Source of the DNA: Cloacibacterium rupense | Lineage (GTDB): Bacteria > Bacteroidota > Bacteroidia > Flavobacteriales > Weeksellaceae | Assembly: GCF_014645495.1 (NCBI RefSeq) | Contig: NZ_BMLV01000003.1 | Span: 1-64,000 of the forward strand | DNA: 64,000 nucleotides | Direction of reading: 5' to 3' | Shown: positions 1 to 64,000 of the stretch, piece by piece | Layout of the letters: every line of letters starts with the position of its first letter | Position numbering within the stretch: position 1 is the stretch's first letter | Made by a program: the position numbers and the translations under genes | The notes under the pieces: generated by a model | The model's database searches: none | The model's input: the letters and a program-made list of their open reading frames with translations, nothing else | What the model was told of the DNA's origin: nothing

Positions 1-292
1 TTTTAAAAGATTTTTGATCAATAATTTCGCTTAAATTAACACTCTTATTTAAAGAATAAATATTTACAGAATTATAAAAACTATAATAATTATTAGCTTT
101 TAATTTTTCTTCTAATTTTGGATGATATTCTATTGCTTTCAATCTAATATAAACCTCTTTTGTTTCTCTATCAACAAAAATTAAACTATCCTTATCTGTT
201 TTACATTCTTGGCATTCTTTTAAATTTTTATGACAAGAAATGAATGTGAATAAAATTAAACTGAATAAAATTAATTTCTTTGAATTTTCCAT
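1..292 (-). CDS. Lipoprotein, 3' end outside window
   Basis: The reading frame opens at ATG 292 and runs off the left edge, giving about 97 residues. The N-terminus is a lipoprotein signal: a short basic start (MENSKK), a hydrophobic stretch and a lipobox ending FISC, with the lipidated Cys at residue 20. The mature part begins with two CxxC-like cysteines (KECQEC) and is otherwise lysine-rich and polar. The start lies inside the last codons of the upstream hydrolase gene (22-bp overlap), so the two are probably translated together. A periplasm-facing lipoprotein overlapping a putative cell-wall-active enzyme would fit an immunity protein, but that is inference from position only. I recognise no family. 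Confidence 0.7.
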   Translation of the reverse strand, partial: MENSKKLILFSLILFTFISCHKNLKECQECKTDKDSLIFVDRETKEVYIRLKAIEYHPKLEEKLKANNYYSFYNSVNIYSLNKSVNLSEIIDQKSFK

Positions 293-1533
293 AATGATGA
301 TATTGTTTTTGTTAATGACTGTTTATTGTGGTTTAGATAAAAATTCACGTAAGTCCAACTAGATTGATTTTTAAAACCTTCTTCAATATCAGATAACTTA
401 CCATGTGATGTACTTTCTCCATGTTGATCAACAATTCTATATGTAGGATTACAAGGTTGAGTATTATCTATTATTAAGGTTTGTACGTGAAAATCATCTG
501 AATAAGTAGTATAATAAATATGAAATCCTAATTTTTCAGAGATACCTTTTTTAATAAAATTTAATAGTAAACCTTTATTTATACTTAAAGCATCATATGT
601 TAAATCATCTTCAATCTTTTGGATATTAGCATATATTGGTTTAAGAAGTTCATTATCTTTATAAATAACATAATTATGGATATAGCCTTTTTTGCGTATA
701 TTTTCAGCTCTATATGTTCCAGATTGCAAACTCTCCAAATTTATTACTGCTGCTTTATCATCATCATATGTATAAAAATCCTTTGCATTGTTTAATAAAG
801 AACCAATATATCTATCCGTTGCAAAGACACAGTAATTTCTCGAATGTCTGTATTCACCCGCATTAGGTTTTGAATTAATCTTAGAAGATACTAGTTTTAT
901 CATATCATTTAACCGATTCAAATCTTCCTTCAAAAATACATCTTTTTCTACCACTTTTATATTAAATTTTCCACAGATGCCTTTTCTTTTAGATGTTTTT
1001 CCAAGACCGTCATCGTCATCAGATGCAAAAACAGAAATAGTAAATTTAGTTCCTCTCGCCAATGCCTTTGCATCAATTTCCAAGACAAATTCATCTCCAT
1101 ATTCTGCATCTTTTAAATCGTATTTACTTTCTCCTTCTTCGTAATCTGTATTATCACTATCAATAAAGTTTAGTTTTGCAGAAGCGTTGGAACTTTTAAA
1201 CTCCAAAACCCCATCACCATCTTGTGGTCCAATTGGATCATATCCCATTTTTACCAATAATGGGATTCTTGCTATAGAGTTTTTTGCAATTACAATATTT
1301 GCAACTGGGTACTTTCTCGATTGTTCATCATAATCATTTCCTAAACTTAAATATTCCAATTTTGATGCTTGGCAATCATTCAATGAAACAATAGAGTTTT
1401 TTGCTTTTTCATCACCATTCGTTTTTACAACAGGTAAAAAATCATATTTACTTCCTATTATTCCTCTCAATCTCTTTGCCTTTTCAATGGACTGCTGTCT
1501 TAAGGTATTTATAGTTGGGTTATAATTAAACAT
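271..1533 (-). CDS. Putative papain-like cysteine hydrolase, effector-like
   Basis: 420 aa, not assigned to a named family. I chose ATG 1533, not the frame extension to 1572, because those extra codons lie in a terminator hairpin. The N-terminal half (about residues 65-200) is beta-rich, with an acidic DDDD run, and resembles an Ig-like or carrier domain. The C-terminal half carries a plausible papain/NlpC-type triad: Cys235 in a NYCVFATD context, His349 in FHVQTLIID, and Asp369 or His371 in YRIVDQHGE. Order and spacing (Cys, then His about 115 residues on, then a polar residue about 20 further) suit a circularly ordinary NlpC/papain fold but are not proof. It has no signal peptide. It follows the 1242-aa gene after a hairpin and overlaps a lipoprotein gene. 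A toxin/immunity reading is inference. Confidence 0.6.
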   Translation of the reverse strand: MFNYNPTINTLRQQSIEKAKRLRGIIGSKYDFLPVVKTNGDEKAKNSIVSLNDCQASKLEYLSLGNDYDEQSRKYPVANIVIAKNSIARIPLLVKMGYDPIGPQDGDGVLEFKSSNASAKLNFIDSDNTDYEEGESKYDLKDAEYGDEFVLEIDAKALARGTKFTISVFASDDDDGLGKTSKRKGICGKFNIKVVEKDVFLKEDLNRLNDMIKLVSSKINSKPNAGEYRHSRNYCVFATDRYIGSLLNNAKDFYTYDDDKAAVINLESLQSGTYRAENIRKKGYIHNYVIYKDNELLKPIYANIQKIEDDLTYDALSINKGLLLNFIKKGISEKLGFHIYYTTYSDDFHVQTLIIDNTQPCNPTYRIVDQHGESTSHGKLSDIEEGFKNQSSWTYVNFYLNHNKQSLTKTISSLWKIQRN

Positions 1534-1559
1534 AATTTTATATTTTTTTATATTTTTAA

Positions 1560-1587
1560 AATTCCTCCTCAAAACAGAGGAGGAATT
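1560..1587 (-). terminator. Hairpin between the 1242-aa gene and the hydrolase gene
   Basis: Perfect 11-bp inverted repeat (AATTCCTCCTC / GAGGAGGAATT) with a 6-nt loop, starting 12 bp after the stop of the 1242-aa gene. The minus-strand tract after the stem is short (TTTT after the shared bases), and the plus-strand side has seven T, so it could work both ways. Its position rules out translation starting at 1572 for the next gene. Confidence 0.7.
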
Positions 1588-1598
1588 AATTTTTTTGG

Positions 1599-4500
1599 TT
1601 ATACTTTTATTGTTTCGTTATACACATTTGTAACCGTCTTCGGCAAAGTAGTTGCTAAGTCGCTTCCTGCCATTTTAGCATCTTCTAGTAATACAAAAGG
1701 ACATTCAAACACCAATTCTTCTGGGTTTTCACAGTTTGCTACATCTGTTTCCGGGAAGATTGGTAAAGCATCCGTAACTTCTAAACCTGCAGATTTTGCC
1801 TGTAAAATGGTAAGAGAGGTAGGGATGGTAGTAATCCAATATTTACCTTGTGGTTTGCCAGTAGGCTCTCTAAGTTCATCTGCTATAGAAAGGAACATAG
1901 GATCTCCAATTACCGGTACTTCGCCACCGTTCCAGATTTTGCCGGTTGCCATATAGAAATTTACAGCATCTTCAAAACCTGGCTTTACCGTAACTACTAC
2001 TCTTGCCATACCTGCTTGTAAGAAATTTCTAAACAATGGATCTAGCTCTTCTGATAAGTACATTTCTTTCCAATGCTTATTTTCTGCCCAGTAATATGGA
2101 TAGAAGGTATAATCCATCACATTCCACTCAAAGGCTTGTTCTAAGAATTTGGCAAGTGAGGTGTAAGCATCTAAATTCTCGTCTATGGTTACGCTAAAGC
2201 TTTCCATCGTCTGGTTATCATCCGTAGAAAGAGCTTTGCCAATGCCATTATAGTCTTGCAGTAAATAAGCAATGCAATTATGTTTTAAGATATTAGATTC
2301 CATCTCACGGTAGAATGTGCTTACTTTATCTTTATTCTTTTCTTCTTCCGCTTTAGATGTGGCGTCTGCATCTGCCTGTGCTTGTTTAAAATCTGCGTAC
2401 TGCTTATCATATTCTTCAATAATGGCGTTGAAGCTATTCCTTTTCCAATTGTTATAATATTCATCACTTCGTTCACAATTTACAACCACCTTTATATTAT
2501 AATTGGTAATATTATGTCCTCTTACTTTAAACTCTTGAATTCCACTTACATTTAAATTAAATACAGATTGCTCAAAACTGATATTACCATATTCAGATTT
2601 ACCAATCAAATCTCCTTTCAAATTTGAACAAAACACCTCAGAATAACGAGCTCCATCCCATCCTCCACCTCTATTTCTAGAAGATGTACAGCTAAAAATT
2701 GCGCTTTTTCCTATGTAATTCTCTGGTATTGTAATATTGGTAATATCCGGTCCAAAATCATCATTTGTCTGTGGAACACCTGTTGCACCATGTGTTATTT
2801 GATTTATAAATGGTAAAAGAGACGCTATTTTCACTTTATAATAATCTGCCCAATACTGTATGGTAGCTTCTTCTGCTGTTGCATCTTTCATTTGCTTAAG
2901 TCCTGTAGCTTTTCTTGGGTCTATAGGTGCAGTAAGTAGTGTTTTAACAGACTTAGTAGCCAGTCTGTGCAAACGTGCAGGCTCAGGAATCATAAACTCA
3001 AACATGGTACGTTTCCCATAATTAAGAATTTGATTTTTCACTTTTTTATCTACCCATCTGTAAACTCCTGTAATGTGCTGCGGTACTGTATCACTGCCAA
3101 TTTTACCTCGGTTATCAAATTCATGTACATTGTTCAACTGAACATCGTGTACAATTTTCTGAATTCTTTCTTCAGAAATTTTTGTAACCACACGTTCAAG
3201 CGCACGTTCAGTAATCTCTTGTGCTTTTATGGTAGCTTGTCTTGAGCTTTCTCTTTGTGCACTACTGTTAGCGTAGCTTCCACCAATTTCGAATTTCCAA
3301 GTTGCTCCATTTGCACTGAATGATGTATGAGCTTCAATATTTTGTTGTCTGTCTAGTTCTCTCGCTATTTCACTCTGCATTTCTGCACGGTTTACTTTGG
3401 TAGTATCCGTCATTTTTTCTACTTCCTGAGACTTAGTAGTTGTAGTAGTTGTTTCGGTAAGTGTTCTTTCATAGATAGACTTATGGCGAAGCTCACTTGC
3501 CATTACATTTTCTATATTAGAAACTTCACCTGGCACATAGGCATGTACGCTCTGTACTACTTTTAGATAATCTGCCACTCCTAATCTTTTAATTCCAAAA
3601 TTCTTTGGGTTAAATGCTTTTTTACCTGTGTTGCCTTGTGGTAATACTAATTTTGCAAAATAATAGTCTGCTGTAGGATTGTTTAATTTAAAAGTAAGAG
3701 TACCTTCTCTATTATTTTTGAAATAAAATTTTGCGGTAAATTCTGTAAAATCGTATAATTCTGAAATCGTAAACTGATCATTAAAAATATTATTAATCAA
3801 TAGTTTTACTCCATCTACAGAAAATTCAGTAGGGGTATAGGTAAGAATATTTCCAGATGAATCTTTTACTTCACACTCTACGGCATCTAACTCCCAAGAA
3901 GTATCTGGCATTTCTAAAACCAAATCGAAATCATACAAATATCTAAAATCTACTACATTCCATCTCATATTAACTTTCGGAGTTAAAACGGCAGAAAGAG
4001 GATTCTGAGCAGTAGCATTTTGAATTCGAACAGAGGCCCCACCAATATTAGCATATTCTTCTTTTTCCACCTCTGTAGTTGTAACAATTTTTGTAGCAAA
4101 TTCAGAGTTTTGACTATCAATCATTTTAACTAATTCTTCTCGAGTAAAAACTCCGTCAACAGGAAGAATTCTTTCGTCTGGTGATGCTTCGTTATTGAAA
4201 AATTGAATATTTTGACTCGAAGGTTCTCCATTATAACTTCCTACAAACTCTCTATTCAGAACATCTGACATTGTTTCAAATGACTTTTGAGAAAGTTTTT
4301 CTTTGAGATAATTCGTATCAAAAGCAGAATAACTAAACTGAAAATTTGGCAAAGTAGGATAAGGAACTGCATCTAAAAGTGCTTGTTTTTCTTCTGGTGT
4401 CTGTTCTGAAGTGAAAGAATTTCTCACAAGATCCAACTGAGCTTCATAATCATCCTTCAATGGCTTAATACTTGTCTGGTAATCTTCTTGAGCAGTATTT

Positions 4501-5327
4501 AGTGCAATGCTATAATCTCTCTGGTAATTTTTAGAAATAAGATTAATCTCCGTCTTCAAAGAATCTATTCTTAATTTTTCTGAAATTGCCAACGCTAATT
4601 CTTGATTTTTTTTAGCATAATTAGCTAGCTTTTTCTCTGCTGCTACAGAAAGTTTAGTAAAATTAGGGTCTTCTGCAATATAAGAAGTAGAAATTAAACT
4701 TTCATTTACAGTAAATACATTAGGGGCATCTTCTGCATCTACACCATCATCTATTATAGTATCTACAAATAATCTTCCTGGCAAAACTACCTTCGCATCT
4801 CTAAGTGATGAATGATCTTCATTATTTTGGTGTAAAGAAAAATGAATAGCTTTTATAATTTGCAAAATAGCCTCTTTTACATAAAAATCTTTTTGAGTTA
4901 GAACCTGATAAATCAAATTGTCCCATAATTTTGCATAATTAGCAGGAAAAGTATTGCTTTCGGGTAAATAATTCCCAATATTTTCTAATTCATTTTTTGC
5001 AATTTTCTCGGCAGCAGGAAAAAAATCTGAAAAATCTGCAACTACTTCACTTTTTGTTTTATAAAAGTAGTTGCTATTTTGAGAATCAATTACTGAAATT
5101 TGATTTTCCAAAGCGGAAATTTTTGATCCATTTGAACTATCCCAAATTCCTACTGGAATAACTTCTTCAAAAAGAATGGCTAAATCTTTTGGGAGATGTA
5201 CAAACCCGAGATTTTTCTCTGGATGCATTTCTGTAAGCTGTGGATTTCTAAGGCTTACAAATCTAAATAATGTTTGTGATGCATTATTTTTACTGTTATT
5301 GTTGTTCATATTTTGTTCTGGTAACAT
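1599..5327 (-). CDS. Large 1242-aa protein of unknown function in fibre island
   Basis: I do not recognise a named domain. It has no signal peptide. Residues about 215-310 are charged and helix/coiled-coil-prone. Residues about 430-580 look beta-rich. Residues about 625-740 are Thr-, Glu- and Gln-rich (TTTTTK, then long charged helices), again coiled-coil-like. A block around residues 750-790, containing YRWVDKK, NYGKRTMFEF and MIPEPARLH, reads as the most conserved-looking part. A second long charged helix lies near residues 970-1020, and the C-terminal 200 residues are globular. Size, alternating coiled coils and position beside fibre genes suggest a structural or adhesion/delivery protein, which is inference. 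It has its own leader holding a hairpin element shared with the fibre cluster, and ends at a hairpin. ATG 5327 is used; an ATG six codons in is an alternative. Confidence 0.75.
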   Translation of the reverse strand: MLPEQNMNNNNSKNNASQTLFRFVSLRNPQLTEMHPEKNLGFVHLPKDLAILFEEVIPVGIWDSSNGSKISALENQISVIDSQNSNYFYKTKSEVVADFSDFFPAAEKIAKNELENIGNYLPESNTFPANYAKLWDNLIYQVLTQKDFYVKEAILQIIKAIHFSLHQNNEDHSSLRDAKVVLPGRLFVDTIIDDGVDAEDAPNVFTVNESLISTSYIAEDPNFTKLSVAAEKKLANYAKKNQELALAISEKLRIDSLKTEINLISKNYQRDYSIALNTAQEDYQTSIKPLKDDYEAQLDLVRNSFTSEQTPEEKQALLDAVPYPTLPNFQFSYSAFDTNYLKEKLSQKSFETMSDVLNREFVGSYNGEPSSQNIQFFNNEASPDERILPVDGVFTREELVKMIDSQNSEFATKIVTTTEVEKEEYANIGGASVRIQNATAQNPLSAVLTPKVNMRWNVVDFRYLYDFDLVLEMPDTSWELDAVECEVKDSSGNILTYTPTEFSVDGVKLLINNIFNDQFTISELYDFTEFTAKFYFKNNREGTLTFKLNNPTADYYFAKLVLPQGNTGKKAFNPKNFGIKRLGVADYLKVVQSVHAYVPGEVSNIENVMASELRHKSIYERTLTETTTTTTKSQEVEKMTDTTKVNRAEMQSEIARELDRQQNIEAHTSFSANGATWKFEIGGSYANSSAQRESSRQATIKAQEITERALERVVTKISEERIQKIVHDVQLNNVHEFDNRGKIGSDTVPQHITGVYRWVDKKVKNQILNYGKRTMFEFMIPEPARLHRLATKSVKTLLTAPIDPRKATGLKQMKDATAEEATIQYWADYYKVKIASLLPFINQITHGATGVPQTNDDFGPDITNITIPENYIGKSAIFSCTSSRNRGGGWDGARYSEVFCSNLKGDLIGKSEYGNISFEQSVFNLNVSGIQEFKVRGHNITNYNIKVVVNCERSDEYYNNWKRNSFNAIIEEYDKQYADFKQAQADADATSKAEEEKNKDKVSTFYREMESNILKHNCIAYLLQDYNGIGKALSTDDNQTMESFSVTIDENLDAYTSLAKFLEQAFEWNVMDYTFYPYYWAENKHWKEMYLSEELDPLFRNFLQAGMARVVVTVKPGFEDAVNFYMATGKIWNGGEVPVIGDPMFLSIADELREPTGKPQGKYWITTIPTSLTILQAKSAGLEVTDALPIFPETDVANCENPEELVFECPFVLLEDAKMAGSDLATTLPKTVTNVYNETIKV

Positions 5328-5380
5328 TTTTATATTTTTTTAAATTGTTAATAATTTGATTTTTTGAGATGTACTCTTTG

Positions 5381-5394
5381 TATTTGCGCAAATA
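5381..5394. promoter_or_regulatory. 14-bp perfect palindrome in 1242-aa gene leader
   Basis: TATTTGCGCAAATA is self-complementary and is flanked by ACTCTT and AAGAGT arms with a 2-nt bulge, making a long hairpin in the transcript or an operator in DNA. It lies 54-67 bp before the ATG of the 1242-aa gene. The fibre-cluster leader has a palindrome (9407-9424) in the equivalent place. Confidence 0.4.
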
Positions 5395-5418
5395 AGAGTG
5401 TTGTTTTTTAGTTTTTAA

Positions 5419-5459
5419 GCATAATACATGCTGTTCAATAATTTTAAGTTATTGATTTT
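5419..5459 (-). promoter_or_regulatory. Shared leader element, copy B
   Basis: About 30 of 42 aligned positions match copy A at 9438-9479. On the minus strand it is a perfect 7-bp hairpin (TCAATAA / TTATTGA, loop CTTAAAA), followed by ACAGCA and a second small dyad (AGCAT / ATGCT). The stem bases differ from copy A while pairing is kept. It lies between the 169-aa gene and the 1242-aa gene. Whether it acts as RNA leader or DNA site cannot be told from two copies. Confidence 0.45.
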
Positions 5460-5498
5460 CAATTAATTTACTTTTAAATTTTAATTAAAAGCCAACCA

Positions 5499-6008
5499 TT
5501 AAGAAAGTTGGTTTAGACTTGACTTGAAGTCTATATCCTGCAATAGCTCATTTAGATATGCAGATAATAATTGTAAAAAACCTACCTTATTATTTTTCAA
5601 CAACCAAAGAAGATATTTATGGCTATTCACAAAAAGTGGTGACATTTTTGGTGTTCCATCTTCGTTCAATAAAGGCTCTTCTGTTTCTGAATCTGCTACA
5701 GGAACTTCTATTCTTTGAAAATTTTCATCTCTTAAAGATGAAGTTTCAATTTCTGAAATCATCCATTCTGGAGTAGGGAGATTAGATGGGATTATATTAC
5801 CTTCTGAATCTTTAAGTATCTGACTGTACCAAATATATGTTCTTGGTAAATTAAGGTCTATACTTATTTTATTGATCTGGATATATCTATCTAAATCTTG
5901 TGATAATAAAGGATGTTTATCTATTTTTATTTCTCCTAAATCTAATTTTGTAGAATTGATAGAATCTAATAATCCTTGTATTGCCGTTGGTATTTGTAAA
6001 TTTTTCAT
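5499..6008 (-). CDS. Hypothetical protein, 169 aa, downstream of fibre genes
   Basis: Unrecognised soluble protein without signal peptide or membrane segment. The first 50 residues are helical and Leu/Ile-rich. The middle (residues 85-135) is acidic and proline-containing. The C-terminal 45 residues form a hydrophobic amphipathic helix pair (LLWLLKNNKVGFLQLLSAYLNELL). It follows fibre 2 by only 2 bp, so it is almost certainly in the same operon. In phages and tailocins a small gene directly after a tail fibre is often a fibre assembly chaperone; the size and position fit, but I see no chaperone motif, so that stays a guess. A weak inverted repeat (CCAAC/GTTGG) covers the stop codon. Confidence 0.65.
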   Translation of the reverse strand: MKNLQIPTAIQGLLDSINSTKLDLGEIKIDKHPLLSQDLDRYIQINKISIDLNLPRTYIWYSQILKDSEGNIIPSNLPTPEWMISEIETSSLRDENFQRIEVPVADSETEEPLLNEDGTPKMSPLFVNSHKYLLWLLKNNKVGFLQLLSAYLNELLQDIDFKSSLNQLS

Positions 6009-6010
6009 AA

Positions 6011-7702
6011 TTAAAAAGATTGATAAGTTGATGGAAATTGTATTTTGAAATTTTGTCCTATGGCTGTTCCATATCCGCCATCAGAAGAATAGAAATTAGC
6101 ATAAAATCTAATGGTATCTCCAATATCATAATTCTGAACCATTGAAGAAACCAATACAACTCCATTAGGAGCTAGCTGGATTATAGTTGTAATACCATCT
6201 TTATTAAAAAAAATACATTTAACAACTACTGTCTGATTTCTTGTTTGATTATGATCTTTATTAGTAACTGAATTAATAAATCTATGACCATAATCTCCCC
6301 CTACACCTAAAAATGCTTGTGGAGAGTATCCATTAGTTATACCAAAATCTCCATTTGAAAACCCACAATTAAATGAAGCATTCGTATATGAACCAACTAA
6401 ATACATTTCAAAATTAAATTCATATAAAAAACCATTCTGAAAATTAAACAGTGCATTAGATTTTACTGATTTTTCTAGTGTTGTTTTTCCCGCTTGTTGT
6501 AGATTAATGTGGTAAATTTCTGAGCTTGTTACATAATCGGATGAGTTAGTATATTTATCTACAACACTGAAAGATATAGGATTAAAGTTTGATAGATTAA
6601 AGTTTTCTTCTACAAAAAATTCTGGACTTGTTAAATTTGTCAAGCCTGTAAATGATGTAATGTATATTTTATAATATCCCTTAGCTTTACCAAAAAAGTT
6701 AATTCCTAGGACTAAGATTTGAAAATTTGTTGAAAAAGTCTGAATCGATGAAGCATTTATTAATGTTTCTTCTGGAATTACACTAACTCCATTTTCATCT
6801 TTTACTCTAACTAATCTTACAACTGATGCTCCTGTATTAATATATAAGTTTAAACCAATTACTGATACATACTGAGTATAATTATGTGAACTATTAATAT
6901 TGTTCGGACTTATTAAATCAATTCTAGGCTGTCCTGTACTATAAGTCTCTCCTGTTTTTCTTTGTGCTAATCTCCAAACATCTTTCTCTGCATCTGTCAT
7001 AGAAGTAACTGCATCTGTGATTAGAGTTTTACTATCAGCAACAGCATCTAATCCGTTTGTATTCTGAACTCTTATCTTTCTAAAATTAGTTACATCTGTA
7101 TTCTTATTAGGTAAACCTGCTAAAGTGTGAGGATTTCCCAAAGTATTTACAGTCAACGCTGCATTCATCGTATGGTTTCTAGCAGTTGTATTGCTTAAAT
7201 CAGCATTAAAAAAATTCTTTCCTAAATCTCCTACTGGTAATCTTGCAGAGCCGCCATTTCCGTTTTCTCCTATTACATAAGGATAAGATACAGGATTGCT
7301 GGTAATCGTTGGTTTATCCAATTTTGTATTATCTGCATTTACTCTTGCTGTAGTTTCATTTTGTATAGCTTGTAATATGGCAGCTTCTGCTGTTTCATCA
7401 TTACTTATCCAATCCGCTATTTCCTTTAATGTATCATAAGTTTCAGGTACATTATTTTTTAGATTATTAATTGCATTAGCTATTTTTGCATCTACTTGTT
7501 CTTTTGTATTTACTGTTCCTTCTATATTTTCTGTTTCAGTATTTATATCTACCGTCGCTAAATTAGGAGGAATTCCCTCTATTTTTTCTTTGGGAATATT
7601 CTCTTCCTTATGCCAATAAGAGTCTTGCCATTCCCAGAAATCTTCTTGTTTGGGCTTGTCTCCGTTTTCGAAGACTTTTTTTAGTTCTTGTTTTGATTTC
7701 AT
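6011..7702 (-). CDS. Tail-fibre-like protein 2
   Basis: 563 aa. The N-terminal 23 residues (MKSKQELKKVFENGDKPKQ then EDFW) are identical to fibre 1, and similarity continues to about residue 135 through a helical segment with PETYDTLKEIADWISND, a pattern typical of phage tail or head fibre N-terminal regions in Bacteroidota. After LDKPT the two proteins diverge completely. Residues about 150-250 are Asn/Thr-rich, and the C-terminal 330 residues are beta-rich with aromatic residues and no S74 chaperone motif, a plausible receptor-binding domain. No signal peptide. It sits between fibre 1 (27 bp upstream) and the 169-aa gene (2 bp downstream). Fibre identity rests on this architecture rather than on a database match. 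Confidence 0.7.
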   Translation of the reverse strand: MKSKQELKKVFENGDKPKQEDFWEWQDSYWHKEENIPKEKIEGIPPNLATVDINTETENIEGTVNTKEQVDAKIANAINNLKNNVPETYDTLKEIADWISNDETAEAAILQAIQNETTARVNADNTKLDKPTITSNPVSYPYVIGENGNGGSARLPVGDLGKNFFNADLSNTTARNHTMNAALTVNTLGNPHTLAGLPNKNTDVTNFRKIRVQNTNGLDAVADSKTLITDAVTSMTDAEKDVWRLAQRKTGETYSTGQPRIDLISPNNINSSHNYTQYVSVIGLNLYINTGASVVRLVRVKDENGVSVIPEETLINASSIQTFSTNFQILVLGINFFGKAKGYYKIYITSFTGLTNLTSPEFFVEENFNLSNFNPISFSVVDKYTNSSDYVTSSEIYHINLQQAGKTTLEKSVKSNALFNFQNGFLYEFNFEMYLVGSYTNASFNCGFSNGDFGITNGYSPQAFLGVGGDYGHRFINSVTNKDHNQTRNQTVVVKCIFFNKDGITTIIQLAPNGVVLVSSMVQNYDIGDTIRFYANFYSSDGGYGTAIGQNFKIQFPSTYQSF

Positions 7703-7729
7703 AAACGATTGTGTTTGATAATTAAAATA

Positions 7730-9079
7730 TTAGTAAAGAGCATTCCAATTAGTTCCATCAAACCCATAATGTTTGCTGTCTGAGGTATTAAAGAACAAGT
7801 CACCTGAGTTGGGTACACTAGGAAAAATTGTTCCTTTAGAAGCATTAATTTCTAATGCCTTTTTATCTTCCCAGCCAAAAGTTCCATCTGGTTTTGCTAC
7901 AATATTTTTTGTATAAGTACTATCTGCATTAGGCATATATCCAGCTCCAATAATGAATTTACCATTGAATTTCACCCATCTTTCAAAAAAGTCACCAGTA
8001 ATTAATCCTAAATCCCAAGTATTCATACCATGAGGTGAAGGTGCAGTGTCCCAAAAAGAATTTGGATTAGTTGTATAACCTATCCCAGTAGATGTATTCA
8101 CTATATTATGAATACATAATTTATTATTAACACTCTGATTTGCTACTTGAGAAGTACTTTGCCCCCCTGCACCAGAACCAATAAAAATGTTATTATTACC
8201 TGTTCTTAAACTTATGCCAGAACCATATCCAATACCTATGTTATTAGAACCTGCCTCTATCCTACTTAATGCGCCATTACCAACACCAACATTTCTACTC
8301 CCTGAAGTAACATTATGAACAGATGATGTACCAATAGCTACATTATGTTTTGCAGTAATTTCTTTATTTATTGTATTCGTAGAAGGGTCATACCCTCCAG
8401 AACCTCCACCTGCTATTATAGTGTTTCCAATACCAGTTGTTAATGTTTTATTAGCTTCATTTCCTATTAATACATTATAATAACCAGTTGTTAAACCACC
8501 TCCAGAATTATACCCAAATATAAAATTATTTTGCCCTATATTATTTGTAGGCTCAGTGCCCATAAATAAAGAACTTAAATCTTCTTTTGGTACAATAGGT
8601 GTATTTTTAATTTTTAAAGGTTCTTGCGAAACATTATAGTTATTTTCATACTTTAATTGTCCATCAACAAAAATTTTATTCGTATCATCCCAAAGCCCAT
8701 AATAATTATTAGTCATTGTAGGTTTGTCCAATTTTGTATTGATTAATTGGAGCAATGCAGCTTCAGCGTTGCTGTCGTTGGCTATATAATCTGCAATTTC
8801 TTTTAGGGTATCATAAGTTTCGGGGGCATTTGCTTTTAAAGCGTCAATTGCAGAATTTATTTTTGCGTTTACCTGTTGTTTTGTGTCTACATTTCCTAAT
8901 GTTTCTGTTCCGTTGTTTGTTTTATCAACCGTAGCCAAATTAGACTTTAACAATGATAATTCTTCCAAGGTAACAGGTTCATCTCTGTGGAAGTAGGATT
9001 CTATTAAATCCCAGAAGTCTTCTTGTTTGGGTTTGTCTCCGTTTTCGAAGACCTTTTTTAGTTCTTGTTTTGATTTCAT
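7730..9079 (-). CDS. Tail-fibre-like protein 1 with Asn-Ile-Gly beta repeats
   Basis: 449 aa. Residues 1-120 match fibre 2, including the PETYDTLKEIADYIAND helix. Residues about 180-305 carry repeats of the type NNxxIGxxA (NVLIGNEA, NVAIGTSS, NVGVGNGA, NIGIGYGS, NIFIGSGA), like the YadA-head-type beta-roll repeats seen in Bacteroidota phage fibres and surface proteins. Residues about 340-405 look like a separate domain, and the last 40 residues (SGDLFFNTSDSKHYGFDGTNWNAL) resemble the short tip repeat found at the end of many fibre proteins. No signal peptide. The pairing of two proteins with a common base and different tips suggests alternative host-binding specificities. Confidence 0.75.
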   Translation of the reverse strand: MKSKQELKKVFENGDKPKQEDFWDLIESYFHRDEPVTLEELSLLKSNLATVDKTNNGTETLGNVDTKQQVNAKINSAIDALKANAPETYDTLKEIADYIANDSNAEAALLQLINTKLDKPTMTNNYYGLWDDTNKIFVDGQLKYENNYNVSQEPLKIKNTPIVPKEDLSSLFMGTEPTNNIGQNNFIFGYNSGGGLTTGYYNVLIGNEANKTLTTGIGNTIIAGGGSGGYDPSTNTINKEITAKHNVAIGTSSVHNVTSGSRNVGVGNGALSRIEAGSNNIGIGYGSGISLRTGNNNIFIGSGAGGQSTSQVANQSVNNKLCIHNIVNTSTGIGYTTNPNSFWDTAPSPHGMNTWDLGLITGDFFERWVKFNGKFIIGAGYMPNADSTYTKNIVAKPDGTFGWEDKKALEINASKGTIFPSVPNSGDLFFNTSDSKHYGFDGTNWNALY

Positions 9080-9110
9080 TTTTTTTGTTTTTAAGTGTTG
9101 ATTCTGTTTT

Positions 9111-9173
9111 CTAAAAGGACAAAAATTTCATTAAAAAATTCTCTATCCACTTTTCTAAAATGCTTGTTTTCAT
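9111..9173 (-). CDS. Possible 20-aa peptide
   Basis: ATG 9173 to TAG 9111 encodes a 20-residue amphipathic, Phe/Leu-rich peptide (MKTSILEKWI then ENFLMKFLSF). It lies in the 109-bp gap between the 60-aa gene and fibre 1, 31 bp before the fibre start. Its composition resembles the 29-aa peptide at 9510-9599. It may be chance in an AT-rich gap. Confidence 0.25.
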   Translation of the reverse strand: MKTSILEKWIENFLMKFLSF

Positions 9174-9188
9174 AGCAAATAATTTAGG

Positions 9189-9371
9189 TTAATAATTCAT
9201 TTCATAATCCTGAAACCTCAGCTCCATTTCATCAAATTCTTTTGAAAAAAATAGTTCCATATCTTGCAACTCATCTTCTATATGGAGTTCCATTTTTTCT
9301 TCTTCGGTTAATGAGGTAATGGCGATTTCCTTTTCCTGAAAAACATCAGGAACGTCTTCAGATGCTTTCAT
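9189..9371 (-). CDS. Small acidic protein, 60 aa
   Basis: Strongly acidic peptide (about 19 Asp/Glu against 4 Lys/Arg), helix-prone, with no cysteines, signal or membrane segment. It is the first full gene after leader element A and precedes the 20-aa frame and fibre 1 on the same strand. Its ATG overlaps the stop of a 10-codon A-rich frame (9368-9400) in an ATGA arrangement, which may be chance. Its function is unknown. An acidic DNA-mimic or anti-repressor role is possible for a protein of this type but nothing here proves it. Confidence 0.5.
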   Translation of the reverse strand: MKASEDVPDVFQEKEIAITSLTEEEKMELHIEDELQDMELFFSKEFDEMELRFQDYEMNY

Positions 9372-9406
9372 TTTTTTTTGTAATTTTTTAGGTTAAACAT
9401 TTTTTT

Positions 9407-9424
9407 AATTTTTCGCGAAAAATT
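9407..9424. promoter_or_regulatory. 18-bp perfect palindrome before the 60-aa gene
   Basis: AATTTTTCGCGAAAAATT is fully self-complementary and centred about 44 bp before ATG 9371. On the minus strand an A-run follows it, so it is not a rho-independent terminator for these genes. It is an operator candidate or a leader hairpin. A CG-centred palindrome sits in the matching place before the 1242-aa gene. Confidence 0.4.
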
Positions 9425-9437
9425 TTGTGACTTTGGT

Positions 9438-9479
9438 GCATACTTCTTGCTGTTCGAGTCACATTTAAGTGTCGATTTT
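9438..9479 (-). promoter_or_regulatory. Shared leader element, copy A
   Basis: Counterpart of copy B at 5419-5459. On the minus strand it folds as TCGA-CAC / GTG-TCGA with a TTAAAT loop and a 2-nt bulge, followed by ACAGCA and then TATGC. The 3' arm also contains TGTGACT, which can pair with AGTCACA (plus 9426-9432 with 9457-9463), so two mutually exclusive hairpins are possible. It lies in the 138 bp between the 29-aa gene and the 60-aa gene. Confidence 0.45.
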
Positions 9480-9509
9480 AATAATAGTAGTCGTAAAAAT
9501 TTTAGTTAA

Positions 9510-9599
9510 TTATGCGCTTTTCTCTTTCTTTCTAAAGAGTTTTTCTCTAATGAACAAGACGGCATGTTCGAATAAGATTTTTAGAAATTTCTTTTTCAT
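9510..9599 (-). CDS. Small cationic amphipathic peptide, 29 aa
   Basis: ATG 9599 to TAA 9510, MKKKFLKILFEHAVLFIREK followed by LFRKKEKSA. The hydrophobic centre between Lys/Arg-rich ends suits a membrane-active helix, net charge about +7. It begins 34 bp after the -7 element of the promoter at 9634-9667, the same spacing range as the other four box promoters, which is the main reason to believe it is a gene. A membrane-disrupting or holin-like role beside an endolysin and a phospholipase is an attractive but unproven reading. Confidence 0.45.
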   Translation of the reverse strand: MKKKFLKILFEHAVLFIREKLFRKKEKSA

Positions 9600-9633
9600 T
9601 GTAATTTGTATTTGGTGTTTTGTTTTGATGTTT

Positions 9634-9667
9634 CAAAGGTAATTTGCAGTGGCGCCAAAACTCGTCG
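9634..9667 (-). promoter_or_regulatory. Box promoter 1 (29-aa peptide)
   Basis: Conserved core CGCCAAAACTCGTCG at 9653-9667 (plus strand). On the minus strand TTTTG is followed by 14 nt and then TACCTTTG (9634-9641), a perfect TAnnTTTG -7 element. A start codon lies 34 bp further on. This is one of five promoters with the same layout. Confidence 0.75.
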
Positions 9668-9676
9668 TGTTAAAGT

Positions 9677-9700
9677 TTATTTTGAAAAAAATTTCATCAT
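9677..9700 (-). other. Seven-codon frame after box promoter 2
   Basis: ATGATG starts a frame MMKFFSK that stops at 9677. It begins 31 bp after a complete box promoter, where the other copies place a real gene start. It may be a leader peptide, the remnant of a lost gene, or nothing. Confidence 0.3.
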
Positions 9701-9731
9701 TTGTGTTTTTATTTTGTGTTTTTCTCTGAAA

Positions 9732-9765
9732 CAAAGATATACCGAAGATGCGCCAAAACTCGTCG
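9732..9765 (-). promoter_or_regulatory. Box promoter 2
   Basis: Core CGCCAAAACTCGTCG at 9751-9765, immediately after the patatin stop. On the minus strand TTTTG, 14 nt, then TATCTTTG (9732-9739). It is the copy closest to the WYL-gene dyad, sharing ATGCG and CGCAT at both ends. The next reading frame is only seven codons, so it may act as a tandem promoter for the fibre cluster. Confidence 0.7.
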
Positions 9766-9767
9766 CA

Positions 9768-10808
9768 TTAAATTTTATTTTTAATTAATTTCTGAACTAT
9801 CTGATTCAGTGTTTCTTTGTTTTCATTCACATAAGAAAGTCCCGCCTGTATCAAAGCATCTAGATTTTCTTGCTTCACATTATCCATTTCTGGTGAAGCA
9901 TTTTTAAGCGAAGGATTTAGTCTATAATAGTTTTTTTGATTACGGTTTCCCAAAGTTTGAAACATTTGCGAAAGTTGATAATCTACCGTTTCTGCATTAG
10001 AAGACATCAAAATATCAATTACCGGACTTATCCATTTTATTTTTCCTGCATTCTCCAGATTTTTGTATGAATATGGTTTGGTCTCAGAGCCAGTTCCTAC
10101 AGAAACAATCATCATATCATTTACAGAAGGTCTATTGGGTTTAAGATGCGACTTTAATACTTCAGCAAAAGGAATTTTTCTGGCTTCAGCATAGGCACAA
10201 AGTGCAGGATTATTAGCAAATAAACCTCCGTCTATCAAACTAAAGTATTGTCCGTAAACCGATTTTATTTTGGCAGGAGAAAAATAAGTAGGCGCTGCCG
10301 AAGTTGCCCTACAAATATCTCTTACCAAAAAATTGTTGGTTGGCAATTGTGCATCCCAAGAATTAAAAAGTTGAGCTTTTCTATTTTCAATATCATAAGC
10401 AGTAATCAATGAAGGTTTTGCAAAATCTTTCAGTTCCAGATTACCAAAAAAGTCCAGAAGATGTTTTTCCAATTCTTCTTCAGAAATTTTTTCGCTAAAA
10501 AGTCCAAAAGGATTCACCAACCCTCCCCAAAAACCTACACTGAAAATATCTTCTCCTTTTTCAGAATAGAGTTCAAATGCTTTTTGGATAGAGAATTTAG
10601 CTTTTTTATTTCCATTAGGATAGAGTAAAATAGACGCCAAAATTCCGCCGGTACTACTTCCAGCAATTAGGTCGAAATAATCTCCTAATTTCAAATTGGG
10701 ATTGTCTTTTTGCTGAAGCTGTTCTTCTATATATTTGAGAATAATACAAGGGATAATTCCTCGTATTCCTCCTCCGTCCAGAGAAAGAATAGTAATTTTT
10801 TTGCTCAT
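9768..10808 (-). CDS. Patatin-like phospholipase
   Basis: 346 aa, cytosolic by sequence (no signal peptide). The patatin fold signatures are complete: oxyanion-hole DGGGIRG at residues 11-17, the GSSTG nucleophile elbow with Ser52, and the catalytic Asp193 in LIDGG. The family hydrolyses membrane phospholipids or galactolipids with a Ser-Asp dyad. ATG 10808 is chosen because the upstream extension runs through the promoter. It has its own box promoter 23 bp upstream and is flanked by box copies on both sides. In bacterial islands patatins act as toxin effectors or as membrane-killing effectors of defence systems such as CapV; here no nucleotidyltransferase partner is visible, and company with an endolysin favours a role in envelope lysis. 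Confidence 0.9.
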   Translation of the reverse strand: MSKKITILSLDGGGIRGIIPCIILKYIEEQLQQKDNPNLKLGDYFDLIAGSSTGGILASILLYPNGNKKAKFSIQKAFELYSEKGEDIFSVGFWGGLVNPFGLFSEKISEEELEKHLLDFFGNLELKDFAKPSLITAYDIENRKAQLFNSWDAQLPTNNFLVRDICRATSAAPTYFSPAKIKSVYGQYFSLIDGGLFANNPALCAYAEARKIPFAEVLKSHLKPNRPSVNDMMIVSVGTGSETKPYSYKNLENAGKIKWISPVIDILMSSNAETVDYQLSQMFQTLGNRNQKNYYRLNPSLKNASPEMDNVKQENLDALIQAGLSYVNENKETLNQIVQKLIKNKI

Positions 10809-10831
10809 TGTTTTGTGATTTGATGTTGAGG

Positions 10832-10865
10832 CAAATGTAGATGCTGGTGACGCCAAAACTCGTCG
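10832..10865 (-). promoter_or_regulatory. Box promoter 3 (patatin)
   Basis: Core at 10851-10865. On the minus strand TTTTG, 14 nt, TACATTTG (10832-10839), and ATG 23 bp on. It lies between the M15 stop and the patatin start. Confidence 0.75.
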
Positions 10866-10880
10866 TAAGAAAATTAATCT

Positions 10881-11381
10881 TTAGAAAATAACGTAACCGT
10901 ATTGGTCTCTCTTCATTTTAATAAGGTTGCGCCAAGAGGTTTTTACTAAAGATTTTTCTGTAGGTAAAAATCTGCGCTCAAAATGGGGCAAGTCTTTAAA
11001 TTTCAACCAATTTCCGCCCCAATCCCAACCGTTTTTGGCAAAGATTTTTACACATTCATACCAATCGGCAATTTTATCGCCGTCCCAATCTTTTTTAGTG
11101 TCAAAACTGGCTTCTTTTCCATCTATGATAAGGCAAATATCTACCGCTAACCCATAGTTATGAATACTCTGTCCGGCTTTAGCATTGGTAACTTTTTGTT
11201 CTTTGTTTAGTCTGCCTTTGGCGTAGAGCAATTCTTGCTCTTCAAAAGTTCTTATCCCTTGTGTAATTCTTATTTTGGCTCTTCCTTGCAATGCTTGATC
11301 GCATTGTTTAATGATTTCGGTAACCTCAGCTCTTACTATAGGATGTAGTTTCGCAATTCTTTGCTGTGTAATTTTGTCCAT
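10881..11381 (-). CDS. M15 peptidase, phage endolysin-like
   Basis: 166 aa, no signal peptide. It matches the M15 D-Ala-D-Ala carboxypeptidase/L-Ala-D-Glu peptidase family: the SxHxxGxAxD zinc motif is SIHNYGLAVD (His74, Asp81), and the third ligand is His133 in DLPHFE, preceded by WDWGGNW. The length and lack of export signal fit phage-type endolysins that cut the peptide stem of peptidoglycan, and the YAKGR segment after IRTFEEQ is typical. Such enzymes need a holin or membrane damage to reach the wall; the neighbouring phospholipase and cationic peptide could provide that. It is transcribed from its own box promoter. Confidence 0.9.
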   Translation of the reverse strand: MDKITQQRIAKLHPIVRAEVTEIIKQCDQALQGRAKIRITQGIRTFEEQELLYAKGRLNKEQKVTNAKAGQSIHNYGLAVDICLIIDGKEASFDTKKDWDGDKIADWYECVKIFAKNGWDWGGNWLKFKDLPHFERRFLPTEKSLVKTSWRNLIKMKRDQYGYVIF

Positions 11382-11404
11382 TTTTTAATATTTTGTTATT
11401 GGGA

Positions 11405-11438
11405 TAAAGCTATTTTTTCGCTGCGCCAAAACTCGTCG
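11405..11438 (-). promoter_or_regulatory. Box promoter 4 (M15 peptidase)
   Basis: Core at 11424-11438. On the minus strand TTTTG, 14 nt, TAGCTTTA (11405-11412), one base off TAnnTTTG, and ATG 23 bp on. A terminator for the WYL gene ends just before it. Confidence 0.7.
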
Positions 11439-11460
11439 TATTAAAAAAAGAAATAAAAAA

Positions 11461-11482
11461 ATCCGCCTTTTTCGAGGCGGAT
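11461..11482 (-). terminator. Terminator of the WYL regulator gene
   Basis: 7-bp perfect stem (ATCCGCC / GGCGGAT) with a GA/T-rich 8-nt loop, followed on the minus strand by a run of T. It separates the regulator from the M15 gene, so the two are independent units. Confidence 0.85.
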
Positions 11483-11501
11483 GTTATTGAGAAAAAAGTT
11501 T

Positions 11502-12419
11502 TTACAAAAAATAATTTTTTATACTTTCTTGAAGATGAATTTTAATGTCGTCTATAAGACATTGTGGCTCTAGAACTTTTACTTCTTTTCCGTAAGAAAG
11601 AATTTCTTGCATAAAATCATAGGTAGGATGAAGACATAACTCAAAAACAACTTTTTCAGGCGTTTCTGACACAAGTTCTTGTGTAGAATGAAGCGGAAAG
11701 CTCTTGACGTATTCGGCTTGCTGCTTACTACATTCTAAAACAATTTTTTGAGGTTTTTGTTCTTCTAAATTCATCACTCCAAAAGAGTTTTTAAAATGTT
11801 CCTTCACGTCAATTTTATAACGTTCTCTGTAGCTGGCTTTATATACATCTAAATACTTTATTCTGTCTAAACCAAAGGATTTGGTCTTTTTATCTTTAGT
11901 ATCAACTGCTATGAGATACCATCTGTCTTTAGATTCTTTCAGGGCTAAAGGATGTACTTTTCTTTTGGTGATTTTTTGATTGAGAAAACTGAAATGTTCA
12001 AATTCTACTACTTTTTTATTTCTGATAGCAAAAAGTAAATCATAAAAAGAATCTATTCCTCTGGGTTTCCTAGGCTCTAAAAAAACAAAATCTGCAAAAT
12101 CTGGATAAGCATTAATAGCATTGATAATCTGATAAGATTCTAAAAGCCTTTGGTTGTACTCATCTACTTCCATTATGGGTCTGCTTGCAATAAAATACCG
12201 ATTATCTCCCTTTTTCTTATTCTGAATAACGAGGTTAAATAAGGAGTTTATATCTTTCAAATCTCTCTGTAAAGTTCTTATAGAATATTGATAAACATTA
12301 GCATCTTGAAATTCTCTGCTGTCTAACAAAAATTGCTCTATCTCTTCAAAGGTTGCAGGAGAACGCTCAAGTCTTTTGATAATTAAAGCATAACGTGCCA
12401 AAAAGAAGTCTTTTTTCAT
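11502..12419 (-). CDS. WYL-domain transcriptional regulator
   Basis: 305 aa. An N-terminal winged helix-turn-helix (residues about 5-75, with SIRTLQRDLKDI as recognition-helix region) is followed by a WYL domain (about 125-195) with RWYLIAVD at 166-173, and a C-terminal WCX-like domain (about 215-300). WYL proteins sense nucleic acids or other ligands and in several known cases respond to DNA damage (DriD) or regulate phage-defence operons (CapW/BrxR). Its own promoter carries a 9-bp-arm dyad in exactly the register of the four box promoters downstream, so it probably autoregulates and may control the M15, patatin and peptide genes. Direction of control (activator or repressor) cannot be read from sequence. 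Confidence 0.9.
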   Translation of the reverse strand: MKKDFFLARYALIIKRLERSPATFEEIEQFLLDSREFQDANVYQYSIRTLQRDLKDINSLFNLVIQNKKKGDNRYFIASRPIMEVDEYNQRLLESYQIINAINAYPDFADFVFLEPRKPRGIDSFYDLLFAIRNKKVVEFEHFSFLNQKITKRKVHPLALKESKDRWYLIAVDTKDKKTKSFGLDRIKYLDVYKASYRERYKIDVKEHFKNSFGVMNLEEQKPQKIVLECSKQQAEYVKSFPLHSTQELVSETPEKVVFELCLHPTYDFMQEILSYGKEVKVLEPQCLIDDIKIHLQESIKNYFL

Positions 12420-12447
12420 GGTCTTGAATTGTTGTTTTTTATTAGGA

Positions 12448-12485
12448 CAAAGTTAAAAAGCTAATGCGTCAAAATGTGACGCATT
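12448..12485 (-). promoter_or_regulatory. Box promoter 5 with dyad (WYL gene)
   Basis: Perfect dyad AATGCGTCA / TGACGCATT with 5-bp spacer at 12463-12485. On the minus strand TTTTG within the dyad is followed by exactly 14 nt and TAACTTTG (12448-12455), with ATG 28 bp on. Against box copy 2 it matches at 17 of 23 positions. Confidence 0.75.
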
Positions 12486-12670
12486 TTACTTAATTTTTCA
12501 AAAATATTCTGATCATCTAATTTTTACAATTGAGATTAATTTTGGATAAGGTCAAAAAAATTAAACCTAAAAATCCATTTATAATTATATTTGATTAATG
12601 TTTTTAGTTTTTACTATTAAATTTTGTAAATAAGGAAAGGAATGTATAAATTGTAAGTAATTCACAAAAT

Positions 12671-13900
12671 TTAAATACTTCTTTCTCTCTGATTAAGTAC
12701 ATTTTTTAGATTTTTCATATCCTCACTTACTTTTTTATCTAAAATTTTAGCATAATGCTGTGTAGTTTTAATGCTTTTATGACCAAGCATTTTGCTTACG
12801 CTTTCAATAGAAACATTGTTGGCAAGCGTTACAGTAGTTGCAAAAGTATGTCTTGCGCAGTGAAAAGTTAGTTTTTTATGTATGCCGCAATTTTCCGCAA
12901 TAGTTTTTAAATACTCATTTACTTTTTGATTGGTGTAAACTGGAAGTAATTTTCCAGAATTTGAAACAGATGGATGATTTTCATATTTTTTTATGATTTC
13001 TTCAGCAATAGGAAGCAAAGGAATATTTGAAGAATTACCTGTCTTTTGGCGGTTGGTGATTATCCAAAGGGTTTTATCAATTCCAATGGAAAGTTGCTCC
13101 TTTTTTAGATTGTAAATATCAATGTAAGCAAGACCTGTATAACAACTAAAAATAAACATATCACGAACCAAGTCAATACCTTTTCCTGAAAATTCTTTGT
13201 TCATGATTGTATTAATTTCTTCTTCTGTAAGGAAATTAACATTCACCTCTTGAAATCTTCCTTTATAGAACATCACCAAATCTTTTTCAATCCAATTATT
13301 TTGATAGCAGATTTTTAAAATCTTACCTAAATTTTTGGTATGTTTTACTGCGGAATTGTTATTGATATTGGATTTTGTGCGCAAGAAAAAATCAAAGTCA
13401 TTTAGGAAAGACAATTCAAGTTTTTGAATATTAATATCAGATTTTTTATGAAATTTCCACAAAAATTCTTTCAAATGAGCCAAACATGTTTTAAAATTCT
13501 TGAGTGTTGCTAGTGCATACTCCTTACCCAAAAGCTTTTCAATTTTGTTATTATGTTCTTCAAAAATTGGAATGAGAAATCTTTCAACTTTATCCTTACC
13601 CGTAAGAATATTTTTAATATCATTTGCATCAAAATAATCTCTTGATAAAATGAGGTTTCTTTCGATTTCAAGAATTTTTGAATACAACACATCTAAATAT
13701 TTATTCAAAGCACGTGCTTCTTCTGAACTTCCTTTTTGACGGCTCTGTATAGAGCACCATTTATCAATAACTACAGTTTTTCCTGTTGAAAACTCTGCTC
13801 TTTTACCGTTAACTGTAATTCTTAAATAAATAGGGACTTTAGTTAGTGAAGTTGCTTTGGATTTTTTTGCATAGAATAATATCGAAACTTTTGCATTCAT
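12671..13900 (-). CDS. Tyrosine recombinase, Bacteroidota IntDOT-like
   Basis: 409 aa. An arm-binding N-terminal domain (residues about 1-95), a SAM-like core-binding domain (about 110-210) and a catalytic domain (about 220-395). Visible catalytic residues: Lys286 in RQKTG, His347 and Arg350 in HCARHTF, His374 in LGHKS, and the nucleophile Tyr383. The first catalytic Arg, normally in TGLR, is Ala258 (CYTGLAYID); loss of this Arg is known for IntDOT of CTnDOT and relatives. It lies 247 bp from the 3' end of tRNA-Phe, the usual arrangement for an integrase whose element uses a tRNA as attachment site. Confidence 0.92.
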   Translation of the reverse strand: MNAKVSILFYAKKSKATSLTKVPIYLRITVNGKRAEFSTGKTVVIDKWCSIQSRQKGSSEEARALNKYLDVLYSKILEIERNLILSRDYFDANDIKNILTGKDKVERFLIPIFEEHNNKIEKLLGKEYALATLKNFKTCLAHLKEFLWKFHKKSDINIQKLELSFLNDFDFFLRTKSNINNNSAVKHTKNLGKILKICYQNNWIEKDLVMFYKGRFQEVNVNFLTEEEINTIMNKEFSGKGIDLVRDMFIFSCYTGLAYIDIYNLKKEQLSIGIDKTLWIITNRQKTGNSSNIPLLPIAEEIIKKYENHPSVSNSGKLLPVYTNQKVNEYLKTIAENCGIHKKLTFHCARHTFATTVTLANNVSIESVSKMLGHKSIKTTQHYAKILDKKVSEDMKNLKNVLNQRERSI

Positions 13901-13996
13901 AATGGTAACTTTAAAGGTTAAAATAAATATAAAGGGCCCATTTACACAAGATGTTTAATTTTAAAACAAGCTTGTCTATGGGCTTTTCCAGAGAAT

Positions 13997-14035
13997 TCGG
14001 TTACCTACCTATGATTAAAATTTAGAGGTAACCGA
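13997..14035. repeat. Inverted repeat in attachment region
   Basis: Perfect 10-bp arms TCGGTTACCT (13997-14006) and AGGTAACCGA (14026-14035), 19-bp spacer. It lies between the integrase start and tRNA-Phe and is too widely spaced and T-poor for a terminator. A second, imperfect inverted repeat (GCCCAT...ATGGGC, 13933-13983) lies beside it. These are candidates for integrase arm or accessory-factor sites. Confidence 0.5.
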
Positions 14036-14095
14036 TTTGGTCACCTTACGAATTGACACATTTTGATATTTTTAGTATCAAATAACAACAAAAAA

Positions 14096-14119
14096 CCCTC
14101 AAATCTTACGATTTAAGGG
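14096..14119 (-). terminator. Terminator of tRNA-Phe
   Basis: Hairpin CCCTTAAATC / GATTTGAGGG (one mismatch, GTAA loop) followed by six T on the minus strand, 29 bp after the tRNA 3' end. A promoterless tRNA transcript would end here, so the native tRNA unit seems intact despite the island. Confidence 0.8.
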
Positions 14120-14147
14120 CATTTGCTTGAAATTGAACATTTCAAAG

Positions 14148-14220
<73 letters not shown>

Positions 14221-14338
14221 ATTATTGTTTCATCATTGTGTTTTAAGTGGTGCAAAAGTAATCACTTTTTATATACCATGCAACTATTTTTAAATTATTT
14301 TTCAGCATTTAACTTAAAGTAGCTGATTTTCAATAGAA

Positions 14339-16159
14339 TTATTTTTCTGTATCTTTCAACTGTTCACTTAATTCTTCTAAGACTGGCCTTATGGTACTTT
14401 CCGGAAGATCACTTATTCTAATATACATCAACCCATCTATTGCATCATTAAAATTAGGGTCTACATTGAAGGCTATCACTTTTGCATTTTGTTTGATGTA
14501 TTTCTTAATCAAAACTGGCAATCTCATCTGAGGCTCAAAATCATCAATCAATTTATCAAATTTATTCAAATCATTATCCAAACCTTCAAAAAATAGACTT
14601 TTATCTTTTTCACTAAGCCTTACCTTATAATCATTTTTAGGGTGTACATATTGCGCTACAACAGAATCATAATAGTGAGAACGCATAAATTCAATCATCA
14701 AAGATTTAGAAAAATCTGAAAATCTATTACTGATACTTACGCCTCCCATTAGAAACTTATGCTCTGGATTTCTAAGACATACATGCACAATGCCTCTCCA
14801 CAGCAAAAAAAGCGGCAATGGCTTTTGCTGGTATTCACTAGTAATATAAGCCCTTCCCATCTCTATTACCTTTCTGAAAAACGGACGCAACTCTTGGTCT
14901 ACTTCGAATAGTGAACTCACGTAAAAGCCATCTATACCATATCTCTTCATGACTTGTGCACCTAGTGCCATTCGGTAAGCTCCTGCAATTTTTTGTGTAG
15001 CACTATCCCACAAAATTAAATGATGATAATGCTGATCATATTGATCTAAATCAAACGGAAGATTGGTACCCTCTCCTACTTCTCTGAAGGTTAATTCTCT
15101 TTGCCTTCCTATTTCTCTCATGATTGATGGTATGAGTTTGTATTCTGTGAAATACACTTCATAATTACCATTAGCGAAAAGTTGCTTATCTTTAGATTTA
15201 AGATTTTCAATATCTTTCAATAAATCTTCTACTGGGGTTTCATCTATGATATTTTGAACAACTTCTTCTTCGTGCTTTAGAGGGAATTTAATGGGCAAAT
15301 TAGACAATTTAAATAACTCTGTGATAGATTTTCTTCTATCAAAGTAAGACCTCATCATGTAGACCTTTTTTCTTAAAAAATCTCCTAATTCTTTTGCATC
15401 ATCACAATCTTCTATTATTTTTGAAGAAACTGGCTTACCTATTCTTATCCTCACGGGTTTGTCTCTTTTTTTGAGCATCTCTGAAGGAAGCATTAAGGTT
15501 TGTAAATCTGGATGTATTTTAGCAAAACTATAAAACGCTCTAGAATTTTTAGCATGAAAATACATAGGAACTACAGGAACTTTGGCTTTCTTAATTAACT
15601 TAAGAGCAGGCAATTCCCAATCTTTATCTAAAACTTCTCCTGTCTCATTATTTTTGTTTGAAACCTCCCCTGCCGGAAAAATGCCTATACAGCCCCCATT
15701 CTTGAGATGAGTAAGAGTATCTCTCATTCCCGACAAGCTATTGAATGACTCCTTCCTTCCCTCAAAAGGATTTACTGGAATTACATAATCTTTCATCGGC
15801 TCAATTTTTTGTAGCAAAAAATTGCCCATAATTTTAAAATCTGGCCTTATTTCTGAAAGAATTTTGCACATCAAAATACCATCTACAGCACCAAGAGGAT
15901 GATTGGCCACTAAAATAAATGGTCCTGTCTTGGGAATTTTTGCCAAATCTTCCTCGTAAGCAATATAATTTACCCCCAACTCCTTGAGGAATTGATCGAA
16001 AAATACTTTTCCTTCCGTATCTTTTAATTGATCATAAAGCTTATTGACACCATCTAGCTTCACCAATTTCATTATGGTAGCTGCAATGGGTCTTTTGAGA
16101 AAACCAAATTTAGAAAGCCCTGTTGCTTTTATAAGGTCTTGTTTAGAAATGAGGCTCAT
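14339..16159 (-). CDS. Bifunctional acyltransferase, OlsF-like
   Basis: 606 aa, two fused domains. The N-terminal part (about residues 20-290) is a PlsC/LPLAT-type O-acyltransferase with NHPLGAVDG as the His/Asp catalytic block and FPAGEVSNK as the substrate motif. The C-terminal part (about 325-560) is a GNAT-like OlsB-type N-acyltransferase. Fusions of this kind (OlsF) make acyl-ornithine-type aminolipids, and Bacteroidota also make glycine and flavolipin-type lipids with related enzymes, so the amino acid head group is uncertain. It acts at the inner membrane face. It follows aspartate kinase by 5 bp and is probably co-transcribed. Confidence 0.85.
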   Translation of the reverse strand: MSLISKQDLIKATGLSKFGFLKRPIAATIMKLVKLDGVNKLYDQLKDTEGKVFFDQFLKELGVNYIAYEEDLAKIPKTGPFILVANHPLGAVDGILMCKILSEIRPDFKIMGNFLLQKIEPMKDYVIPVNPFEGRKESFNSLSGMRDTLTHLKNGGCIGIFPAGEVSNKNNETGEVLDKDWELPALKLIKKAKVPVVPMYFHAKNSRAFYSFAKIHPDLQTLMLPSEMLKKRDKPVRIRIGKPVSSKIIEDCDDAKELGDFLRKKVYMMRSYFDRRKSITELFKLSNLPIKFPLKHEEEVVQNIIDETPVEDLLKDIENLKSKDKQLFANGNYEVYFTEYKLIPSIMREIGRQRELTFREVGEGTNLPFDLDQYDQHYHHLILWDSATQKIAGAYRMALGAQVMKRYGIDGFYVSSLFEVDQELRPFFRKVIEMGRAYITSEYQQKPLPLFLLWRGIVHVCLRNPEHKFLMGGVSISNRFSDFSKSLMIEFMRSHYYDSVVAQYVHPKNDYKVRLSEKDKSLFFEGLDNDLNKFDKLIDDFEPQMRLPVLIKKYIKQNAKVIAFNVDPNFNDAIDGLMYIRISDLPESTIRPVLEELSEQLKDTEK

Positions 16160-16164
16160 TAGTT

Positions 16165-17403
16165 TTAATTTGTGACGATTTGTACCGTTTGTTTAGAAAT
16201 TTGCTCTAGTAGAACTTTTTTATTTTGATAAAATTTAGAAAGTTCATCTAAGTTAGCGTTTCTCACGGTATAAAGCGATACATTTTTTACTAAATCTGTA
16301 TTGAATTTTTGACTCAACTCTTCATTTACCAAATCTATTTTACCGAATTTATCTTCTAAACATAATGCCAAAGAAATTGCTGAATTTTGCATAAGAGAAA
16401 CTTTAACTTTGTATTTTGCTAAAAGATTAAAAATCTGACTGATATGATCTTCTGCAATAAATGAAAAATCTCTGGTCGAAATATTCATCAAAACCTGATT
16501 TTCTTTTAGAATGTAACTTTCTTCGCTTTGATTTTTATCTGAAATCCCTACCTTAGTACCTGGTTTTACAGGCTCTACAAAAGATTTCACATAAAAAGGA
16601 ATATTTTTTTGCTTAAGCGGTTGTAATGTTTTTGGGTGAATTACAGATGCCCCATAATATGCCATTTCAATTGCTTCTTCGTAAGAAATATTAGAAAGCA
16701 ACGTTACATTTTCGAATTTTCTTGGGTCTCCTGTCATTACTCCTGGTACATCTTTCCAAATGGTCATAGCATCTGCATTTAAGCAATACGCAAAAATAGC
16801 CGCAGAATAATCTGAACCTTCTCTACCTAGTGTTACGGTAAAATTATTGTCTTCAGAACCTATAAAACCCTGAGTCACATAAGATTGCTCTTTTCCTAAT
16901 TTAGAAATATTAGCCTCTGTCTCTTTCCAATTTACAACGCCTTCTCTGTAAGAATCATCCGTTTTAATATAATCTCTGGCATCTAACCATGAGTTAGAAA
17001 AACCAATATCATTAAGATAATCACTAAGAATTTTAGACGAAATCATCTCGCCACAACTCACCACTTGGTCATAAACAAAGTTATAATTTGGAGATTTATT
17101 TCTTCTCAAAAAAGCTTCCAAATCATCAAAAAACAAGGCTACTTCATTAAAAATAGAATGATTTTCTGCAAAAAGCCCCTTGGTAATTTCTAAGTGAGAC
17201 TGTTTTATCTTCTCTATTTCACTGTGGAAATCCTCTTTCTTAAAGTAATATTCCATTACTTTTTCTAATGCATTGGTTGTCTTGCCCATCGCAGAAACCA
17301 CTAATAAACATTTCTCGAAACCTTGAGTTTCTAAAACTTTTGCTACATTTTTTACGCTTTCAGCATCTTTTACAGATGCTCCTCCAAATTTAAAAACTTT
17401 CAT
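16165..17403 (-). CDS. lysC: Aspartate kinase
   Basis: 412 aa monofunctional aspartokinase, first step of the Lys/Met/Thr pathway (aspartate + ATP to aspartyl phosphate). KFGGASV at residues 4-10 is the ATP-binding signature, TLGREGSDYSAA the catalytic-domain motif, and the C-terminal 120 residues hold the two ACT regulatory segments (MQNSAISLALCLED), so feedback control by an end product is expected. It is the first gene of a two-gene unit with the OlsF-like acyltransferase, and is divergent from fbp with 124 bp between the starts. Confidence 0.93.
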   Translation of the reverse strand: MKVFKFGGASVKDAESVKNVAKVLETQGFEKCLLVVSAMGKTTNALEKVMEYYFKKEDFHSEIEKIKQSHLEITKGLFAENHSIFNEVALFFDDLEAFLRRNKSPNYNFVYDQVVSCGEMISSKILSDYLNDIGFSNSWLDARDYIKTDDSYREGVVNWKETEANISKLGKEQSYVTQGFIGSEDNNFTVTLGREGSDYSAAIFAYCLNADAMTIWKDVPGVMTGDPRKFENVTLLSNISYEEAIEMAYYGASVIHPKTLQPLKQKNIPFYVKSFVEPVKPGTKVGISDKNQSEESYILKENQVLMNISTRDFSFIAEDHISQIFNLLAKYKVKVSLMQNSAISLALCLEDKFGKIDLVNEELSQKFNTDLVKNVSLYTVRNANLDELSKFYQNKKVLLEQISKQTVQIVTN

Positions 17404-17527
17404 TGTTGTACCTTATAACATTTCAAACCTTCAAATTTATTAAATTATTTTCAAATGATTTTTTTTAAATTTAGTATGAAAATTGCCAGATTTTTACGAA
17501 ATTTACAACAAACCAAAATAACAAAAA

Positions 17528-18544
17528 ATGTCTGACCAAACATTCCAAACCCTAGGTGAATTTATCATTGACAAACAAGAAGATTTTAAATACTCTACAG
17601 GCGAGCTTTCTAGATTAATTAGCGCAATTAGACTAGCTTCTAAAGTAGTAAATAGAGAAGTAAACAAAGCTGGAATTGCCAATATCATTGGGCAAGCCGG
17701 AAATCAAAATATACAAGGCGAAGACCAACAAAAACTAGACGTTCTTGCCAATAATATTTTTATAGAAGCACTTTCTCAGAGAGAAGTTGTCTGCGGAATA
17801 GCGTCTGAAGAAAGTGATGATTTTATAGAAATTAAAGCAACCAACAACGCTCACCTTAGCAAATATGTAGTTTTGATAGACCCTTTAGACGGCTCTTCTA
17901 ATATAGATGTCAATGTTTCTGTAGGTACCATTTTTTCTATCTACAGGCGCGTAACAGAACCTGGAACCCCAGTGCAAATGGAAGATTTTTTGCAAAAAGG
18001 AATTAAACAAGTAGCCGCAGGTTATGTCGTTTATGGCTCTTCTACCATGATTGTTTATACCACAGGAAATGGCGTAAATGGGTTTACGCTAGACCCTTCA
18101 ATTGGCACCTATTATCTCTCTCATCCTAATATGAAAATCCCTACTTCGGGAAAAATATATTCTATTAACGAAGGAAACTATATTAAATTCCCACAGGGCG
18201 TGAAAGATTACATTAAATATTGTCAATTAGAAGAAGATGACAGACCATACACTTCACGTTACATTGGTTCGTTAGTATCTGACTTTCATAGAAATATGAT
18301 CAAAGGCGGCATATACATTTACCCATCAACTTCACACTCACCGAAGGGAAAACTAAGATTACTCTACGAGTGTAATCCTATGGCTTTTTTAGCAGAACAA
18401 GCCGGCGGAAAATGCAGTGATGGCTACAGAAGAATTCTAGAAATACAGCCTACAGAGTTGCACCAAAGAGTTCCTTTTTTCTGCGGAAGCGCCGCCATGG
18501 TTACAAAAGCAGAAGAATTTATGACCAAAGCAGTAAAACCTTAA
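17528..18544 (+). CDS. fbp: Fructose-1,6-bisphosphatase, class I
   Basis: 338 aa, usual length. Gluconeogenic step from fructose-1,6-bisphosphate to fructose-6-phosphate. The metal- and phosphate-binding block [16 protein letters not shown] is intact, as are SEES (metal ligand Glu) and the C-terminal GGIYIYP and [20 protein letters not shown] segments that bind sugar phosphate. Monocistronic: an excellent terminator follows. Confidence 0.97.
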
Positions 18545-18566
18545 TCATCAAAAAAATAAATTTTTA

Positions 18567-18598
18567 AAATCGTAAAATCTAAAGAGTTTTTACGATTT
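18567..18598 (+). terminator. fbp terminator
   Basis: 11-bp perfect stem AAATCGTAAAA / TTTTACGATTT with a T tract following on the plus strand, 22 bp after the fbp stop. Confidence 0.85.
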
Positions 18599-18629
18599 TT
18601 TTGTAATTTTATTTAAATTTTTTATCCAA

Positions 18630-18851
18630 ATGCCAATAACTCTTTTATCTCTTTCCATAATACATCTCATTATGGTCTTCATTTTCATATTATTACCATC
18701 CATATTATGGATTATCGCCTTAATTGATATTTTAAAAAGCAATTTCAAAGAGGCCAATGGTAAAATAATTTGGGTATTGCTAGTTATTTTTTTGCCTATA
18801 TTAGGCTCAATATTGTATTTTGCAATAGGAAAAAATCAGAAAATCAAATAA
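18630..18851 (+). CDS. Small membrane protein, PLDc_N family
   Basis: 73 aa with two transmembrane helices (about residues 8-30 and 46-66). The second ends in the pattern LPILGSILYFAIGK, characteristic of the phospholipase D nuclease N-terminal domain found alone in many small Bacteroidota membrane proteins. The function is unknown. It ends 1 bp before the menC start, so the two are probably one transcript, though no functional link is evident. Confidence 0.8.
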   Translation: MPITLLSLSIIHLIMVFIFILLPSILWIIALIDILKSNFKEANGKIIWVLLVIFLPILGSILYFAIGKNQKIK

Positions 18852-18852
18852 T

Positions 18853-19881
18853 ATGCGAGCCCATTTCAAAAAATATATTTTACAATTTAAACACGCAAGC
18901 GGAACCTCTAGAGGTGTCTTAACTACCAAAGAAACCTACATTCTAGAAGTATCAGAAGAAGGGAAAATAGGGATTGGAGAATGTGCCATTTTCCGAGGGT
19001 TAAGCTATGATGACGTACCAGAATATGAAGAAAAACTGAATTGGCTTTGTCAAAATATCAATCAAGATTTTGAAATTTTAAAAAATGAGCTTAGCCATTT
19101 TCCCTCCATCATTTTCGGACTAGAACAAGCGTTATTAAATTTAAAAAATGGTTTAGATTTATATTTCCCAAGTGATTTTACAACGGGTAAAGATTCTATT
19201 AAAATTAATGGTCTCATTTGGATGGGAACTGTAGAATTTATGCAATCTCAGATTGAAGAAAAACTTGAAAAAGGATTTGATTGCATCAAATTAAAAATAG
19301 GAGTAGATTGGAATTCTGAGAAAAAAATCATCAAAAAACTGAGACAAAAATTCCCAGCAGAAAAGCTTGAACTGAGAGTAGATGCCAATGGTGCCTTTAG
19401 TTATGAAGAAGCTAAAATCGTATTGCAAGAATTAGCAGAGCTCAAAATTCATTCTATAGAACAACCCATAAAAAAGTCAGAAATACGAAGTCCAAAGTCC
19501 GAAGATTCTTTGATGGCAAAATTGTGCGCAGTAACACCCACTCCTATTGCGCTAGACGAAGAATTGATAGGCATCATAGACTACGAAGAAAAGAAAAAAC
19601 TTTTAGAAACTATAAAACCTCAATATATCATTTTAAAACCTGCACTCGTAGGTGGTTTTTCTGGCTCAGACGACTGGATTTCGATTGCCAAAGAATTGGG
19701 AATCAATTGGTGGATTACTTCTGCCTTAGAGAGTAATATAGGACTTAATGCTATTTGCCAATACACTTACACCAAAAAAAATCCTTTACCACAAGGATTA
19801 GGAACCGGAGCACTCTTTACCAATAATTTTGAAACAAATCTAAATTTGAAAGGTGATAAAATGTGGATGAATACTAGGTAA
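18853..19881 (+). CDS. menC: o-Succinylbenzoate synthase
   Basis: 342 aa, enolase superfamily, menaquinone pathway (dehydration of SHCHC to o-succinylbenzoate). Catalytic residues in the expected order: KLKIG (the KxK lysines), metal ligands Asp in LRVDANGAF, Glu in SIEQP, Asp/Glu in ALDEELIG, and Lys in ILKPALVGGF. Bacteroidota also have dipeptide epimerases in this superfamily; the short N-terminus and LKPALVGG block fit MenC better. Menaquinone is the sole quinone of this group, which also favours MenC. Confidence 0.85.
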   Translation: MRAHFKKYILQFKHASGTSRGVLTTKETYILEVSEEGKIGIGECAIFRGLSYDDVPEYEEKLNWLCQNINQDFEILKNELSHFPSIIFGLEQALLNLKNGLDLYFPSDFTTGKDSIKINGLIWMGTVEFMQSQIEEKLEKGFDCIKLKIGVDWNSEKKIIKKLRQKFPAEKLELRVDANGAFSYEEAKIVLQELAELKIHSIEQPIKKSEIRSPKSEDSLMAKLCAVTPTPIALDEELIGIIDYEEKKKLLETIKPQYIILKPALVGGFSGSDDWISIAKELGINWWITSALESNIGLNAICQYTYTKKNPLPQGLGTGALFTNNFETNLNLKGDKMWMNTR

Positions 19882-19899
19882 AATCTTAAGCTAAAAAAT

Positions 19900-19926
19900 A
19901 AAGGTCTTCTTATGCAGAAGACCTTT
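19900..19926. terminator. menC terminator
   Basis: 10-bp perfect stem AAAGGTCTTC / GAAGACCTTT with a 7-nt loop, 19 bp after the menC stop. A short T/A tail follows on both strands. Confidence 0.7.
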
Positions 19927-20016
19927 ACAATAGAATCAATCATTTGTGTTTAAGCGCTAAGTTTTCGCGGTTATGTTTTTCTGATACAAATGTATGATTA
20001 GTTTTGCCAACAGTCA

Positions 20017-20034
20017 ATTACACTTTTGTGTAGT
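20017..20034. promoter_or_regulatory. Dyad downstream of the sensor kinase gene
   Basis: ATTACACTTTTGTGTAGT, one mismatch from the perfect dyad at 23072-23089. It lies 3 bp beyond the stop of the sensor kinase gene. There is no T tract, so it is not an obvious terminator. Confidence 0.4.
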
Positions 20035-20037
20035 TTT

Positions 20038-20829
20038 CTAAATTTTTATCACAAAAAATAAGCACAAACCTTCTTTCGTAGTGCATATTTCATATTTACC
20101 GCCTACATCATTCATCCTCTTTTGCATATTCTGCAGACCATATCCTATATTTTTATTTTCTCCTAAACCAACTCCATTGTCAGAAATCTGCATGGTGAAA
20201 ACTTCATCATGAGTAAGGTTAAATGAAATACTAACTTCACTGGCTTTGCTATGTTTATAAATGTTATTCAAGGATTCTTTGGCACAAAGAAACAGATTTC
20301 TTCGCATTTCAGAATTAAGTTTGGCTTCAGGAGAGTTGACATCTCTTTTGACCAAAATCTTAATAGAAGATTTTTTAAAAAAACTTTCGGCATATTGTAT
20401 TACATATTGCATGAAATTCCCTAAATTATCGTTGGTAGAGTTAAGACTCCAAAGCATTTCACGCATAGAAAGATTCATCTCACCTGCCGTTTTTAGCAAT
20501 TCATCTACATCATCTTTTATACTTTGGTCATCTACTTTTTGTTTGATAAATTCAGCCTGAAGTTTTAAAGCAGATATACCCGCTCCTAAATCATCATGCA
20601 TATCATGTGAAATACGTTCTCTTTCTTCCTGAACTTTCATCTGAATTTCTAACTCTTTTTCTAACAACTGATTTCTGTATTGGATATCTTGTAGCAATCT
20701 TTCTTTCTGAAATACCAATTGTTTCTTTTTATACACCATGACCACCATCACAATAAATCCTGCAAACATAATAAGAATAATGAGTGCTATTAGAAACATA
20801 AATTTTACTTGCTCTGGCAAATGATTCAT
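20038..20829 (-). CDS. Sensor histidine kinase, NarX/DesK type
   Basis: 263 aa. One N-terminal membrane helix (about residues 9-33), then a coiled coil, then the HisKA_3 dimerisation block with the phospho-acceptor His in ERISHDMHDDLGAG, and a C-terminal HATPase domain (N box NIYKHSK, G boxes ISDNGVGLG and GYGLQNM). It has no periplasmic sensing domain, so the signal is probably membrane-borne or comes from a partner. It is the last gene of a four-gene unit with a NarL-type regulator, a lipoprotein and a polytopic membrane protein; the latter is a natural candidate for signal input. Confidence 0.92.
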   Translation of the reverse strand: MNHLPEQVKFMFLIALIILIMFAGFIVMVVMVYKKKQLVFQKERLLQDIQYRNQLLEKELEIQMKVQEERERISHDMHDDLGAGISALKLQAEFIKQKVDDQSIKDDVDELLKTAGEMNLSMREMLWSLNSTNDNLGNFMQYVIQYAESFFKKSSIKILVKRDVNSPEAKLNSEMRRNLFLCAKESLNNIYKHSKASEVSISFNLTHDEVFTMQISDNGVGLGENKNIGYGLQNMQKRMNDVGGKYEICTTKEGLCLFFVIKI

Positions 20830-20834
20830 TTTAC

Positions 20835-21503
20835 TTAAAAGTGATTAAATGTTCTAAGGATATTATAATCTGTACACCTTAAACCTCTGATGTAAAGTAA
20901 ATATGTGATAATATTCACAACCTGAAAGACATCTATGATAGTAGCCAAAAAGGAACTATCAATTTTATTCAAGTCATACACAGGGTACATTCTAAACAAT
21001 GCAAATGTACTCCAAAGGAGCAGGGCACAGCTCACCCAAAAAGCTTGTTTATGTATTATATTTTGCTCATCAGCATGATTTACAATATACCAAAACCATT
21101 GCAAGGCCAATGCGAGTTGATATACAATTAACACTAAAAAAAGATTAGAAGAGACGACCAGAGAATCTTCCTGAATTTGATAAAAGACAATAAAGACTAA
21201 TGACAAAAAAACCAATGATACCAATAAAATTCTATTAAACTTATCTTTATAATCATTCAAATAAAAATAGCCAAAGTATAGAATTGTAAAAATAAAAAGT
21301 GGAAAATAGAAATAAAATTGATCTATATCAAAATATTTTCTACCCATAATAATCCCTATACTGTCAATCAAAAAAATGATAGTTATATAAAGATAAAAGT
21401 GTCTTTGCCTTTTTTTGTACTTTTTCCAAAACAAAAGATATAAAGAATATAACATAGTTATAATGACAACCATATTATAAACATTTGTTAATATACTATT
21501 CAT
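20835..21503 (-). CDS. Polytopic membrane protein in two-component operon
   Basis: 222 aa with about seven hydrophobic helices spread over its full length and short charged loops. No recognisable enzymatic motif. It ends 5 bp before the kinase gene and begins 3 bp after the lipoprotein gene, so it is translated within the same operon. Its membrane-only architecture resembles 7TM sensory modules that feed kinases lacking an extracellular domain, which the adjacent kinase is. That role is inferred from context. Confidence 0.7.
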   Translation of the reverse strand: MNSILTNVYNMVVIITMLYSLYLLFWKKYKKRQRHFYLYITIIFLIDSIGIIMGRKYFDIDQFYFYFPLFIFTILYFGYFYLNDYKDKFNRILLVSLVFLSLVFIVFYQIQEDSLVVSSNLFLVLIVYQLALALQWFWYIVNHADEQNIIHKQAFWVSCALLLWSTFALFRMYPVYDLNKIDSSFLATIIDVFQVVNIITYLLYIRGLRCTDYNILRTFNHF

Positions 21504-21506
21504 TTG

Positions 21507-22367
21507 TTAATCACAATCAGTTGGACAAAAACTATTAAAATCATCACCTGAAAGACTATTAATATTCTGACCATTTGCACCCACACAGTCTGTAATAAAA
21601 GTCATTTGCCCTACATTATCATCCGTAAAACCTGATAATTTATTTAACAGTGAATTTTGCTGATCTTTTGATGTAAAATTAGAAATAGGTTGCCACTGTG
21701 CAAGAGTAATTTTGAATTTTCCAATATCTTTTTTGGTAGTCATTCTAGCCTTATACGCTTCTAAATCCGTTCTGGTTATTCTTACAGAAAGCGTATTCCC
21801 TTGTGGCCCTTTTACAAAACGGTCAATTTTTGGTTTTATATTGGTTTTATAATCCTCAAACATAATGTTAAAATCTGCTTCCGGTATTTCTAAGGCATCT
21901 TTTACAGAAAGTACAGCATAAGCTTTACCAGCAAGAATTTTTCCGCTTTTGTCTATATAAGAGTACAACATGTAGAGTGAACCATCAAATTTTGACAATT
22001 CCTTATACTTACCAGGAAATTTAGCACTATTAAATTGCACAAAACTAAAAGATACCCTATCTGCATCTACAGGCAGATTATCAATCATTTTAAGATAATT
22101 CTCTTTTGTAATATAAAAAGATTTACCATTCTTTTTGTTTAATTTTTTCAATTCTTGATAAGTTTCTTTATCGAAACTTTGTCTCATGGCAGAGTCTAGC
22201 TTTGCTGGCATAGGAATATGTGCTAATGGATCTATTTTTAGACTTGCACTGTCTGCATTTTCAGAAGAAATAATGTTTTGGGTTGAATTAGGATTTTTAT
22301 TGCAACTTAAAATGGTAAATAATACTGTTGTTGCAACTATTCTAAAAAAAGTAGCTTGTTTTTTCAT
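21507..22367 (-). CDS. Lipoprotein of unknown function in two-component operon
   Basis: 286 aa with a lipoprotein signal peptide (lipobox TILSC, Cys22). The mature protein is soluble, mixed alpha/beta, ending in a cysteine-containing tail (FITDCVGANGQN and FCPTDCD) that could form disulphides. No family recognised. It lies 16 bp after the response regulator and 3 bp before the membrane protein gene, so it may be a periplasmic or surface sensor component of the same pathway. Confidence 0.75.
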   Translation of the reverse strand: MKKQATFFRIVATTVLFTILSCNKNPNSTQNIISSENADSASLKIDPLAHIPMPAKLDSAMRQSFDKETYQELKKLNKKNGKSFYITKENYLKMIDNLPVDADRVSFSFVQFNSAKFPGKYKELSKFDGSLYMLYSYIDKSGKILAGKAYAVLSVKDALEIPEADFNIMFEDYKTNIKPKIDRFVKGPQGNTLSVRITRTDLEAYKARMTTKKDIGKFKITLAQWQPISNFTSKDQQNSLLNKLSGFTDDNVGQMTFITDCVGANGQNINSLSGDDFNSFCPTDCD

Positions 22368-22383
22368 TTGCGAATTTTTATAG

Positions 22384-23022
22384 TTAATATTTAATGTTTT
22401 TCAAAATATTGATAGCTTCTACTTTATTGCTAACATGCAATTTTCTATAGATATTACCTACATGTTTTTTTACGGTATCTATGGTAATATCTTTTTTATC
22501 TGCTATTTCTTTATAAAGTAATCCTTGTGCCAATAATTCTAAAATTTCGTGCTCAGATTTAGATAAATCATTCAAATGATTGTTAATTTCTGATTTCTCT
22601 TCTCTGAAATAATTCAAAACTCTTTTGGCCACACCAAAACTCATAGGAGCACCTCCTCTATGTACATCTTTTATAGATGATATAATCTTATCCATGCTCT
22701 CCCCTTTTATTAAATAACCAGCTGCCCCAAATTTTAGAGAGTCATAAATATGTTCATCATCTTCAAAACTGGTACACATCATAAACTGAGTATCTTCTAA
22801 TTGCGATTTTATTTTTGACATTATTTCTATTCCGCTCATGTCTGGCAGTTTAATATCCATCAAAACCACATTGGGCTTCAAGGCAACAAGATGGTTCATA
22901 GCTTCATTCCCTGTATAAAATTGCCCTATACAACGCAAACCTGCATCATAGTCAATAATTTTTTTTAAGGCATTATTATAATGCTTCTCATCCTCTACTA
23001 TTGCTACAGTAATTTCAATCAT
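22384..23022 (-). CDS. Response regulator, NarL/LuxR family
   Basis: 212 aa. Receiver domain (residues 1-125) with the acidic pair VEDEKH, phospho-acceptor Asp in VVLMDIKLPDMSG, and the conserved Thr/Ser and Lys (MCTSFEDD, YLIKGE). The C-terminal LuxR HTH (about 148-210) has SKSEHEILELLAQGLLYKEIA and TVKKHVGNIYRKL. It is first in the operon with the HisKA_3 kinase, its cognate partner. A perfect dyad 50 bp upstream is a candidate autoregulatory site. Confidence 0.93.
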   Translation of the reverse strand: MIEITVAIVEDEKHYNNALKKIIDYDAGLRCIGQFYTGNEAMNHLVALKPNVVLMDIKLPDMSGIEIMSKIKSQLEDTQFMMCTSFEDDEHIYDSLKFGAAGYLIKGESMDKIISSIKDVHRGGAPMSFGVAKRVLNYFREEKSEINNHLNDLSKSEHEILELLAQGLLYKEIADKKDITIDTVKKHVGNIYRKLHVSNKVEAINILKNIKY

Positions 23023-23071
23023 AAAATATAGTTATCAACAACAAATATCAAAATAAACCAGCCCTCACACA

Positions 23072-23089
23072 ATTACACCTTTGTGTAAT
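23072..23089. promoter_or_regulatory. Dyad upstream of the response regulator
   Basis: ATTACACCTTTGTGTAAT, perfect 7-bp arms around CTTT, 50 bp before the regulator ATG. NarL-family regulators bind short inverted repeats of this kind. A near copy lies at the other end of the operon (20017-20034). Confidence 0.5.
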
Positions 23090-23237
23090 CTTGTAAAATT
23101 ATAAAAAATATTGACAAAATGATAAAAATCTAAAAATAAATGAGTCATATGATTAAATATTTCACAAAACAAAAATAAAAATTGACTACATAATGGTTTA
23201 TACAGATAAATTATTCACAAAAATATTCTAAAATTCA

Positions 23238-23245
23238 TAAATTTG
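23238..23245 (+). promoter_or_regulatory. -7 element of glnS
   Basis: TAAATTTG, a perfect flavobacterial -7 element, 19 bp before the chosen glnS ATG. It supports the ATG at 23265 because a start further upstream would leave almost no leader. Confidence 0.55.
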
Positions 23246-23264
23246 CATATTACAAGAATTGATT

Positions 23265-24944
23265 ATGGAAGTAGAAGAAAAAAAACCGCTCAATTTTATA
23301 GAACAAATCATAGAAAATGACATTGAGAATGGTCTTGATGCAACTAAACTAAGATTCAGATTTCCTCCTGAACCTAATGGCTATTTGCACGTAGGTCATA
23401 CCAAGGCAATCTGCATCAACTTTGGTTTGGGAGAAAAATACGGAGCTCCGGTAAATTTAAGATTTGATGACACCAATCCTGAAAAAGAAGAACAAGAGTT
23501 TGTAGATGCCATCAAAGAAGACATCAAGTGGCTTGGTTTTACTTATGACCAAGAACTTTATGCCTCAGATTACTTCCAGCAATTATATGATTGGGCGGTA
23601 GAAATGATTAAACAAGGTAAAGCTTATGTAGATGAGCAACCTTCTGAATTGATTACAGAACAAAGAAAAAACCCTACAGAACCTGGCATAGATTCCCCTT
23701 ACAGAAATAGACCCATAGAAGAATCTCTAAATTTATTTGAAAAAATGAAAAACGGAGAATTCGAAGAAGGGACAATGTCTCTAAGAGCCAAAATAGACAT
23801 GACCTCGCCTAATATGAATATGCGTGACCCTGTAATGTATAGAATTCTAAAAAGACCACACCACAGAACTGGCGAAAAATGGAAAATCTATCCTATGTAC
23901 GATTGGGCTCATGGTGAATCTGACTATTTAGAACAAATTTCGCACTCTTTGTGTTCTCTAGAATTCGAAAACCACAGACCTCTTTACGATTGGTATTTAG
24001 ACCAAGTTTATGAAGATGGTAAAGTACGCAACAAACAAAGAGAATTTGCCAGAATGAATGTTACTTATATGGTAACTTCTAAACGTAAATTACAAAGATT
24101 AGTTGCAGAAAATGTAGTTACAGGTTGGGATGACCCTAGAATGCCTACCATCTCTGGTATGAGAAGATTAGGTTACACCCCGAAATCTATCAGAGAATTT
24201 ATAGACAGAGTTGGGGTAGCAAAACGCGAAAACCTCATCAATATACAATTATTAGAATTCTGTGTAAGAGAAGACCTTAACAAGATTGCTACCAGAGTAA
24301 TGTCTGTAGTAAATCCTGTAAAATTGGTCATAGAAAATTACCCAGAAGGAAAAGAAGAATGGCTAGAAACCGAAAACAATCCTGAAGACGAAAACGCTGG
24401 AACCAGACAAGTGCCTTTTTCTAAAGAACTCTACATAGAAAGAGAAGATTTTATGGAAGAAGCTCCAAAAAAATTCTTCAGACTAACGATTGGAGGTGAA
24501 GTTCGTCTAAAATCTGCTTACATCATCAAAGCTACAAGAGTAGAAAAAGACGAAAACGGCGAAATAACGACCATCTATGCAACTTACGACGAAGATTCTA
24601 AATCTGGAAGTGGCACAGAAGCCAGCATGAGAAAAGTAAAAGGAACACTGCATTGGGTTTCTGCAAAGCACGCTTTACCAATTGAGATAAGAGTATATGA
24701 CAGACTTTTCACAAACGAACAACCAGACGCTGAAAAAGAAACAGATTTTATGGAATTTGTAAACAAAGATTCCTTAAAAGTAATTGAAGGATATGCAGAA
24801 CCGAGTCTTAAAAATGCAAAAGTAGAAGACCATTATCAGTTCCAAAGAATTGGGTATTTTACACTAGACAAAGATTCTACTGATGAAAAACTGGTTTTTA
24901 ATAGAACTGTAACGCTGAAAGATAGTTTCAAACTAGAACAATAA
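23265..24944 (+). CDS. glnS: Glutaminyl-tRNA synthetase
   Basis: 559 aa class I synthetase charging tRNA-Gln. The HIGH motif is HVGH (residues 42-45) in a PPEPNGYLHVGHTKA context typical of GlnRS and not GluRS. The KMSKS loop is the variant VTSKRKL. The C-terminal anticodon-binding beta-barrels follow (YIEREDF, GEVRLKSAY). ATG 23265 is preferred over an in-frame TTG two codons upstream. Monocistronic, with its own promoter and terminator. Confidence 0.96.
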   Translation: MEVEEKKPLNFIEQIIENDIENGLDATKLRFRFPPEPNGYLHVGHTKAICINFGLGEKYGAPVNLRFDDTNPEKEEQEFVDAIKEDIKWLGFTYDQELYASDYFQQLYDWAVEMIKQGKAYVDEQPSELITEQRKNPTEPGIDSPYRNRPIEESLNLFEKMKNGEFEEGTMSLRAKIDMTSPNMNMRDPVMYRILKRPHHRTGEKWKIYPMYDWAHGESDYLEQISHSLCSLEFENHRPLYDWYLDQVYEDGKVRNKQREFARMNVTYMVTSKRKLQRLVAENVVTGWDDPRMPTISGMRRLGYTPKSIREFIDRVGVAKRENLINIQLLEFCVREDLNKIATRVMSVVNPVKLVIENYPEGKEEWLETENNPEDENAGTRQVPFSKELYIEREDFMEEAPKKFFRLTIGGEVRLKSAYIIKATRVEKDENGEITTIYATYDEDSKSGSGTEASMRKVKGTLHWVSAKHALPIEIRVYDRLFTNEQPDAEKETDFMEFVNKDSLKVIEGYAEPSLKNAKVEDHYQFQRIGYFTLDKDSTDEKLVFNRTVTLKDSFKLEQ

Positions 24945-24950
24945 AATTAA

Positions 24951-24980
24951 AAAAAGCTTCATCTTTGGGTGAAGCTTTTT
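24951..24980. terminator. Bidirectional terminator, glnS / surface protein gene
   Basis: 11-bp perfect stem AAAAAGCTTCA / TGAAGCTTTTT between two convergent genes, with A and T tracts on both sides, so it can end both transcripts. Confidence 0.88.
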
Positions 24981-24988
24981 CTTATCAA

Positions 24989-27900
24989 TTAATTTCTATT
25001 TTTCAATAAAATCCAACCTTTGTAGGTTCTTCCATCTGCTGCTTTTATGACGTACCAATAAGAATCTGTACCTAAATTCCTAGAATTGAATTGACCGTCC
25101 CAAACAAATTCTGTATTGCTAATCTGCTGATACACCAGATTTCCGTATCTATCAAATATTTGTAAAGTAGAATTCTCTGGAAAAACATCTAGACCACTTA
25201 GTTTCCAATAATCATTTAAACCATCTCCGTTGGGCGTAAATGCATTAATTATCGTAAAAATTCTGCCCAATCTCATATCTCCGTGACAATCAGAATCAGA
25301 ATATTTTACATAAAAAGTGTAATCACCCGGCTGTAAATTGGTAAATACATTACTGTCTTGCCAAGTAATCAAATCCTTAGAATAGACTATTTTTCTACCT
25401 GAAGTTCCAGTAGCTGTTATGGTATAATAATCATTTTCCCCAGATAATTTTGTAATTTCTGGCGTATCTATATTGATGACTTTAAAACTTGTAGTATAAG
25501 TACAGTTAGATGAATTGGTAAGTGTCAGTTGATACGTGCCTATCTTTTTAACTCCTGTTAAAAAATTCTGACCAGCCCCTTCCGAAATTGTACCATCTGG
25601 GTATTCCCATTTATAGTAAATTACATTTAAGCCTGTAAAATCTGGACGAATATTTAACCCTATCAAGTCATTTTTACAGTAATAAAAATCATTAATGGTA
25701 ATGATAGGCGTTTTGTTAAATTTCAGAACATTTATGGTATAAAAATTAGGACAAAAACCTGCTTGAGAAACCTTAACATACAACGTAGAAATTCCCTTGG
25801 CTTCATCAAAAAGATAAGCGGAAGGATTCTGAATTGGGTTCTGAGCGTCTATCATATTTTGTCTTGTTTCAAAATACTCATACGTATAAGATGTTCCAAA
25901 ATTCGCTTCAAAAGTAGTTAAATCTATAATTTCTTTACCATCATTGCCTTCATCACAAATATTACCAATAGTAAACTGATTCGGGTTGATAGAAAGCTGA
26001 GTCCCATTCACAAAATTAATTTCAGCACTACTACCACAATCTTTCAAATTTTCTACATATACCCAAATTTTAGAGGTATAAGGATTCAGAATAAAATTGC
26101 TCGGATTAGGTATTTCTTTACCAGGAGCCCCTATATCTAATGGATTGAGATAAAAAGTATACACATTTTCATCACTTGGCGTTTGCACCATTTGGTCTTT
26201 GTAGTCTAAAAGATTGACATCATAAAAACCATCTACATTATTATCACAAATCTGAATGACAGAATTTCTAGCCTTTACAGGGAAATAAGACAACAAATTA
26301 ATAGGCGCTACAGAATAGCAACCATAAGTTCTAGATTGAAATCTGGCATAAACAAAGACATTAGCCGCGGAAGTAACGAAAGGAGATGCAATTCTACCCA
26401 CCGAAGTTCCGTTATTAGCATCAGCCTCAGTGACATAATAAGTAATTACCAAATCCGAAAGCTGAACTTTATTGTTACTTTGATCAAAAATCTGTGCAGT
26501 GGTCTGAGATAAATCAAATGACTCCCCAAAGTTCAAATCCTTGTCGCAAATTTTAAGCACTGCATTATGATTAAGATAAATTGGCGGATAAAATTCTATT
26601 CCGAAATTAATTCTAGAAACAGAAAAACAACCAGAATTTCTAAATTTTGCCATTACATAGACTACACTTCCGTTTCCTACGTTCACATTCGCTGGGTCTG
26701 AATACGGGTTAGAAAAAGAATTATTGGCAGGATTGTAATTTTGGTAATAAGTAAAAACCAAGTTCTCATTATTGATATTAATTTGAGACTCATAAACTCT
26801 TACATCCATATTTTCTTTTCCATCTGCATTGTTATCACATATATTTTTAATAACAGCATTTACTTCGGGAGCTATTTTTGGAGTATTAACCAAATTAAAA
26901 GAAACCGGGAAAATGATAAAACAACTCTGATAAATCACTCTAGCGTAGAGTGTAACATTACCATTAACCGTAGCAGAAGTAATATCAGTTCCCGTCACAT
27001 TTGCCTGAGCCGCTGCATTGGTATCAAAAAACAAAACTTGCGTACCTGATTGATTGTTAATTTGACGGGCATAATTATTTAGCGAAACAGTTTCCGTTCC
27101 ATCATTCAAATGATCACAAATACTAAATCGGTCAATATTTTTAACCAAATGAATCAAATAAACATTTATAGGCTTTATAGAATAACAATCTATTCCTTTA
27201 TCAAATCTTGCATAAAATATTTTGGTCACAAAATCCCCATTATCTGTAATTAATTGATTGGCAGGAATTATTTTTGCAGGATCATTATCTACTGCATCTT
27301 GATAACTGCCAAAATAAATAGGGCCTGTAACCGAACCGTCTAGTGGCTCTACCAACATTCCGGTAGTCAATGTATCTAAATTTACAGGAATATCTTGAGT
27401 CCCATCAAAACAAATGTAAGTATTAGAACTATTGAGCTTGATGACCCCAAAAATGACATTCATATTAATCTCTGCAATAGAAAAACAACCACTAGGGTAC
27501 TCTGCTCTTGCATAAACTTTATAAGTCCCTGCCACAATATTCGTAAGCCCTGGATTAGAAGGCAAGGCATTAAAAGCTGCGGAATATGAATTAAATACAC
27601 GAATAAGTGAAACACCAGTATCTGTAGTAATTTTGTCTTTAACCAAAGCTTCCCAATCATAATTTTCTATTCCATCATCATTAGAATCACAAACATTGAC
27701 ATCTATACTTACGGGTGAAGTAACGATTGGCGTAGGATTAAAATTAATGGTCACAGGCCCCAAAACATTTACACAATTTTGATAGGCTAACCTTACATAC
27801 AATTGAGTTCCATTTACCAAGTTAATGGTAGTAATTTGATTGACATTATTAAGCGCATCGTCATAACTAAGAAAATATGCAATGGTACCTTGGTAATTAT

Positions 27901-29239
27901 TACCTACTAATTTTGTATTGAATTTATTGAGCTCAAAATCATTTTCTACCCCATCATTCAGCATATCACATACATTCAATCTATTGGTAAGGATATTTTC
28001 TGAGTAAAACCTGAGCAAAAGCTTAGTGGTTTTTTTGCAATCAGGCAAATTCTTATTAGAAACCGTAACATTAAAAGTTCTATCTGCACCGATGGTAAAA
28101 GGGATATTCTCATCTACCAACTGACCCGTAACAGCATCTCTAAATTCAAAATTAAAATTAGAAATATCATTAGTGGTCAAAAATTGTCGATAATCTGCCA
28201 GAATAATATTATCTGTAACATTGCAAATAATTTTAGTAAATGCCTGCACTGTAGGATAATCTACAGTAAACTTCAGATTGATATCATCTGTATACGTGGT
28301 AGTCTCTCCATTACAAGTAGTGTAGATAATATCGACTTTATAATTTTCTTCTTTCTGCGGACATACCATCTGGTCTTTAGCTCTTCCTATTACATTACCT
28401 GCGGCATCATACCAAACAAAATTAGGAACTAGAAGACCACCATCAGGTGAAAAAACCCACGCCTCGTTTTGTGCCGCCCATATTCCTGTATTTCTTCCCG
28501 GAGCAGAAATCCCAAGATTTCCGGTGGCATCATTAATCCCAATCAAAGAATTTCTAAATTTTGCCAAACTACACGGCACTTCTTTATTCTCTACAAAAAC
28601 TTCTATCGTATTACTTCCTTCCGAAAGCGCAATCTGCGAAGTAGAACTCTGTGTATCGCAACCAGATAATTTACCTTTATAAAAATTTACTATAAATTTT
28701 CTAAAAGGAGCCACACCAATCACAGAATAATTAATCTCTGAATCATCCGTCACAGAAAAATACATATCATGAAGTACTCCAAAAATAGATTCTTTAGGCA
28801 GATTTTGATTCGGTAATGAGTCAGAAAAATTAGGAGCATTGGCTTGATTGGCTTGATTCACATCAAAACTGATCATTCCATTAGAGCCTATCAACAATTT
28901 TCGGTAAGATTTACCATAAAAACAAAAACTGAAAGGCAAATCAATTTCTCCAGTAAAAACATCATCCAAATTATCTTTAATGACTGTTTTATTGGGCACA
29001 GAATATGGCGCGTAAGGAGCTGAAGTGACACGATAAGAATCCGTCAATCTAAACTGAGGATAGTTGGCCGTTAATTGCACACAATTCCCATTTACGAAGT
29101 GATAACTGCAACTTATGGTAGGATTTTGATTTCCTTGAGCATCAGATATAAAAAAATCTGATTGGCTTTGAGACTTAAAAAAACCAATGGTTAAAAGCAA
29201 AAGAGCTAATATTTGAAAAAAAATATTTCTAAATCTCAT
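24989..29239 (-). CDS. Large surface protein with type B T9SS sorting domain
   Basis: 1416 aa from ATG 29239 (a TTG seven codons upstream is less likely). Signal peptide of about 26 residues (RNIFFQILALLLLTIGFF). Residues about 35-260 resemble an adhesin N-terminal domain. From about 335 to 1130 there are roughly nine modules of about 90 residues, most opening with a CDxNxDGxE-like line (CDMLNDGVE, CDSNDDGIE, CDHLNDGTE, CDNNADGKE, CDEGNDGKE). A PKD/Ig-like region follows, then the C-terminal domain with FTPNGDGLNDYW, IFDRYGNLVYQ and YKGWILLKNRN, the type B sorting signal of gliding-motility-associated proteins. It should be exported by T9SS and held at the surface, probably as an adhesin. Confidence 0.93.
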   Translation of the reverse strand: MRFRNIFFQILALLLLTIGFFKSQSQSDFFISDAQGNQNPTISCSYHFVNGNCVQLTANYPQFRLTDSYRVTSAPYAPYSVPNKTVIKDNLDDVFTGEIDLPFSFCFYGKSYRKLLIGSNGMISFDVNQANQANAPNFSDSLPNQNLPKESIFGVLHDMYFSVTDDSEINYSVIGVAPFRKFIVNFYKGKLSGCDTQSSTSQIALSEGSNTIEVFVENKEVPCSLAKFRNSLIGINDATGNLGISAPGRNTGIWAAQNEAWVFSPDGGLLVPNFVWYDAAGNVIGRAKDQMVCPQKEENYKVDIIYTTCNGETTTYTDDINLKFTVDYPTVQAFTKIICNVTDNIILADYRQFLTTNDISNFNFEFRDAVTGQLVDENIPFTIGADRTFNVTVSNKNLPDCKKTTKLLLRFYSENILTNRLNVCDMLNDGVENDFELNKFNTKLVGNNYQGTIAYFLSYDDALNNVNQITTINLVNGTQLYVRLAYQNCVNVLGPVTINFNPTPIVTSPVSIDVNVCDSNDDGIENYDWEALVKDKITTDTGVSLIRVFNSYSAAFNALPSNPGLTNIVAGTYKVYARAEYPSGCFSIAEINMNVIFGVIKLNSSNTYICFDGTQDIPVNLDTLTTGMLVEPLDGSVTGPIYFGSYQDAVDNDPAKIIPANQLITDNGDFVTKIFYARFDKGIDCYSIKPINVYLIHLVKNIDRFSICDHLNDGTETVSLNNYARQINNQSGTQVLFFDTNAAAQANVTGTDITSATVNGNVTLYARVIYQSCFIIFPVSFNLVNTPKIAPEVNAVIKNICDNNADGKENMDVRVYESQININNENLVFTYYQNYNPANNSFSNPYSDPANVNVGNGSVVYVMAKFRNSGCFSVSRINFGIEFYPPIYLNHNAVLKICDKDLNFGESFDLSQTTAQIFDQSNNKVQLSDLVITYYVTEADANNGTSVGRIASPFVTSAANVFVYARFQSRTYGCYSVAPINLLSYFPVKARNSVIQICDNNVDGFYDVNLLDYKDQMVQTPSDENVYTFYLNPLDIGAPGKEIPNPSNFILNPYTSKIWVYVENLKDCGSSAEINFVNGTQLSINPNQFTIGNICDEGNDGKEIIDLTTFEANFGTSYTYEYFETRQNMIDAQNPIQNPSAYLFDEAKGISTLYVKVSQAGFCPNFYTINVLKFNKTPIITINDFYYCKNDLIGLNIRPDFTGLNVIYYKWEYPDGTISEGAGQNFLTGVKKIGTYQLTLTNSSNCTYTTSFKVINIDTPEITKLSGENDYYTITATGTSGRKIVYSKDLITWQDSNVFTNLQPGDYTFYVKYSDSDCHGDMRLGRIFTIINAFTPNGDGLNDYWKLSGLDVFPENSTLQIFDRYGNLVYQQISNTEFVWDGQFNSRNLGTDSYWYVIKAADGRTYKGWILLKNRN

Positions 29240-29303
29240 TAATAATTCTTTATCATTCAAAATTATTAATTATAAACGATAAATGATTTAATTTATTCAA
29301 AAA

Positions 29304-29329
29304 AATAACCGAGATTGCTCTCGGTTATT
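29304..29329 (-). terminator. Terminator of the HMG-CoA synthase gene
   Basis: 11-bp perfect stem AATAACCGAGA / TCTCGGTTATT with a 4-nt loop, followed by T-rich sequence on the minus strand. Confidence 0.8.
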
Positions 29330-29331
29330 AA

Positions 29332-30657
29332 TTATCTTTTTTCGTAATATCTGGCTCCTACCAAAACTGGACTTTCTTTTTCTATTTTCACAAGCCCGAA
29401 ACCTTTCCAATCAGGATTTACAGATTGATCTAATTGTTTGCGGTGAAGCTTTTCATACGTATCAAAATCTATAGATTTTCTTGTATTCAGCTCTTCAAAA
29501 AGATTCCATTTTTCTACCACACTTTTCCAATTATCTCCTATTTTTCCGGCAAAAACTTTAGATTTACTTCCGCTTCCATAGGCCAAAAACCCAACTTCCT
29601 TGCCTGCTAAATCTTCTCCATTTGTGTAAGAAACTTGCAATGCCGAAAGCAATGCCATAAAAATAGAAGCCGTATATAAATTCCCTATTTCTGAACTTGC
29701 ACGTTGTGTAATTTCTATTTTCTCTGCCACCAGATTTTTATATTCTTCGGTTTGTGCAATGGCTTTTATATCATCTGAAGTTGCGGTATTCATTCCGTTT
29801 TCAATCCCGAAAATTTCGGTAAACAATCTCTTTCCGTGGAATGCATAAGGCAAATGGAAGATCAAGAATCTCCAATTTTCATATGGTTTTACTTTTCCGC
29901 TTTCTTCTTGGTAATGGGCATATGCTTCTCTTATTCTATCTTGGTAACATTGGTTAGAATATTGCCCTTCAAAAACAGGCTCATCTGTGAAAATTTCTAC
30001 TTTGTCTGCAAAAGTTTCTGGCAAACCTTGTATCAAATTTTTGGTAGTAGGTCTTCTAGGTTTAAAGAAATCAAAAACACTATCTGTAGCTACCCCAAAC
30101 TGATTTTCGATTTCTAAAAGCGTGGGATTATCAGAGATTAAAACCGCTACAGCTCCACCACCCTGAGTATATTCGCCAGTAGAAGCCAGTTCGTATTTTG
30201 CATAATCACTTGCAATAACCACCGCTTTTTTTCCAGGATTTGCTCTCACAAAATCTAAGCAATTGTGTAGAGCATCAACTGCTCCTACACACGCAAAAGT
30301 CATATCTACTACATCACAATTTTTGAAACTTCTCTCCCCGAATTCATTCGCCAAAGCACCTTCTACCATTTGCATAGCATAAGTAGCTGTAGGTTTGGCA
30401 GCATCTACCGCACTTTCTGTCCCTAGGTAAATTCTAGAAATTTCTTTAGGATTTATGTTATAATCTTTGATGAGTTTTAGTAACGCTTCCGCTGCGAAAG
30501 TGGCTGCATCTTCGTGCACATCTGGGAAAGCCATTTTCTTCAATCCCAACCCTTTTTCTAGTTTTGCAGGCTCTATACCACGCTTTTCTGCTAAATCTTT
30601 TATTTCTAAGTACAATGTAGGTACAAAAAAACTTGCCGCTTCAATTCCGATTTTCAT
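29332..30657 (-). CDS. mvaS: Hydroxymethylglutaryl-CoA synthase family protein
   Basis: 441 aa thiolase-fold enzyme. The nucleophile is Cys123 in DMTFACVGAVDAL, the general base region is GTESAVDAAKP (Glu81), and the His block is FHLPYAFHGKRLF. In the mevalonate pathway HMG-CoA synthase joins acetyl-CoA and acetoacetyl-CoA, and Flavobacteriia use this pathway for isoprenoids. It is somewhat longer than typical bacterial MvaS (about 390). No other pathway gene is adjacent, so a related KASIII-like condensing role is not excluded. Confidence 0.85.
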   Translation of the reverse strand: MKIGIEAASFFVPTLYLEIKDLAEKRGIEPAKLEKGLGLKKMAFPDVHEDAATFAAEALLKLIKDYNINPKEISRIYLGTESAVDAAKPTATYAMQMVEGALANEFGERSFKNCDVVDMTFACVGAVDALHNCLDFVRANPGKKAVVIASDYAKYELASTGEYTQGGGAVAVLISDNPTLLEIENQFGVATDSVFDFFKPRRPTTKNLIQGLPETFADKVEIFTDEPVFEGQYSNQCYQDRIREAYAHYQEESGKVKPYENWRFLIFHLPYAFHGKRLFTEIFGIENGMNTATSDDIKAIAQTEEYKNLVAEKIEITQRASSEIGNLYTASIFMALLSALQVSYTNGEDLAGKEVGFLAYGSGSKSKVFAGKIGDNWKSVVEKWNLFEELNTRKSIDFDTYEKLHRKQLDQSVNPDWKGFGLVKIEKESPVLVGARYYEKR

Positions 30658-30808
30658 TGATAAAATTTTAATATGGTTTAGAAGATTAAGCCTAGTCTAT
30701 AGACAGATTAATCTCATTCATTAAAAAACTGTACGAATTTAACGAGTTGAAAATTCATAACAAAAAAATTAGCTTATGAATTTTATCTTTTTTCTTAAAA
30801 AACTAAAA

Positions 30809-30830
30809 AACCTCTCAAAAATGAGAGGTT
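30809..30830 (-). terminator. Terminator of the M1 aminopeptidase gene
   Basis: 9-bp perfect stem AACCTCTCA / TGAGAGGTT with an A/T loop and a T tract on the minus strand. Confidence 0.82.
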
Positions 30831-30835
30831 AGTAA

Positions 30836-33337
30836 TTAATTCTTATAAGCTTCCAGAGTGGTATTAAGCAATTCTACTTGCTTGTTTACACTTTGATTGT
30901 TAGGGTTTTCTCTGAAGAGTTTCATTTTTCTTTCGAGACCTTTTTTTAGAATATCGCTAATCATCATTTTGGCTTGTGCATTGTCACCAATCTGAGATTT
31001 TACTTGTTTCAAAATACCAGTAAGTTTTTCTACCGCTTTGGTATTATCAGAATCCATAATCCAATTAAAACCTTCTTCTGCTGGTTGTGCCAAAGCTGGA
31101 TTTTGGAACCCTATAAACGGATAAAAAGCAACCGTTTGCGCTATACTTGGCATCTGAGATGTGATTTTATTTTTTACGATAATCGGTAATAACTTGTTCA
31201 TTACCTCTTCATTGGCATTTTCTAAATCGATTTTATCTAAAAGCGTAGTCACTTTTTCAGGATTTATTTCTGCAATACCAGCTATCGCATTTCCCTTCAC
31301 CGAATTAGAAACTGAACTCAAACTTTTCTCAAATAATGAGGCATATTTAGGATTTTTAGTTTTAGCCAAAACTCCTATTGCAGTTCCTTGAACCAATGTT
31401 TTCGGGTCGTTTTGAGCTAGTTTTTCTATATCTACTAAAAAATCTTTAGCATCTTCTGGCATAGATTCTAATGCTAAGATCCTATTTCTAAAGAATGGAT
31501 CTTTTAATGCTGCAGAAATGGTTTTATTGGCAAAAGGATTTTTACCTACACTCTCTTTAGACTCTTCAATCGCATTGTATTTGCCGTAAAATTCCTTAGA
31601 ATTGCTATATTGAAGATACAATTGCTCAGGCGTTTTGTCTTGTTTAATATCGCAAAGCAAAACTCCGTCTGCATTGGCATTAATCAGTTCTGGATTTTTA
31701 GAAGCGTCAAAAACGAAATTATTTTTAGAAGTTGCCGTTACCCAAACATTTTTTCTAGACATTTTACCATTTTCTAAAACATCTATCGCCAAAGGAAATT
31801 CAAATTTTTGGTCTTGAGTTTGAGCTACAGAAACAGTCACTTGTTTTTTCATAGCATCATAGGTAGAAGAAACTTCTAACTTAGGATAACCACTACCAAA
31901 ATACCACTGATTAAAGAACCAATTAAGGTCTTTACCCGAAACTTTTTCTAAAGAAAGTCTTAGTTGGTGCGCTTCACCAGTTCCATATTCATTGGTTTTA
32001 AGATAGTCTGTAAGCCCAGCAAAAAAGGCATCGTCACCTAAATAATTTCTGAGCATATGCAGAATAGCGCCTCCCTTGTTGTAAGAAACCCCATCAAACA
32101 TATCTTCTCTGCTATGGTAATTAAATCTTACCAAATCTTTAGAAATATTTTTAGGATCTGCTTTGAAACCTTTAATATCTTTCATCAAATGATAATCTGC
32201 TGCATCTTTACCATATTTAAATTCATTCCAAAGGTATTCTGAATAATTGGCAAAACTTTCGTTAACGGTAAGGTTGCTCCAGCTTTCTGTAGTAACCAAA
32301 TCCCCAAACCAATGGTGGAATAATTCGTGAGCAATTACATCTTCCCATTTATTTTCATCGATTAAATCTCCTGGTTTCTGCTGAGCAGATTCCTGATGCA
32401 AAACCGCAGTAGTATTTTCCATAGCTCCAGAAACATAATCTCTCGCTGTCATCTGAGCATATTTTTGCCAAGGATAATCGTAATTTAATTTTTTAGAGAA
32501 AAACTCCATCATCTCTGGAGTATTCCCGAAAATCTGCTTCGCAAAAGCCTCATAATCTTTTTCTACGTAATAATCTACGTCTATATTTCTCCATTTATCT
32601 TTGATAACAGCATAATCACCAACTCCCATAAAAAATAAATAAGGAGCGTGTTTTTTATCCATTACCCAATGGTCTGTTCTTAAACTTTCTCCTAAATTTT
32701 GAGAACTTTTCAACAAACCGTTAGAAAGCGTAACATATTGCTTAGGAACCGTAATGTATATCTCTTGCGTTGTTTTTTGGTTGGGTTTATCGATAGTTGG
32801 GAACCAACAAGAAGAAGATTCTGTTTCTCCTTGAGTCCAGATTTGTGTAGGTTTATTGGGGTCTTTTCCTTGCGCGTTGATGAAGTAGAGCCCTTTAGCA
32901 TCATTAATAGCGGCACTACCCTCTTGTTTTACTTCATTAGGTCTTGCCACATATTTGATATAAACGGTGTAATCTTGATTTTTTTGGTAGGTTTTATCCA
33001 AAGAAATTTTAAGAATATCATCTTTATATGTATATTTCAAAGGAGTTCTAGCTCCGTTTTTTTCTAATGCTACATCACTAATTATCATTGCTTTAGCATC
33101 CAATTCTAGTTCATTAGAAGCGTAAAAATAGGGCGAAGCAGTAATCCAAGCTTCTCCGTTCATTTGTTCTTTTTCAAAATTGAAATTCACACGCAATTTG
33201 GTGTGTTTCAACTCTGTAACTTTAGTATGAGTAGCTCTGTAAACTCCGGTTCTACCAGAAGTCTCGGTTTGAGCAAATGCAGTATTTTTGTTAAAAAAAA
33301 GGCCTAAAAATAAGGCGGCAATGATTAGTTTTTTCAT
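30836..33337 (-). CDS. Secreted M1 family aminopeptidase
   Basis: 833 aa with a Sec signal peptide (MKKLIIAALFLGLFFN, cleavage likely after AFA). N-terminal beta domain, then the gluzincin domain with the exopeptidase motif GAMENTT and the zinc site HELFHHW with the downstream Glu in TVNESFANY. The C-terminal 300 residues are HEAT-like helical repeats. It removes N-terminal residues from peptides in the periplasm or outside. No T9SS sorting domain. The toxin gene of a TA pair ends 3 bp before its start, so it may also be read from that promoter. Confidence 0.93.
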   Translation of the reverse strand: MKKLIIAALFLGLFFNKNTAFAQTETSGRTGVYRATHTKVTELKHTKLRVNFNFEKEQMNGEAWITASPYFYASNELELDAKAMIISDVALEKNGARTPLKYTYKDDILKISLDKTYQKNQDYTVYIKYVARPNEVKQEGSAAINDAKGLYFINAQGKDPNKPTQIWTQGETESSSCWFPTIDKPNQKTTQEIYITVPKQYVTLSNGLLKSSQNLGESLRTDHWVMDKKHAPYLFFMGVGDYAVIKDKWRNIDVDYYVEKDYEAFAKQIFGNTPEMMEFFSKKLNYDYPWQKYAQMTARDYVSGAMENTTAVLHQESAQQKPGDLIDENKWEDVIAHELFHHWFGDLVTTESWSNLTVNESFANYSEYLWNEFKYGKDAADYHLMKDIKGFKADPKNISKDLVRFNYHSREDMFDGVSYNKGGAILHMLRNYLGDDAFFAGLTDYLKTNEYGTGEAHQLRLSLEKVSGKDLNWFFNQWYFGSGYPKLEVSSTYDAMKKQVTVSVAQTQDQKFEFPLAIDVLENGKMSRKNVWVTATSKNNFVFDASKNPELINANADGVLLCDIKQDKTPEQLYLQYSNSKEFYGKYNAIEESKESVGKNPFANKTISAALKDPFFRNRILALESMPEDAKDFLVDIEKLAQNDPKTLVQGTAIGVLAKTKNPKYASLFEKSLSSVSNSVKGNAIAGIAEINPEKVTTLLDKIDLENANEEVMNKLLPIIVKNKITSQMPSIAQTVAFYPFIGFQNPALAQPAEEGFNWIMDSDNTKAVEKLTGILKQVKSQIGDNAQAKMMISDILKKGLERKMKLFRENPNNQSVNKQVELLNTTLEAYKN

Positions 33338-33340
33338 TAT

Positions 33341-33646
33341 TTATTTAAGTAATTTTTTTAATTGTTGAGGATTTTTCTTATTATCCCAAAATAACAATAC
33401 ATCATAATTATTTTCAGAAATTTTTACGAAGTATATTGTAACTTGCTTATTTCCTAAAAGCGCAAATTGAATTTTTGAATTTTTATATTGTGGATAATTT
33501 ATAATACCCAATTCTAAAGATTGGATAAACGTTTCGATGTCATTTCTGAAATTATCTATTTGTTTTTGCCTCCATTTGTATTTCAAAAAAGTATTGATTT
33601 CGTCTAAAGAATCTAGTGCTATTTTGGTAAAATGAACTTCAATCAT
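33341..33646 (-). CDS. RelE/ParE-type toxin
   Basis: 101 aa. The size, the N-terminal helical hairpin (FTKIALDSLDEINTFLKYKW) and the beta-sheet core ending in a VLLFWDNKKNP line fit the RelE/ParE superfamily, whose members cut mRNA on ribosomes or poison gyrase. The conserved aromatic and basic residues are partly present, so which target applies is unclear. It overlaps the upstream antitoxin gene by 4 bp (ATGA type), the standard order antitoxin-toxin. It is followed 3 bp later by the M1 peptidase gene. Confidence 0.85.
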   Translation of the reverse strand: MIEVHFTKIALDSLDEINTFLKYKWRQKQIDNFRNDIETFIQSLELGIINYPQYKNSKIQFALLGNKQVTIYFVKISENNYDVLLFWDNKKNPQQLKKLLK

Positions 33647-33876
33647 TTGAAAGTTTCATCTAATATTTCTTTAGAATATTTTACTTTTTCACCGTTTTTA
33701 GATTGTTCTAGACTTTTTTCTAATAATAAATCTTTAATTTCTTCATTTTCTTTGTCGGAAAGCATCTCATTATCTTTTATCAATTCAATATCAGAAACAC
33801 CTTTTATCTGCGACAAAAGTTTTTTAATAAAAGGAATATCGGCGTATTCATTTAAGCTGATTCTTATTTCCATCAT
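33643..33876 (-). CDS. Antitoxin partner of the RelE/ParE-type toxin
   Basis: 77 aa, or 76 from the second of two adjacent ATGs. Acidic and helix-rich with SKNGEKVKYSKEILDETF at its C-terminus, the segment that would wrap the toxin. The N-terminal MEIRISLNEYADIPFIKKLL is a beta strand plus helix rather than a clear ribbon-helix-helix. Assigned mainly from its size, 4-bp overlap and order with the toxin gene. Confidence 0.78.
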   Translation of the reverse strand: MMEIRISLNEYADIPFIKKLLSQIKGVSDIELIKDNEMLSDKENEEIKDLLLEKSLEQSKNGEKVKYSKEILDETFK

Positions 33877-33935
33877 CCTTGATTTTCAACAAAGTTACTA
33901 TTTTTTAAAAACTAATCAATATTTCTAAAAATAAA

Positions 33936-33961
33936 AAAGTTTAGAATAAAATCTAAACTTT
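33936..33961 (-). terminator. Terminator downstream of thyA-lipoprotein unit
   Basis: 10-bp perfect stem AAAGTTTAGA / TCTAAACTTT, followed by a T run on the minus strand. Confidence 0.8.
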
Positions 33962-33974
33962 AATTTATAAAACC

Positions 33975-34862
33975 TTAGTCATTATCAATATTAATATTAT
34001 TCCTATTCAAAAACCATATCATTTCAATTTCATTGTCTTTCCACACTGTATCTTTTTTCAGTGTTTTTTTGATAAAATCATTATTTGATATATTATTAAA
34101 TCTTACTAACTCTCTTATGTATGTTTCAAATAGATAATAATTGAGAGAATCTTTTTTTAATAAATCCTTGAATTCATTTTGAAGTGCTAAACTATAGTCA
34201 CCTTTATGCCAATTTGATAAATACAATATTGCATCTTCGTTTTTACTTTTAAAAGCTAGTTTTTCAATTTGCTTTTTAAAATGGCTAGGATATAATCTGT
34301 TTTTAAAAGCATAACGAAGTAATTCTTCTTCTGAAGTATTATACAAAACTAAAGAGTCTAATTTCCTCAATAGCTTTTCTTCTTTTTTTTCAGAAAAAAA
34401 ATAATTTCTATAAAATGGTACTGCTATAATTTCTTTACTAATAACACAGCCATTTTGTGTTTCTACTCTTGATTTTCTATTCTTTAAAAAATCTAGAAAG
34501 ACTTTATCAATATCATTATATTTTGCTTCTAACAAAGCAATCGCAGCATATAATGCGACAACATTATTTTTGTTCTTGGTTAATAAAACCAAATCTTTTG
34601 TAGAAGCTAAAGATTTTAATTCTTTGAAATTCTCAAAATTAGCTGATTTTATTTGTCCTTTTGCTAAAACTCCATTCTCATATCCATTAATCTTTGATAT
34701 TTTTAAGACAACTTCATTTAAATAATCAGGTACATTTTTACTATCTAAAACTGCTTTTTCTGAAGGTAAATCATCAATTATTTTAGCATAAGAAATATCT
34801 TCCTTTTTATTGCAAGAAAAAAGAAAAAGAACTATTAAAAATATTGATGCTAATAATTTCAT
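33975..34862 (-). CDS. Lipoprotein of unknown function, 295 aa
   Basis: Lipoprotein signal with lipobox LFSC near residue 17. The mature part is helical and lysine-rich, with no cysteines except one at about 140 (NGCVISKEI). It resembles an uncharacterised armadillo/HEAT-like lipoprotein by composition only. The start ATG 34862 shares one base with the thyA stop (TGATG), so translation is coupled. A GTG one codon upstream is a less likely start. No functional tie to thymidylate synthase is apparent. Confidence 0.7.
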   Translation of the reverse strand: MKLLASIFLIVLFLFSCNKKEDISYAKIIDDLPSEKAVLDSKNVPDYLNEVVLKISKINGYENGVLAKGQIKSANFENFKELKSLASTKDLVLLTKNKNNVVALYAAIALLEAKYNDIDKVFLDFLKNRKSRVETQNGCVISKEIIAVPFYRNYFFSEKKEEKLLRKLDSLVLYNTSEEELLRYAFKNRLYPSHFKKQIEKLAFKSKNEDAILYLSNWHKGDYSLALQNEFKDLLKKDSLNYYLFETYIRELVRFNNISNNDFIKKTLKKDTVWKDNEIEMIWFLNRNNINIDND

Positions 34863-35656
34863 CACACCGCAACAGGCGCTTTAATACCTGGATGTGGGTC
34901 GTAATTTTCTAAGGTAAAATCTTCGAAATTAAACTCAAAAATATCTTTAATCTCAGGATTGATTTTCATGGTTGGCAATGGTCTTGGTTCACGAGAAAGT
35001 TGCTTCTGAACCTGCTCAAAATGATTATTGTAGATATGAACATCGCCAAATGTATGTACGTAATCTCCTACTTCTAGTCCACAAACTTGCGCTACCATCA
35101 TCGTGAGCAAAGCGTAGCTTGCAATATTAAAAGGAACACCCAAAAAGACATCTGCACTTCTCTGGTACAATTGCAAAGACAGTTTTCCATCGGCAACATA
35201 AAACTGAAACATAGTATGACAAGGCGCTAAAGCCATATTCGGAATTTCGGCGGCATTCCACGCAGAAACAATGAGTCTTCTAGAATCTGGATTTTTCTTA
35301 ATTTGTTCTATCACATCAGAAAATTGGTCTACCACTTTGTTGTCTGCTCCTCTCCAACTTCTCCATTGTGCACCGTAAACTGGACCTAAATCGCCGTTTT
35401 CATCTGCCCATTCATTCCAAATACTTACGCCGTTATCGGTAAGATATTTAATATTGGTATCGCCTTTCAAAAACCACAATAATTCATAAATAATGGATTT
35501 TAAATGAACTTTTTTGGTAGTAACCAAAGGAAAACCTTTAGACAAATCATAACGCAATTGATAGCCAAAAACGCTTCTGGTTCCTGTGCCTGTTCTATCG
35601 GTTTTATCGGTTCCGTTGTCTAAAATATGTTGGAGTAAATCTAGGTAGTTTTGCAT
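34862..35656 (-). CDS. thyA: Thymidylate synthase
   Basis: 264 aa, the standard bacterial length. Makes dTMP from dUMP with methylenetetrahydrofolate. The catalytic Cys lies in [11 protein letters not shown], the dUMP phosphate-binding Arg residues in [11 protein letters not shown] and [10 protein letters not shown], and the folate/dUMP block in [20 protein letters not shown]. First of a two-gene coupled unit with the lipoprotein gene. Short near-tandem repeats lie upstream (35660-35700). Confidence 0.97.
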
Positions 35657-35719
35657 TTTTTATGATGGATAAATGATGGTTGATGAATGATAAATGATTG
35701 CTACAAATTAATGAAATTT

Positions 35720-36160
35720 TCACCAAATATTTTTAATCGTTTGAGATAAATTATTAACAATGAAAGTTTCTCCAGTTTTTTTACTATTCATCGCTTTTGC
35801 TAAAGGAGATTCTGCTGAAACGACGAATATTTTTTCTTGGTTAAAACTAAATTCGCCCAAAGAAACTGCAATAAAAAACTTACCTTTTTCAGTTTCTACA
35901 AAACTTCCTAAAGTTACAATTTTATGAGGATTTGGGTTGACGTTTTTTAGAATTTGTAAAGATTTCAAATGTTCATTAAGCTGCAATTGAAGGTTGTTGA
36001 TTTCTTGTTGAAGCATTTCTCGGGAAGTTTCGTATTTATCTCCCATAGAACTTTTGGTTTCATTATTAGAAGCTCTTGTTTCGGCAATCAATTGTTCTAA
36101 TTTCTGAATTTTCTCTGAAATTTTTTGGTGGATGATTTCTAAAAGTTGTGGTTTGTTCAT
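35720..36160 (-). CDS. GreA/GreB C-terminal domain-like protein
   Basis: 146 aa. An N-terminal coiled coil (residues 8-75, LEQLIAETRASNNETKSSMGDKYE) is followed by a compact beta domain (about 82-140) ending SPLAKAMNSKKTGETFIVN, which matches the GreA/GreB FKBP-like C-terminal fold; S/xPLAxALxGKKxGD is its hallmark. It may bind RNA polymerase or ribosomal partners. Flavobacterial homologues are, as I recall, often mislabelled as 3-oxoacyl-ACP synthase, for which there is no support in this sequence. Confidence 0.75.
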   Translation of the reverse strand: MNKPQLLEIIHQKISEKIQKLEQLIAETRASNNETKSSMGDKYETSREMLQQEINNLQLQLNEHLKSLQILKNVNPNPHKIVTLGSFVETEKGKFFIAVSLGEFSFNQEKIFVVSAESPLAKAMNSKKTGETFIVNNLSQTIKNIW

Positions 36161-36204
36161 TATATGATTTTGACTGAGACCAAATTAATGATTTTTTATT
36201 AAAA

Positions 36205-36224
36205 AGTCGGACCTAAGCCCGACT
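36205..36224 (-). terminator. Hairpin between Gre-like and alpha-amylase genes
   Basis: 6-bp G/C-rich stem AGTCGG / CCGACT followed by a T run on the minus strand. It lies between the amylase stop (36274) and the Gre-like start (36160), so it ends the amylase transcript. Confidence 0.8.
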
Positions 36225-36273
36225 CTATTGATTTTACATTTAAATCAAATTTACATTTGACCTCAAAATTTTC

Positions 36274-37620
36274 TTACTTCTCAAAAACCAAATGTTCCCA
36301 TTTGTACATTTCTATGGTAGGTTTTGTATCAAAATCGGTAGTTAGACCAGAGAAAAGACTTTTGAATTTACCTTTTACTGCTTCGTCTAGAATTTGTAAT
36401 TTCAAATGCTGGGTTTCAGACAAATTCAAGATTACCAAAACCTCATCTTTTCCATTTTTTCTAAGATAAGCTAAAACTTTATCTGGTGCATTGGTCTGTA
36501 AAATTTGAGTACTTGCGTTAGGGTCACCACCTCTTAATGCTGAATTTTCAGATTTTAATTGGTATAATTTTTTGTAAAACTCTTCTAGTTTGTATGAGCC
36601 ATCCCAAGGAATAGGGTCTTTTTCGAAGAATTCTAACCTTTTATTGAGCATTGGTAATTCTTGCCCAGAATACATGAGAGGAACCCCGTTCCAAGTAGCA
36701 GAAAACACTGCTAATGGTTTGGCCATTTCTCCATATTTTTCGTATTCTGTGCCATTCCAAGAGTTTTCGTCATGGTTAGTAGTAAACCAAGCTCTCATAG
36801 AACCGTCACCAATTGCCGAATATTTTTGTAATAAATCTGTAAGTTCTGTAATCGGCAATTTCTTTTTGTAGAAATCTTCAGTTTTGTGCATCCAAGTCCA
36901 TGAATAAGAAGCATCAAAAACTTTTCCGTAATCTGGATTTTCTAACTCATCAAACTCTCCTAAAAAGAAAAGCGGTTTTATTTTTTCAACTTCTGGTCTT
37001 GCTTGTTGCCAAAAATCTACTTCTACCCAACTTGCCAAATCACAACGGAAACCATCGATATTGGTCTCTTGTACCCAATATTTCATAGCATCAATCATGG
37101 CGAGTCTCATTTCTTGATTTTTATAATCCAGCTCTATGATATCATCCATCCCTGAAGCTCTGTGGAAACTTCCATCTGCATCGTGAATGTAATATTCTGG
37201 GTGAGTTTTGGTCCAAACATGATCCCAACCAGTGTGGTTGGCCACCCAATCTATGATGACTTTGAAACCCATTTTGTGTGCTTCATTCACCAAATTTTTA
37301 AAATCTTCTAAAGTCCCAAATTCCGGATTAATAGAGGTATAATCTTGTGCTGCGTATGGACTTCCCAAACTTCCTTTTTTCTCTTTTTGGGCAATGGGTG
37401 TAATAGGCATAAACCAAAGGGTCTTCACCCCCATTTGCTGGAGTCTAGGCAATTCTTTTTGAAAAGCTTTGAAAGTGCCTTCTTTGGTGTATTGTCTTAC
37501 GTTTACTTCATAGATATTGGTGGTATGCTTCCAGTCTGTACTCATTGTTTTTTCATTTTTTTGGATTCCACAAGAAATGAGTGAAACACCCAAAATTGCA
37601 GATAAAATTAATTTTTTCAT
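36274..37620 (-). CDS. Alpha-amylase family lipoprotein (GH13)
   Basis: 448 aa with lipobox LISC (Cys17), so it is outer-membrane or periplasm anchored. GH13 regions are clear: DWVANHTG (region I), GFRCDLASW with nucleophile Asp (region II), FFLGEFDE with the acid/base Glu (region III) and TTNHDENSW with the third Asp (region IV). It cleaves alpha-1,4-glucans or maltodextrins; substrate preference is not readable. The single-gene setting lacks a susCD pair, so it is not part of a typical polysaccharide-utilisation locus in this window. Confidence 0.93.
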   Translation of the reverse strand: MKKLILSAILGVSLISCGIQKNEKTMSTDWKHTTNIYEVNVRQYTKEGTFKAFQKELPRLQQMGVKTLWFMPITPIAQKEKKGSLGSPYAAQDYTSINPEFGTLEDFKNLVNEAHKMGFKVIIDWVANHTGWDHVWTKTHPEYYIHDADGSFHRASGMDDIIELDYKNQEMRLAMIDAMKYWVQETNIDGFRCDLASWVEVDFWQQARPEVEKIKPLFFLGEFDELENPDYGKVFDASYSWTWMHKTEDFYKKKLPITELTDLLQKYSAIGDGSMRAWFTTNHDENSWNGTEYEKYGEMAKPLAVFSATWNGVPLMYSGQELPMLNKRLEFFEKDPIPWDGSYKLEEFYKKLYQLKSENSALRGGDPNASTQILQTNAPDKVLAYLRKNGKDEVLVILNLSETQHLKLQILDEAVKGKFKSLFSGLTTDFDTKPTIEMYKWEHLVFEK

Positions 37621-37672
37621 AATAAAAATTTAGCTTGACAAAGGTAAGAATTGTAAAAATAAGAAAATAAAA

Positions 37673-37696
37673 AATCCGGAAAAAAGTTTCCGGATT
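37673..37696 (-). terminator. Terminator of the 189-aa gene
   Basis: 10-bp perfect stem AATCCGGAAA / TTTCCGGATT followed by six T on the minus strand. Confidence 0.85.
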
Positions 37697-37735
37697 AGGT
37701 ATGAGTTTAATCAATTAATGATATCCATTTATATT

Positions 37736-38305
37736 TTAATCTTCATCTTCTTCATCTACGAAATCATCTCCATAGCCATCATCCTCTTCGTCATCTGTAG
37801 CAAATTCATCATCAAAATCATCTTTGAAATCTGAATCTAAGTTTACAAAATCATCATCTATAAATACCGCAGACGCAGCTTTGCTAGAACCTCCAGATTT
37901 ACTTGGGGCTTTCAAAGGCACGTTGCCAAATCTGAAAACGGTAATAGGATAGTTTACCGCTGGTTTTTCATCGATAATTTCTACTAATTCGCAGAAAAAT
38001 TCCCAAAGTTCAATTAATCCATACTGAAATTGAATTTTGTCACCTACTTTCTGGAAGGCTTCCATCAGGTAAACATCTGACATAATTTCGCCATCACCAT
38101 CATCACTCATATCTTCCAATGGAACAGATTTTACTTCTATGCCTTCTTCATCTAAAAGGGTAAACATAGACAAATCATCACCTTGCAAGCTGAATGCGCT
38201 CTTAATTCCTAAATGTAAATTCCATAAAGTTTGCTTCTCTTTGATTTCAATATCTCTGAAAATACTGTCTTTGGAATCTAAAATTACTCTGATCTTATAA
38301 ACCAT
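37736..38305 (-). CDS. Plasmid pRiA4b ORF-3-like protein
   Basis: 189 aa. The N-terminal 140 residues (MVYKIRVILDSKDSIFRDIE, then LWNLHLGIKSAFS) match the pRiA4b ORF3 / IS1096 passenger fold, a ubiquitin-like module frequent as a single-copy core gene in Flavobacteriia. The C-terminal 45 residues are extremely acidic (runs of Asp and Glu), which is usual for the flavobacterial version. Molecular function is unknown. It is not evidence of a mobile element here. Confidence 0.75.
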   Translation of the reverse strand: MVYKIRVILDSKDSIFRDIEIKEKQTLWNLHLGIKSAFSLQGDDLSMFTLLDEEGIEVKSVPLEDMSDDGDGEIMSDVYLMEAFQKVGDKIQFQYGLIELWEFFCELVEIIDEKPAVNYPITVFRFGNVPLKAPSKSGGSSKAASAVFIDDDFVNLDSDFKDDFDDEFATDDEEDDGYGDDFVDEEDED

Positions 38306-38493
38306 ATTTTACTTTTTACTAAACCTTTTGAGTTACTTCTTGTTGTAAATATTCTATTGATTTGGTATTAATTTCGGGGACAAAGATAAAACAAAAGAAA
38401 TATGAGTTTTCAAAAAAATTCAATTTTTATTAATAAAAGTTTTTCTTAAATTCCCAGCGTTTTAATGATGCCAATTTACAGAAATTATTGAAA

Positions 38494-39543
38494 TCACAAA
38501 GCTTTTTCTAAAGAAAATGTAAAGGTAGTTCCTTCTAGATAGGTACTTTCTACAGAAATATTTTGTTGATGAGCCTCTAGTATGTGTTTTACTATGGCTA
38601 AACCTAATCCTGAACCTCCGTCTCTTCTATTTCTACTACTTTCTACCCGATAAAACCTCTCAAAAATTCTAGGCAATGCCTCTGGCTTTATACCCATCCC
38701 ATTGTCTGTTATTTGTATGGTTACCAGATTTTTTGCAGTGGTTGTTTTTATTCTAATTTGTGCCTCTTCTCGGTTGCTGTAATGAATGGCATTAGAAATT
38801 AAATTGATTAATACTTGTGATATTTTTTGTTTATCAGCATTCACAAATACTGGTAAAGAATTCTGTAAAATGAGTTTGGCCGTTCTATTCTGAGCTTCCA
38901 TTTCTAGAAGTTCAAAAATTTCTCTAATCAGAAGATTAATGTCAAATTTAGAATAATGCAGAGATATTTCACCAGTTTCCAATTGGCTAATCATGTCCAA
39001 ATCCTTTACAATATTCAGCAGCCTTTCTACAGATTTACCAATTCTCTCAAGATACTTATCTCTTATATTCAGGTTTTCTACAGCCCCATCTTTCAAGGTT
39101 TCTATATAACCTTGTATTGAAAAAAGTGGCGTTTTGAGCTCGTGAGAGACATTACCTAGATATTCTTTTCTGTAATCTTCCATTTCTTTCATCGTATCTA
39201 TTTCTGATACGTTTTTCTGAATCATTTCTCCCAATTCTTTGAAATTGACAGTGTCTTCTTCGTAAATCATCTTATCTGGAAGAATGTCTGAGATTCTTTT
39301 GATTTGTTTTTTCCCGTAGGACTTAAACAAAAACTCTATCACAAAATAATTGATAAAAAAAATGAAAATTAAACTTATAAAAAGATAAAAATAGAAATGA
39401 GAATGATTGTCTGTAACTGTTTTTTGTGCATAATTAAAAAACACTACTATAGAGACCATAGCTACAGTAAGAAATAATGCAGCAGCTATAGAAAGCAAGT
39501 GATTTTTAATCAATATGGAAGCTCCGAAAAAAGAAATCTTCAT
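38494..39543 (-). CDS. Sensor histidine kinase, PhoR-like
   Basis: 349 aa from ATG 39543 (a TTG two codons earlier is rejected). Two membrane helices (about residues 10-35 and 44-68) enclose almost no periplasmic loop. HisKA domain with phospho-His in GNVSHELKTPLFSIQG, then HATPase with N box LINLISNAIHYSN, G1 ITDNGMGI, F box RIFERFYRV and G2 GGSGLGLAI. It lies 14 bp after an OmpR-family regulator. The tiny sensor loop resembles PhoR-type kinases that read a transporter rather than a ligand. Confidence 0.92.
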   Translation of the reverse strand: MKISFFGASILIKNHLLSIAAALFLTVAMVSIVVFFNYAQKTVTDNHSHFYFYLFISLIFIFFINYFVIEFLFKSYGKKQIKRISDILPDKMIYEEDTVNFKELGEMIQKNVSEIDTMKEMEDYRKEYLGNVSHELKTPLFSIQGYIETLKDGAVENLNIRDKYLERIGKSVERLLNIVKDLDMISQLETGEISLHYSKFDINLLIREIFELLEMEAQNRTAKLILQNSLPVFVNADKQKISQVLINLISNAIHYSNREEAQIRIKTTTAKNLVTIQITDNGMGIKPEALPRIFERFYRVESSRNRRDGGSGLGLAIVKHILEAHQQNISVESTYLEGTTFTFSLEKAL

Positions 39544-39557
39544 GGGCAATCAATCAA

Positions 39558-40238
39558 TTATACCGTAAGTTTATATCCAATACCCTTGAGTGTTTGTATA
39601 GAGTCATCACCTAATTTTTCTCTCAATCTTCTGATGTGTACATCTATGGTTCTTTCTCCTACAATCACATCATTTCCCCATACTTTGTCCAGAATTTCTT
39701 CTCTTTTAAATACTTTTTGAGTGTTTGAGGCTAATAGATAGAGCAAATCAAATTCTTTTTTGGGTAGCAAGAGATTTTCTCCGTTTTTGGTGACCTTAAA
39801 GTTTTCTTTATCAATGATTAAATTACCGAATTCTAAAACTTTTACTTGTTTTTCTGAAACTTGAGTGCTGAGTTGCAATAATGCATTTACTTTAGAAATA
39901 AGAACTTTTGGTTTGATGATTTTTACAATATAATCATTTGCTCCTGCCTCATAACCAGCTAACTGAGAAAATTCTTCGGCTCTGGCAGATAAAAATACGA
40001 TTAATGTTTTTTGTAATTCTTTGATTTGCCTCATCTCTTGGCAAGTTTCTATACCGTCTTTCTCTGGCATCATTACATCTAACAAGATTAAATCAGGAAT
40101 GATTTCTTTTGCTTTTGCTATACCTTCATTACCATTATTAGCGGTAAAAACTTTGTAACCTTCTTTTTCCAGGTTGTATGATAGGATTTCTAAAATATCC
40201 TGCTCATCATCTACTAAAAGAATTTTTTTGTCTTTCAT
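39558..40238 (-). CDS. Response regulator, OmpR/PhoB family
   Basis: 226 aa. Receiver domain with LLVDDEQD, phospho-acceptor Asp in LILLDVMMPEKDG, and Lys in NDYIVKIIKP. The C-terminal winged helix (about 130-226) has KEFDLLYLLAS, VFKREEILDKVWG and RTIDVHIRRLREKLG. Partner of the kinase downstream. Divergent from a TonB receptor gene with 180 bp between starts, so the receptor is a possible target. Confidence 0.93.
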   Translation of the reverse strand: MKDKKILLVDDEQDILEILSYNLEKEGYKVFTANNGNEGIAKAKEIIPDLILLDVMMPEKDGIETCQEMRQIKELQKTLIVFLSARAEEFSQLAGYEAGANDYIVKIIKPKVLISKVNALLQLSTQVSEKQVKVLEFGNLIIDKENFKVTKNGENLLLPKKEFDLLYLLASNTQKVFKREEILDKVWGNDVIVGERTIDVHIRRLREKLGDDSIQTLKGIGYKLTV

Positions 40239-40418
40239 CTATACTATTTAACCTTTCAAAATTAATAAAAAAACCAATGCATTGTTACGAAAAATTAAAT
40301 TTTACAATTAATTAATATTCACCTCATTTTATTAAAATTTATTTAAAAATTAATTAAAATTTCCTAAACCAATCGAAACTCGAAATGGTTATTTCTTTGC
40401 GGCAAATAAAAATTAAAA

Positions 40419-43019
40419 ATGAAGTATCAAAAAATCAGTCTTGCTGTTTTATTTCTATTTACAGGCAGTCAATTGATGTTCTCGCAAGAGACTAAAAAAG
40501 ATTCTGTAAAAGCCAAAGAAAAGAGCATTGAAGGTGTACAACTAAAAGGCGCCAACAATAAAAAAACTGAAACTGCTATTTTAGGCGAACAGAGAAAAGC
40601 TATTGTGCAAAAGCAATCTATAGGTGCAGAAGAAATTTCTAGAAAAGGAATTTCTAACCTAGAACAAGGACTTACCAAAATCACGGGTATCAACACCGTA
40701 GAATCTAGAGGTTTATTTGTAAGAGGTTTAGAAGAAAGATACAACTCTCTCTTGGTAAACGGATTGGCAACACCTTCTAACAACCCTTTTCAAAAAATCA
40801 TCGAATTGAAGCAATTTCCAACGGATATTGTAGGAAAATTCGATGTTTATAAAACATATAACGCCAATTTATATGGTGATTTTGCGGGGGCTACTTTTGA
40901 CATTGAAACTCTAGTTCCTGAAAACTCTTTCACCAAGTTAGAACTATCTGTTGGGGTGAATACTCTAAGTTCATTCAGAAAGAATTTTAAAATTAACAAA
41001 AATGCCAACACAATGTCTGGATTCATTGGACTTAATTCTGAAGACAGACAACTTCCTGGTGAAGTAAATGGCTATAGACCAAGCGGAAAAATAATACCAA
41101 ACTCTTCATTTAAAGACACTTGGAATGTTAACAATGTAAAATCATTACCTAATACTTCTATAGGATTGACTACATCTCAGCGTTACAAATTTCAAAATGG
41201 AGGTTCCTTAGGATTTTTATTAAATCTTTCTCAAAGTTCAGAATATGAATACAGAGAAGGAAATGACAATACTTTTGATACCAATGGTGAGTTTAAAAAT
41301 AAACTCTACAAAAAAGAATACAATTACAACATACAATCTACAGCTTTATTAGGCTTAAGCTATAAAAAAGCAGGCACCAAAATAGATTTCAACGGTACAT
41401 TCTTGCAAAATTCTTCTAATCAAATTCAAGACAATGACGGTTTTAAAGACAATAGACCTCAAGATATATTGTTTTTCCGTACCAACCAACAAGACTTGTC
41501 TAGATTAACAGACTTGCAGTTATTAGTTTCACAGAAAATTGGTGACAGACATCAATTCAAAGCTGGTGGAAGCTGGGTAAACAACTGGTTTCAACAACCA
41601 GATAGAAAAATTCTTTTTGGGACTAGAACCGGTGACAACAATCTATTAATTAGTTACGGAGGAAACAACCTCATCAGACAATATCTAGACATAAGTGGAG
41701 AAAATTATTTCTCTGGTATGGCAGAATACCAATTAGGCCTTGGTAAAAAACAGGAGGATAACTACTATCCTATCACCTTTACATTAGGATATAATGGTTT
41801 TGCCGACCTTAGAACCATGTCTTACCGATTTATCTTCGGATACACCGATAATCCTACCCAAGATATTATCAATATCGATAGACCAGATTCTTCTTTCTTA
41901 AATGCCAGTAACAATGGTAAATTAAATTGGAGAGAAAGTGACCAGCCTAATTATAAGTCTTTCTTATACCAATTTGTAAATGCTGGTTATACCAGTTTTA
42001 ATTACAAACCAACAAAAGAATGGGATATTCTAGCTGGCTTAAGAGTCGAAAATAATATCAATATCACTAGGTATAAAAAAATTACGGATAACATCAATGG
42101 TAAATTCAATAGCATTACCAAAAATCAATACTATTTTTTACCTGCATTATCTGTTAAAAAATCTTTTGAAAACAAATCTAACCTTAGATTTGCCATCTCA
42201 AAAACCATTACCAGACCTATCTTAATAGAAACATTACCTATAGAATACATTAACCCTGATGGCAATAACATCTTGGGGAACTACGAAATTCCTAACACTT
42301 CTTTTGGTAAAGATTTCAAAGGACTAGACAATAGCCAAAACTATAATCTCGACTTAAAATATGAGATTTTCCCTAAAGCTTCAGAAGTATTTGCGATCAA
42401 TGTTTTTGGAAAAATATTAGACAGAGCTATCGAAAGAGCTTTCTTACCTTCTTCTAACTCTACTGGTACGGTGACTACTTTTTTCAATGCGAAACAAGCA
42501 AAAATTGCTGGACTAGAGCTAGAAGGTAATCTCAACCTTAATAGAATTTCAGAAAGTTTAAAAAATTGGAGTTTAGGGGGTAACTTCACCTACTTATACT
42601 CTGAAGTTGAAAAATCTGACGCTCAAAAAGGAGAAACCAATTTCAATAGCAAAAGAGGTTTACAAGGTGCTGCACCATGGATGGTTAATGCAGATTTAAG
42701 ATACGAATTTAAGAATTCTAACAATCTGAAAAGAACTGCCTCTTTGGTGTACAATGTATCTGCTGAAAAAATCTATGCAGTTGGTTTCGGAGGATTAGAC
42801 CACGTGTACGAAAAACCTTTTCACCAACTCGATTTCATCTTACAATCTGAACTTTCTAAAAAAATAGATGTAAAATTGGGCATCTACAATATTTTAGACC
42901 AAACCTACAGACTAGATATGGGTGATGAAAGCACCGTAAAAATAAATGCTTCTAACCTAAGACTAGAAGATTATAAAAAAGGAGTTTCTTTTAACTTAAG
43001 CTTCGGAATTAAATTTTAA
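40419..43019 (+). CDS. TonB-dependent outer-membrane receptor
   Basis: 866 aa with a signal peptide (KISLAVLFLFTGSQLMFS). A plug domain follows (ISRKGISNLEQGLTKITGI, RGLFVRGLEERYNSLLVNG), then the 22-strand barrel, ending in Phe (LSFGIKF). There is no N-terminal SusC-type carboxypeptidase-regulatory repeat of full length, so it is a FecA/BtuB-like receptor rather than SusC. A beta-helix lipoprotein gene follows 32 bp on and is probably co-transcribed. The PhoB-like regulator beside it suggests regulation by phosphate or envelope state, which is inference. Confidence 0.9.
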   Translation: MKYQKISLAVLFLFTGSQLMFSQETKKDSVKAKEKSIEGVQLKGANNKKTETAILGEQRKAIVQKQSIGAEEISRKGISNLEQGLTKITGINTVESRGLFVRGLEERYNSLLVNGLATPSNNPFQKIIELKQFPTDIVGKFDVYKTYNANLYGDFAGATFDIETLVPENSFTKLELSVGVNTLSSFRKNFKINKNANTMSGFIGLNSEDRQLPGEVNGYRPSGKIIPNSSFKDTWNVNNVKSLPNTSIGLTTSQRYKFQNGGSLGFLLNLSQSSEYEYREGNDNTFDTNGEFKNKLYKKEYNYNIQSTALLGLSYKKAGTKIDFNGTFLQNSSNQIQDNDGFKDNRPQDILFFRTNQQDLSRLTDLQLLVSQKIGDRHQFKAGGSWVNNWFQQPDRKILFGTRTGDNNLLISYGGNNLIRQYLDISGENYFSGMAEYQLGLGKKQEDNYYPITFTLGYNGFADLRTMSYRFIFGYTDNPTQDIINIDRPDSSFLNASNNGKLNWRESDQPNYKSFLYQFVNAGYTSFNYKPTKEWDILAGLRVENNINITRYKKITDNINGKFNSITKNQYYFLPALSVKKSFENKSNLRFAISKTITRPILIETLPIEYINPDGNNILGNYEIPNTSFGKDFKGLDNSQNYNLDLKYEIFPKASEVFAINVFGKILDRAIERAFLPSSNSTGTVTTFFNAKQAKIAGLELEGNLNLNRISESLKNWSLGGNFTYLYSEVEKSDAQKGETNFNSKRGLQGAAPWMVNADLRYEFKNSNNLKRTASLVYNVSAEKIYAVGFGGLDHVYEKPFHQLDFILQSELSKKIDVKLGIYNILDQTYRLDMGDESTVKINASNLRLEDYKKGVSFNLSFGIKF

Positions 43020-43051
43020 TAAAAAGTATTAAATAAAAATAAAAAAATATC

Positions 43052-44278
43052 ATGAAAAAGAACATTTTCAAACTATTAGCTCTTGCTACTATCTTCACCA
43101 TCTCTTTACAATCTTGTACTGTAGAAATTATGGAAGACACAGACATCCCTACTACTGAAGGTGGTGGAAGTACTTCAGGAAACGTAATGTCTGGTTCTGG
43201 TACACTTACCGGAACTATTACCAAAGACTTGACGATTAAAAAAGGAACTTATTATATTGACGGATTAGTAAGAATTACAGATGGCGTAAAACTTACCATT
43301 GAGCCTGGCGCTACTTTTTACGCTAAAACAACTACTACCAGCGGTTTAATCATTTTAAAAGGCGCTAAAGCTTACATAGAAGGTACTGCTACAGAACCTA
43401 TCGTTTTTACTACTGAATCAAAAAAACCTGGAGACTGGTGCGGAATTACAATCTATGGTGACGCCCCAATCAAAGCAAACGGTGGCGGTTCTACTGCAAC
43501 TTCTGAAGACGGCCTTAACCAAATCTATGGTGGTACTGACGTAGGCTCTAACTCTGGGGTTTACAGATATTTGAGAGTAGAATATGGTGGTAAAAAAATT
43601 GGTGACGGTACTTCAGAATTTAACAATATCACCTTCTATGCAGTAGGTTCTGGTACTATCGTAGAAAACATTGTTTCTTACAAAGGTACTGATGATGGTA
43701 TAGAATTCTTCGGAGGAACAGTTTCTGCCAAAAATTTCATCTCATACGGTAACTTTGATGACGCTTTCGACTGGCAAGATGGTTGGTACGGACAGGACAA
43801 CAGCAATTGGTTCGCTTACCAAACCGGTACAGGAAACTTCGGTATGGAAATAGAATCTTCTAACAATGCTGATGCTAATTTCCCTAAGGTAGCAGGGGTT
43901 ACCTTAATCAGAGCTGCAGGTACTAATCCAGAAGTAGCAGGTTCTTCTGAAATTTCTGCAATCCAGTTCAAAAAACACGGAAATGGTAAATTCACCAATG
44001 TGTATATTGATGGTTACAAAAACACAGGAGGTAAACAAGCTTATCCGGTACTTATCCAAGATTCTCCGACTGACATCAGCCAAGTAATTGCTAATAAAGT
44101 TCTAGTTTCTCCAATCAATGTTCTTAATTCTGACAATGCTGGAGTTTGGGGTTATGCAGGTTTCACTTCTACTGCTCCTAAAACCATTACCAACACTAGC
44201 ACAGTGACTAAAGTTGCAATCACTGGAGGTGCTTGGTCTACTGTAGAAGGTGTAGATTTAACTTCTCTTTTAAAATAG
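43052..44278 (+). CDS. Right-handed beta-helix lipoprotein
   Basis: 408 aa with lipobox LQSC (Cys22). After a Gly/Ser/Thr linker the protein is built of repeating short beta strands (TIKKGTYYIDG, KLTIEPGATFYA, IVFTTESKKPGDWCGI), a parallel beta-helix pattern common in secreted Bacteroidota proteins. Rich in Gly, Thr and Asn with negative charge. As the partner of the TonB receptor it may be the surface-exposed ligand-capture component. Ligand unknown. Confidence 0.8.
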   Translation: MKKNIFKLLALATIFTISLQSCTVEIMEDTDIPTTEGGGSTSGNVMSGSGTLTGTITKDLTIKKGTYYIDGLVRITDGVKLTIEPGATFYAKTTTTSGLIILKGAKAYIEGTATEPIVFTTESKKPGDWCGITIYGDAPIKANGGGSTATSEDGLNQIYGGTDVGSNSGVYRYLRVEYGGKKIGDGTSEFNNITFYAVGSGTIVENIVSYKGTDDGIEFFGGTVSAKNFISYGNFDDAFDWQDGWYGQDNSNWFAYQTGTGNFGMEIESSNNADANFPKVAGVTLIRAAGTNPEVAGSSEISAIQFKKHGNGKFTNVYIDGYKNTGGKQAYPVLIQDSPTDISQVIANKVLVSPINVLNSDNAGVWGYAGFTSTAPKTITNTSTVTKVAITGGAWSTVEGVDLTSLLK

Positions 44279-44313
44279 TTGGTTTTCTTCATATCAATTT
44301 AATTATTACAGTT

Positions 44314-44340
44314 TGCGCCCCGAAATTATTTCGGGGCGCA
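44314..44340 (+). terminator. Terminator of the TonB receptor-lipoprotein unit
   Basis: 13-bp perfect stem (TGCGCCCCGAAAT / ATTTCGGGGCGCA) with seven T following. One of the strongest terminators in the window. Confidence 0.92.
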
Positions 44341-44375
44341 TTTTTTTAACTTAAATCTAAAATCGTAAATCAAAA

Positions 44376-44660
44376 TTACTCTTCGTCTTCATACTGCTCT
44401 AGATAATAAGAAAAAGTAAAATCTTCTACCTCATCTTCGGCATCTTCTAAAGTAGTCAATAAATCTTCAAAAATTTCTAATTGCTCTACACTCATATTCA
44501 CAAATTCTAGGTGTAACGGCATTTCTAATTCGCCAGTAATTACATCAAAAAGTGCATCGAGATTATCACCAAAATGCTCGGGTAAAGTCAATTTTTCTTT
44601 TAATTGAGCATAAAAATCTTCGTAATCACCAATTTCTAAAAAATCAATATATATTTCCAT
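44376..44660 (-). CDS. Barstar-family ribonuclease inhibitor
   Basis: 94 aa, acidic. Matches barstar: N-terminal strand MEIYIDF, the DFYAQLKEKLTLPEHFGDNLDALFDVI segment that carries the barnase-binding helix with Asp at the position that plugs the RNase active site, and the C-terminal strand. Cytoplasmic inhibitor of barnase-type RNases. A barnase-like gene lies 0.76 kb upstream on the same strand, with a broken archaemetzincin gene and a repeat between them. Confidence 0.85.
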   Translation of the reverse strand: MEIYIDFLEIGDYEDFYAQLKEKLTLPEHFGDNLDALFDVITGELEMPLHLEFVNMSVEQLEIFEDLLTTLEDAEDEVEDFTFSYYLEQYEDEE

Positions 44661-44681
44661 AATTCACATTTATAGTTGAAC

Positions 44682-44736
44682 GCTTCGGGGTTTCCCTCTT
44701 TCAGAGGGGTGGCTTCGCAAAGCGAAGTCGGGGTGT
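44682..44736. repeat. REP-like double hairpin
   Basis: Two adjacent short hairpins: CCCTCT-ttc-AGAGGG (44694-44708) and CTTCGC-aaa-GCGAAG (44713-44727), in a GC-rich patch within AT-rich surroundings. It is the only such patch I see in the window. The structure resembles repetitive extragenic palindromes. Confidence 0.5.
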
Positions 44737-44788
44737 TAAAAATGATTTCAAAAAATTCAATATTCAAAGTTAGTGAACTTTTTAGTTT

Positions 44789-45400
44789 TTAAATTTTCCA
44801 ATGCTTACTTCTCAAAACTTTTTTACAGTTTTGGCAAAAATCTTTCTCTTCATCAGTTGGGTTTTTACCTTCTGCATCACGCATAAAACAGGTTTTATCT
44901 GAGCAATGTTTCAATCCTTGGGTATGTCCTAATTCGTGAATCGCTACTTTATAAAACTATTCACTTTTATTTTCAGCATTCAATCTAAAAGTAGAAGCAA
45001 CACAAGCATTTCCTGGTCTGTAACCTAATCCCATCACTCCGAAATCTGCCACTTTTCCTTTGGTAACACTGATGTCTTTATTAGTAAGAGCCAAAGTGAC
45101 ACAATTTTCTGGAGTTTGGGTTCTTAAATATTTAATAATAGAATCTGCTCTATATCGATTTCTTGGTTCATAAAAAGCATTTTTTGGAAAATCAATAGGT
45201 TCTAATATCTTAATTTTAGGATAAATTTTTCTGATATTAGCCGAAATTTCAATTAATTGTTTGGGACTAATATCTTTAAAAGGTTGAATGATGATCGTTT
45301 TTTCTTCTGCGTTTTCAATGGCATTTTCCTTTGACTTTTCACAAGAAAAAATCAATAAAATAAAAATAAAGAAAAAAATATTTTTTTTAAAAACTTCCAT
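44789..45400 (-). pseudogene. Archaemetzincin-like metalloprotease lipoprotein with in-frame TAG
   Basis: The frame opens at ATG 45400 with a lipoprotein signal (lipobox IFSC, Cys20), runs to TAG at 44957-44959, and then continues in the same frame to TAA 44789. The part after the stop encodes HELGHTQGLKHC, the archaemetzincin zinc motif HExxHxxGxxHC, and the CxxC/CxxxxC cysteines (CSDKTCFMRD, FCQNCKK) of the family. So the first 147 codons lack the active site and the intact protein would be 203 aa. A single nonsense change, not a frameshift. It could be a sequencing error, a recent loss, or a read-through site. Confidence 0.85.
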
Positions 45401-45419
45401 CTTCTAACTTCCAGCAAAT

Positions 45420-46004
45420 TTATTTCTCCTCGAAACTTCTGTAATGATCAAACGTTACGAAAACCAATCCGTCATTAGAAAAAACTACCCTATCTGCATT
45501 TCTGTTTCCGCAACGGTAATTAAGGTCTGCCTCGTAATATTTTCTGCCAGATTTTGTAGGAAGAGATTTTTGTCTGTTCGTCCAAATATCACCACCAATG
45601 GCTTTTCCGGGAGCTACTTCGCAGAGATTTCCTTTGCTAGGAACCCAACCCAAAGACTTGGCTTCAGATTTTGTGATGTAATATTCTGGTAATTCGCCGT
45701 GTTCTTTTAGATATTTTACAACAATCTCGTCATTGGTAAGTTCATCGATTTGATTACTTGAATTATTATTATTTTTTGTAGAAAAATCTGATTTTTCTTT
45801 TTCAAAATGGTCTTGATTTTTCTTTGATTTTTTTTCGTAAGAATAAGAATTATCTTGATTTTGAGTTTCAGATTTTTGATAAGAAATTTCTGTATTTTCT
45901 GATGTATTTTTTTTCTCGATTTTATAGTTATTGAAAAGATACATCAATAATAACCCTGCCACGAAAGCCAGAAAAATATAGAGAAACGATTTTTTGTTTT
46001 GCAT
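45420..46004 (-). CDS. Barnase-like ribonuclease with N-terminal membrane anchor
   Basis: 194 aa. A single membrane helix (residues about 7-25) is followed by a charged, low-complexity linker (about 28-85) and a barnase domain (about 88-194). The catalytic residues of barnase are all present: Lys112 in YITKSEAKSLGW, Glu158 in YEADLNY, Arg168 and Arg172 in NRNADRV, His187 in FDHYRS. Two extra cysteines (Cys128, Cys165) could form a disulphide outside the cytoplasm. It degrades RNA. The barstar gene on the same strand is the likely inhibitor, yet an intervening broken gene and a repeat separate them. Confidence 0.9.
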   Translation of the reverse strand: MQNKKSFLYIFLAFVAGLLLMYLFNNYKIEKKNTSENTEISYQKSETQNQDNSYSYEKKSKKNQDHFEKEKSDFSTKNNNNSSNQIDELTNDEIVVKYLKEHGELPEYYITKSEAKSLGWVPSKGNLCEVAPGKAIGGDIWTNRQKSLPTKSGRKYYEADLNYRCGNRNADRVVFSNDGLVFVTFDHYRSFEEK

Positions 46005-46026
46005 AATTTATTTTAATCCTTGATAT

Positions 46027-46548
46027 TTAAGTTTTAAATTCTAAATTTTCTTTATTGGCAATGTAAATAATTAATATTGAATAGATTAAAAAAACATACA
46101 ATCCATATTTCACATCTGCAAATTCATCAATAAATTTAGATTTAACAAATAAAATTGTTGAAATTGTTAGCAAAATAATATTTACAATTCCCAAATTTCT
46201 CACTAAAAAATATCTTTTTTCCCAAGAAAAGACAATCATTAAAATTGAAAAAAGAATGACAATTGAATATAAAATTATAGCATAAAATTCTTTATCTCTG
46301 AAAAATTTTAGTTCAAAATCTTTCTCTTTAATCATTCTAAATGGATAATACGCAATTTCATATGCATTTAAATTAATTTCATTGCCAACATATAAACCGC
46401 CTTCTTTTTCAGTAATAATTTCTGTAACATTTTCTTTTTTATGTTCAATTTCTTTAATAGACTTATTGCTTTCACACATTCTCAAAAAAGGCATAAAGAA
46501 AATCAATAAAGCAATAGGTGTAATATATTTAGTTTTGAGAAATTTCAT
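46027..46548 (-). CDS. Membrane protein of unknown function, 173 aa
   Basis: Start taken at ATG 46548; a longer frame to 46656 would read into low-complexity repeat sequence and overlap nadE. One N-terminal helix (ITPIALLIFFMPFL) with a nearby Cys, a soluble acidic segment (residues about 30-85), and three further membrane helices (about 92-113, 122-141, 148-166). No family recognised. It lies 22 bp before the barnase gene on the same strand. Confidence 0.65.
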   Translation of the reverse strand: MKFLKTKYITPIALLIFFMPFLRMCESNKSIKEIEHKKENVTEIITEKEGGLYVGNEINLNAYEIAYYPFRMIKEKDFELKFFRDKEFYAIILYSIVILFSILMIVFSWEKRYFLVRNLGIVNIILLTISTILFVKSKFIDEFADVKYGLYVFLIYSILIIYIANKENLEFKT

Positions 46549-46627
46549 AAGTTTTGTTTTTAATTCAATATCAAATTTTAAACCAAATCTCCATTTCTCC
46601 AACTCTCCCATTCTCCCATTCTCCAAC

Positions 46628-47419
46628 TCAATCTCTCCACTCTTCCGGAACATCACACACCGGAATTGGATTCATTTTATGTTGTGCCGCTTTGTGCATT
46701 CTGCTGAAAATTTGGTAAACTTCTAAATCTCTTCCGTTGTAATCTGCTTCGGTTTTGGTTCCCCATTCTTTTTGGATTTTTTCTAGTTCTGGATAAGTAG
46801 CGCCAATTTGTTGCTCATCGGTTCTATCCACATCCCAAAGTCCATCTGTAGGAATCGCATTTTTGATGCTTTCTGGCAAATCTAAAGCTCTTGCCAAAGC
46901 GTAAACTTCGGTTTTGTACAAATCTGCAATCGGCGAAACATCTACTCCACCATCACCATATTTGGTATAAAACCCAATCCCGAAATCTTCTACTTTATTG
47001 CCAGTTCCGCAAACGAGAAGTCCGTTAATTTGACCGTAATAATATAATGTGAGCATTCTCAATCTACTTCTAGTATTTGCAAAAGCGAGTTTTTCGGCAG
47101 GAAATTCGTCATCTTTTACATCAAAAGTTTTGTACAACGCTTCGAAAGGTTCATTCAAATCTACCGTGAAACCTTCTACATTTGGGAATTTATTTTTTAA
47201 AAAATCGATGTGTTCTAGTGCACGAGAAACTTGGTCTTTCTGCTGACGAATAGGCATTTCTAAAGTCAAAACTTTAAGGCCTGTCATGGCACAAAGCGTA
47301 GAAACCACACCAGAATCTACACCACCCGAAACTCCAATCACATACCCTTTTACGCCAGCTTTTGTAGCATAATCTTTCAACCAATTTACGATGTAATCTA
47401 TTACTTTTTCTGTTTGCAT
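46628..47419 (-). CDS. nadE: NH3-dependent NAD synthetase
   Basis: 263 aa, the short ammonia-dependent form without a glutaminase domain. The ATP-pyrophosphatase loop is GVSGGVDSG (residues 28-36). GTGNKVEDFGIGFYTKYGDGGVDVSPIADLYKTEV is the nicotinate-adenine-dinucleotide and metal-binding block. Converts deamido-NAD to NAD. It lies upstream of gldB in opposite orientation, with a GNAT gene between; nadE next to gldB/gldC is a known flavobacterial neighbourhood. Confidence 0.95.
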   Translation of the reverse strand: MQTEKVIDYIVNWLKDYATKAGVKGYVIGVSGGVDSGVVSTLCAMTGLKVLTLEMPIRQQKDQVSRALEHIDFLKNKFPNVEGFTVDLNEPFEALYKTFDVKDDEFPAEKLAFANTRSRLRMLTLYYYGQINGLLVCGTGNKVEDFGIGFYTKYGDGGVDVSPIADLYKTEVYALARALDLPESIKNAIPTDGLWDVDRTDEQQIGATYPELEKIQKEWGTKTEADYNGRDLEVYQIFSRMHKAAQHKMNPIPVCDVPEEWRD

Positions 47420-47472
47420 ATTTATTTTTTGTTTGATTTTGTTTGATTTTGTTTGAAAATTTCAAACTATTT

Positions 47473-48015
47473 TTATTTCTGACTTCCGTTTTTTAACATC
47501 CGACTTTTTTCATACCAAATACAAGTTCCGTCTGGCTCTTCGAAACTTCCTTTTTCTACGAAACCTAATTTCCTTAAAGTATGATTTGATGCTAGATTTT
47601 CAGAATGAGCATGTGCACAAATTTTATCTAAATTCATTTTATTAAAACCGTACGCTAAACTTGCTTTTGCAGATTCTGTAGCATAACCTTTTCCCCAAAA
47701 TTCTGGCAAAAATCGGTAACCTAAATCATAAACATTTTTAAATCCATTAATTTCTTCGGTTAAATATTTTAGAAAACTCCAGCCTATCAATAAGTTGCTT
47801 TCTTTTTCTATCACTGCCAATCTTCCTATTCCGTTTTCTAAATATTGCTTTTGAATCATTTTGATGACTTCGGCAGATTGTTCTATTTTAGTTAAAGGTT
47901 TCTGTCCTACATATTTCATCACTTCTGGATTGCTATCTAGTAAAAACAATCTATCCACATCATCTTCTGTGAAAGGTCTTAGAATTAATCTTTCTGTTTC
48001 TATTCTGATATTCAT
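47473..48015 (-). CDS. GNAT acetyltransferase, RimJ/RimL type
   Basis: 180 aa with the Acetyltransf_3 pattern: IETERLILRPFTEDDVDRL at the start, LGYRFLPEFWGKGYATESAKA for acetyl-CoA binding, and HSENLASNHTLRKLGF near the end. Acetylates an amino group of a protein N-terminus or small molecule; the substrate is not predictable. It is divergent from gldB. Confidence 0.9.
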   Translation of the reverse strand: MNIRIETERLILRPFTEDDVDRLFLLDSNPEVMKYVGQKPLTKIEQSAEVIKMIQKQYLENGIGRLAVIEKESNLLIGWSFLKYLTEEINGFKNVYDLGYRFLPEFWGKGYATESAKASLAYGFNKMNLDKICAHAHSENLASNHTLRKLGFVEKGSFEEPDGTCIWYEKSRMLKNGSQK

Positions 48016-48109
48016 CCTTTATTTCTTATTTTTGCGAAACTAAAACTGATGTAAAAATAATTAAAATTTTGCACGTATTCAGCGCAAACCACTGCTAAAT
48101 TCTATTATA

Positions 48110-49090
48110 ATGAAAAAAAATATATTGTTTTTATTACTTGCATCCCTTTCTTTTACCCTTTTCTCTTGTAATAAAGAAGAAAATGACCGTTGGAATGTAG
48201 AAGTAAAAACCTCTGAACCTGTAAAAATCACCGATATTTCTGCTGAATTTTACAATGAAAAAATTCCTTTTCAAGAATTTAAAGAGAAGTACAGCTTTTT
48301 TTTAGCACCGCAAGTTCCAGATGCTACTTATGAGAAAAAAAGAAACAATACTCTAGAGAGAAGAATGTATAAAAATGCTATTTCTCTCAATAAAATTCCT
48401 CAGCTGGAAAAAGATTTATCAGAATTATTTGCGCACGTGAAATATTATTTCCCAAAATTTCAAAATCCTAAAGTGTATGTGTTTTCTTCAGCTACAGAAT
48501 TGTACCAAGAACCTATTTTATATATTCCAAACCAAAAAATTCTATTCATAGACCTTTCAGCTTTTATGGGCGAAAAATCTGAATATTATGAAGGAATAGA
48601 TTATTACATCAAAAAAGATATGAATCCGGAAAATGTAATCACCAGAGTTTCCGAAACCATCGCTGTAGATTACGTACCAGTAACGCCAGACCAAAATAAA
48701 TTTTTAGATAAAATCATTAATCAAGGTAAACTATTGACCTTGCAAGACGCTTTTTTGCCGAAAACACTAGACCAATATAAAATAGGATATGCTAAAAGTC
48801 AACAAGAATGGGCAGTTTCTAACGAAGAAAACATTTGGAATTATTTTGTAGAAAATGATTTGCTTTTCAGTGATGATGGTAATTTGAACGAGAGATTTCT
48901 AAACAAAGGTCCTTTTTCTAAATTTTACACCGAAATAGACCAAAAATCTTCGCCTAGAGTAGGTGCTTTCATCGGTTGGCAAATCTGTAGAAAATACCTA
49001 AGCGAACACCCCGAAGTAACCCTACAACAGTTTTTACAAAAAAACGCAACAGAAATATTTAACAATACTAATTATAAACCCAAAAGCTAA
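48110..49090 (+). CDS. gldB: Gliding motility lipoprotein GldB
   Basis: 326 aa with lipobox LFSC (Cys20). The family signature regions FSPDV-like start (TDISAEFYNEKIPFQEFKE) and the YFPKFQNPKVYVFSS segment fit GldB, needed for gliding and spreading in Flavobacterium johnsoniae and thought to support the motility/T9SS machinery. gldC follows 29 bp on, the conserved order. Presence of gld genes does not prove that this strain glides. Confidence 0.92.
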   Translation: MKKNILFLLLASLSFTLFSCNKEENDRWNVEVKTSEPVKITDISAEFYNEKIPFQEFKEKYSFFLAPQVPDATYEKKRNNTLERRMYKNAISLNKIPQLEKDLSELFAHVKYYFPKFQNPKVYVFSSATELYQEPILYIPNQKILFIDLSAFMGEKSEYYEGIDYYIKKDMNPENVITRVSETIAVDYVPVTPDQNKFLDKIINQGKLLTLQDAFLPKTLDQYKIGYAKSQQEWAVSNEENIWNYFVENDLLFSDDGNLNERFLNKGPFSKFYTEIDQKSSPRVGAFIGWQICRKYLSEHPEVTLQQFLQKNATEIFNNTNYKPKS

Positions 49091-49119
49091 TTGCCATTTG
49101 CTATTAGCTAATTGCATTT

Positions 49120-49443
49120 ATGAGAAATACACAAATAACCATCAACGTAGAACTTGATGATAACCACATTCCAGAAAAAATGACTTGGAACGCTCAAGAT
49201 GGCGGTGTAGAAAACCAAGAAACCAAAGCTACCATGATTTCAGTTTGGGACGATAAAAAATTTGAAGCTCTTAGAATAGACCTTTGGACAAAAGATATGC
49301 CTGTTGACCAAATGAAAGTATTTTTGCATCAAATTTTTGTTTCTCTAGGTCATACCTACCAAAGAGCAACTGGCGAAGATGATGTGGCAGATAAAATTCA
49401 AGAATTTGCAGAGGAATTTGCATTGATGAGTAAAATTAAATAA
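49120..49443 (+). CDS. gldC: Gliding motility protein GldC
   Basis: 107 aa cytoplasmic protein, the expected length. Conserved line IPEKMTWNAQDGG and the C-terminal DVADKIQEFAEEFALMSKIK. GldC improves GldB-dependent gliding in F. johnsoniae. Same operon as gldB. Confidence 0.93.
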   Translation: MRNTQITINVELDDNHIPEKMTWNAQDGGVENQETKATMISVWDDKKFEALRIDLWTKDMPVDQMKVFLHQIFVSLGHTYQRATGEDDVADKIQEFAEEFALMSKIK

Positions 49444-49454
49444 ATCCTCAAAAA

Positions 49455-49904
49455 ATGTTCACAACCAGAAAAGCAACTTTAGAAGATTTACCGCAATTGG
49501 CCAATTTATTTGACCTATACAGAACTTGGTATCATAAAGAAAGTGACATCGTAGGCGCTGAAAATTTCTTGCGTGAAAGATTAGAAAACCAAGATTCTGA
49601 AATTTTCTTAGCCGAAGAAAATGGAATATTGACGGGTTTTACTCAATTATACCCTTTATTTTCCTCCACCAGAATGAAAAGATATTGGCTGCTGAATGAT
49701 TTATTTGTCAATGAAAATCATCGTGGAAAAGGACATTCTAAAGCATTGATAGAAAACGCAAAAGAGTTGTGTGTTGCTACAAAAGCTTGCGGAATTCTTT
49801 TAGAAACCGATAAAACCAACAAAATTGGCAACCAACTCTACCCGAGTTGTGGCTTTGAGCATTATACGCACGCCAATTTTTATGAATGGACCAATCACTT
49901 TTAA
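49455..49904 (+). CDS. GNAT acetyltransferase
   Basis: 149 aa, Acetyltransf_1 type. LNDLFVNENHRGKGHSKALIENA is the acetyl-CoA-binding motif A, and GILLETDKTNKIGNQLYPSCGF the motif B region. It begins 11 bp after gldC and is probably co-transcribed. Substrate unknown. Confidence 0.88.
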   Translation: MFTTRKATLEDLPQLANLFDLYRTWYHKESDIVGAENFLRERLENQDSEIFLAEENGILTGFTQLYPLFSSTRMKRYWLLNDLFVNENHRGKGHSKALIENAKELCVATKACGILLETDKTNKIGNQLYPSCGFEHYTHANFYEWTNHF

Positions 49905-50005
49905 TGTTAGATGTTAGATTTTGGATTTTGGATTTACGATTTCTAACAGAAAAAAGATAAATTTTAAATCCAAAATCGTAAATCGTAAATCGTAAATCGT
50001 AAATA
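49905..50005. repeat. Intergenic simple repeat with inverted arms
   Basis: Contains four tandem copies of the heptamer AATCGTA (about 49974-50003) and, upstream, GGATTTACGATTT, which is the reverse complement of the later AAATCGTAAATCC-like sequence, plus repeated TTTTGGAT units. In transcript this can fold back. Related word-like runs occur near 35660, 44355, 52010 and 54830. Confidence 0.55.
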
Positions 50006-50008
50006 ATT

Positions 50009-50515
50009 ATGACTGAATTTCAAAAATACATCCAAAGATATCTAGACCAAATTCCGACAGAAAATTGGTTGGAAGAAATGATTAATTCTGGCGCAGAAAC
50101 CATTCAGATTTTTTCTGGTTTAAACAACGAAACTGCACTTTTTGCCTATGCAGAAGGAAAATGGACTTTGAAGGAATTGCTTCTTCATTTAATAGACACC
50201 GAAAAGATTTTCCAATACAGAGCGCTTCGTTTTGCAAGAAAAGACCAAACCGAACTTGCTGGCTTTGATGAAGATTTCTTCGTTGCGAATTCTTTTGCCA
50301 ATGACAGAACTCTAGTGAGCTTGCTAGAAGAATTTAGAATTGTAAGACAAACTTCAATTATTTTCTTCGAAAATCTGCAAAATGTTGCACTTGCCAACAC
50401 GGGAAAAGCCAACGGAAACGAAATTTCTGTAGAAACCATCGGAAGATTAATCGTAGGACACAATTTCCATCATTTAAAAATAGTTGAGGAAAGGTATTTA
50501 CCCAATTTGAAATAA
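50009..50515 (+). CDS. DinB family protein
   Basis: 168 aa, four-helix bundle DinB/YfiT type. The three metal-ligand histidines are visible: LLHLIDTEKIFQYR near residue 58, and HNFHHLKIVEERY at the C-terminus. DinB-fold enzymes include thiol S-transferases (bacillithiol) but many have unknown substrates. Separate unit after a repeat. Confidence 0.85.
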   Translation: MTEFQKYIQRYLDQIPTENWLEEMINSGAETIQIFSGLNNETALFAYAEGKWTLKELLLHLIDTEKIFQYRALRFARKDQTELAGFDEDFFVANSFANDRTLVSLLEEFRIVRQTSIIFFENLQNVALANTGKANGNEISVETIGRLIVGHNFHHLKIVEERYLPNLK

Positions 50516-50558
50516 TATAAACCACATCATCTGTCATTCCGAAGGAATTTTTACAAAA

Positions 50559-51146
50559 ATGAATTATAAAGTAACAATACAATATTTGTTAATTTCAATT
50601 CTATCAATTGGAATTTCATTTTTACTAGCTTATCATTTTTGGTGGAAACTTGATTTATACTCTGGTGATTTTTTCAAACTCTTTTTAATAATAGGATTGG
50701 GTTGGATTGGCATTTTGCATTTAGGAATTCTAGTTTCAAGGAAAATATTTTTAAAAAATTACAACTTCGGTTTTATAGGTCTATTAAGTTTTCATAAAAT
50801 TGAATCTCAAGAAAATTTCGCAATATTCAGAAATACTTTAACAATATTCTCATTTACCATTTTCATTTTAGCAATTTTCTTATTTTATAAAATTGTAAAT
50901 TTTGTAGAATACACAGATTTAACTTATTATGGAGTTGAAAAATCAGTGAAAATTGAAGATATTTCATATTATAAGGGCAACAAAAGAGCAAAAATAAATT
51001 TTGAATTTAACAATGAAAAAATTTCAAAAAATTTGTTTTTGAAAGACACTTTAAAAAATATTGGAGATTTTGAAACCATCATTTTTTCATCAAGAAATCC
51101 TAATATTGTAGAACTAAAATCAGAATTTGAAGAAAATTCTAAATAA
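50559..51146 (+). CDS. Membrane protein of unknown function, 195 aa
   Basis: Four hydrophobic helices in the first 120 residues (about 8-28, 40-63, 95-115), followed by a soluble, Lys/Asn-rich tail of 75 residues predicted to be beta-rich. No family recognised. It ends 2 bp before tsaC and is likely co-transcribed. Confidence 0.65.
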   Translation: MNYKVTIQYLLISILSIGISFLLAYHFWWKLDLYSGDFFKLFLIIGLGWIGILHLGILVSRKIFLKNYNFGFIGLLSFHKIESQENFAIFRNTLTIFSFTIFILAIFLFYKIVNFVEYTDLTYYGVEKSVKIEDISYYKGNKRAKINFEFNNEKISKNLFLKDTLKNIGDFETIIFSSRNPNIVELKSEFEENSK

Positions 51147-51148
51147 TT

Positions 51149-51697
51149 ATGGAAAAAACACTAGAAATACTAAAAAACGGAGGTGTTATCCTCTATCCTA
51201 CTGATACCATTTGGGGAATTGGTTGTGATGCCACCAATGTAGAAGCCATCAACAAAATTTTTGAAATCAAAAAGCGTGAGAAAACCAAATCGATGATTAT
51301 TTTGGTAGAATCTGAACGACGATTACAAGATTTGGTGGATGTTCCAGAAATGGCATGGCAGATTATTGATTTATCTGAAAAACCTGTCACCATTGTTTAT
51401 GAAAATCCAAGAAATTTACCAAAAGAAATCTTAGCAGAAGACGGAAGCATCGGCATCAGATTGGTAAAAGATGATTTTTGCAAAAAATTGATTTCTAAAC
51501 TCAATAAACCTTTGGTTTCCACATCGGCGAATTTTAGCGGAGACAAATCTCCTTTGAAATTCTCAGATATTTCTCAAGAATTGATTGATGCAGTAGATTA
51601 CGCAGTGGAAGAAAACAGAGAAAGCGTTTCTAAATATTCTGGTTCTTCTGTTATCAAAATTTGGAGTGACGGAAGAGTGAAAGTTTTGAGAGAGTGA
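51149..51697 (+). CDS. tsaC: L-threonylcarbamoyladenylate synthase
   Basis: 182 aa, YrdC/Sua5 core domain without the Sua5 extension. YPTDTIWGIGCDA, KREKTKSMIILVES and PLVSTSANFSG are the substrate- and ATP-binding motifs. It makes threonylcarbamoyl-AMP for the t6A37 modification of tRNAs reading ANN codons. Confidence 0.93.
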   Translation: MEKTLEILKNGGVILYPTDTIWGIGCDATNVEAINKIFEIKKREKTKSMIILVESERRLQDLVDVPEMAWQIIDLSEKPVTIVYENPRNLPKEILAEDGSIGIRLVKDDFCKKLISKLNKPLVSTSANFSGDKSPLKFSDISQELIDAVDYAVEENRESVSKYSGSSVIKIWSDGRVKVLRE

Positions 51698-51960
51698 TGG
51701 AAAAGGAATTTCATATTTATTTAGGAAAATTTCAAAATAATGAAAGTGAGTTTCCTTTTATGCTTTATATTTTAGCGGATAAAGATTCAGAATATGATAT
51801 TGATTATGCAGTTTCAATTATGGAGAATGAAGGTTTTGAAGATGGAATTTTCAATAAAGTAGGAAAAAAGAATTTTGGAGAAATATATAAAGATGAGAAA
51901 TTCAAAGAATATTTTGAATCAGCATTAGAATTTGGTTACTGCATTGTAAAATATACTTAA
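51697..51960 (+). CDS. Hypothetical acidic protein, 87 aa
   Basis: ATG 51697 shares one base with the tsaC stop (TGATG); an in-frame GTG one codon earlier is less likely. Acidic, aromatic (FHIYLGKFQ, YDIDYAVS), no signal peptide. Possibly a small immunity- or DUF-type protein, unrecognised. Confidence 0.6.
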   Translation: MEKEFHIYLGKFQNNESEFPFMLYILADKDSEYDIDYAVSIMENEGFEDGIFNKVGKKNFGEIYKDEKFKEYFESALEFGYCIVKYT

Positions 51961-52043
51961 AAAATCATTTGTATCTTTGCAAAATATTTAGATTATTGGA
52001 GGCAATTAAGAACTTCCATCTTCAGACTTCCATCTTCCAACTT

Positions 52044-53459
52044 ATGAAAATCAATTTAACCCAAAATAAAAATTTCAAACTTTTTAAAATCATTTCTAAA
52101 GTTGCCCAAGAAAATAACCAAACGGTCTATATTGTGGGCGGTTACGTTCGTGATTTGTTGATGCAAAGAAAAGCACCAACAGACATCGATTTTGTAACCG
52201 AACAAAGCGGAATAGAACTTGCAAAAGCAGTAGGAAAAGAGCTCGGAGATTTGAAGGTTTCTGTTTTCAAAACCTACGGAACGGCGATGATAAAATACAA
52301 AGATTTGGATTTGGAATTTGTGGGCGCCAGAAAAGAAAGCTATTCCGAAGATTCTAGAAAACCAGCCGTAGAAACTGGTACTTTAGAAGACGATCAAAAA
52401 CGCAGAGATTTTACCGTAAATGCATTGGCAATTTCTCTGAATGCTGAAAATTTCGGGGAACTCATTGACCCTTTCAACGGAAGAGAAGATATGCTGAATA
52501 AAGTTCTTAAAACACCTCTAGAACCAGATCAAACCTATTCTGACGATCCTTTGAGAATGATGAGAGCCATAAGATTTGCATCGGTTTTAGATTTTAAAAT
52601 TGAAAAAAATTCTCTAGAAGCCATCAAACAAGAAGCAGAACGCATCAAAATTGTTTCGATGGAAAGGATTATGGTGGAATTCAACAAAATTATGTTGAGC
52701 GAAAAACCTTCGGTTGGTTTAAAATTGATGGAAGAAACTACTCTTTTAGAAAAAATAATCCCTGAATTGACGGCTTTAAGAGGCATTGAAGAAGTAGAAG
52801 GACAAACGCACAAAGATAATTTTTGGCACACGCTAGAAGTAGTTGACAATATTTCTAAAAATACAGATAAACTTTGGTTACGTTGGGCTGCATTGCTTCA
52901 CGATATCGGAAAAGCACCGACTAAAAAATTTGTAGAAAAAGTGGGTTGGACTTTCCACGGACACGAATTTCTAGGTTCTAAAATGGTGAAAAATCTGTTT
53001 ACTAGACTGAAATTATCTTTAGGAACTGATATGAAATATGTGCAGAAAATGGTGAAACTTTCATCTCGCCCGATTGCTTTGATTGATGATGGAACTTCGG
53101 ATTCTGCCTTGAGGAGATTGCTTTTTGACGCTGGTGAAGATTTAGAAGATTTATTCACGCTTTGTAAAGCAGACATCACCACGAAAAATGCTTCGAAACA
53201 GGAAAAATTCAAGAAAAATTTTGAATATGTGGCGAAAAAAATCAAAGAAGTGGAAGAAAAAGACCACGTTAGAAATTTTCAACCCCCAATTTCTGGTGAA
53301 GAAATTATGGAAATGTTCAACTTAAAACCAGGTCGTGAAATTGGAATTTTAAAGGAAAAAGTAAAAGAAGCCATTCTAGAAGGTGAAATTGCCAATGATA
53401 AAGATGAAGCAAGAAATTTCGTGATTAAAGAAGCAAAACTTTTAGGCTTGGAAATATAA
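52044..53459 (+). CDS. cca: CCA tRNA nucleotidyltransferase
   Basis: 471 aa from ATG 52044 (the longer frame from 51969 reads into a repeat). Poly(A) polymerase/CCA head domain with VGGYVRDLLM and PTDIDFVT (the metal-binding DxD), DDQKRRDFTVNALA and DPLRMMRAIRFA. A C-terminal HD domain with LLHDIGKAPT. It adds or repairs tRNA CCA ends; this fits tRNA-Phe of this window, which does not encode CCA. Confidence 0.95.
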   Translation: MKINLTQNKNFKLFKIISKVAQENNQTVYIVGGYVRDLLMQRKAPTDIDFVTEQSGIELAKAVGKELGDLKVSVFKTYGTAMIKYKDLDLEFVGARKESYSEDSRKPAVETGTLEDDQKRRDFTVNALAISLNAENFGELIDPFNGREDMLNKVLKTPLEPDQTYSDDPLRMMRAIRFASVLDFKIEKNSLEAIKQEAERIKIVSMERIMVEFNKIMLSEKPSVGLKLMEETTLLEKIIPELTALRGIEEVEGQTHKDNFWHTLEVVDNISKNTDKLWLRWAALLHDIGKAPTKKFVEKVGWTFHGHEFLGSKMVKNLFTRLKLSLGTDMKYVQKMVKLSSRPIALIDDGTSDSALRRLLFDAGEDLEDLFTLCKADITTKNASKQEKFKKNFEYVAKKIKEVEEKDHVRNFQPPISGEEIMEMFNLKPGREIGILKEKVKEAILEGEIANDKDEARNFVIKEAKLLGLEI

Positions 53460-53463
53460 ATTA

Positions 53464-53512
53464 TGCCACAAATGCACGAATTAATTTTAAAAATATTCGT
53501 GTATTTGTGGCA
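53464..53512. terminator. Convergent terminator, cca / hemL
   Basis: Long imperfect inverted repeat with perfect 10-bp outer arms TGCCACAAAT / ATTTGTGGCA, and CACGAAT / ATTCGTG further in, between two convergent genes. Confidence 0.8.
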
Positions 53513-53518
53513 AAAAAA

Positions 53519-54817
53519 TTAGTCTTCTACTTTATCTGAATAATCAAAATTTCTTACGGCTTCAAGCGTTTTATCGATTTCGGTCTCGTTGATGGCATCA
53601 GAAATAAACCACGTTTCGTAACCACTTGGTGGAAGATAAATTCCCTGAGCCAACAATTGATGGAAGAAATTATTGAATAACGCATGATTAGAATCTGCAG
53701 CTTCCTCAAAATTAGAAACTCTATTCGTATGGAAGAAAACACTCATCATACTGCCTTTTCTATTAATTTTATGGGCAATTCCCTTTTCATTGAGAATTTT
53801 TCCAATTTCAAAATCTAGCGTTTCTGTAGTTTTATTTAGTTTTTCGTAGAAATTAGGATTATTTTTAATGAGTTGAAGCGTGGTCAATCCAGCTCTCATT
53901 GCAAGAGGATTTCCACTAAGAGTTCCCGCTTGGTAAACGGCACCTTTTGGAGCCAAACAATTCATAATTTCGTTTCTAGCTGCAAAAGCACCAACTGGCA
54001 TTCCGCCACCAATCACTTTTCCGTAACAAACGATGTCTGCTTTTACATTGTACAATTCTTGCGCTCCACCAAAAGCCAATCTGAACCCCGTCATCACTTC
54101 ATCAAAAATCAATAAAGCGCCATTTTCATCACAAACTTTTCTTAGATTTTGAATGAAACTATTTTCTGGCAAAACGCAACCCATATTTCCTGCAACGGGT
54201 TCTACAATAATCGCAGCAATTTCACCTTGATTATGACGAAACAAATCCTCAACTTGTTCTATATCATTGTATTTTGCTAAAAGAGTATCTTTTGCAGTTC
54301 CAGAAGTTACGCCTGGTGAATTAGGATTCCCAAAAGTGGCAGCTCCGCTTCCTGCCTTTATTAAAAATGAATCTGAATGTCCGTGATAACAACCTTCGAA
54401 TTTGATGATTTTTTCTCTTCCGGTATAACCTCTTGCCAATCTGATGGCACTCATACAAGCTTCTGTACCTGAGGAAACCATTCTGATTTGGTCAATATTC
54501 GGAACGTTTTCGATGATAAATTTTGCAATTTCTGTTTCTAGTTCTGTTGGCGCACCAAAAGAGAAACCTTTTTCTGCTTGTAATTTCACGGCTTCTAAAA
54601 CTTCAGGATGAGTATGTCCTAAAATTGCTGGTCCCCAAGAATTGATGTAATCTACATAAGTTCTTTCATCTGCATCGGTAAGATAAGCACCTTTCGCAGA
54701 TTTCATAAAAATAGGAACTCCACCTACAGATTTGAAAGCACGAACTGGCGAATTGACACCTCCTGGAATATATTGATAAGCTTCTTCGAATAACGCTGAA
54801 CTTCTTTGGTAAATCAT
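53519..54817 (-). CDS. hemL: Glutamate-1-semialdehyde 2,1-aminomutase
   Basis: 432 aa, class III PLP aminotransferase; makes 5-aminolevulinate for haem. [16 protein letters not shown] binds PLP phosphate, DEVMTGFR is the PLP Asp motif, and the Schiff-base Lys lies in [14 protein letters not shown]. The N-terminal [11 protein letters not shown] is specific to GSAM. The hemA-type partner is not in the window. Confidence 0.96.
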
Positions 54818-54844
54818 AATTGATGATTGAAAATTGATTGTCGA

Positions 54845-55894
54845 TTAATTTCTTGGTTTTCTGTTTTTGAGATAGATGAGTTGACCTTCTTTTACTTTAT
54901 CCCCATACTCCATGCGGTTTTTGTCGTAAAGTTTGTCTAATCTTATGGCAAATTTCTGTGAAATACTGTACATGCTTTCTCCTTTTTCAGCTCTGTAAGT
55001 ATCTACACTTCCTTCTGAATTTTTCTTCTCTAAAAATAGGATTTGCCCTTCTTTTAAAGCATTAGAAGTCAATTCGTTCCATTTCATCAACTTAGATACA
55101 GAAACTTCATATTTTTTGGAAATATCTTCTAAATTAACCTCCGAAGCATCATCATAATCTGGCTCTACAGGGATAACAATATACCTAAGCGCTTCGTTAG
55201 GATGGGCTTTCATTAAAATCGAAAGCAGCACTTCTTGCTTGGTTAATTTTACAGGCTCTGGAGCATCTATCACCACTTTCGGCTCGTCTTCTATTTTTTC
55301 TGTTGGTAATGGTAGATTTTTAGCCAAAAAAACTTTGTCATTGGCCAATTCAGGATAAAGAGCTAATAACTTTTCTGTAACTTCTTCCTTTTTAATAAAG
55401 TCAAATTCAAAAAGTCTATATTTTTCGATTTTTGCAATCAATATATGAGCATACCTAGGATTGGTAGCATAGCCCGCCTTTTTCAATCCGTGTGCCCAAG
55501 CTTTATAATCTTTAGGGTCCAAACTAAACAACCCTCTATAAAACGGTCTGTTAACCAAAAAAATAGAATGGTCTTCATAAGATTGTTTAGGGTCATCATA
55601 CACTCTGAAACACTCATTGGGTGCATCATCGGTATATTTCATGGTTCTACCCGTCCAGTTTTCCTTGCATTTAATTCCGAAATGATTGTTGCCTTGTTGC
55701 GCCAAAATGCTTTGTCCACCTCCCGTTTCTAAAAGACCTTGAGCTAAAGTAATAGAAGCCGGAATTTTATACTTCTCCATTTCTTCTACCGCAAAATGCG
55801 CAAATTTTTGAATGTATTGGTCTTCTGTTTTCCAACCTTGCGCTTGGAAATTCGAAATCATGAGTATTGAAAATATTACGATAAATTTCTTCAT
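54845..55894 (-). CDS. Glucosaminidase (GH73) with LysM domains
   Basis: 349 aa with a signal peptide ending FQAQ. GH73-like glucosaminidase domain at about residues 30-170 with SITLAQGLLETGGGQS (catalytic Glu) and NNHFGIKC. Two LysM modules follow (about 245-290 and 300-347), the second with DTYRAEKGESMYSISQKFAIRLDKLYDKN. Cleaves peptidoglycan glycan strands during growth or division. Downstream of the PLP deaminase-like gene by 27 bp and likely in one operon with it. Confidence 0.92.
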   Translation of the reverse strand: MKKFIVIFSILMISNFQAQGWKTEDQYIQKFAHFAVEEMEKYKIPASITLAQGLLETGGGQSILAQQGNNHFGIKCKENWTGRTMKYTDDAPNECFRVYDDPKQSYEDHSIFLVNRPFYRGLFSLDPKDYKAWAHGLKKAGYATNPRYAHILIAKIEKYRLFEFDFIKKEEVTEKLLALYPELANDKVFLAKNLPLPTEKIEDEPKVVIDAPEPVKLTKQEVLLSILMKAHPNEALRYIVIPVEPDYDDASEVNLEDISKKYEVSVSKLMKWNELTSNALKEGQILFLEKKNSEGSVDTYRAEKGESMYSISQKFAIRLDKLYDKNRMEYGDKVKEGQLIYLKNRKPRN

Positions 55895-55921
55895 ATTTAT
55901 TTTTTAATCGAATAAAACTTA

Positions 55922-56836
55922 TTAAGTTCTACAAATATTAATTAACTCTTTGTTCTTCTTTTTCAACATTTCATTAGCCCCTGCTATTCCTTGTACACCA
56001 CCGGTGTGAAATGCTAAGATTTTACTATTTTCTGGAAAATAACCATCTGCAATCATCTCAAAGATTTTTCTCAGCATCTTCCCAGTATAAACAGGCTCTA
56101 AAACAATGCCAAAATATTGATAAAATTCATTAATAAAACGTACATTTTCGTCTATTATTTTACCAAAACCTCCATCTGACGCATCTATTAAGGTGAAATG
56201 GTCTTTTTGAGAAAGTTTTTTTATTCTCTTTTCTAAAGAATCATCTTTCACCGCCTTGAAACCAATGACCTGCTGATGAGGCTCTGCAAATTTTACAAGT
56301 CCAGAAACAGTGCCTCCTGTTCCTACAGCACAACAAAGATAATCAAAACCCTTTGTCTCATCAGAAAGCATATATTGTATTCCTTCTACTGCATTTTCAT
56401 TGGTTCCACCTTCTGGAACCACCAAACTTTCTGGAAATTCTTCTTGAAGTTCTTTCATCATTTTTTCCTTATCTCTGTACACTTCCCGACTTACAAATCT
56501 GAAAGTCATACCGTTTTGATGTGCCAAAAAAAGAGTGGGATTTTCTTGCCAAGAATCTTCTAATTCATTTCCTCTGATGATGCCAAGAGTTTGAATTCCG
56601 AACTCGTTCCCCAGAGCTGCAGCTGCGGCAATATGATTAGAAAAAGCACCTCCAAAAGTGATAATCTTCCTTTCGGAAACTTCTTTTTCTAAATATTTTT
56701 TCATGTTAAAAAACATTTTCCAATATTTATTTCCAGAAATTTCGGGATGAGTAAGGTCTTCTCTTTTGATGAAAAGTTGTACACTTGCCCCAATAGAAAT
56801 TTCAACGATTGGAATGGTATGTTCTAATAACTTCAT
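55922..56836 (-). CDS. PLP-dependent D-cysteine desulfhydrase / ACC deaminase-like
   Basis: 304 aa from ATG 56836 (TTG three codons earlier rejected). Fold-type II PLP enzyme: the Schiff-base Lys lies in EISGNKYWKMFF, GGAFSNHIAAAAALG binds substrate, and VGTGGTVSGLVKF binds PLP phosphate. Bacterial members usually act as D-cysteine desulfhydrase rather than true ACC deaminase; the residues that discriminate the two cannot be judged here with certainty. Confidence 0.88.
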   Translation of the reverse strand: MKLLEHTIPIVEISIGASVQLFIKREDLTHPEISGNKYWKMFFNMKKYLEKEVSERKIITFGGAFSNHIAAAAALGNEFGIQTLGIIRGNELEDSWQENPTLFLAHQNGMTFRFVSREVYRDKEKMMKELQEEFPESLVVPEGGTNENAVEGIQYMLSDETKGFDYLCCAVGTGGTVSGLVKFAEPHQQVIGFKAVKDDSLEKRIKKLSQKDHFTLIDASDGGFGKIIDENVRFINEFYQYFGIVLEPVYTGKMLRKIFEMIADGYFPENSKILAFHTGGVQGIAGANEMLKKKNKELINICRT

Positions 56837-56925
56837 TGGGTGCAAAATTATGGATTTTATGCTAAAAAATATTCTTTTTAACGTGCATTATGATTTCTTT
56901 AAGACTTTTTAAGGCCCTATAAAAC

Positions 56926-56962
56926 AATTTCGGGATGCCCCAAAAAAAGCCATCCCGAAATT
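56926..56962 (-). terminator. Terminator of the DUF4136-type gene
   Basis: 12-bp perfect stem AATTTCGGGATG / CATCCCGAAATT with a 13-nt loop, downstream of the stop at 56995. Confidence 0.8.
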
Positions 56963-56994
56963 TAAAAAACTATATGTAAAAATTCAAAGAAAAT

Positions 56995-57522
56995 TTATTT
57001 CTTAATCGGTGGAAAATTAGCCATCATTTCTTCTACAATGGCAGGAATTTGTTTTTGTTTAGATTTTGGAGAATCTACATTAATCCCATTTCCTACCCCT
57101 TGCCAAACTAATTTATTGGTTTTAGTATCTACAATATCGATAACCAATGAGCCTCTGGTGTAGTGATTAGTCCAAGTGCGGTTCATTCCCCAGCCCCAAC
57201 CATAAGGACCTCCCCATCCCCACATTCCTCCTGGGTAATCATTATTGATATCTGTAATTTCTTTGTGAGATGCTTTAAGATTAATAATTAAATCAGGAGT
57301 CTGAGAAGCCGACAATCCTTTAGATTGTAAGTTTTTAGCTACTTCATTCAGTACCCTATCCTTATCTAAATCATTAATTTTAAGGTCATCTACCCTAAAT
57401 TGATAAGTCTTATAATCTGTAAAATGAGCAGTCGGAGAATAATCAGTTTTTACTTGAAACGGACTACAAGAAGTAACCAAAAGTGCTACTGACGCTGCTA
57501 GAACTAAAAAATATCTTTTCAT
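56995..57522 (-). CDS. DUF4136-type lipoprotein
   Basis: 175 aa, lipobox VTSC (Cys19). DUF4136 pattern: DYSPTAHFTDYKTYQFR near the start, and RGSLVIDIVDTKTNKLVWQGVG near the end, with a Gly/Trp-rich WGWGGPYGWGWG insert in the middle. Probably an outer-membrane-associated lipoprotein of unknown role. The upstream small gene overlaps its start by 4 bp (ATGA). Confidence 0.88.
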   Translation of the reverse strand: MKRYFLVLAASVALLVTSCSPFQVKTDYSPTAHFTDYKTYQFRVDDLKINDLDKDRVLNEVAKNLQSKGLSASQTPDLIINLKASHKEITDINNDYPGGMWGWGGPYGWGWGMNRTWTNHYTRGSLVIDIVDTKTNKLVWQGVGNGINVDSPKSKQKQIPAIVEEMMANFPPIKK

Positions 57523-57716
57523 TTTTTTTGATTTATTGGGTTCTTAATAATTTTTCTGAAAGTATCTGTTTTTTTATCGTAACCATAAGGACAATGCTTA
57601 CAACCACTTTTGCAACAATAACCACGTTTTAAGTGATAGGCTTCTGTAAAAACACGATATCCTTGTTCGTTGTAATAATAATCTATGTTTTCTTTTATAT
57701 CTCTATCAAATTTCAT
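57519..57716 (-). CDS. Small Cys-rich protein, DUF5522 type
   Basis: 65 aa. Conserved YCCKSGCKHCPYGYDKK, with four cysteines in a CCxxxCxxC arrangement that could bind a metal or Fe-S cluster. FTEAYHLKRGYC precedes it. A common core gene of Bacteroidota with unknown function. Overlaps the lipoprotein gene by 4 bp. Confidence 0.88.
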   Translation of the reverse strand: MKFDRDIKENIDYYYNEQGYRVFTEAYHLKRGYCCKSGCKHCPYGYDKKTDTFRKIIKNPINQKK

Positions 57717-57786
57717 TCCATAAATTTACAAATAAAATTTTAACCTTTAACTTTAAGTTATAACGCATAAATTCTATATTTGTTTT

Positions 57787-58116
57787 ATGATTGTGCTTAC
57801 ACTAAAGCTTCTTAAAAAAACCAAAATTAACGGGATTACGCTTTTTCCGTTTATATTTCTTCGTGATAAGAACTTGAAAAACAACAAAATTCTAATGAAC
57901 CACGAAAAAATACATATCCATCAACAAATAGAACTTCTCATTATCTTTTTTTACATCTGGTATGTGGTAGAATATTACTATTGGTACTTTAAACTTAAAG
58001 ATAAAAATTTAGCCTACCATAATATCTGTTTCGAGCGAGAAGCTTACGCGCAAGAACAAGACCTAAACTACCTAGAACACCGAAAATTGTGGAGTTTTTG
58101 GAAATACAAAATGTAA
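57787..58116 (+). CDS. Small membrane protein with HExxH motif
   Basis: 109 aa with one clear membrane segment (residues about 50-68, IELLIIFFYIWYVVEYYYWYF). The HExxH-type motif is HEKIH at 39-43, and EREAYAQEQD near residue 83 supplies a possible third ligand Glu. This pattern is seen in tiny gluzincin-like membrane proteases, but it could also be a conserved helix without catalysis. Own promoter region, terminator follows. Confidence 0.65.
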   Translation: MIVLTLKLLKKTKINGITLFPFIFLRDKNLKNNKILMNHEKIHIHQQIELLIIFFYIWYVVEYYYWYFKLKDKNLAYHNICFEREAYAQEQDLNYLEHRKLWSFWKYKM

Positions 58117-58140
58117 AAAACGTGCAAAATTGCACGTTTT
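58117..58140. terminator. Convergent terminator, 109-aa gene / pafA
   Basis: 11-bp perfect stem AAAACGTGCAA / TTGCACGTTTT between two convergent stop codons, serving both genes. Confidence 0.88.
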
Positions 58141-58153
58141 AACTATATCAAAA

Positions 58154-59824
58154 TTATTTTTCTGTTACTTCTGGTATTGGGTTTCCTATACAACCACTTG
58201 GATTTTCAATTTTAAGAATCTGAGCTAAAGTAGGTGCAATATCAGTCATAAAATGAGGCTTATTGCTTTGTCCGTTTTTGATACCCGTTCCCATAAAAAT
58301 CAATGGAATATGAGCGTCATAAGAATTCCATACGCTATGGGTAGTACCCGTTTTAGAATAAGGAGGCAACATCCCATCATGAGAAATCACTTGTATATCT
58401 CCACTTCTTTGCCAGTTATAACCATTGATTATTCTAGTTTTAATAGGCTCTGGAATGCTTGCTTCTGCTACTTCATCTAAATCTACAACATACAAAACAG
58501 TAGGGTCTGCTTTTAAAATTTTAATAACTTCACCTTTTATTTCATCAGCATCTAGGTTTTTCTCTTTGATTAAATTTTGATTAAGATAAACCTGATAGTT
58601 ATCTATACCCCAAATCATTTTATCTTCCCCAAACTTTTCTTTTAACATGGTATTCAAAGTCTTTTCAAACTCCTCCCCAAAAAATCCAGTTGCCATTTTG
58701 TTGGCTTCCATATAGCCTTCAGCATGGGCTGCTCCGTGGTCTGCAGTCAAGAAAACTAAGTATTTACCTTTACCCACTTTCGCATCTAGCATTTTGAAAA
58801 ACGCGGCTAAATCTCTGTCTAATCTTAGGTAAACATCTTCTACTTCGATAGAATTGGGCCCAAATTTATGCCCTGCATAATCGGTAGAAGCAATATTAAT
58901 GGCCAAAAAATCAGTATCTGCATTTCTTCCCATTTGATAACCATCTATGGCTGCTTCAGCAAATTTTAAAGTTAAAGTATTCCCAAAAGGGGTTGACCTG
59001 ATGTTATCTTTTTTAACTTCATAATCTGCAGCCAAATTGCTGTAAGGGAAAGTTGGTGTTTTGGCACTACCCAAAAGACCTTCCCATTTATTATTATCCG
59101 AAGTGCTTTCGGTGTATTGCTCTATCGGTAAAAGCGTATTCCAGCCATTGGCTACCAAACTTTTAGGTAAATTTTTAGCATTAAAATCCTTAACCCAAAC
59201 GGGTAAATCATTCATATAATAAGAACTGGTGATAAAATCTCCAGAAGAATCATCAAACCAAAAAGCGCCTGTAGGATTGTGGCCCGCTGGCAAAATAGAT
59301 GCCCTGTCTTTCAGGGAAACGCCCACCACTTTTGAGCGGAAATTGGTAGCAATGCCTAATTGGTCTGTAATGGTGGTACTCCAAAGATTTTTTGGCGAAT
59401 GCTGACCTATTTTAGCGTTACTAGTTCCTACTGCTTGCACAGAGGTATCCGTAGTACAGTATACGTTTTTCCCTGTAGTTTTATCTGTCCAATCATTTCC
59501 CGCAATCCCGTGAATAGAGGGCACAGAGCCTGTATAAACACTGGTATGCCCCAATGCCGTAACCGTAGGAATATAAGGAATCATAACATTATTAAACGAA
59601 TAGCCAGTATTTAACAATCTTTTAAAACCTCCATCAGTATATTTTGATTGATATCTGTATAGATAATCCCATCGCATTTGGTCTATCACCAAACCTACTA
59701 CCAATTTAGGCTTCTGTACACTCTCTGTACTCGGTTTTACATGCTTCTGTGATTCAGATTTTTGTGCATTAAAGCAGACAACAGAAAAAACAGTGATTGC
59801 TATTAATGTAATTTTTTTAATCAT
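58154..59824 (-). CDS. pafA: Alkaline phosphatase PafA
   Basis: 556 aa with a signal peptide (ITLIAITVFSVVCFNA). It matches PafA of Elizabethkingia meningoseptica with a constant offset of 10: Asp48, nucleophile Thr89 (PTVTALGH), Asn110 (GIAGND), and the Lys172-Asp-Arg174 pair (SLKDRAS) that makes the enzyme a monoesterase rather than a diesterase. The further metal ligands TDYAGH, TADHGAAH and GTTHS are in place. It releases phosphate from a wide range of monoesters in the periplasm. A -7 element TAAATTTG lies at 59850-59857, 25 bp before the start. Confidence 0.95.
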   Translation of the reverse strand: MIKKITLIAITVFSVVCFNAQKSESQKHVKPSTESVQKPKLVVGLVIDQMRWDYLYRYQSKYTDGGFKRLLNTGYSFNNVMIPYIPTVTALGHTSVYTGSVPSIHGIAGNDWTDKTTGKNVYCTTDTSVQAVGTSNAKIGQHSPKNLWSTTITDQLGIATNFRSKVVGVSLKDRASILPAGHNPTGAFWFDDSSGDFITSSYYMNDLPVWVKDFNAKNLPKSLVANGWNTLLPIEQYTESTSDNNKWEGLLGSAKTPTFPYSNLAADYEVKKDNIRSTPFGNTLTLKFAEAAIDGYQMGRNADTDFLAINIASTDYAGHKFGPNSIEVEDVYLRLDRDLAAFFKMLDAKVGKGKYLVFLTADHGAAHAEGYMEANKMATGFFGEEFEKTLNTMLKEKFGEDKMIWGIDNYQVYLNQNLIKEKNLDADEIKGEVIKILKADPTVLYVVDLDEVAEASIPEPIKTRIINGYNWQRSGDIQVISHDGMLPPYSKTGTTHSVWNSYDAHIPLIFMGTGIKNGQSNKPHFMTDIAPTLAQILKIENPSGCIGNPIPEVTEK

Positions 59825-59849
59825 AGGATTTTAATTTTATTGGATTTCG

Positions 59850-59857
59850 CAAATTTA
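59850..59857 (-). promoter_or_regulatory. -7 element of pafA
   Basis: TAAATTTG on the minus strand, 25 bp before ATG 59824. A match to TAnnTTTG. No obvious phosphate box recognised. Confidence 0.5.
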
Positions 59858-59916
59858 AAGTTTTTGATCTGGAGCTACACTAAAAATAGTTTTAAATAAT
59901 GTTAAATAAAACAAAA

Positions 59917-59941
59917 AAACGCACCATAAAATGATGCGTTT
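59917..59941 (-). terminator. mdh terminator
   Basis: 11-bp stem with one mismatch (ATGATGCGTTT region against AAACGCACCAT) followed by seven T on the minus strand, 24 bp after the mdh stop. Confidence 0.85.
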
Positions 59942-59965
59942 CATATCGTAAATTCCAAAAAATGA

Positions 59966-60892
59966 TTAGAATTTCAAATCTCCGTTTACTTCTCTTACCG
60001 CTGCTGCTGCAGTTGCAAATTTTTCTTTCTCAGCATCAGAAAGTTCAATTTCTACAATGCTCTCTACTCCATTTTTACCAATAATAGCAGGTACACCTAA
60101 GCAGATATCAGACTGTCCGTATTCACCATCTAACATAAGAGAACAAGGGATCATTTTCTTTTGATCACAAGCAATCGCCTGAACCATTACAGAAACGGCA
60201 GCACCCGGTGCATACCAAGCAGAAGTTCCTAGTAATTTAGTCAAAGTAGCTCCACCTACTTTAGTTTCTTCTACCACATAAGCTTGTTGTTCTTCTGATA
60301 AGAAAGCTGTCACTGGCACACCATTTCTAGTAGCTTTTGACAATAATGGCAACATACCTGTATCACTATGTGCAGCGATTACCATACCATCTACATCAGA
60401 AATAGGAGCTCCTAGCGCCTCAGCCAATCTGTATTTAAATCTTGCTGAATCCAAAGCCCCTCCCATACCAATAATTTTGTTTTTAGGTAAACCAGAAGTC
60501 TTATGTACTAAGTAAGCCATAGTATCCATAGGGTTAGAAACTACGATAATGATTACATTAGGAGAATGTTTTACTAAATTTTCTGTAACATCTTTTACAA
60601 TACCAGCATTAATACCAATCAACTCTTCTCTAGTCATCCCAGGTTTTCTAGGAATACCAGAAGTAATAACAGCTACATCAGAACCTGCAGTTTTGCTATA
60701 ATCCCCTGTTGTACCAGTAATTTTAGTATCAAATCCATTAAGAGATGCAGTCTGCATCAAATCCATTGCTTTTCCTTCTGCGAAACCCTCTTTAATGTCA
60801 ACCAAAACTACTTCTGAACAGAAGTTTTTCATTGCGATATACTCTGCGCAACTAGCACCTACTGCGCCTGCGCCTACTACGGTTACTTTCAT
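59966..60892 (-). CDS. mdh: Malate dehydrogenase
   Basis: 308 aa, LDH-like MDH of the citric acid cycle. VVGAGAVGASCAEYIA binds NAD; the substrate Args lie in GIPRKPGMTREELIGIN; NPMDTMAYLVHKTSGLP precedes the catalytic His in VIAAHSDTGMLP. The Arg in RKPGMTR supports malate over lactate specificity. A -7 element TAAATTTG on the minus strand (60957-60964) implies a leader of about 60 nt. Monocistronic. Confidence 0.96.
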   Translation of the reverse strand: MKVTVVGAGAVGASCAEYIAMKNFCSEVVLVDIKEGFAEGKAMDLMQTASLNGFDTKITGTTGDYSKTAGSDVAVITSGIPRKPGMTREELIGINAGIVKDVTENLVKHSPNVIIIVVSNPMDTMAYLVHKTSGLPKNKIIGMGGALDSARFKYRLAEALGAPISDVDGMVIAAHSDTGMLPLLSKATRNGVPVTAFLSEEQQAYVVEETKVGGATLTKLLGTSAWYAPGAAVSVMVQAIACDQKKMIPCSLMLDGEYGQSDICLGVPAIIGKNGVESIVEIELSDAEKEKFATAAAAVREVNGDLKF

Positions 60893-61088
60893 ACTTTAAT
60901 TTTTTTTTAATTTTAAATAAAATTCTAGAACCTAACGGGTTCATTTTTTTGCACCTCAAATTTAATGAATGTTTGAAAATTGAACAATTTTATTTATATG
61001 AAATATATCGGCATTAACAATATTTTATAAATAATGATAATAGATTTAAAAATTAACTTAAATCAATGATTGAATAGAATGCAATTGT

Positions 61089-61096
61089 TAAATTTG
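61089..61096 (+). promoter_or_regulatory. -7 element of cysE
   Basis: TAAATTTG on the plus strand, 19 bp before ATG 61116, with TTG 16 bp upstream as -33 candidate. Confidence 0.5.
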
Positions 61097-61115
61097 TGCT
61101 TTATTTTTACAATAT

Positions 61116-61943
61116 ATGAAAAGCATTTTTTTGAAACACCTGCACGAAGGTTATGCCAATAGAAAATATGACCTCAACAAAAGTAGAATAGAAAAGTTTA
61201 TCGATGACTTTTTTAGGTTTGTTTTTTTTCTTGAATTACAAAGATGCAACTCAGAAAACGAAATGAACAATAGATTGATAGGTTTCAAAAAAGATTTTAC
61301 AGAAATTCTACAATCCGTTTTTGACACTCCCGAAGAAGCCAACCAAACCGCTGAATATTTTTTCGAAAAATTCCCAGAAGTTTACGTGACCCTCGAAAAA
61401 GATGCTGAATTTCTACTTCAAAACGACCCTGCAGCTGCTTCTTTAGAAGAAATCACTTTCTCATACCCCGGATTTTACGCCACTGCCATCTACCGCTTTG
61501 CTCATGAATTGTATGTAAAAAACATTCCGGTAATCCCTAGAATATGGACTGAACTAGCACACAGCAAAACGGGTATAGACATTCACCCTGGTGCTACCAT
61601 TGGCTCACCATTTTTTATAGACCACGGCACTGGTATCGTAATTGGTGAAACTTCTAACATAGGAAATTTTGTAAAATTATACCAAGGCGTAACTTTAGGC
61701 GCACTCTCTGTTTCTAAAGAAATTGCCAACACCAAAAGACATCCTACCATAGAAGACCACGTAGTCATCTATGCCAATGCCACTGTTCTAGGTGGAGAAA
61801 CCACCATAGGCGAAGGCTGCATTATAGGAGGTAACGTTTGGATTACCGAAAGTCTACCCGCCAATTCTGTAGTTTTTCACAAAGGTCAGGTCACCATCAA
61901 ACAGAAATATCCTACCGAAGAACCGATTAATTATTTTATTTAA
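61116..61943 (+). CDS. cysE: Serine O-acetyltransferase
   Basis: 275 aa. A helical N-terminal domain (about 1-145) and a left-handed beta-helix of hexapeptide repeats (about 150-260): GIDIHPGATIG, IDHGTGIVIGETSNIG and VIYANATVLGGETTIGEG. Catalytic Asp/His lie in FIDHGTG and RHPTIEDHV. Makes O-acetylserine for cysteine synthesis. The C-terminus (PINYFI) ends in Ile, the usual tail that docks into the O-acetylserine sulfhydrylase, so complex formation is plausible. Confidence 0.94.
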   Translation: MKSIFLKHLHEGYANRKYDLNKSRIEKFIDDFFRFVFFLELQRCNSENEMNNRLIGFKKDFTEILQSVFDTPEEANQTAEYFFEKFPEVYVTLEKDAEFLLQNDPAAASLEEITFSYPGFYATAIYRFAHELYVKNIPVIPRIWTELAHSKTGIDIHPGATIGSPFFIDHGTGIVIGETSNIGNFVKLYQGVTLGALSVSKEIANTKRHPTIEDHVVIYANATVLGGETTIGEGCIIGGNVWITESLPANSVVFHKGQVTIKQKYPTEEPINYFI

Positions 61944-61959
61944 AATTCTCAAATCATAA

Positions 61960-61991
61960 AAAACGCTCAGAAAAAATTTTCTGAGCGTTTT
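61960..61991. terminator. Convergent terminator, cysE / nucleoid protein gene
   Basis: 15-bp perfect stem (AAAACGCTCAGAAAA / TTTTCTGAGCGTTTT) with a 2-nt gap at its centre, so the loop forms from the inner A/T pairs. It lies between two convergent stops. Confidence 0.9.
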
Positions 61992-61996
61992 AGTTT

Positions 61997-63031
61997 CTAA
62001 TTCTCCTCTTCAAAGTAAAGAATATAATATTTTCCGTTCTCATCTTGCCCCTGTTGAATTTTTTTTCGGTCACCATGTACGTAAATGTGGAAATTTTTAT
62101 CCAACTTGATTATGCTTTTCAACAAACGTGCATTTTTCTTTACCGCCGCATCATTGATGGCAAAATCATCAGAAAGTACATAATCTCTTTCGTCTTCATA
62201 TTGTGTTTTAAAGGCATTAAAACTCTGTATCACCTCATCATCTGCCAAAACTTCTCCAGCAAATTCTTCCATCTTAAATTCTTCTTTCTCCTTAAAAAAA
62301 GTAAGCGATTTATTCAGCAAATCCACTTGGTCAGCTCTAGAAATTTCAAATTCCTGTGGAAGTTGCTTGGTGATGTATTCTTTATAAAGTGTCAAAGTTT
62401 CTTGCGTCTCGAAATATTCGTCTTGTCGCTGACGAACCTGCAAAAAATCGTCCATCCAATAACTGGTTTCCGCCCTAGAAGTACCGTCTATAATAGAAAT
62501 AAGGTAACCTTGTTCTTTTGTAGTATTGTAAATAATACAACCTTTATCTACTTTGTTCAGATTAATTCCTTGTAAAGTTTCGAGCTCAAAATTTTCATTT
62601 TTAGGCGAAACTTTCAGAAAAGTATCTTTGTTTTCAGATTTAAAAAGTCCTACCGCATCATATCTTTCACCTTTTACCATCAAATCTTTGAAATAGCAAA
62701 CATAGAATTCTCCACCTTTAGTTCTTGGGTTGGTAGAATGTTCGTAAAGCAATTTTGCCAATTTTTTAGATTGGTTTTCTAACAATTCTGGTTGTTCAAA
62801 AATCTCTGAAACATAGGTATAAACCTCATTATTCTCGATATTAGAACTATGGAAAAACTCGAAAAATATTTCGGGTTTAAAATTTTTAAGGAAATAATCT
62901 TTCAGCATCTGTTTCATTTCTTCTTCCAAGAAAATTTCAGTATCCGAAGTCACCAAAGCTTCCTGATGCGTTTGGTTTCCAACGTAATTGATGCAAAGAT
63001 GTTCTAGTGTGGTTTCTTCTGTGAAAATCAT
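61997..63031 (-). CDS. Nucleoid-associated protein, NdpA type
   Basis: 344 aa from ATG 63031; an in-frame GTG at 63070 is rejected because it would enter the intergenic gap. Matches the 37-kDa nucleoid-associated protein family (NdpA/YejK): N-terminal LEHLCINYVGN, GEFYVCYFKDLMVKG and RYDAVGLFKSE, then the C-terminal DDFLQVRQRQDEYFETQ segment. Binds DNA with unclear physiological role. Convergent with cysE. Confidence 0.85.
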   Translation of the reverse strand: MIFTEETTLEHLCINYVGNQTHQEALVTSDTEIFLEEEMKQMLKDYFLKNFKPEIFFEFFHSSNIENNEVYTYVSEIFEQPELLENQSKKLAKLLYEHSTNPRTKGGEFYVCYFKDLMVKGERYDAVGLFKSENKDTFLKVSPKNENFELETLQGINLNKVDKGCIIYNTTKEQGYLISIIDGTSRAETSYWMDDFLQVRQRQDEYFETQETLTLYKEYITKQLPQEFEISRADQVDLLNKSLTFFKEKEEFKMEEFAGEVLADDEVIQSFNAFKTQYEDERDYVLSDDFAINDAAVKKNARLLKSIIKLDKNFHIYVHGDRKKIQQGQDENGKYYILYFEEEN

Positions 63032-63099
63032 TTTGCGAAAATAGGGAAAATTTGGAAAATGTATAGTCACAAGATTTTACATTATATATAGAAACAAAA

Positions 63100-63125
63100 A
63101 AATCCCAACTTTTCAGTCGGGATTT
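63100..63125 (-). terminator. dnaK terminator
   Basis: 11-bp stem (AAATCCCGACT against AGTTGGGATTT, one mismatch) followed by a T run on the minus strand, 22 bp after the dnaK stop. Confidence 0.85.
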
Positions 63126-63147
63126 AATTATTTTATGTAATTTGATA

Positions 63148-64000
63148 TTACTTCACTTCTTCGAAATCAGCATCTTGTACATTATCACCTGCATTTGCTC
63201 CCGCAGTTTCTGGTTGCGGTTGTGCTTCTTGAGTGGCTTTGTACAATTCTTCTGAAGCGGCCATCCAAGCTGCGTCTAATGCTTCTAACTTAGGCTTAAT
63301 AGCATCTGCATCTTTGGTTTCGTAAGCAGTTTTTAGTTCTGCGTGTGCTGCTTCTATTGCGGCTTTTTTATCTGCAGATAATTTTTCTCCAAATTCTTTC
63401 AATTGCTTTTCAGTTTGGAAAATCATTCCATCAGCTTTATTGATGGTTTCTACATCTTCTTTTCTCTTAGCATCGGCTGCTGCATTTTCTTCTGCTTCTT
63501 TTTTCATTCTTTCGATTTCAGCATCAGAAAGTCCAGAACTTGCTTGAATTTTGATAGACTGTTCTTTACCAGTTCCTTTGTCTTTCGCAGAAACGTGTAG
63601 AATACCATTAGCATCAATATCGAAAGTTACTTCAATCTGAGGAACTCCTCTTGGTGCAGGTGGAATATCTGTTAAATCAAATCTACCAATTTCTTTATTA
63701 TCATTAAACATTGGTCTTTCACCTTGTCCTACTCTAATGCTTACTGCTGGTTGATTATCACTTGCAGTTGAGAAAACCTCAGATTTTTTGGTAGGAATCG
63801 TAGTGTTAGCTTCAATTAATTTAGTAAAAACAGAACCCATAGTTTCAATACCTAAAGAAAGCGGAGTTACATCTAATAACAATACATCTTTCACATCACC
63901 TGTTAAAACTCCACCTTGAATTGCAGCACCAATTGCTACTACTTCATCAGGATTTACCCCTTTAGAAGGTGCTTTTCCGAAGAATTTTTCTACTGCTTCT
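63148..64000 (-). CDS. dnaK: Chaperone DnaK, C-terminal part (5' end outside window)
   Basis: About 283 residues, in frame to the window edge; the gene starts beyond position 64000. The visible part covers the end of the nucleotide-binding domain ([25 protein letters not shown]), the linker [12 protein letters not shown], the substrate-binding beta domain ([32 protein letters not shown]) and the helical lid, ending in the acidic tail ...DADFEEVK. Hsp70 chaperone binding exposed hydrophobic peptides with DnaJ and GrpE. Terminator downstream. Confidence 0.97.

Follow-up and report, generated by a model that had tools for sequence, protein, structure and literature searches.

Candidate structured leader RNAs before the fibre cluster and the 1242-aa gene of a Cloacibacterium rupense island and before related genes in other Weeksellaceae

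The preQ1-I and SAM-II riboswitches are H-type pseudoknots with an A-rich third loop, located in leaders, and JUMPstart/ops elements occupy the leaders of long operons and work with RfaH. Few structured leaders are, to our knowledge, known from Flavobacteriia. PMC2864571 names JUMPstart as well as three Bacteroidetes RNA motifs, Flavo-1, Bacteroidales-1 and Bacteroid-trp. In phages, PMC535899 describes the operator of T4/RB69 gene 32 as a leader pseudoknot of about 28 nt for which binding of gp32 was tested, with a sequence that diverges among T4-like phages and with a Shine-Dalgarno element in the leader; mRNAs of Bacteroidetes are described in PMC6847099 as being without Shine-Dalgarno elements.

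The stretch of DNA analysed in this work (the window) comprises positions 1-64,000 of contig NZ_BMLV01000003.1 of Cloacibacterium rupense, whose genome consists of 13 contigs with 3,168,824 bases and 33% G+C. One short element occurs in it twice, in the following gene context:

9438-9479, minus strand: hairpin leader element, copy 1; stem TCGACAC/GTG..TCGA at 9475-9454 with a 2-nt bulge, GAACAGCA at 9455-9448, TATGC at 9442-9438
9189-9371, minus strand: small acidic protein (60 aa) that opens the fibre cluster as annotated; homologues in loci L069, L070 and L267
7730-9079, minus strand: tail-fibre-like protein 1, 449 aa; PHROG tail families
6011-7702, minus strand: tail-fibre-like protein 2, 563 aa; phrog_18185, tail fiber protein
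5499-6008, minus strand: 169-aa protein, last gene before copy 2; no family found in Pfam, PHROG or NCBIfam
5419-5459, minus strand: hairpin leader element, copy 2; stem TCAATAA/TTATTGA at 5455-5435, GAACAGCA at 5436-5429, TATGC at 5423-5419
1599-5327, minus strand: 1242-aa protein, downstream of copy 2 and of a candidate pseudoknot; homologue in 144 of 296 sampled family genomes

The 60-aa acidic protein belongs to no Pfam, PHROG or NCBIfam family, and the 1242-aa protein gave nothing over the curated cut-off in Pfam and no match in PHROG, NCBIfam or the PDB sequences; searches of phage proteins with the 1242-aa, 60-aa and 449-aa proteins were likewise without a match. A structure model of the C-terminal part of the 1242-aa protein reached a mean pLDDT of 32.9 without an alignment and of 63.7 with 73 sequences. 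As each of the four PDB matches of the latter model at E up to 0.001 covers only a part (TM-score by query no higher than 0.13), they allow no conclusion on the fold.

Both copies lie exactly where the original prediction had placed them, and its estimate of about 30 matching positions out of 42 proved close, since global alignment of the two minus-strand sequences gave 32 identities, with a score reached by none of 5000 composition-shuffled pairs. The pattern GAACAGCA-N(2-10)-TATGC has two sites in the window vs 0 expected from 100 dinucleotide shuffles; in the exact form with N5 it is present in the whole genome at copies 1 and 2 only (about 0.06 expected from 33% G+C), and two more genomic sites correspond to it with one mismatch. 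The stems of both copies do pair, but an unbroken helix of 7 bp is found in copy 2 alone, whereas the seven pairs of copy 1 are split 4+3 by the bulge, which had been overlooked. The folding energy of each copy with its flanks is unremarkable (z -1.09 for both), and the minimum free energy (MFE) fold of the longer segment 9400-9490 is a competing hairpin instead of the copy-1 stem. Consequently, the two copies alone are weak evidence of selection, and the evidence has to come from relatives. Smaller features around the copies are as follows:

9426-9463, minus strand: competing hairpin TGTGACT 9463-9457 / AGTCACA 9432-9426; MFE fold of 9400-9490 and of the 3' segment
9407-9424, minus strand: CG-centred palindrome; almost identical, in the corresponding position, in L069, L070 and L267
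5432-5418, minus strand: small hairpin AGCAT/ATGCT in copy 2

The element of copy 1 is found at the same place in three relative loci (L069, L070, L267), and that of copy 2 is kept in L040/L069 and L041/L070, there too upstream of the 1242-type gene, and precedes, in L098, a fused 1565-aa relative of the 1242-type protein. The two CG-centred palindromes noticed earlier (9407-9424 and 5381-5394) are both present. The first, being nearly unchanged in three relatives, gives no test of pairing; the second is probably not a separate site, as it sits within the candidate pseudoknot described below.

In relatives the leader is a hairpin with the 3' arm running into CAGC, downstream of a dyad followed by TAnnTTTG, at a distance from this site of 72-79 nt in Chryseobacterium and of 177-189 nt in three Cloacibacterium-like loci, the window included. 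CAGC belonged to the patterns used for finding seeds, and its conservation is therefore partly by construction; 33 GAACAGC matches were obtained, five of which were dropped as judged to lie inside M15 or patatin coding sequence. In the re-pairing test, in which, as in all permutation controls of this work, shared ancestry is still contained, the own 3' arm of a copy beat the arms of other copies in comparison with 2000 permutations, none of which did as well (58 distinct arm pairs, left after removal of duplicates and of those rows of alignment A4 in which the anchor motif was not detected at its prescribed position). With one representative per distinct 3' arm (n = 30) the count was 0 of 5000, and in a stricter test demanding a contiguous helix (102 elements kept) 16 of 3000. 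A4 was built from 67 of 172 searched sources; matches were accepted up to E 0.7, and four exceeded E 0.01. A3 left out 19 of 51 leaders, including L116 4706-4773 and L112 3746-3813. In the alignment of 120 model matches, 90.6% of the cells were paired vs 3-52% when the partners were slid, and the covariation score was 0.144 vs 0.116 in shuffles (sd 0.005; 0/500), but the number of double-changed pairs was no higher than in shuffles (221/500). Model R1 also contained an additional stem, TTTGAA/TTCAAA, enclosing the hairpin; this outer stem was rejected, as it did not pass a permutation test (1492/3000).

The original prediction regarded stems that differ in sequence and yet pair as the mark of selection on structure. 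The re-pairing tests and double changes argue for this, whereas RNAalifold predicted zero pairs on alignments A2 (where MAFFT misaligns the arms of divergent copies) and A4, and a hairpin alignment restricted to Chryseobacterium showed no covariation (113/500); covariation is thus seen in the wider comparison overall, but not in these two analyses. As to distribution, model R1 matched 10 of 120 sampled family genomes; of its 16 matches, 14 lie up to about 6 kb from a listed 1242 homologue and two adjoin, by eye, a patatin gene. In the 64 kb, a model trained on Chryseobacterium placed the window copies first and third among 16 matches, but with weak E values of 0.18 and 0.71, and it missed both in a genome scan with stricter filters. 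Upstream stretches of up to 420 nt before 1242-type genes in Kordia, Flavobacterium and Psychroserpens (L198, L201, L203, L210, L240, L245) contained no such element by eye.

The competing hairpin of copy 1 and the copy-1 stem are mutually exclusive. Its counterparts fold in L069 and L070; in L267 only a GTGA/TCAC counterpart was seen by eye, and the segment folded otherwise. The same exclusion holds between the CAGC hairpin and a competing hairpin in many hairpin leaders (e.g., TGAACA/TGTTCA, TGGAC/GTCCA, CGGACA/TGTCTG), for which the re-pairing test, on the same 102 elements, was reached by 2 of 3000 permutations; the comparison of competing folds covered 114 elements. Exclusivity is not universal, because the two small hairpins of copy 2 are compatible.

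The CAGC hairpin, usually followed by TATG, is one of two leader modules, which occur singly or in tandem; the other is an H-type pseudoknot followed by a hairpin (P3). The window contains a candidate for it:

5354-5399, minus strand: candidate H-type pseudoknot before the 1242-aa gene, enclosing the palindrome 5381-5394; P1 ACTCTT 5399-5394 / AAGAGT 5378-5373, P2 ATTTG 5393-5389 / CAAAT 5358-5354

Counterparts of this structure exist in L069, in L070 with other bases in both helices and, by eye, in L098 with one G-U in P2. A hairpin nested in the palindrome is an alternative fold and is the MFE structure of a segment without the last P2 base. Across the pseudoknot leaders, 10 of 16 pairs carried double changes vs 5.0 in shuffles, and 31 cells were double-changed vs 8.3 (sd 2.4; 0/500), of which 25 belong to the downstream hairpin and six to the pseudoknot helices; two of the 46 leaders (L131, L134) were left out of this alignment, A5. 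Since MAFFT misaligns P2 in it (52.5% of P2 cells paired), this helix was examined by permuting loops and tails. No permutation out of 2000 equalled the own 26-nt tail, although in some rows (e.g., L035, L049, L087, L092, L130, L131, L132, L134) the best helix was not the intended P2, and none out of 3000 did so when the tail was cut before P3, at 20 nt, with one row per distinct helix (27 rows). Tandem leaders were read over their whole length at three loci (L072, L137, L211), and in each the hairpin precedes the pseudoknot.

The compact pseudoknot with its A-rich third loop and nearly invariant P1, together with mutually exclusive hairpins in many hairpin leaders, could be expected of a metabolite riboswitch, in which a small molecule would be sensed by the pseudoknot leader or by the two hairpins acting as a two-state switch. 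Such a function is very unlikely: P2 changes between clades, unlike a fixed pocket, the R1 matches are confined to this kind of island among the 120 sampled genomes, and no Rfam family was matched. Specifically, in nine sources including the window only a tRNA (14148-14220) reached the gathering score, eight loci with Chryseobacterium-type or related leaders gave no match, and seven leader loci searched at E up to 1 gave a single hit, to a viral RNA, which stayed below the threshold (23.1 bits vs 58 required). The open-access literature searched yielded no description of this leader or island.

Promoters were assigned by sequence match only. Upstream of copy 1 they and a further feature are:

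9634-9669, minus strand: dyad + TAnnTTTG promoter-like site nearest copy 1, 178 nt from its TTTG to GAACAGC
9732-9767, minus strand: second, tandem dyad + TAnnTTTG promoter-like site
9510-9599, minus strand: possible leader ORF for a basic peptide of 29 aa, downstream of the promoter and upstream of copy 1, by eye; similar ORFs in L069, L070 and L267

The proposal that the element belongs to a leader RNA is supported for copy 1 and for relatives, where it lies between the predicted promoter and the start codon, but no promoter of the dyad type was found in the genome just upstream of copy 2, for which the leader position is consequently the weaker claim. This fixed order of promoter, element and start codon on the coding strand, together with the joint change of paired arms and with crossing pairs and an A-rich loop that have no obvious role in duplex DNA, speaks against a DNA-level site, i.e., inverted repeats acting as operators or recombination sites, with RNA folding being incidental. 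The repeats are indeed imperfect inverted repeats near promoters, and copies precede fibre genes with conserved starts that could recombine. Mismatches in the hairpin favour RNA (G-U 57 vs A-C 24), but in P3 there is no G-U excess (13 vs 21), so that strand asymmetry does not settle the question; considering all these points, we regard a DNA site as unlikely.

Leaders recognised by pattern precede small acidic genes in 58 of 72 cases, fibre genes in 56 of 152 and 1242-type genes in 48 of 120; for 43 WYL, 73 M15 and 73 patatin genes the count is zero throughout. Where a dyad promoter lies within 330 nt, either module is present before 32 of 32 1242-type genes (16 of 88 without such a promoter), 40 of 51 fibre genes (16 of 101 without) and 57 of 71 small acidic genes; the Fisher values for the first two (1.6e-17 and 4e-14) treat genes as independent. 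The original prediction that particle genes are set apart from lysis genes therefore stands as far as the leaders are concerned, but one dyad promoter type is common to WYL, M15, patatin and small acidic/fibre genes, and the separation is not absolute. The presence of leaders before long structural genes and not before the short M15 and patatin genes would also suit processive antitermination, in which the leader would help polymerase through the long fibre and 1242 genes, either by loading a NusG/RfaH-like factor or by modifying the enzyme itself as RNA. We consider it quite unlikely, as a leader is also present in front of the acidic gene, which is short (about 170-180 nt), and no dedicated NusG paralogue was found: the only NusG-domain gene of the genome (C3:274631) lies outside the island, and five of six other genomes hold one such gene, the sixth (G010) holding two. 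A put-type RNA acting without NusG may be the form of antitermination left standing. An intrinsic terminator or attenuator, which would require a G+C-rich stem and then a run of U, was rejected: positions 1-15000 contain 11 terminator-like sites, all of them outside the two copies, and the closest is 5511-5492.

Several unrelated types of leader, such as the g9-type (L082, L084, L279) and a different hairpin before patatin, occupy the same place, as would be natural if the leaders were passive, their hairpins merely protecting 5' regions of mRNA or keeping the start codon open with no regulator. This appears rather unlikely in view of the constant hairpin-then-pseudoknot order in the tandem leaders and of the retention of CAGC where pairing does not need it, even though CAGC served for seed finding.

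Taken together, the data favour, with a probability of roughly 0.6, a cis-acting structured 5'-UTR RNA that would act after transcription starts, in messages for the particle components, namely the small acidic protein, the fibres and the 1242-type protein. Transcription presumably begins at the dyad + TAnnTTTG promoters, of a type shared with WYL, M15 and patatin genes. The leader would then fold, as covariation suggests, into the hairpin whose 3' arm continues directly into CAGC and, mostly, TATG. A TGTTCA-like segment further downstream may compete for this arm in many copies, and some of the 1242-type and fibre genes would be preceded by the pseudoknot with its A-rich loop and hairpin. The amount or timing of protein would be set at the level of message stability or of translation initiation, and the most likely agent is a protein or other ligand that would recognise the conserved single-stranded motif and thereby alter the fold. 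One possible though doubtful form of this, by analogy with T4 gene 32, is that a particle protein exerts autogenous control. More speculative is the idea that the bistable CAGC hairpin and the pseudoknot constitute a two-module leader code, an RNA-level regulon timing or balancing the structural proteins of an undescribed Weeksellaceae particle and read by a particle protein, which lysis genes with the same promoter escape. If leaders do control assembly stoichiometry or timing, a bacterial island would possess a phage-like post-transcriptional layer. They also mark the structural genes in a kind of island whose main protein family, though present in 144 of the 296 sampled family genomes, gave no hit above cut-off in Pfam, PHROG, NCBIfam and PDB sequences. 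Sharp predictions that can be tested follow from the competing folds and from the pseudoknot.

Among known systems, preQ1-I and SAM-II share with these leaders the H-type topology and A-rich third loop, but here Rfam gives no match, the P2 sequence is not conserved and no metabolic gene follows. JUMPstart/ops resemble them as leader elements before long structural operons, differing in the lack here of an Rfam match and of a dedicated NusG paralogue in the genome. Flavo-1, Bacteroidales-1 and Bacteroid-trp are likewise structured Bacteroidetes RNAs found by comparison, but the leader loci searched match no Rfam family. From T4 gene 32 the present leaders differ in their second, hairpin module and in a binder that is putative. 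They are like the T4/RB69 operator (PMC535899) in being leaders of phage-type genes in which a pseudoknot is followed, ahead of the start codon, by an A/U-rich region with less structure, and a leader pseudoknot upstream of the start codon is present in Chryseobacterium-type leaders and, for the window, by way of L069, L070 and L098.

The gene order of the island along the minus strand is an integrase, a WYL-domain regulator, an M15 peptidase and a patatin-like phospholipase, next the promoters and copy 1 of the hairpin element, then a 60-aa acidic protein, two fibre-like proteins and a 169-aa protein, and from copy 2 on, a 1242-aa and a 433-aa protein; the window begins at the contig edge. 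A tRNA gene (14148-14220) adjoins the integrase gene, and 12671-14220 of the window is likely the integration site of the island. The promoters share one type, made up of a dyad (for example CGACGAGTTTTGGCG) and, 11 nt past its end, TAnnTTTG, the Bacteroidetes promoter element according to PMC6847099. In the window it lies upstream of the patatin gene, the WYL gene and copy 1 (two in tandem), the M15 promoter having a final A instead of G.

Dyad and TAnnTTTG-like sites, and a tiny ORF beside them
12481-12448, minus: site before the WYL gene
11438-11405, minus: site before the M15 gene
10865-10832, minus: site before the patatin gene
9767-9732 and 9669-9634, minus: sites before the fibre genes
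about 9690-9732, minus: tiny ORF starting ATGATGAAA; also in relatives' loci L069 (7861-8290), L082, L084 and L279

The tiny ORF follows the first tandem fibre-cluster promoter in several loci, and a candidate 29-aa basic ORF (9510-9599, minus) lies between promoter and copy 1; L069, L070 and L267 have a readable counterpart in this position. In a census of 179 loci, with identical upstream sequences collapsed to one, a dyad with TTTG was found within 330 nt upstream of 38/43 WYL, 71/73 M15, 59/73 patatin, 71/72 small acidic, 51/152 fibre and 32/120 1242-type genes. One promoter type before WYL, M15, patatin and fibre genes suggests a single regulon, perhaps controlled by the WYL protein, the obvious candidate for binding the dyad.

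Both hairpin copies lie where the original prediction had placed them (9438-9479 and 5419-5459, minus), and their similarity was borne out by 32 aligned identities and a score equalled by none of 5000 shuffled pairs. GAACAGCA followed by TATGC 2-10 nt downstream occurs at two sites in the window (0 expected); at the exact 5-nt spacing, the only sites in the organism's own genome (3,168,824 bases) are copies 1 and 2 (about 0.06 expected). The pairing proposed for both stems is a clean 7 bp in copy 2, while copy 1 pairs as 4+3 bp interrupted by a 2-nt bulge. The folding energy of each copy with its flanks is unremarkable taken alone (z -1.09 apiece), and in a longer segment at copy 1 a rival fold beats the stem energetically.

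Among 245 dyad promoters of the first locus set, 33 had GAACAGC within 200 nt downstream, five of these matches being judged coding sequence; GAACAGC lay 72-79 nt from TTTG in Chryseobacterium, and in the window, L069 and L070 the spacing was 177-189 nt. The model R1, built from 32 Chryseobacterium hairpin copies, had 98 matches in one batch of loci and 83 in another, the contents of the two overlapping. In the hairpin alignment A4 (120 matches, 108 distinct rows, 67/172 sources), conservation of the CAGC/GAAC letters is partly by construction, since the seed-finding patterns contained CAGC or GAAC. Its stem cells were paired in 90.6% versus 3-52% with slid partners; the covariation score was 0.144 versus 0.116 in shuffles (0/500), and double-change cells numbered 6 versus 1.6 (0/500), double-changed pairs not being in excess (2 versus 1.4; 221/500). 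Selection on structure, originally read from the two differing stems, is favoured by re-pairing of 5' and 3' arms among copies, with 13.99 for matched versus 11.41 (sd 0.43) for permuted arms (0/5000; one row per distinct 3' arm, n=30, divergent genera and window copy 1 included); on the other side, RNAalifold predicted no pairs on alignments A2 and A4, and in A3 the stem is nearly invariant. The 3' arm of copy 2 is identical to that of L098 in this permutation set.

Many copies have an alternative pairing open to them, between the 3' arm extended by CA (TGAACA, TGGACA, CGGACA) and TGTTCA, TGTTTA or TGTCTG further downstream (10.60 matched versus 9.93 permuted, sd 0.21; 2/3000). Over 114 elements the mean folding energy was -2.7 versus -1.4 kcal/mol shuffled for the hairpin and -4.6 versus -2.3 kcal/mol for the competitor. 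The competing pairing of copy 1 is TGTGACT/AGTCACA; copy 2 has a second small hairpin, AGCAT/ATGCT, that can coexist with the first, so that a two-state switch is not universal. An outer stem first drawn around the hairpin failed permutation (1492/3000).

A second leader type, found by reading upstream of the 1242-type gene in Chryseobacterium, comprises GGTGG-loop-CCACC, an A-rich stretch, a loop-pairing GGCTAAA, a hairpin and, after some 30-35 nt, the start codon; 45 distinct copies were found by pattern and one by eye in L072. In its alignment A5 (44 rows), double changes occurred in 10/16 pairs versus 5.0 in shuffles, in 31 versus 8.3 cells, and the covariation score was 0.175 versus 0.099 (each 0/500). 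As 25 of the 31 cells fall in the downstream hairpin, with three each in the pseudoknot helices P1 and P2, the table supports mostly that hairpin. Since MAFFT misaligned P2, this helix was examined apart from A5: the loop with its own tail gave 12.65 versus 11.19 permuted (46 rows, 0/2000), 12.12 versus 10.65 with the tail cut before the hairpin, 12.18 versus 11.00 in 43 Chryseobacterium-type rows and 12.63 versus 10.78 with one row per distinct helix (n=27), the last three at 0/3000. The CG palindrome noticed near copy 2 (5381-5394) is present, and sits within a candidate of this type, a plain nested hairpin being the alternative fold:

5399-5354, minus: candidate pseudoknot; can form P1 ACTCTT/AAGAGT and P2 ATTTG/CAAAT

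At the same place L070 has TAAATC/GATTTA and GTTGT/ACAAC. In L072, L137 and L211 one gene is preceded by both modules, hairpin and pseudoknot, in tandem, and by pattern such tandems were found upstream of 15 fibre and four 1242-type genes.

Either module was found by pattern before 58/72 small acidic, 56/152 fibre and 48/120 1242-type genes, and before 0/43 WYL, 0/73 M15 and 0/73 patatin genes, in agreement with the proposal that the particle genes are set apart from the lysis genes. With one shuffle per upstream sequence, the hairpin pattern appeared in 7/72 small acidic, 5/152 fibre, 3/120 1242-type, 1/43 WYL, 0/73 M15 and 2/73 patatin sequences, and the pseudoknot pattern in none of any class. 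Leader presence follows the dyad promoter: 32/32 1242-type genes with it carry a module versus 16/88 without, and 40/51 versus 16/101 fibre genes (Fisher tests here treat genes as independent). At E <=0.001, R1 matched in 10/120 family genomes, the own genome failing this screen; for 14/16 matches a listed 1242 homologue is no more than about 6 kb away, and the remaining two, in genome G072, adjoin a patatin gene identified by eye. Chryseobacterium patatin genes (L163, L120, L121, L151 and others) have their own long leader, its median length 124 nt counted from TTTG; by eye it contains another hairpin, for example CTAAAACCA/TGGTTTTAG. The small acidic gene of genus g9 (L082, L084, L279) has another structured-looking leader in the same position, with CAGC/GCTG and GGTAA/TTACC in L082 and L084.

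The 1242-aa family is present in 144/296 sampled family genomes and 10/33 genera, Chryseobacterium predominating in a named scan (80 loci kept of 341). On the own contig C8, locus L037 (380-2797) holds a remnant of the 3' part of the 1242 gene (91% identity over 242 bp) followed by a Tle1-like phospholipase gene, as if effector-like genes downstream were swapped by recombination at the 1242 gene end. The Chryseobacterium plasmid NZ_CP044508.1 (L035), typed mobilizable, bears an M15-patatin-1242 module.

No Rfam family reached its gathering score on the leaders of the window or of 16 further sources (leader loci and plasmid), and seven leader loci had no credible weaker match; the literature searched, including the accessible part of PMC2864571, yielded no description of the leader. 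Judged from sequence, the element would belong among leader RNAs, a kind already known, with nothing unprecedented in mechanism so far. Conservation, covariation, placement relative to promoter-like sites and gene specificity by pattern are supported, and the element presumably acts as RNA, after initiation. Antitermination through a dedicated NusG is unlikely, the own genome having one NusG-domain gene. According to PMC6847099, mRNA structure tunes translation in Flavobacterium, and Shine-Dalgarno sequences are absent from the mRNAs of Bacteroidetes, which makes the structure of an RNA leader a plausible handle. For the possible action of the pseudoknot module the closest example worked out is T4 gene 32, where, as described in PMC535899, a pseudoknot nucleates cooperative binding toward the start codon.
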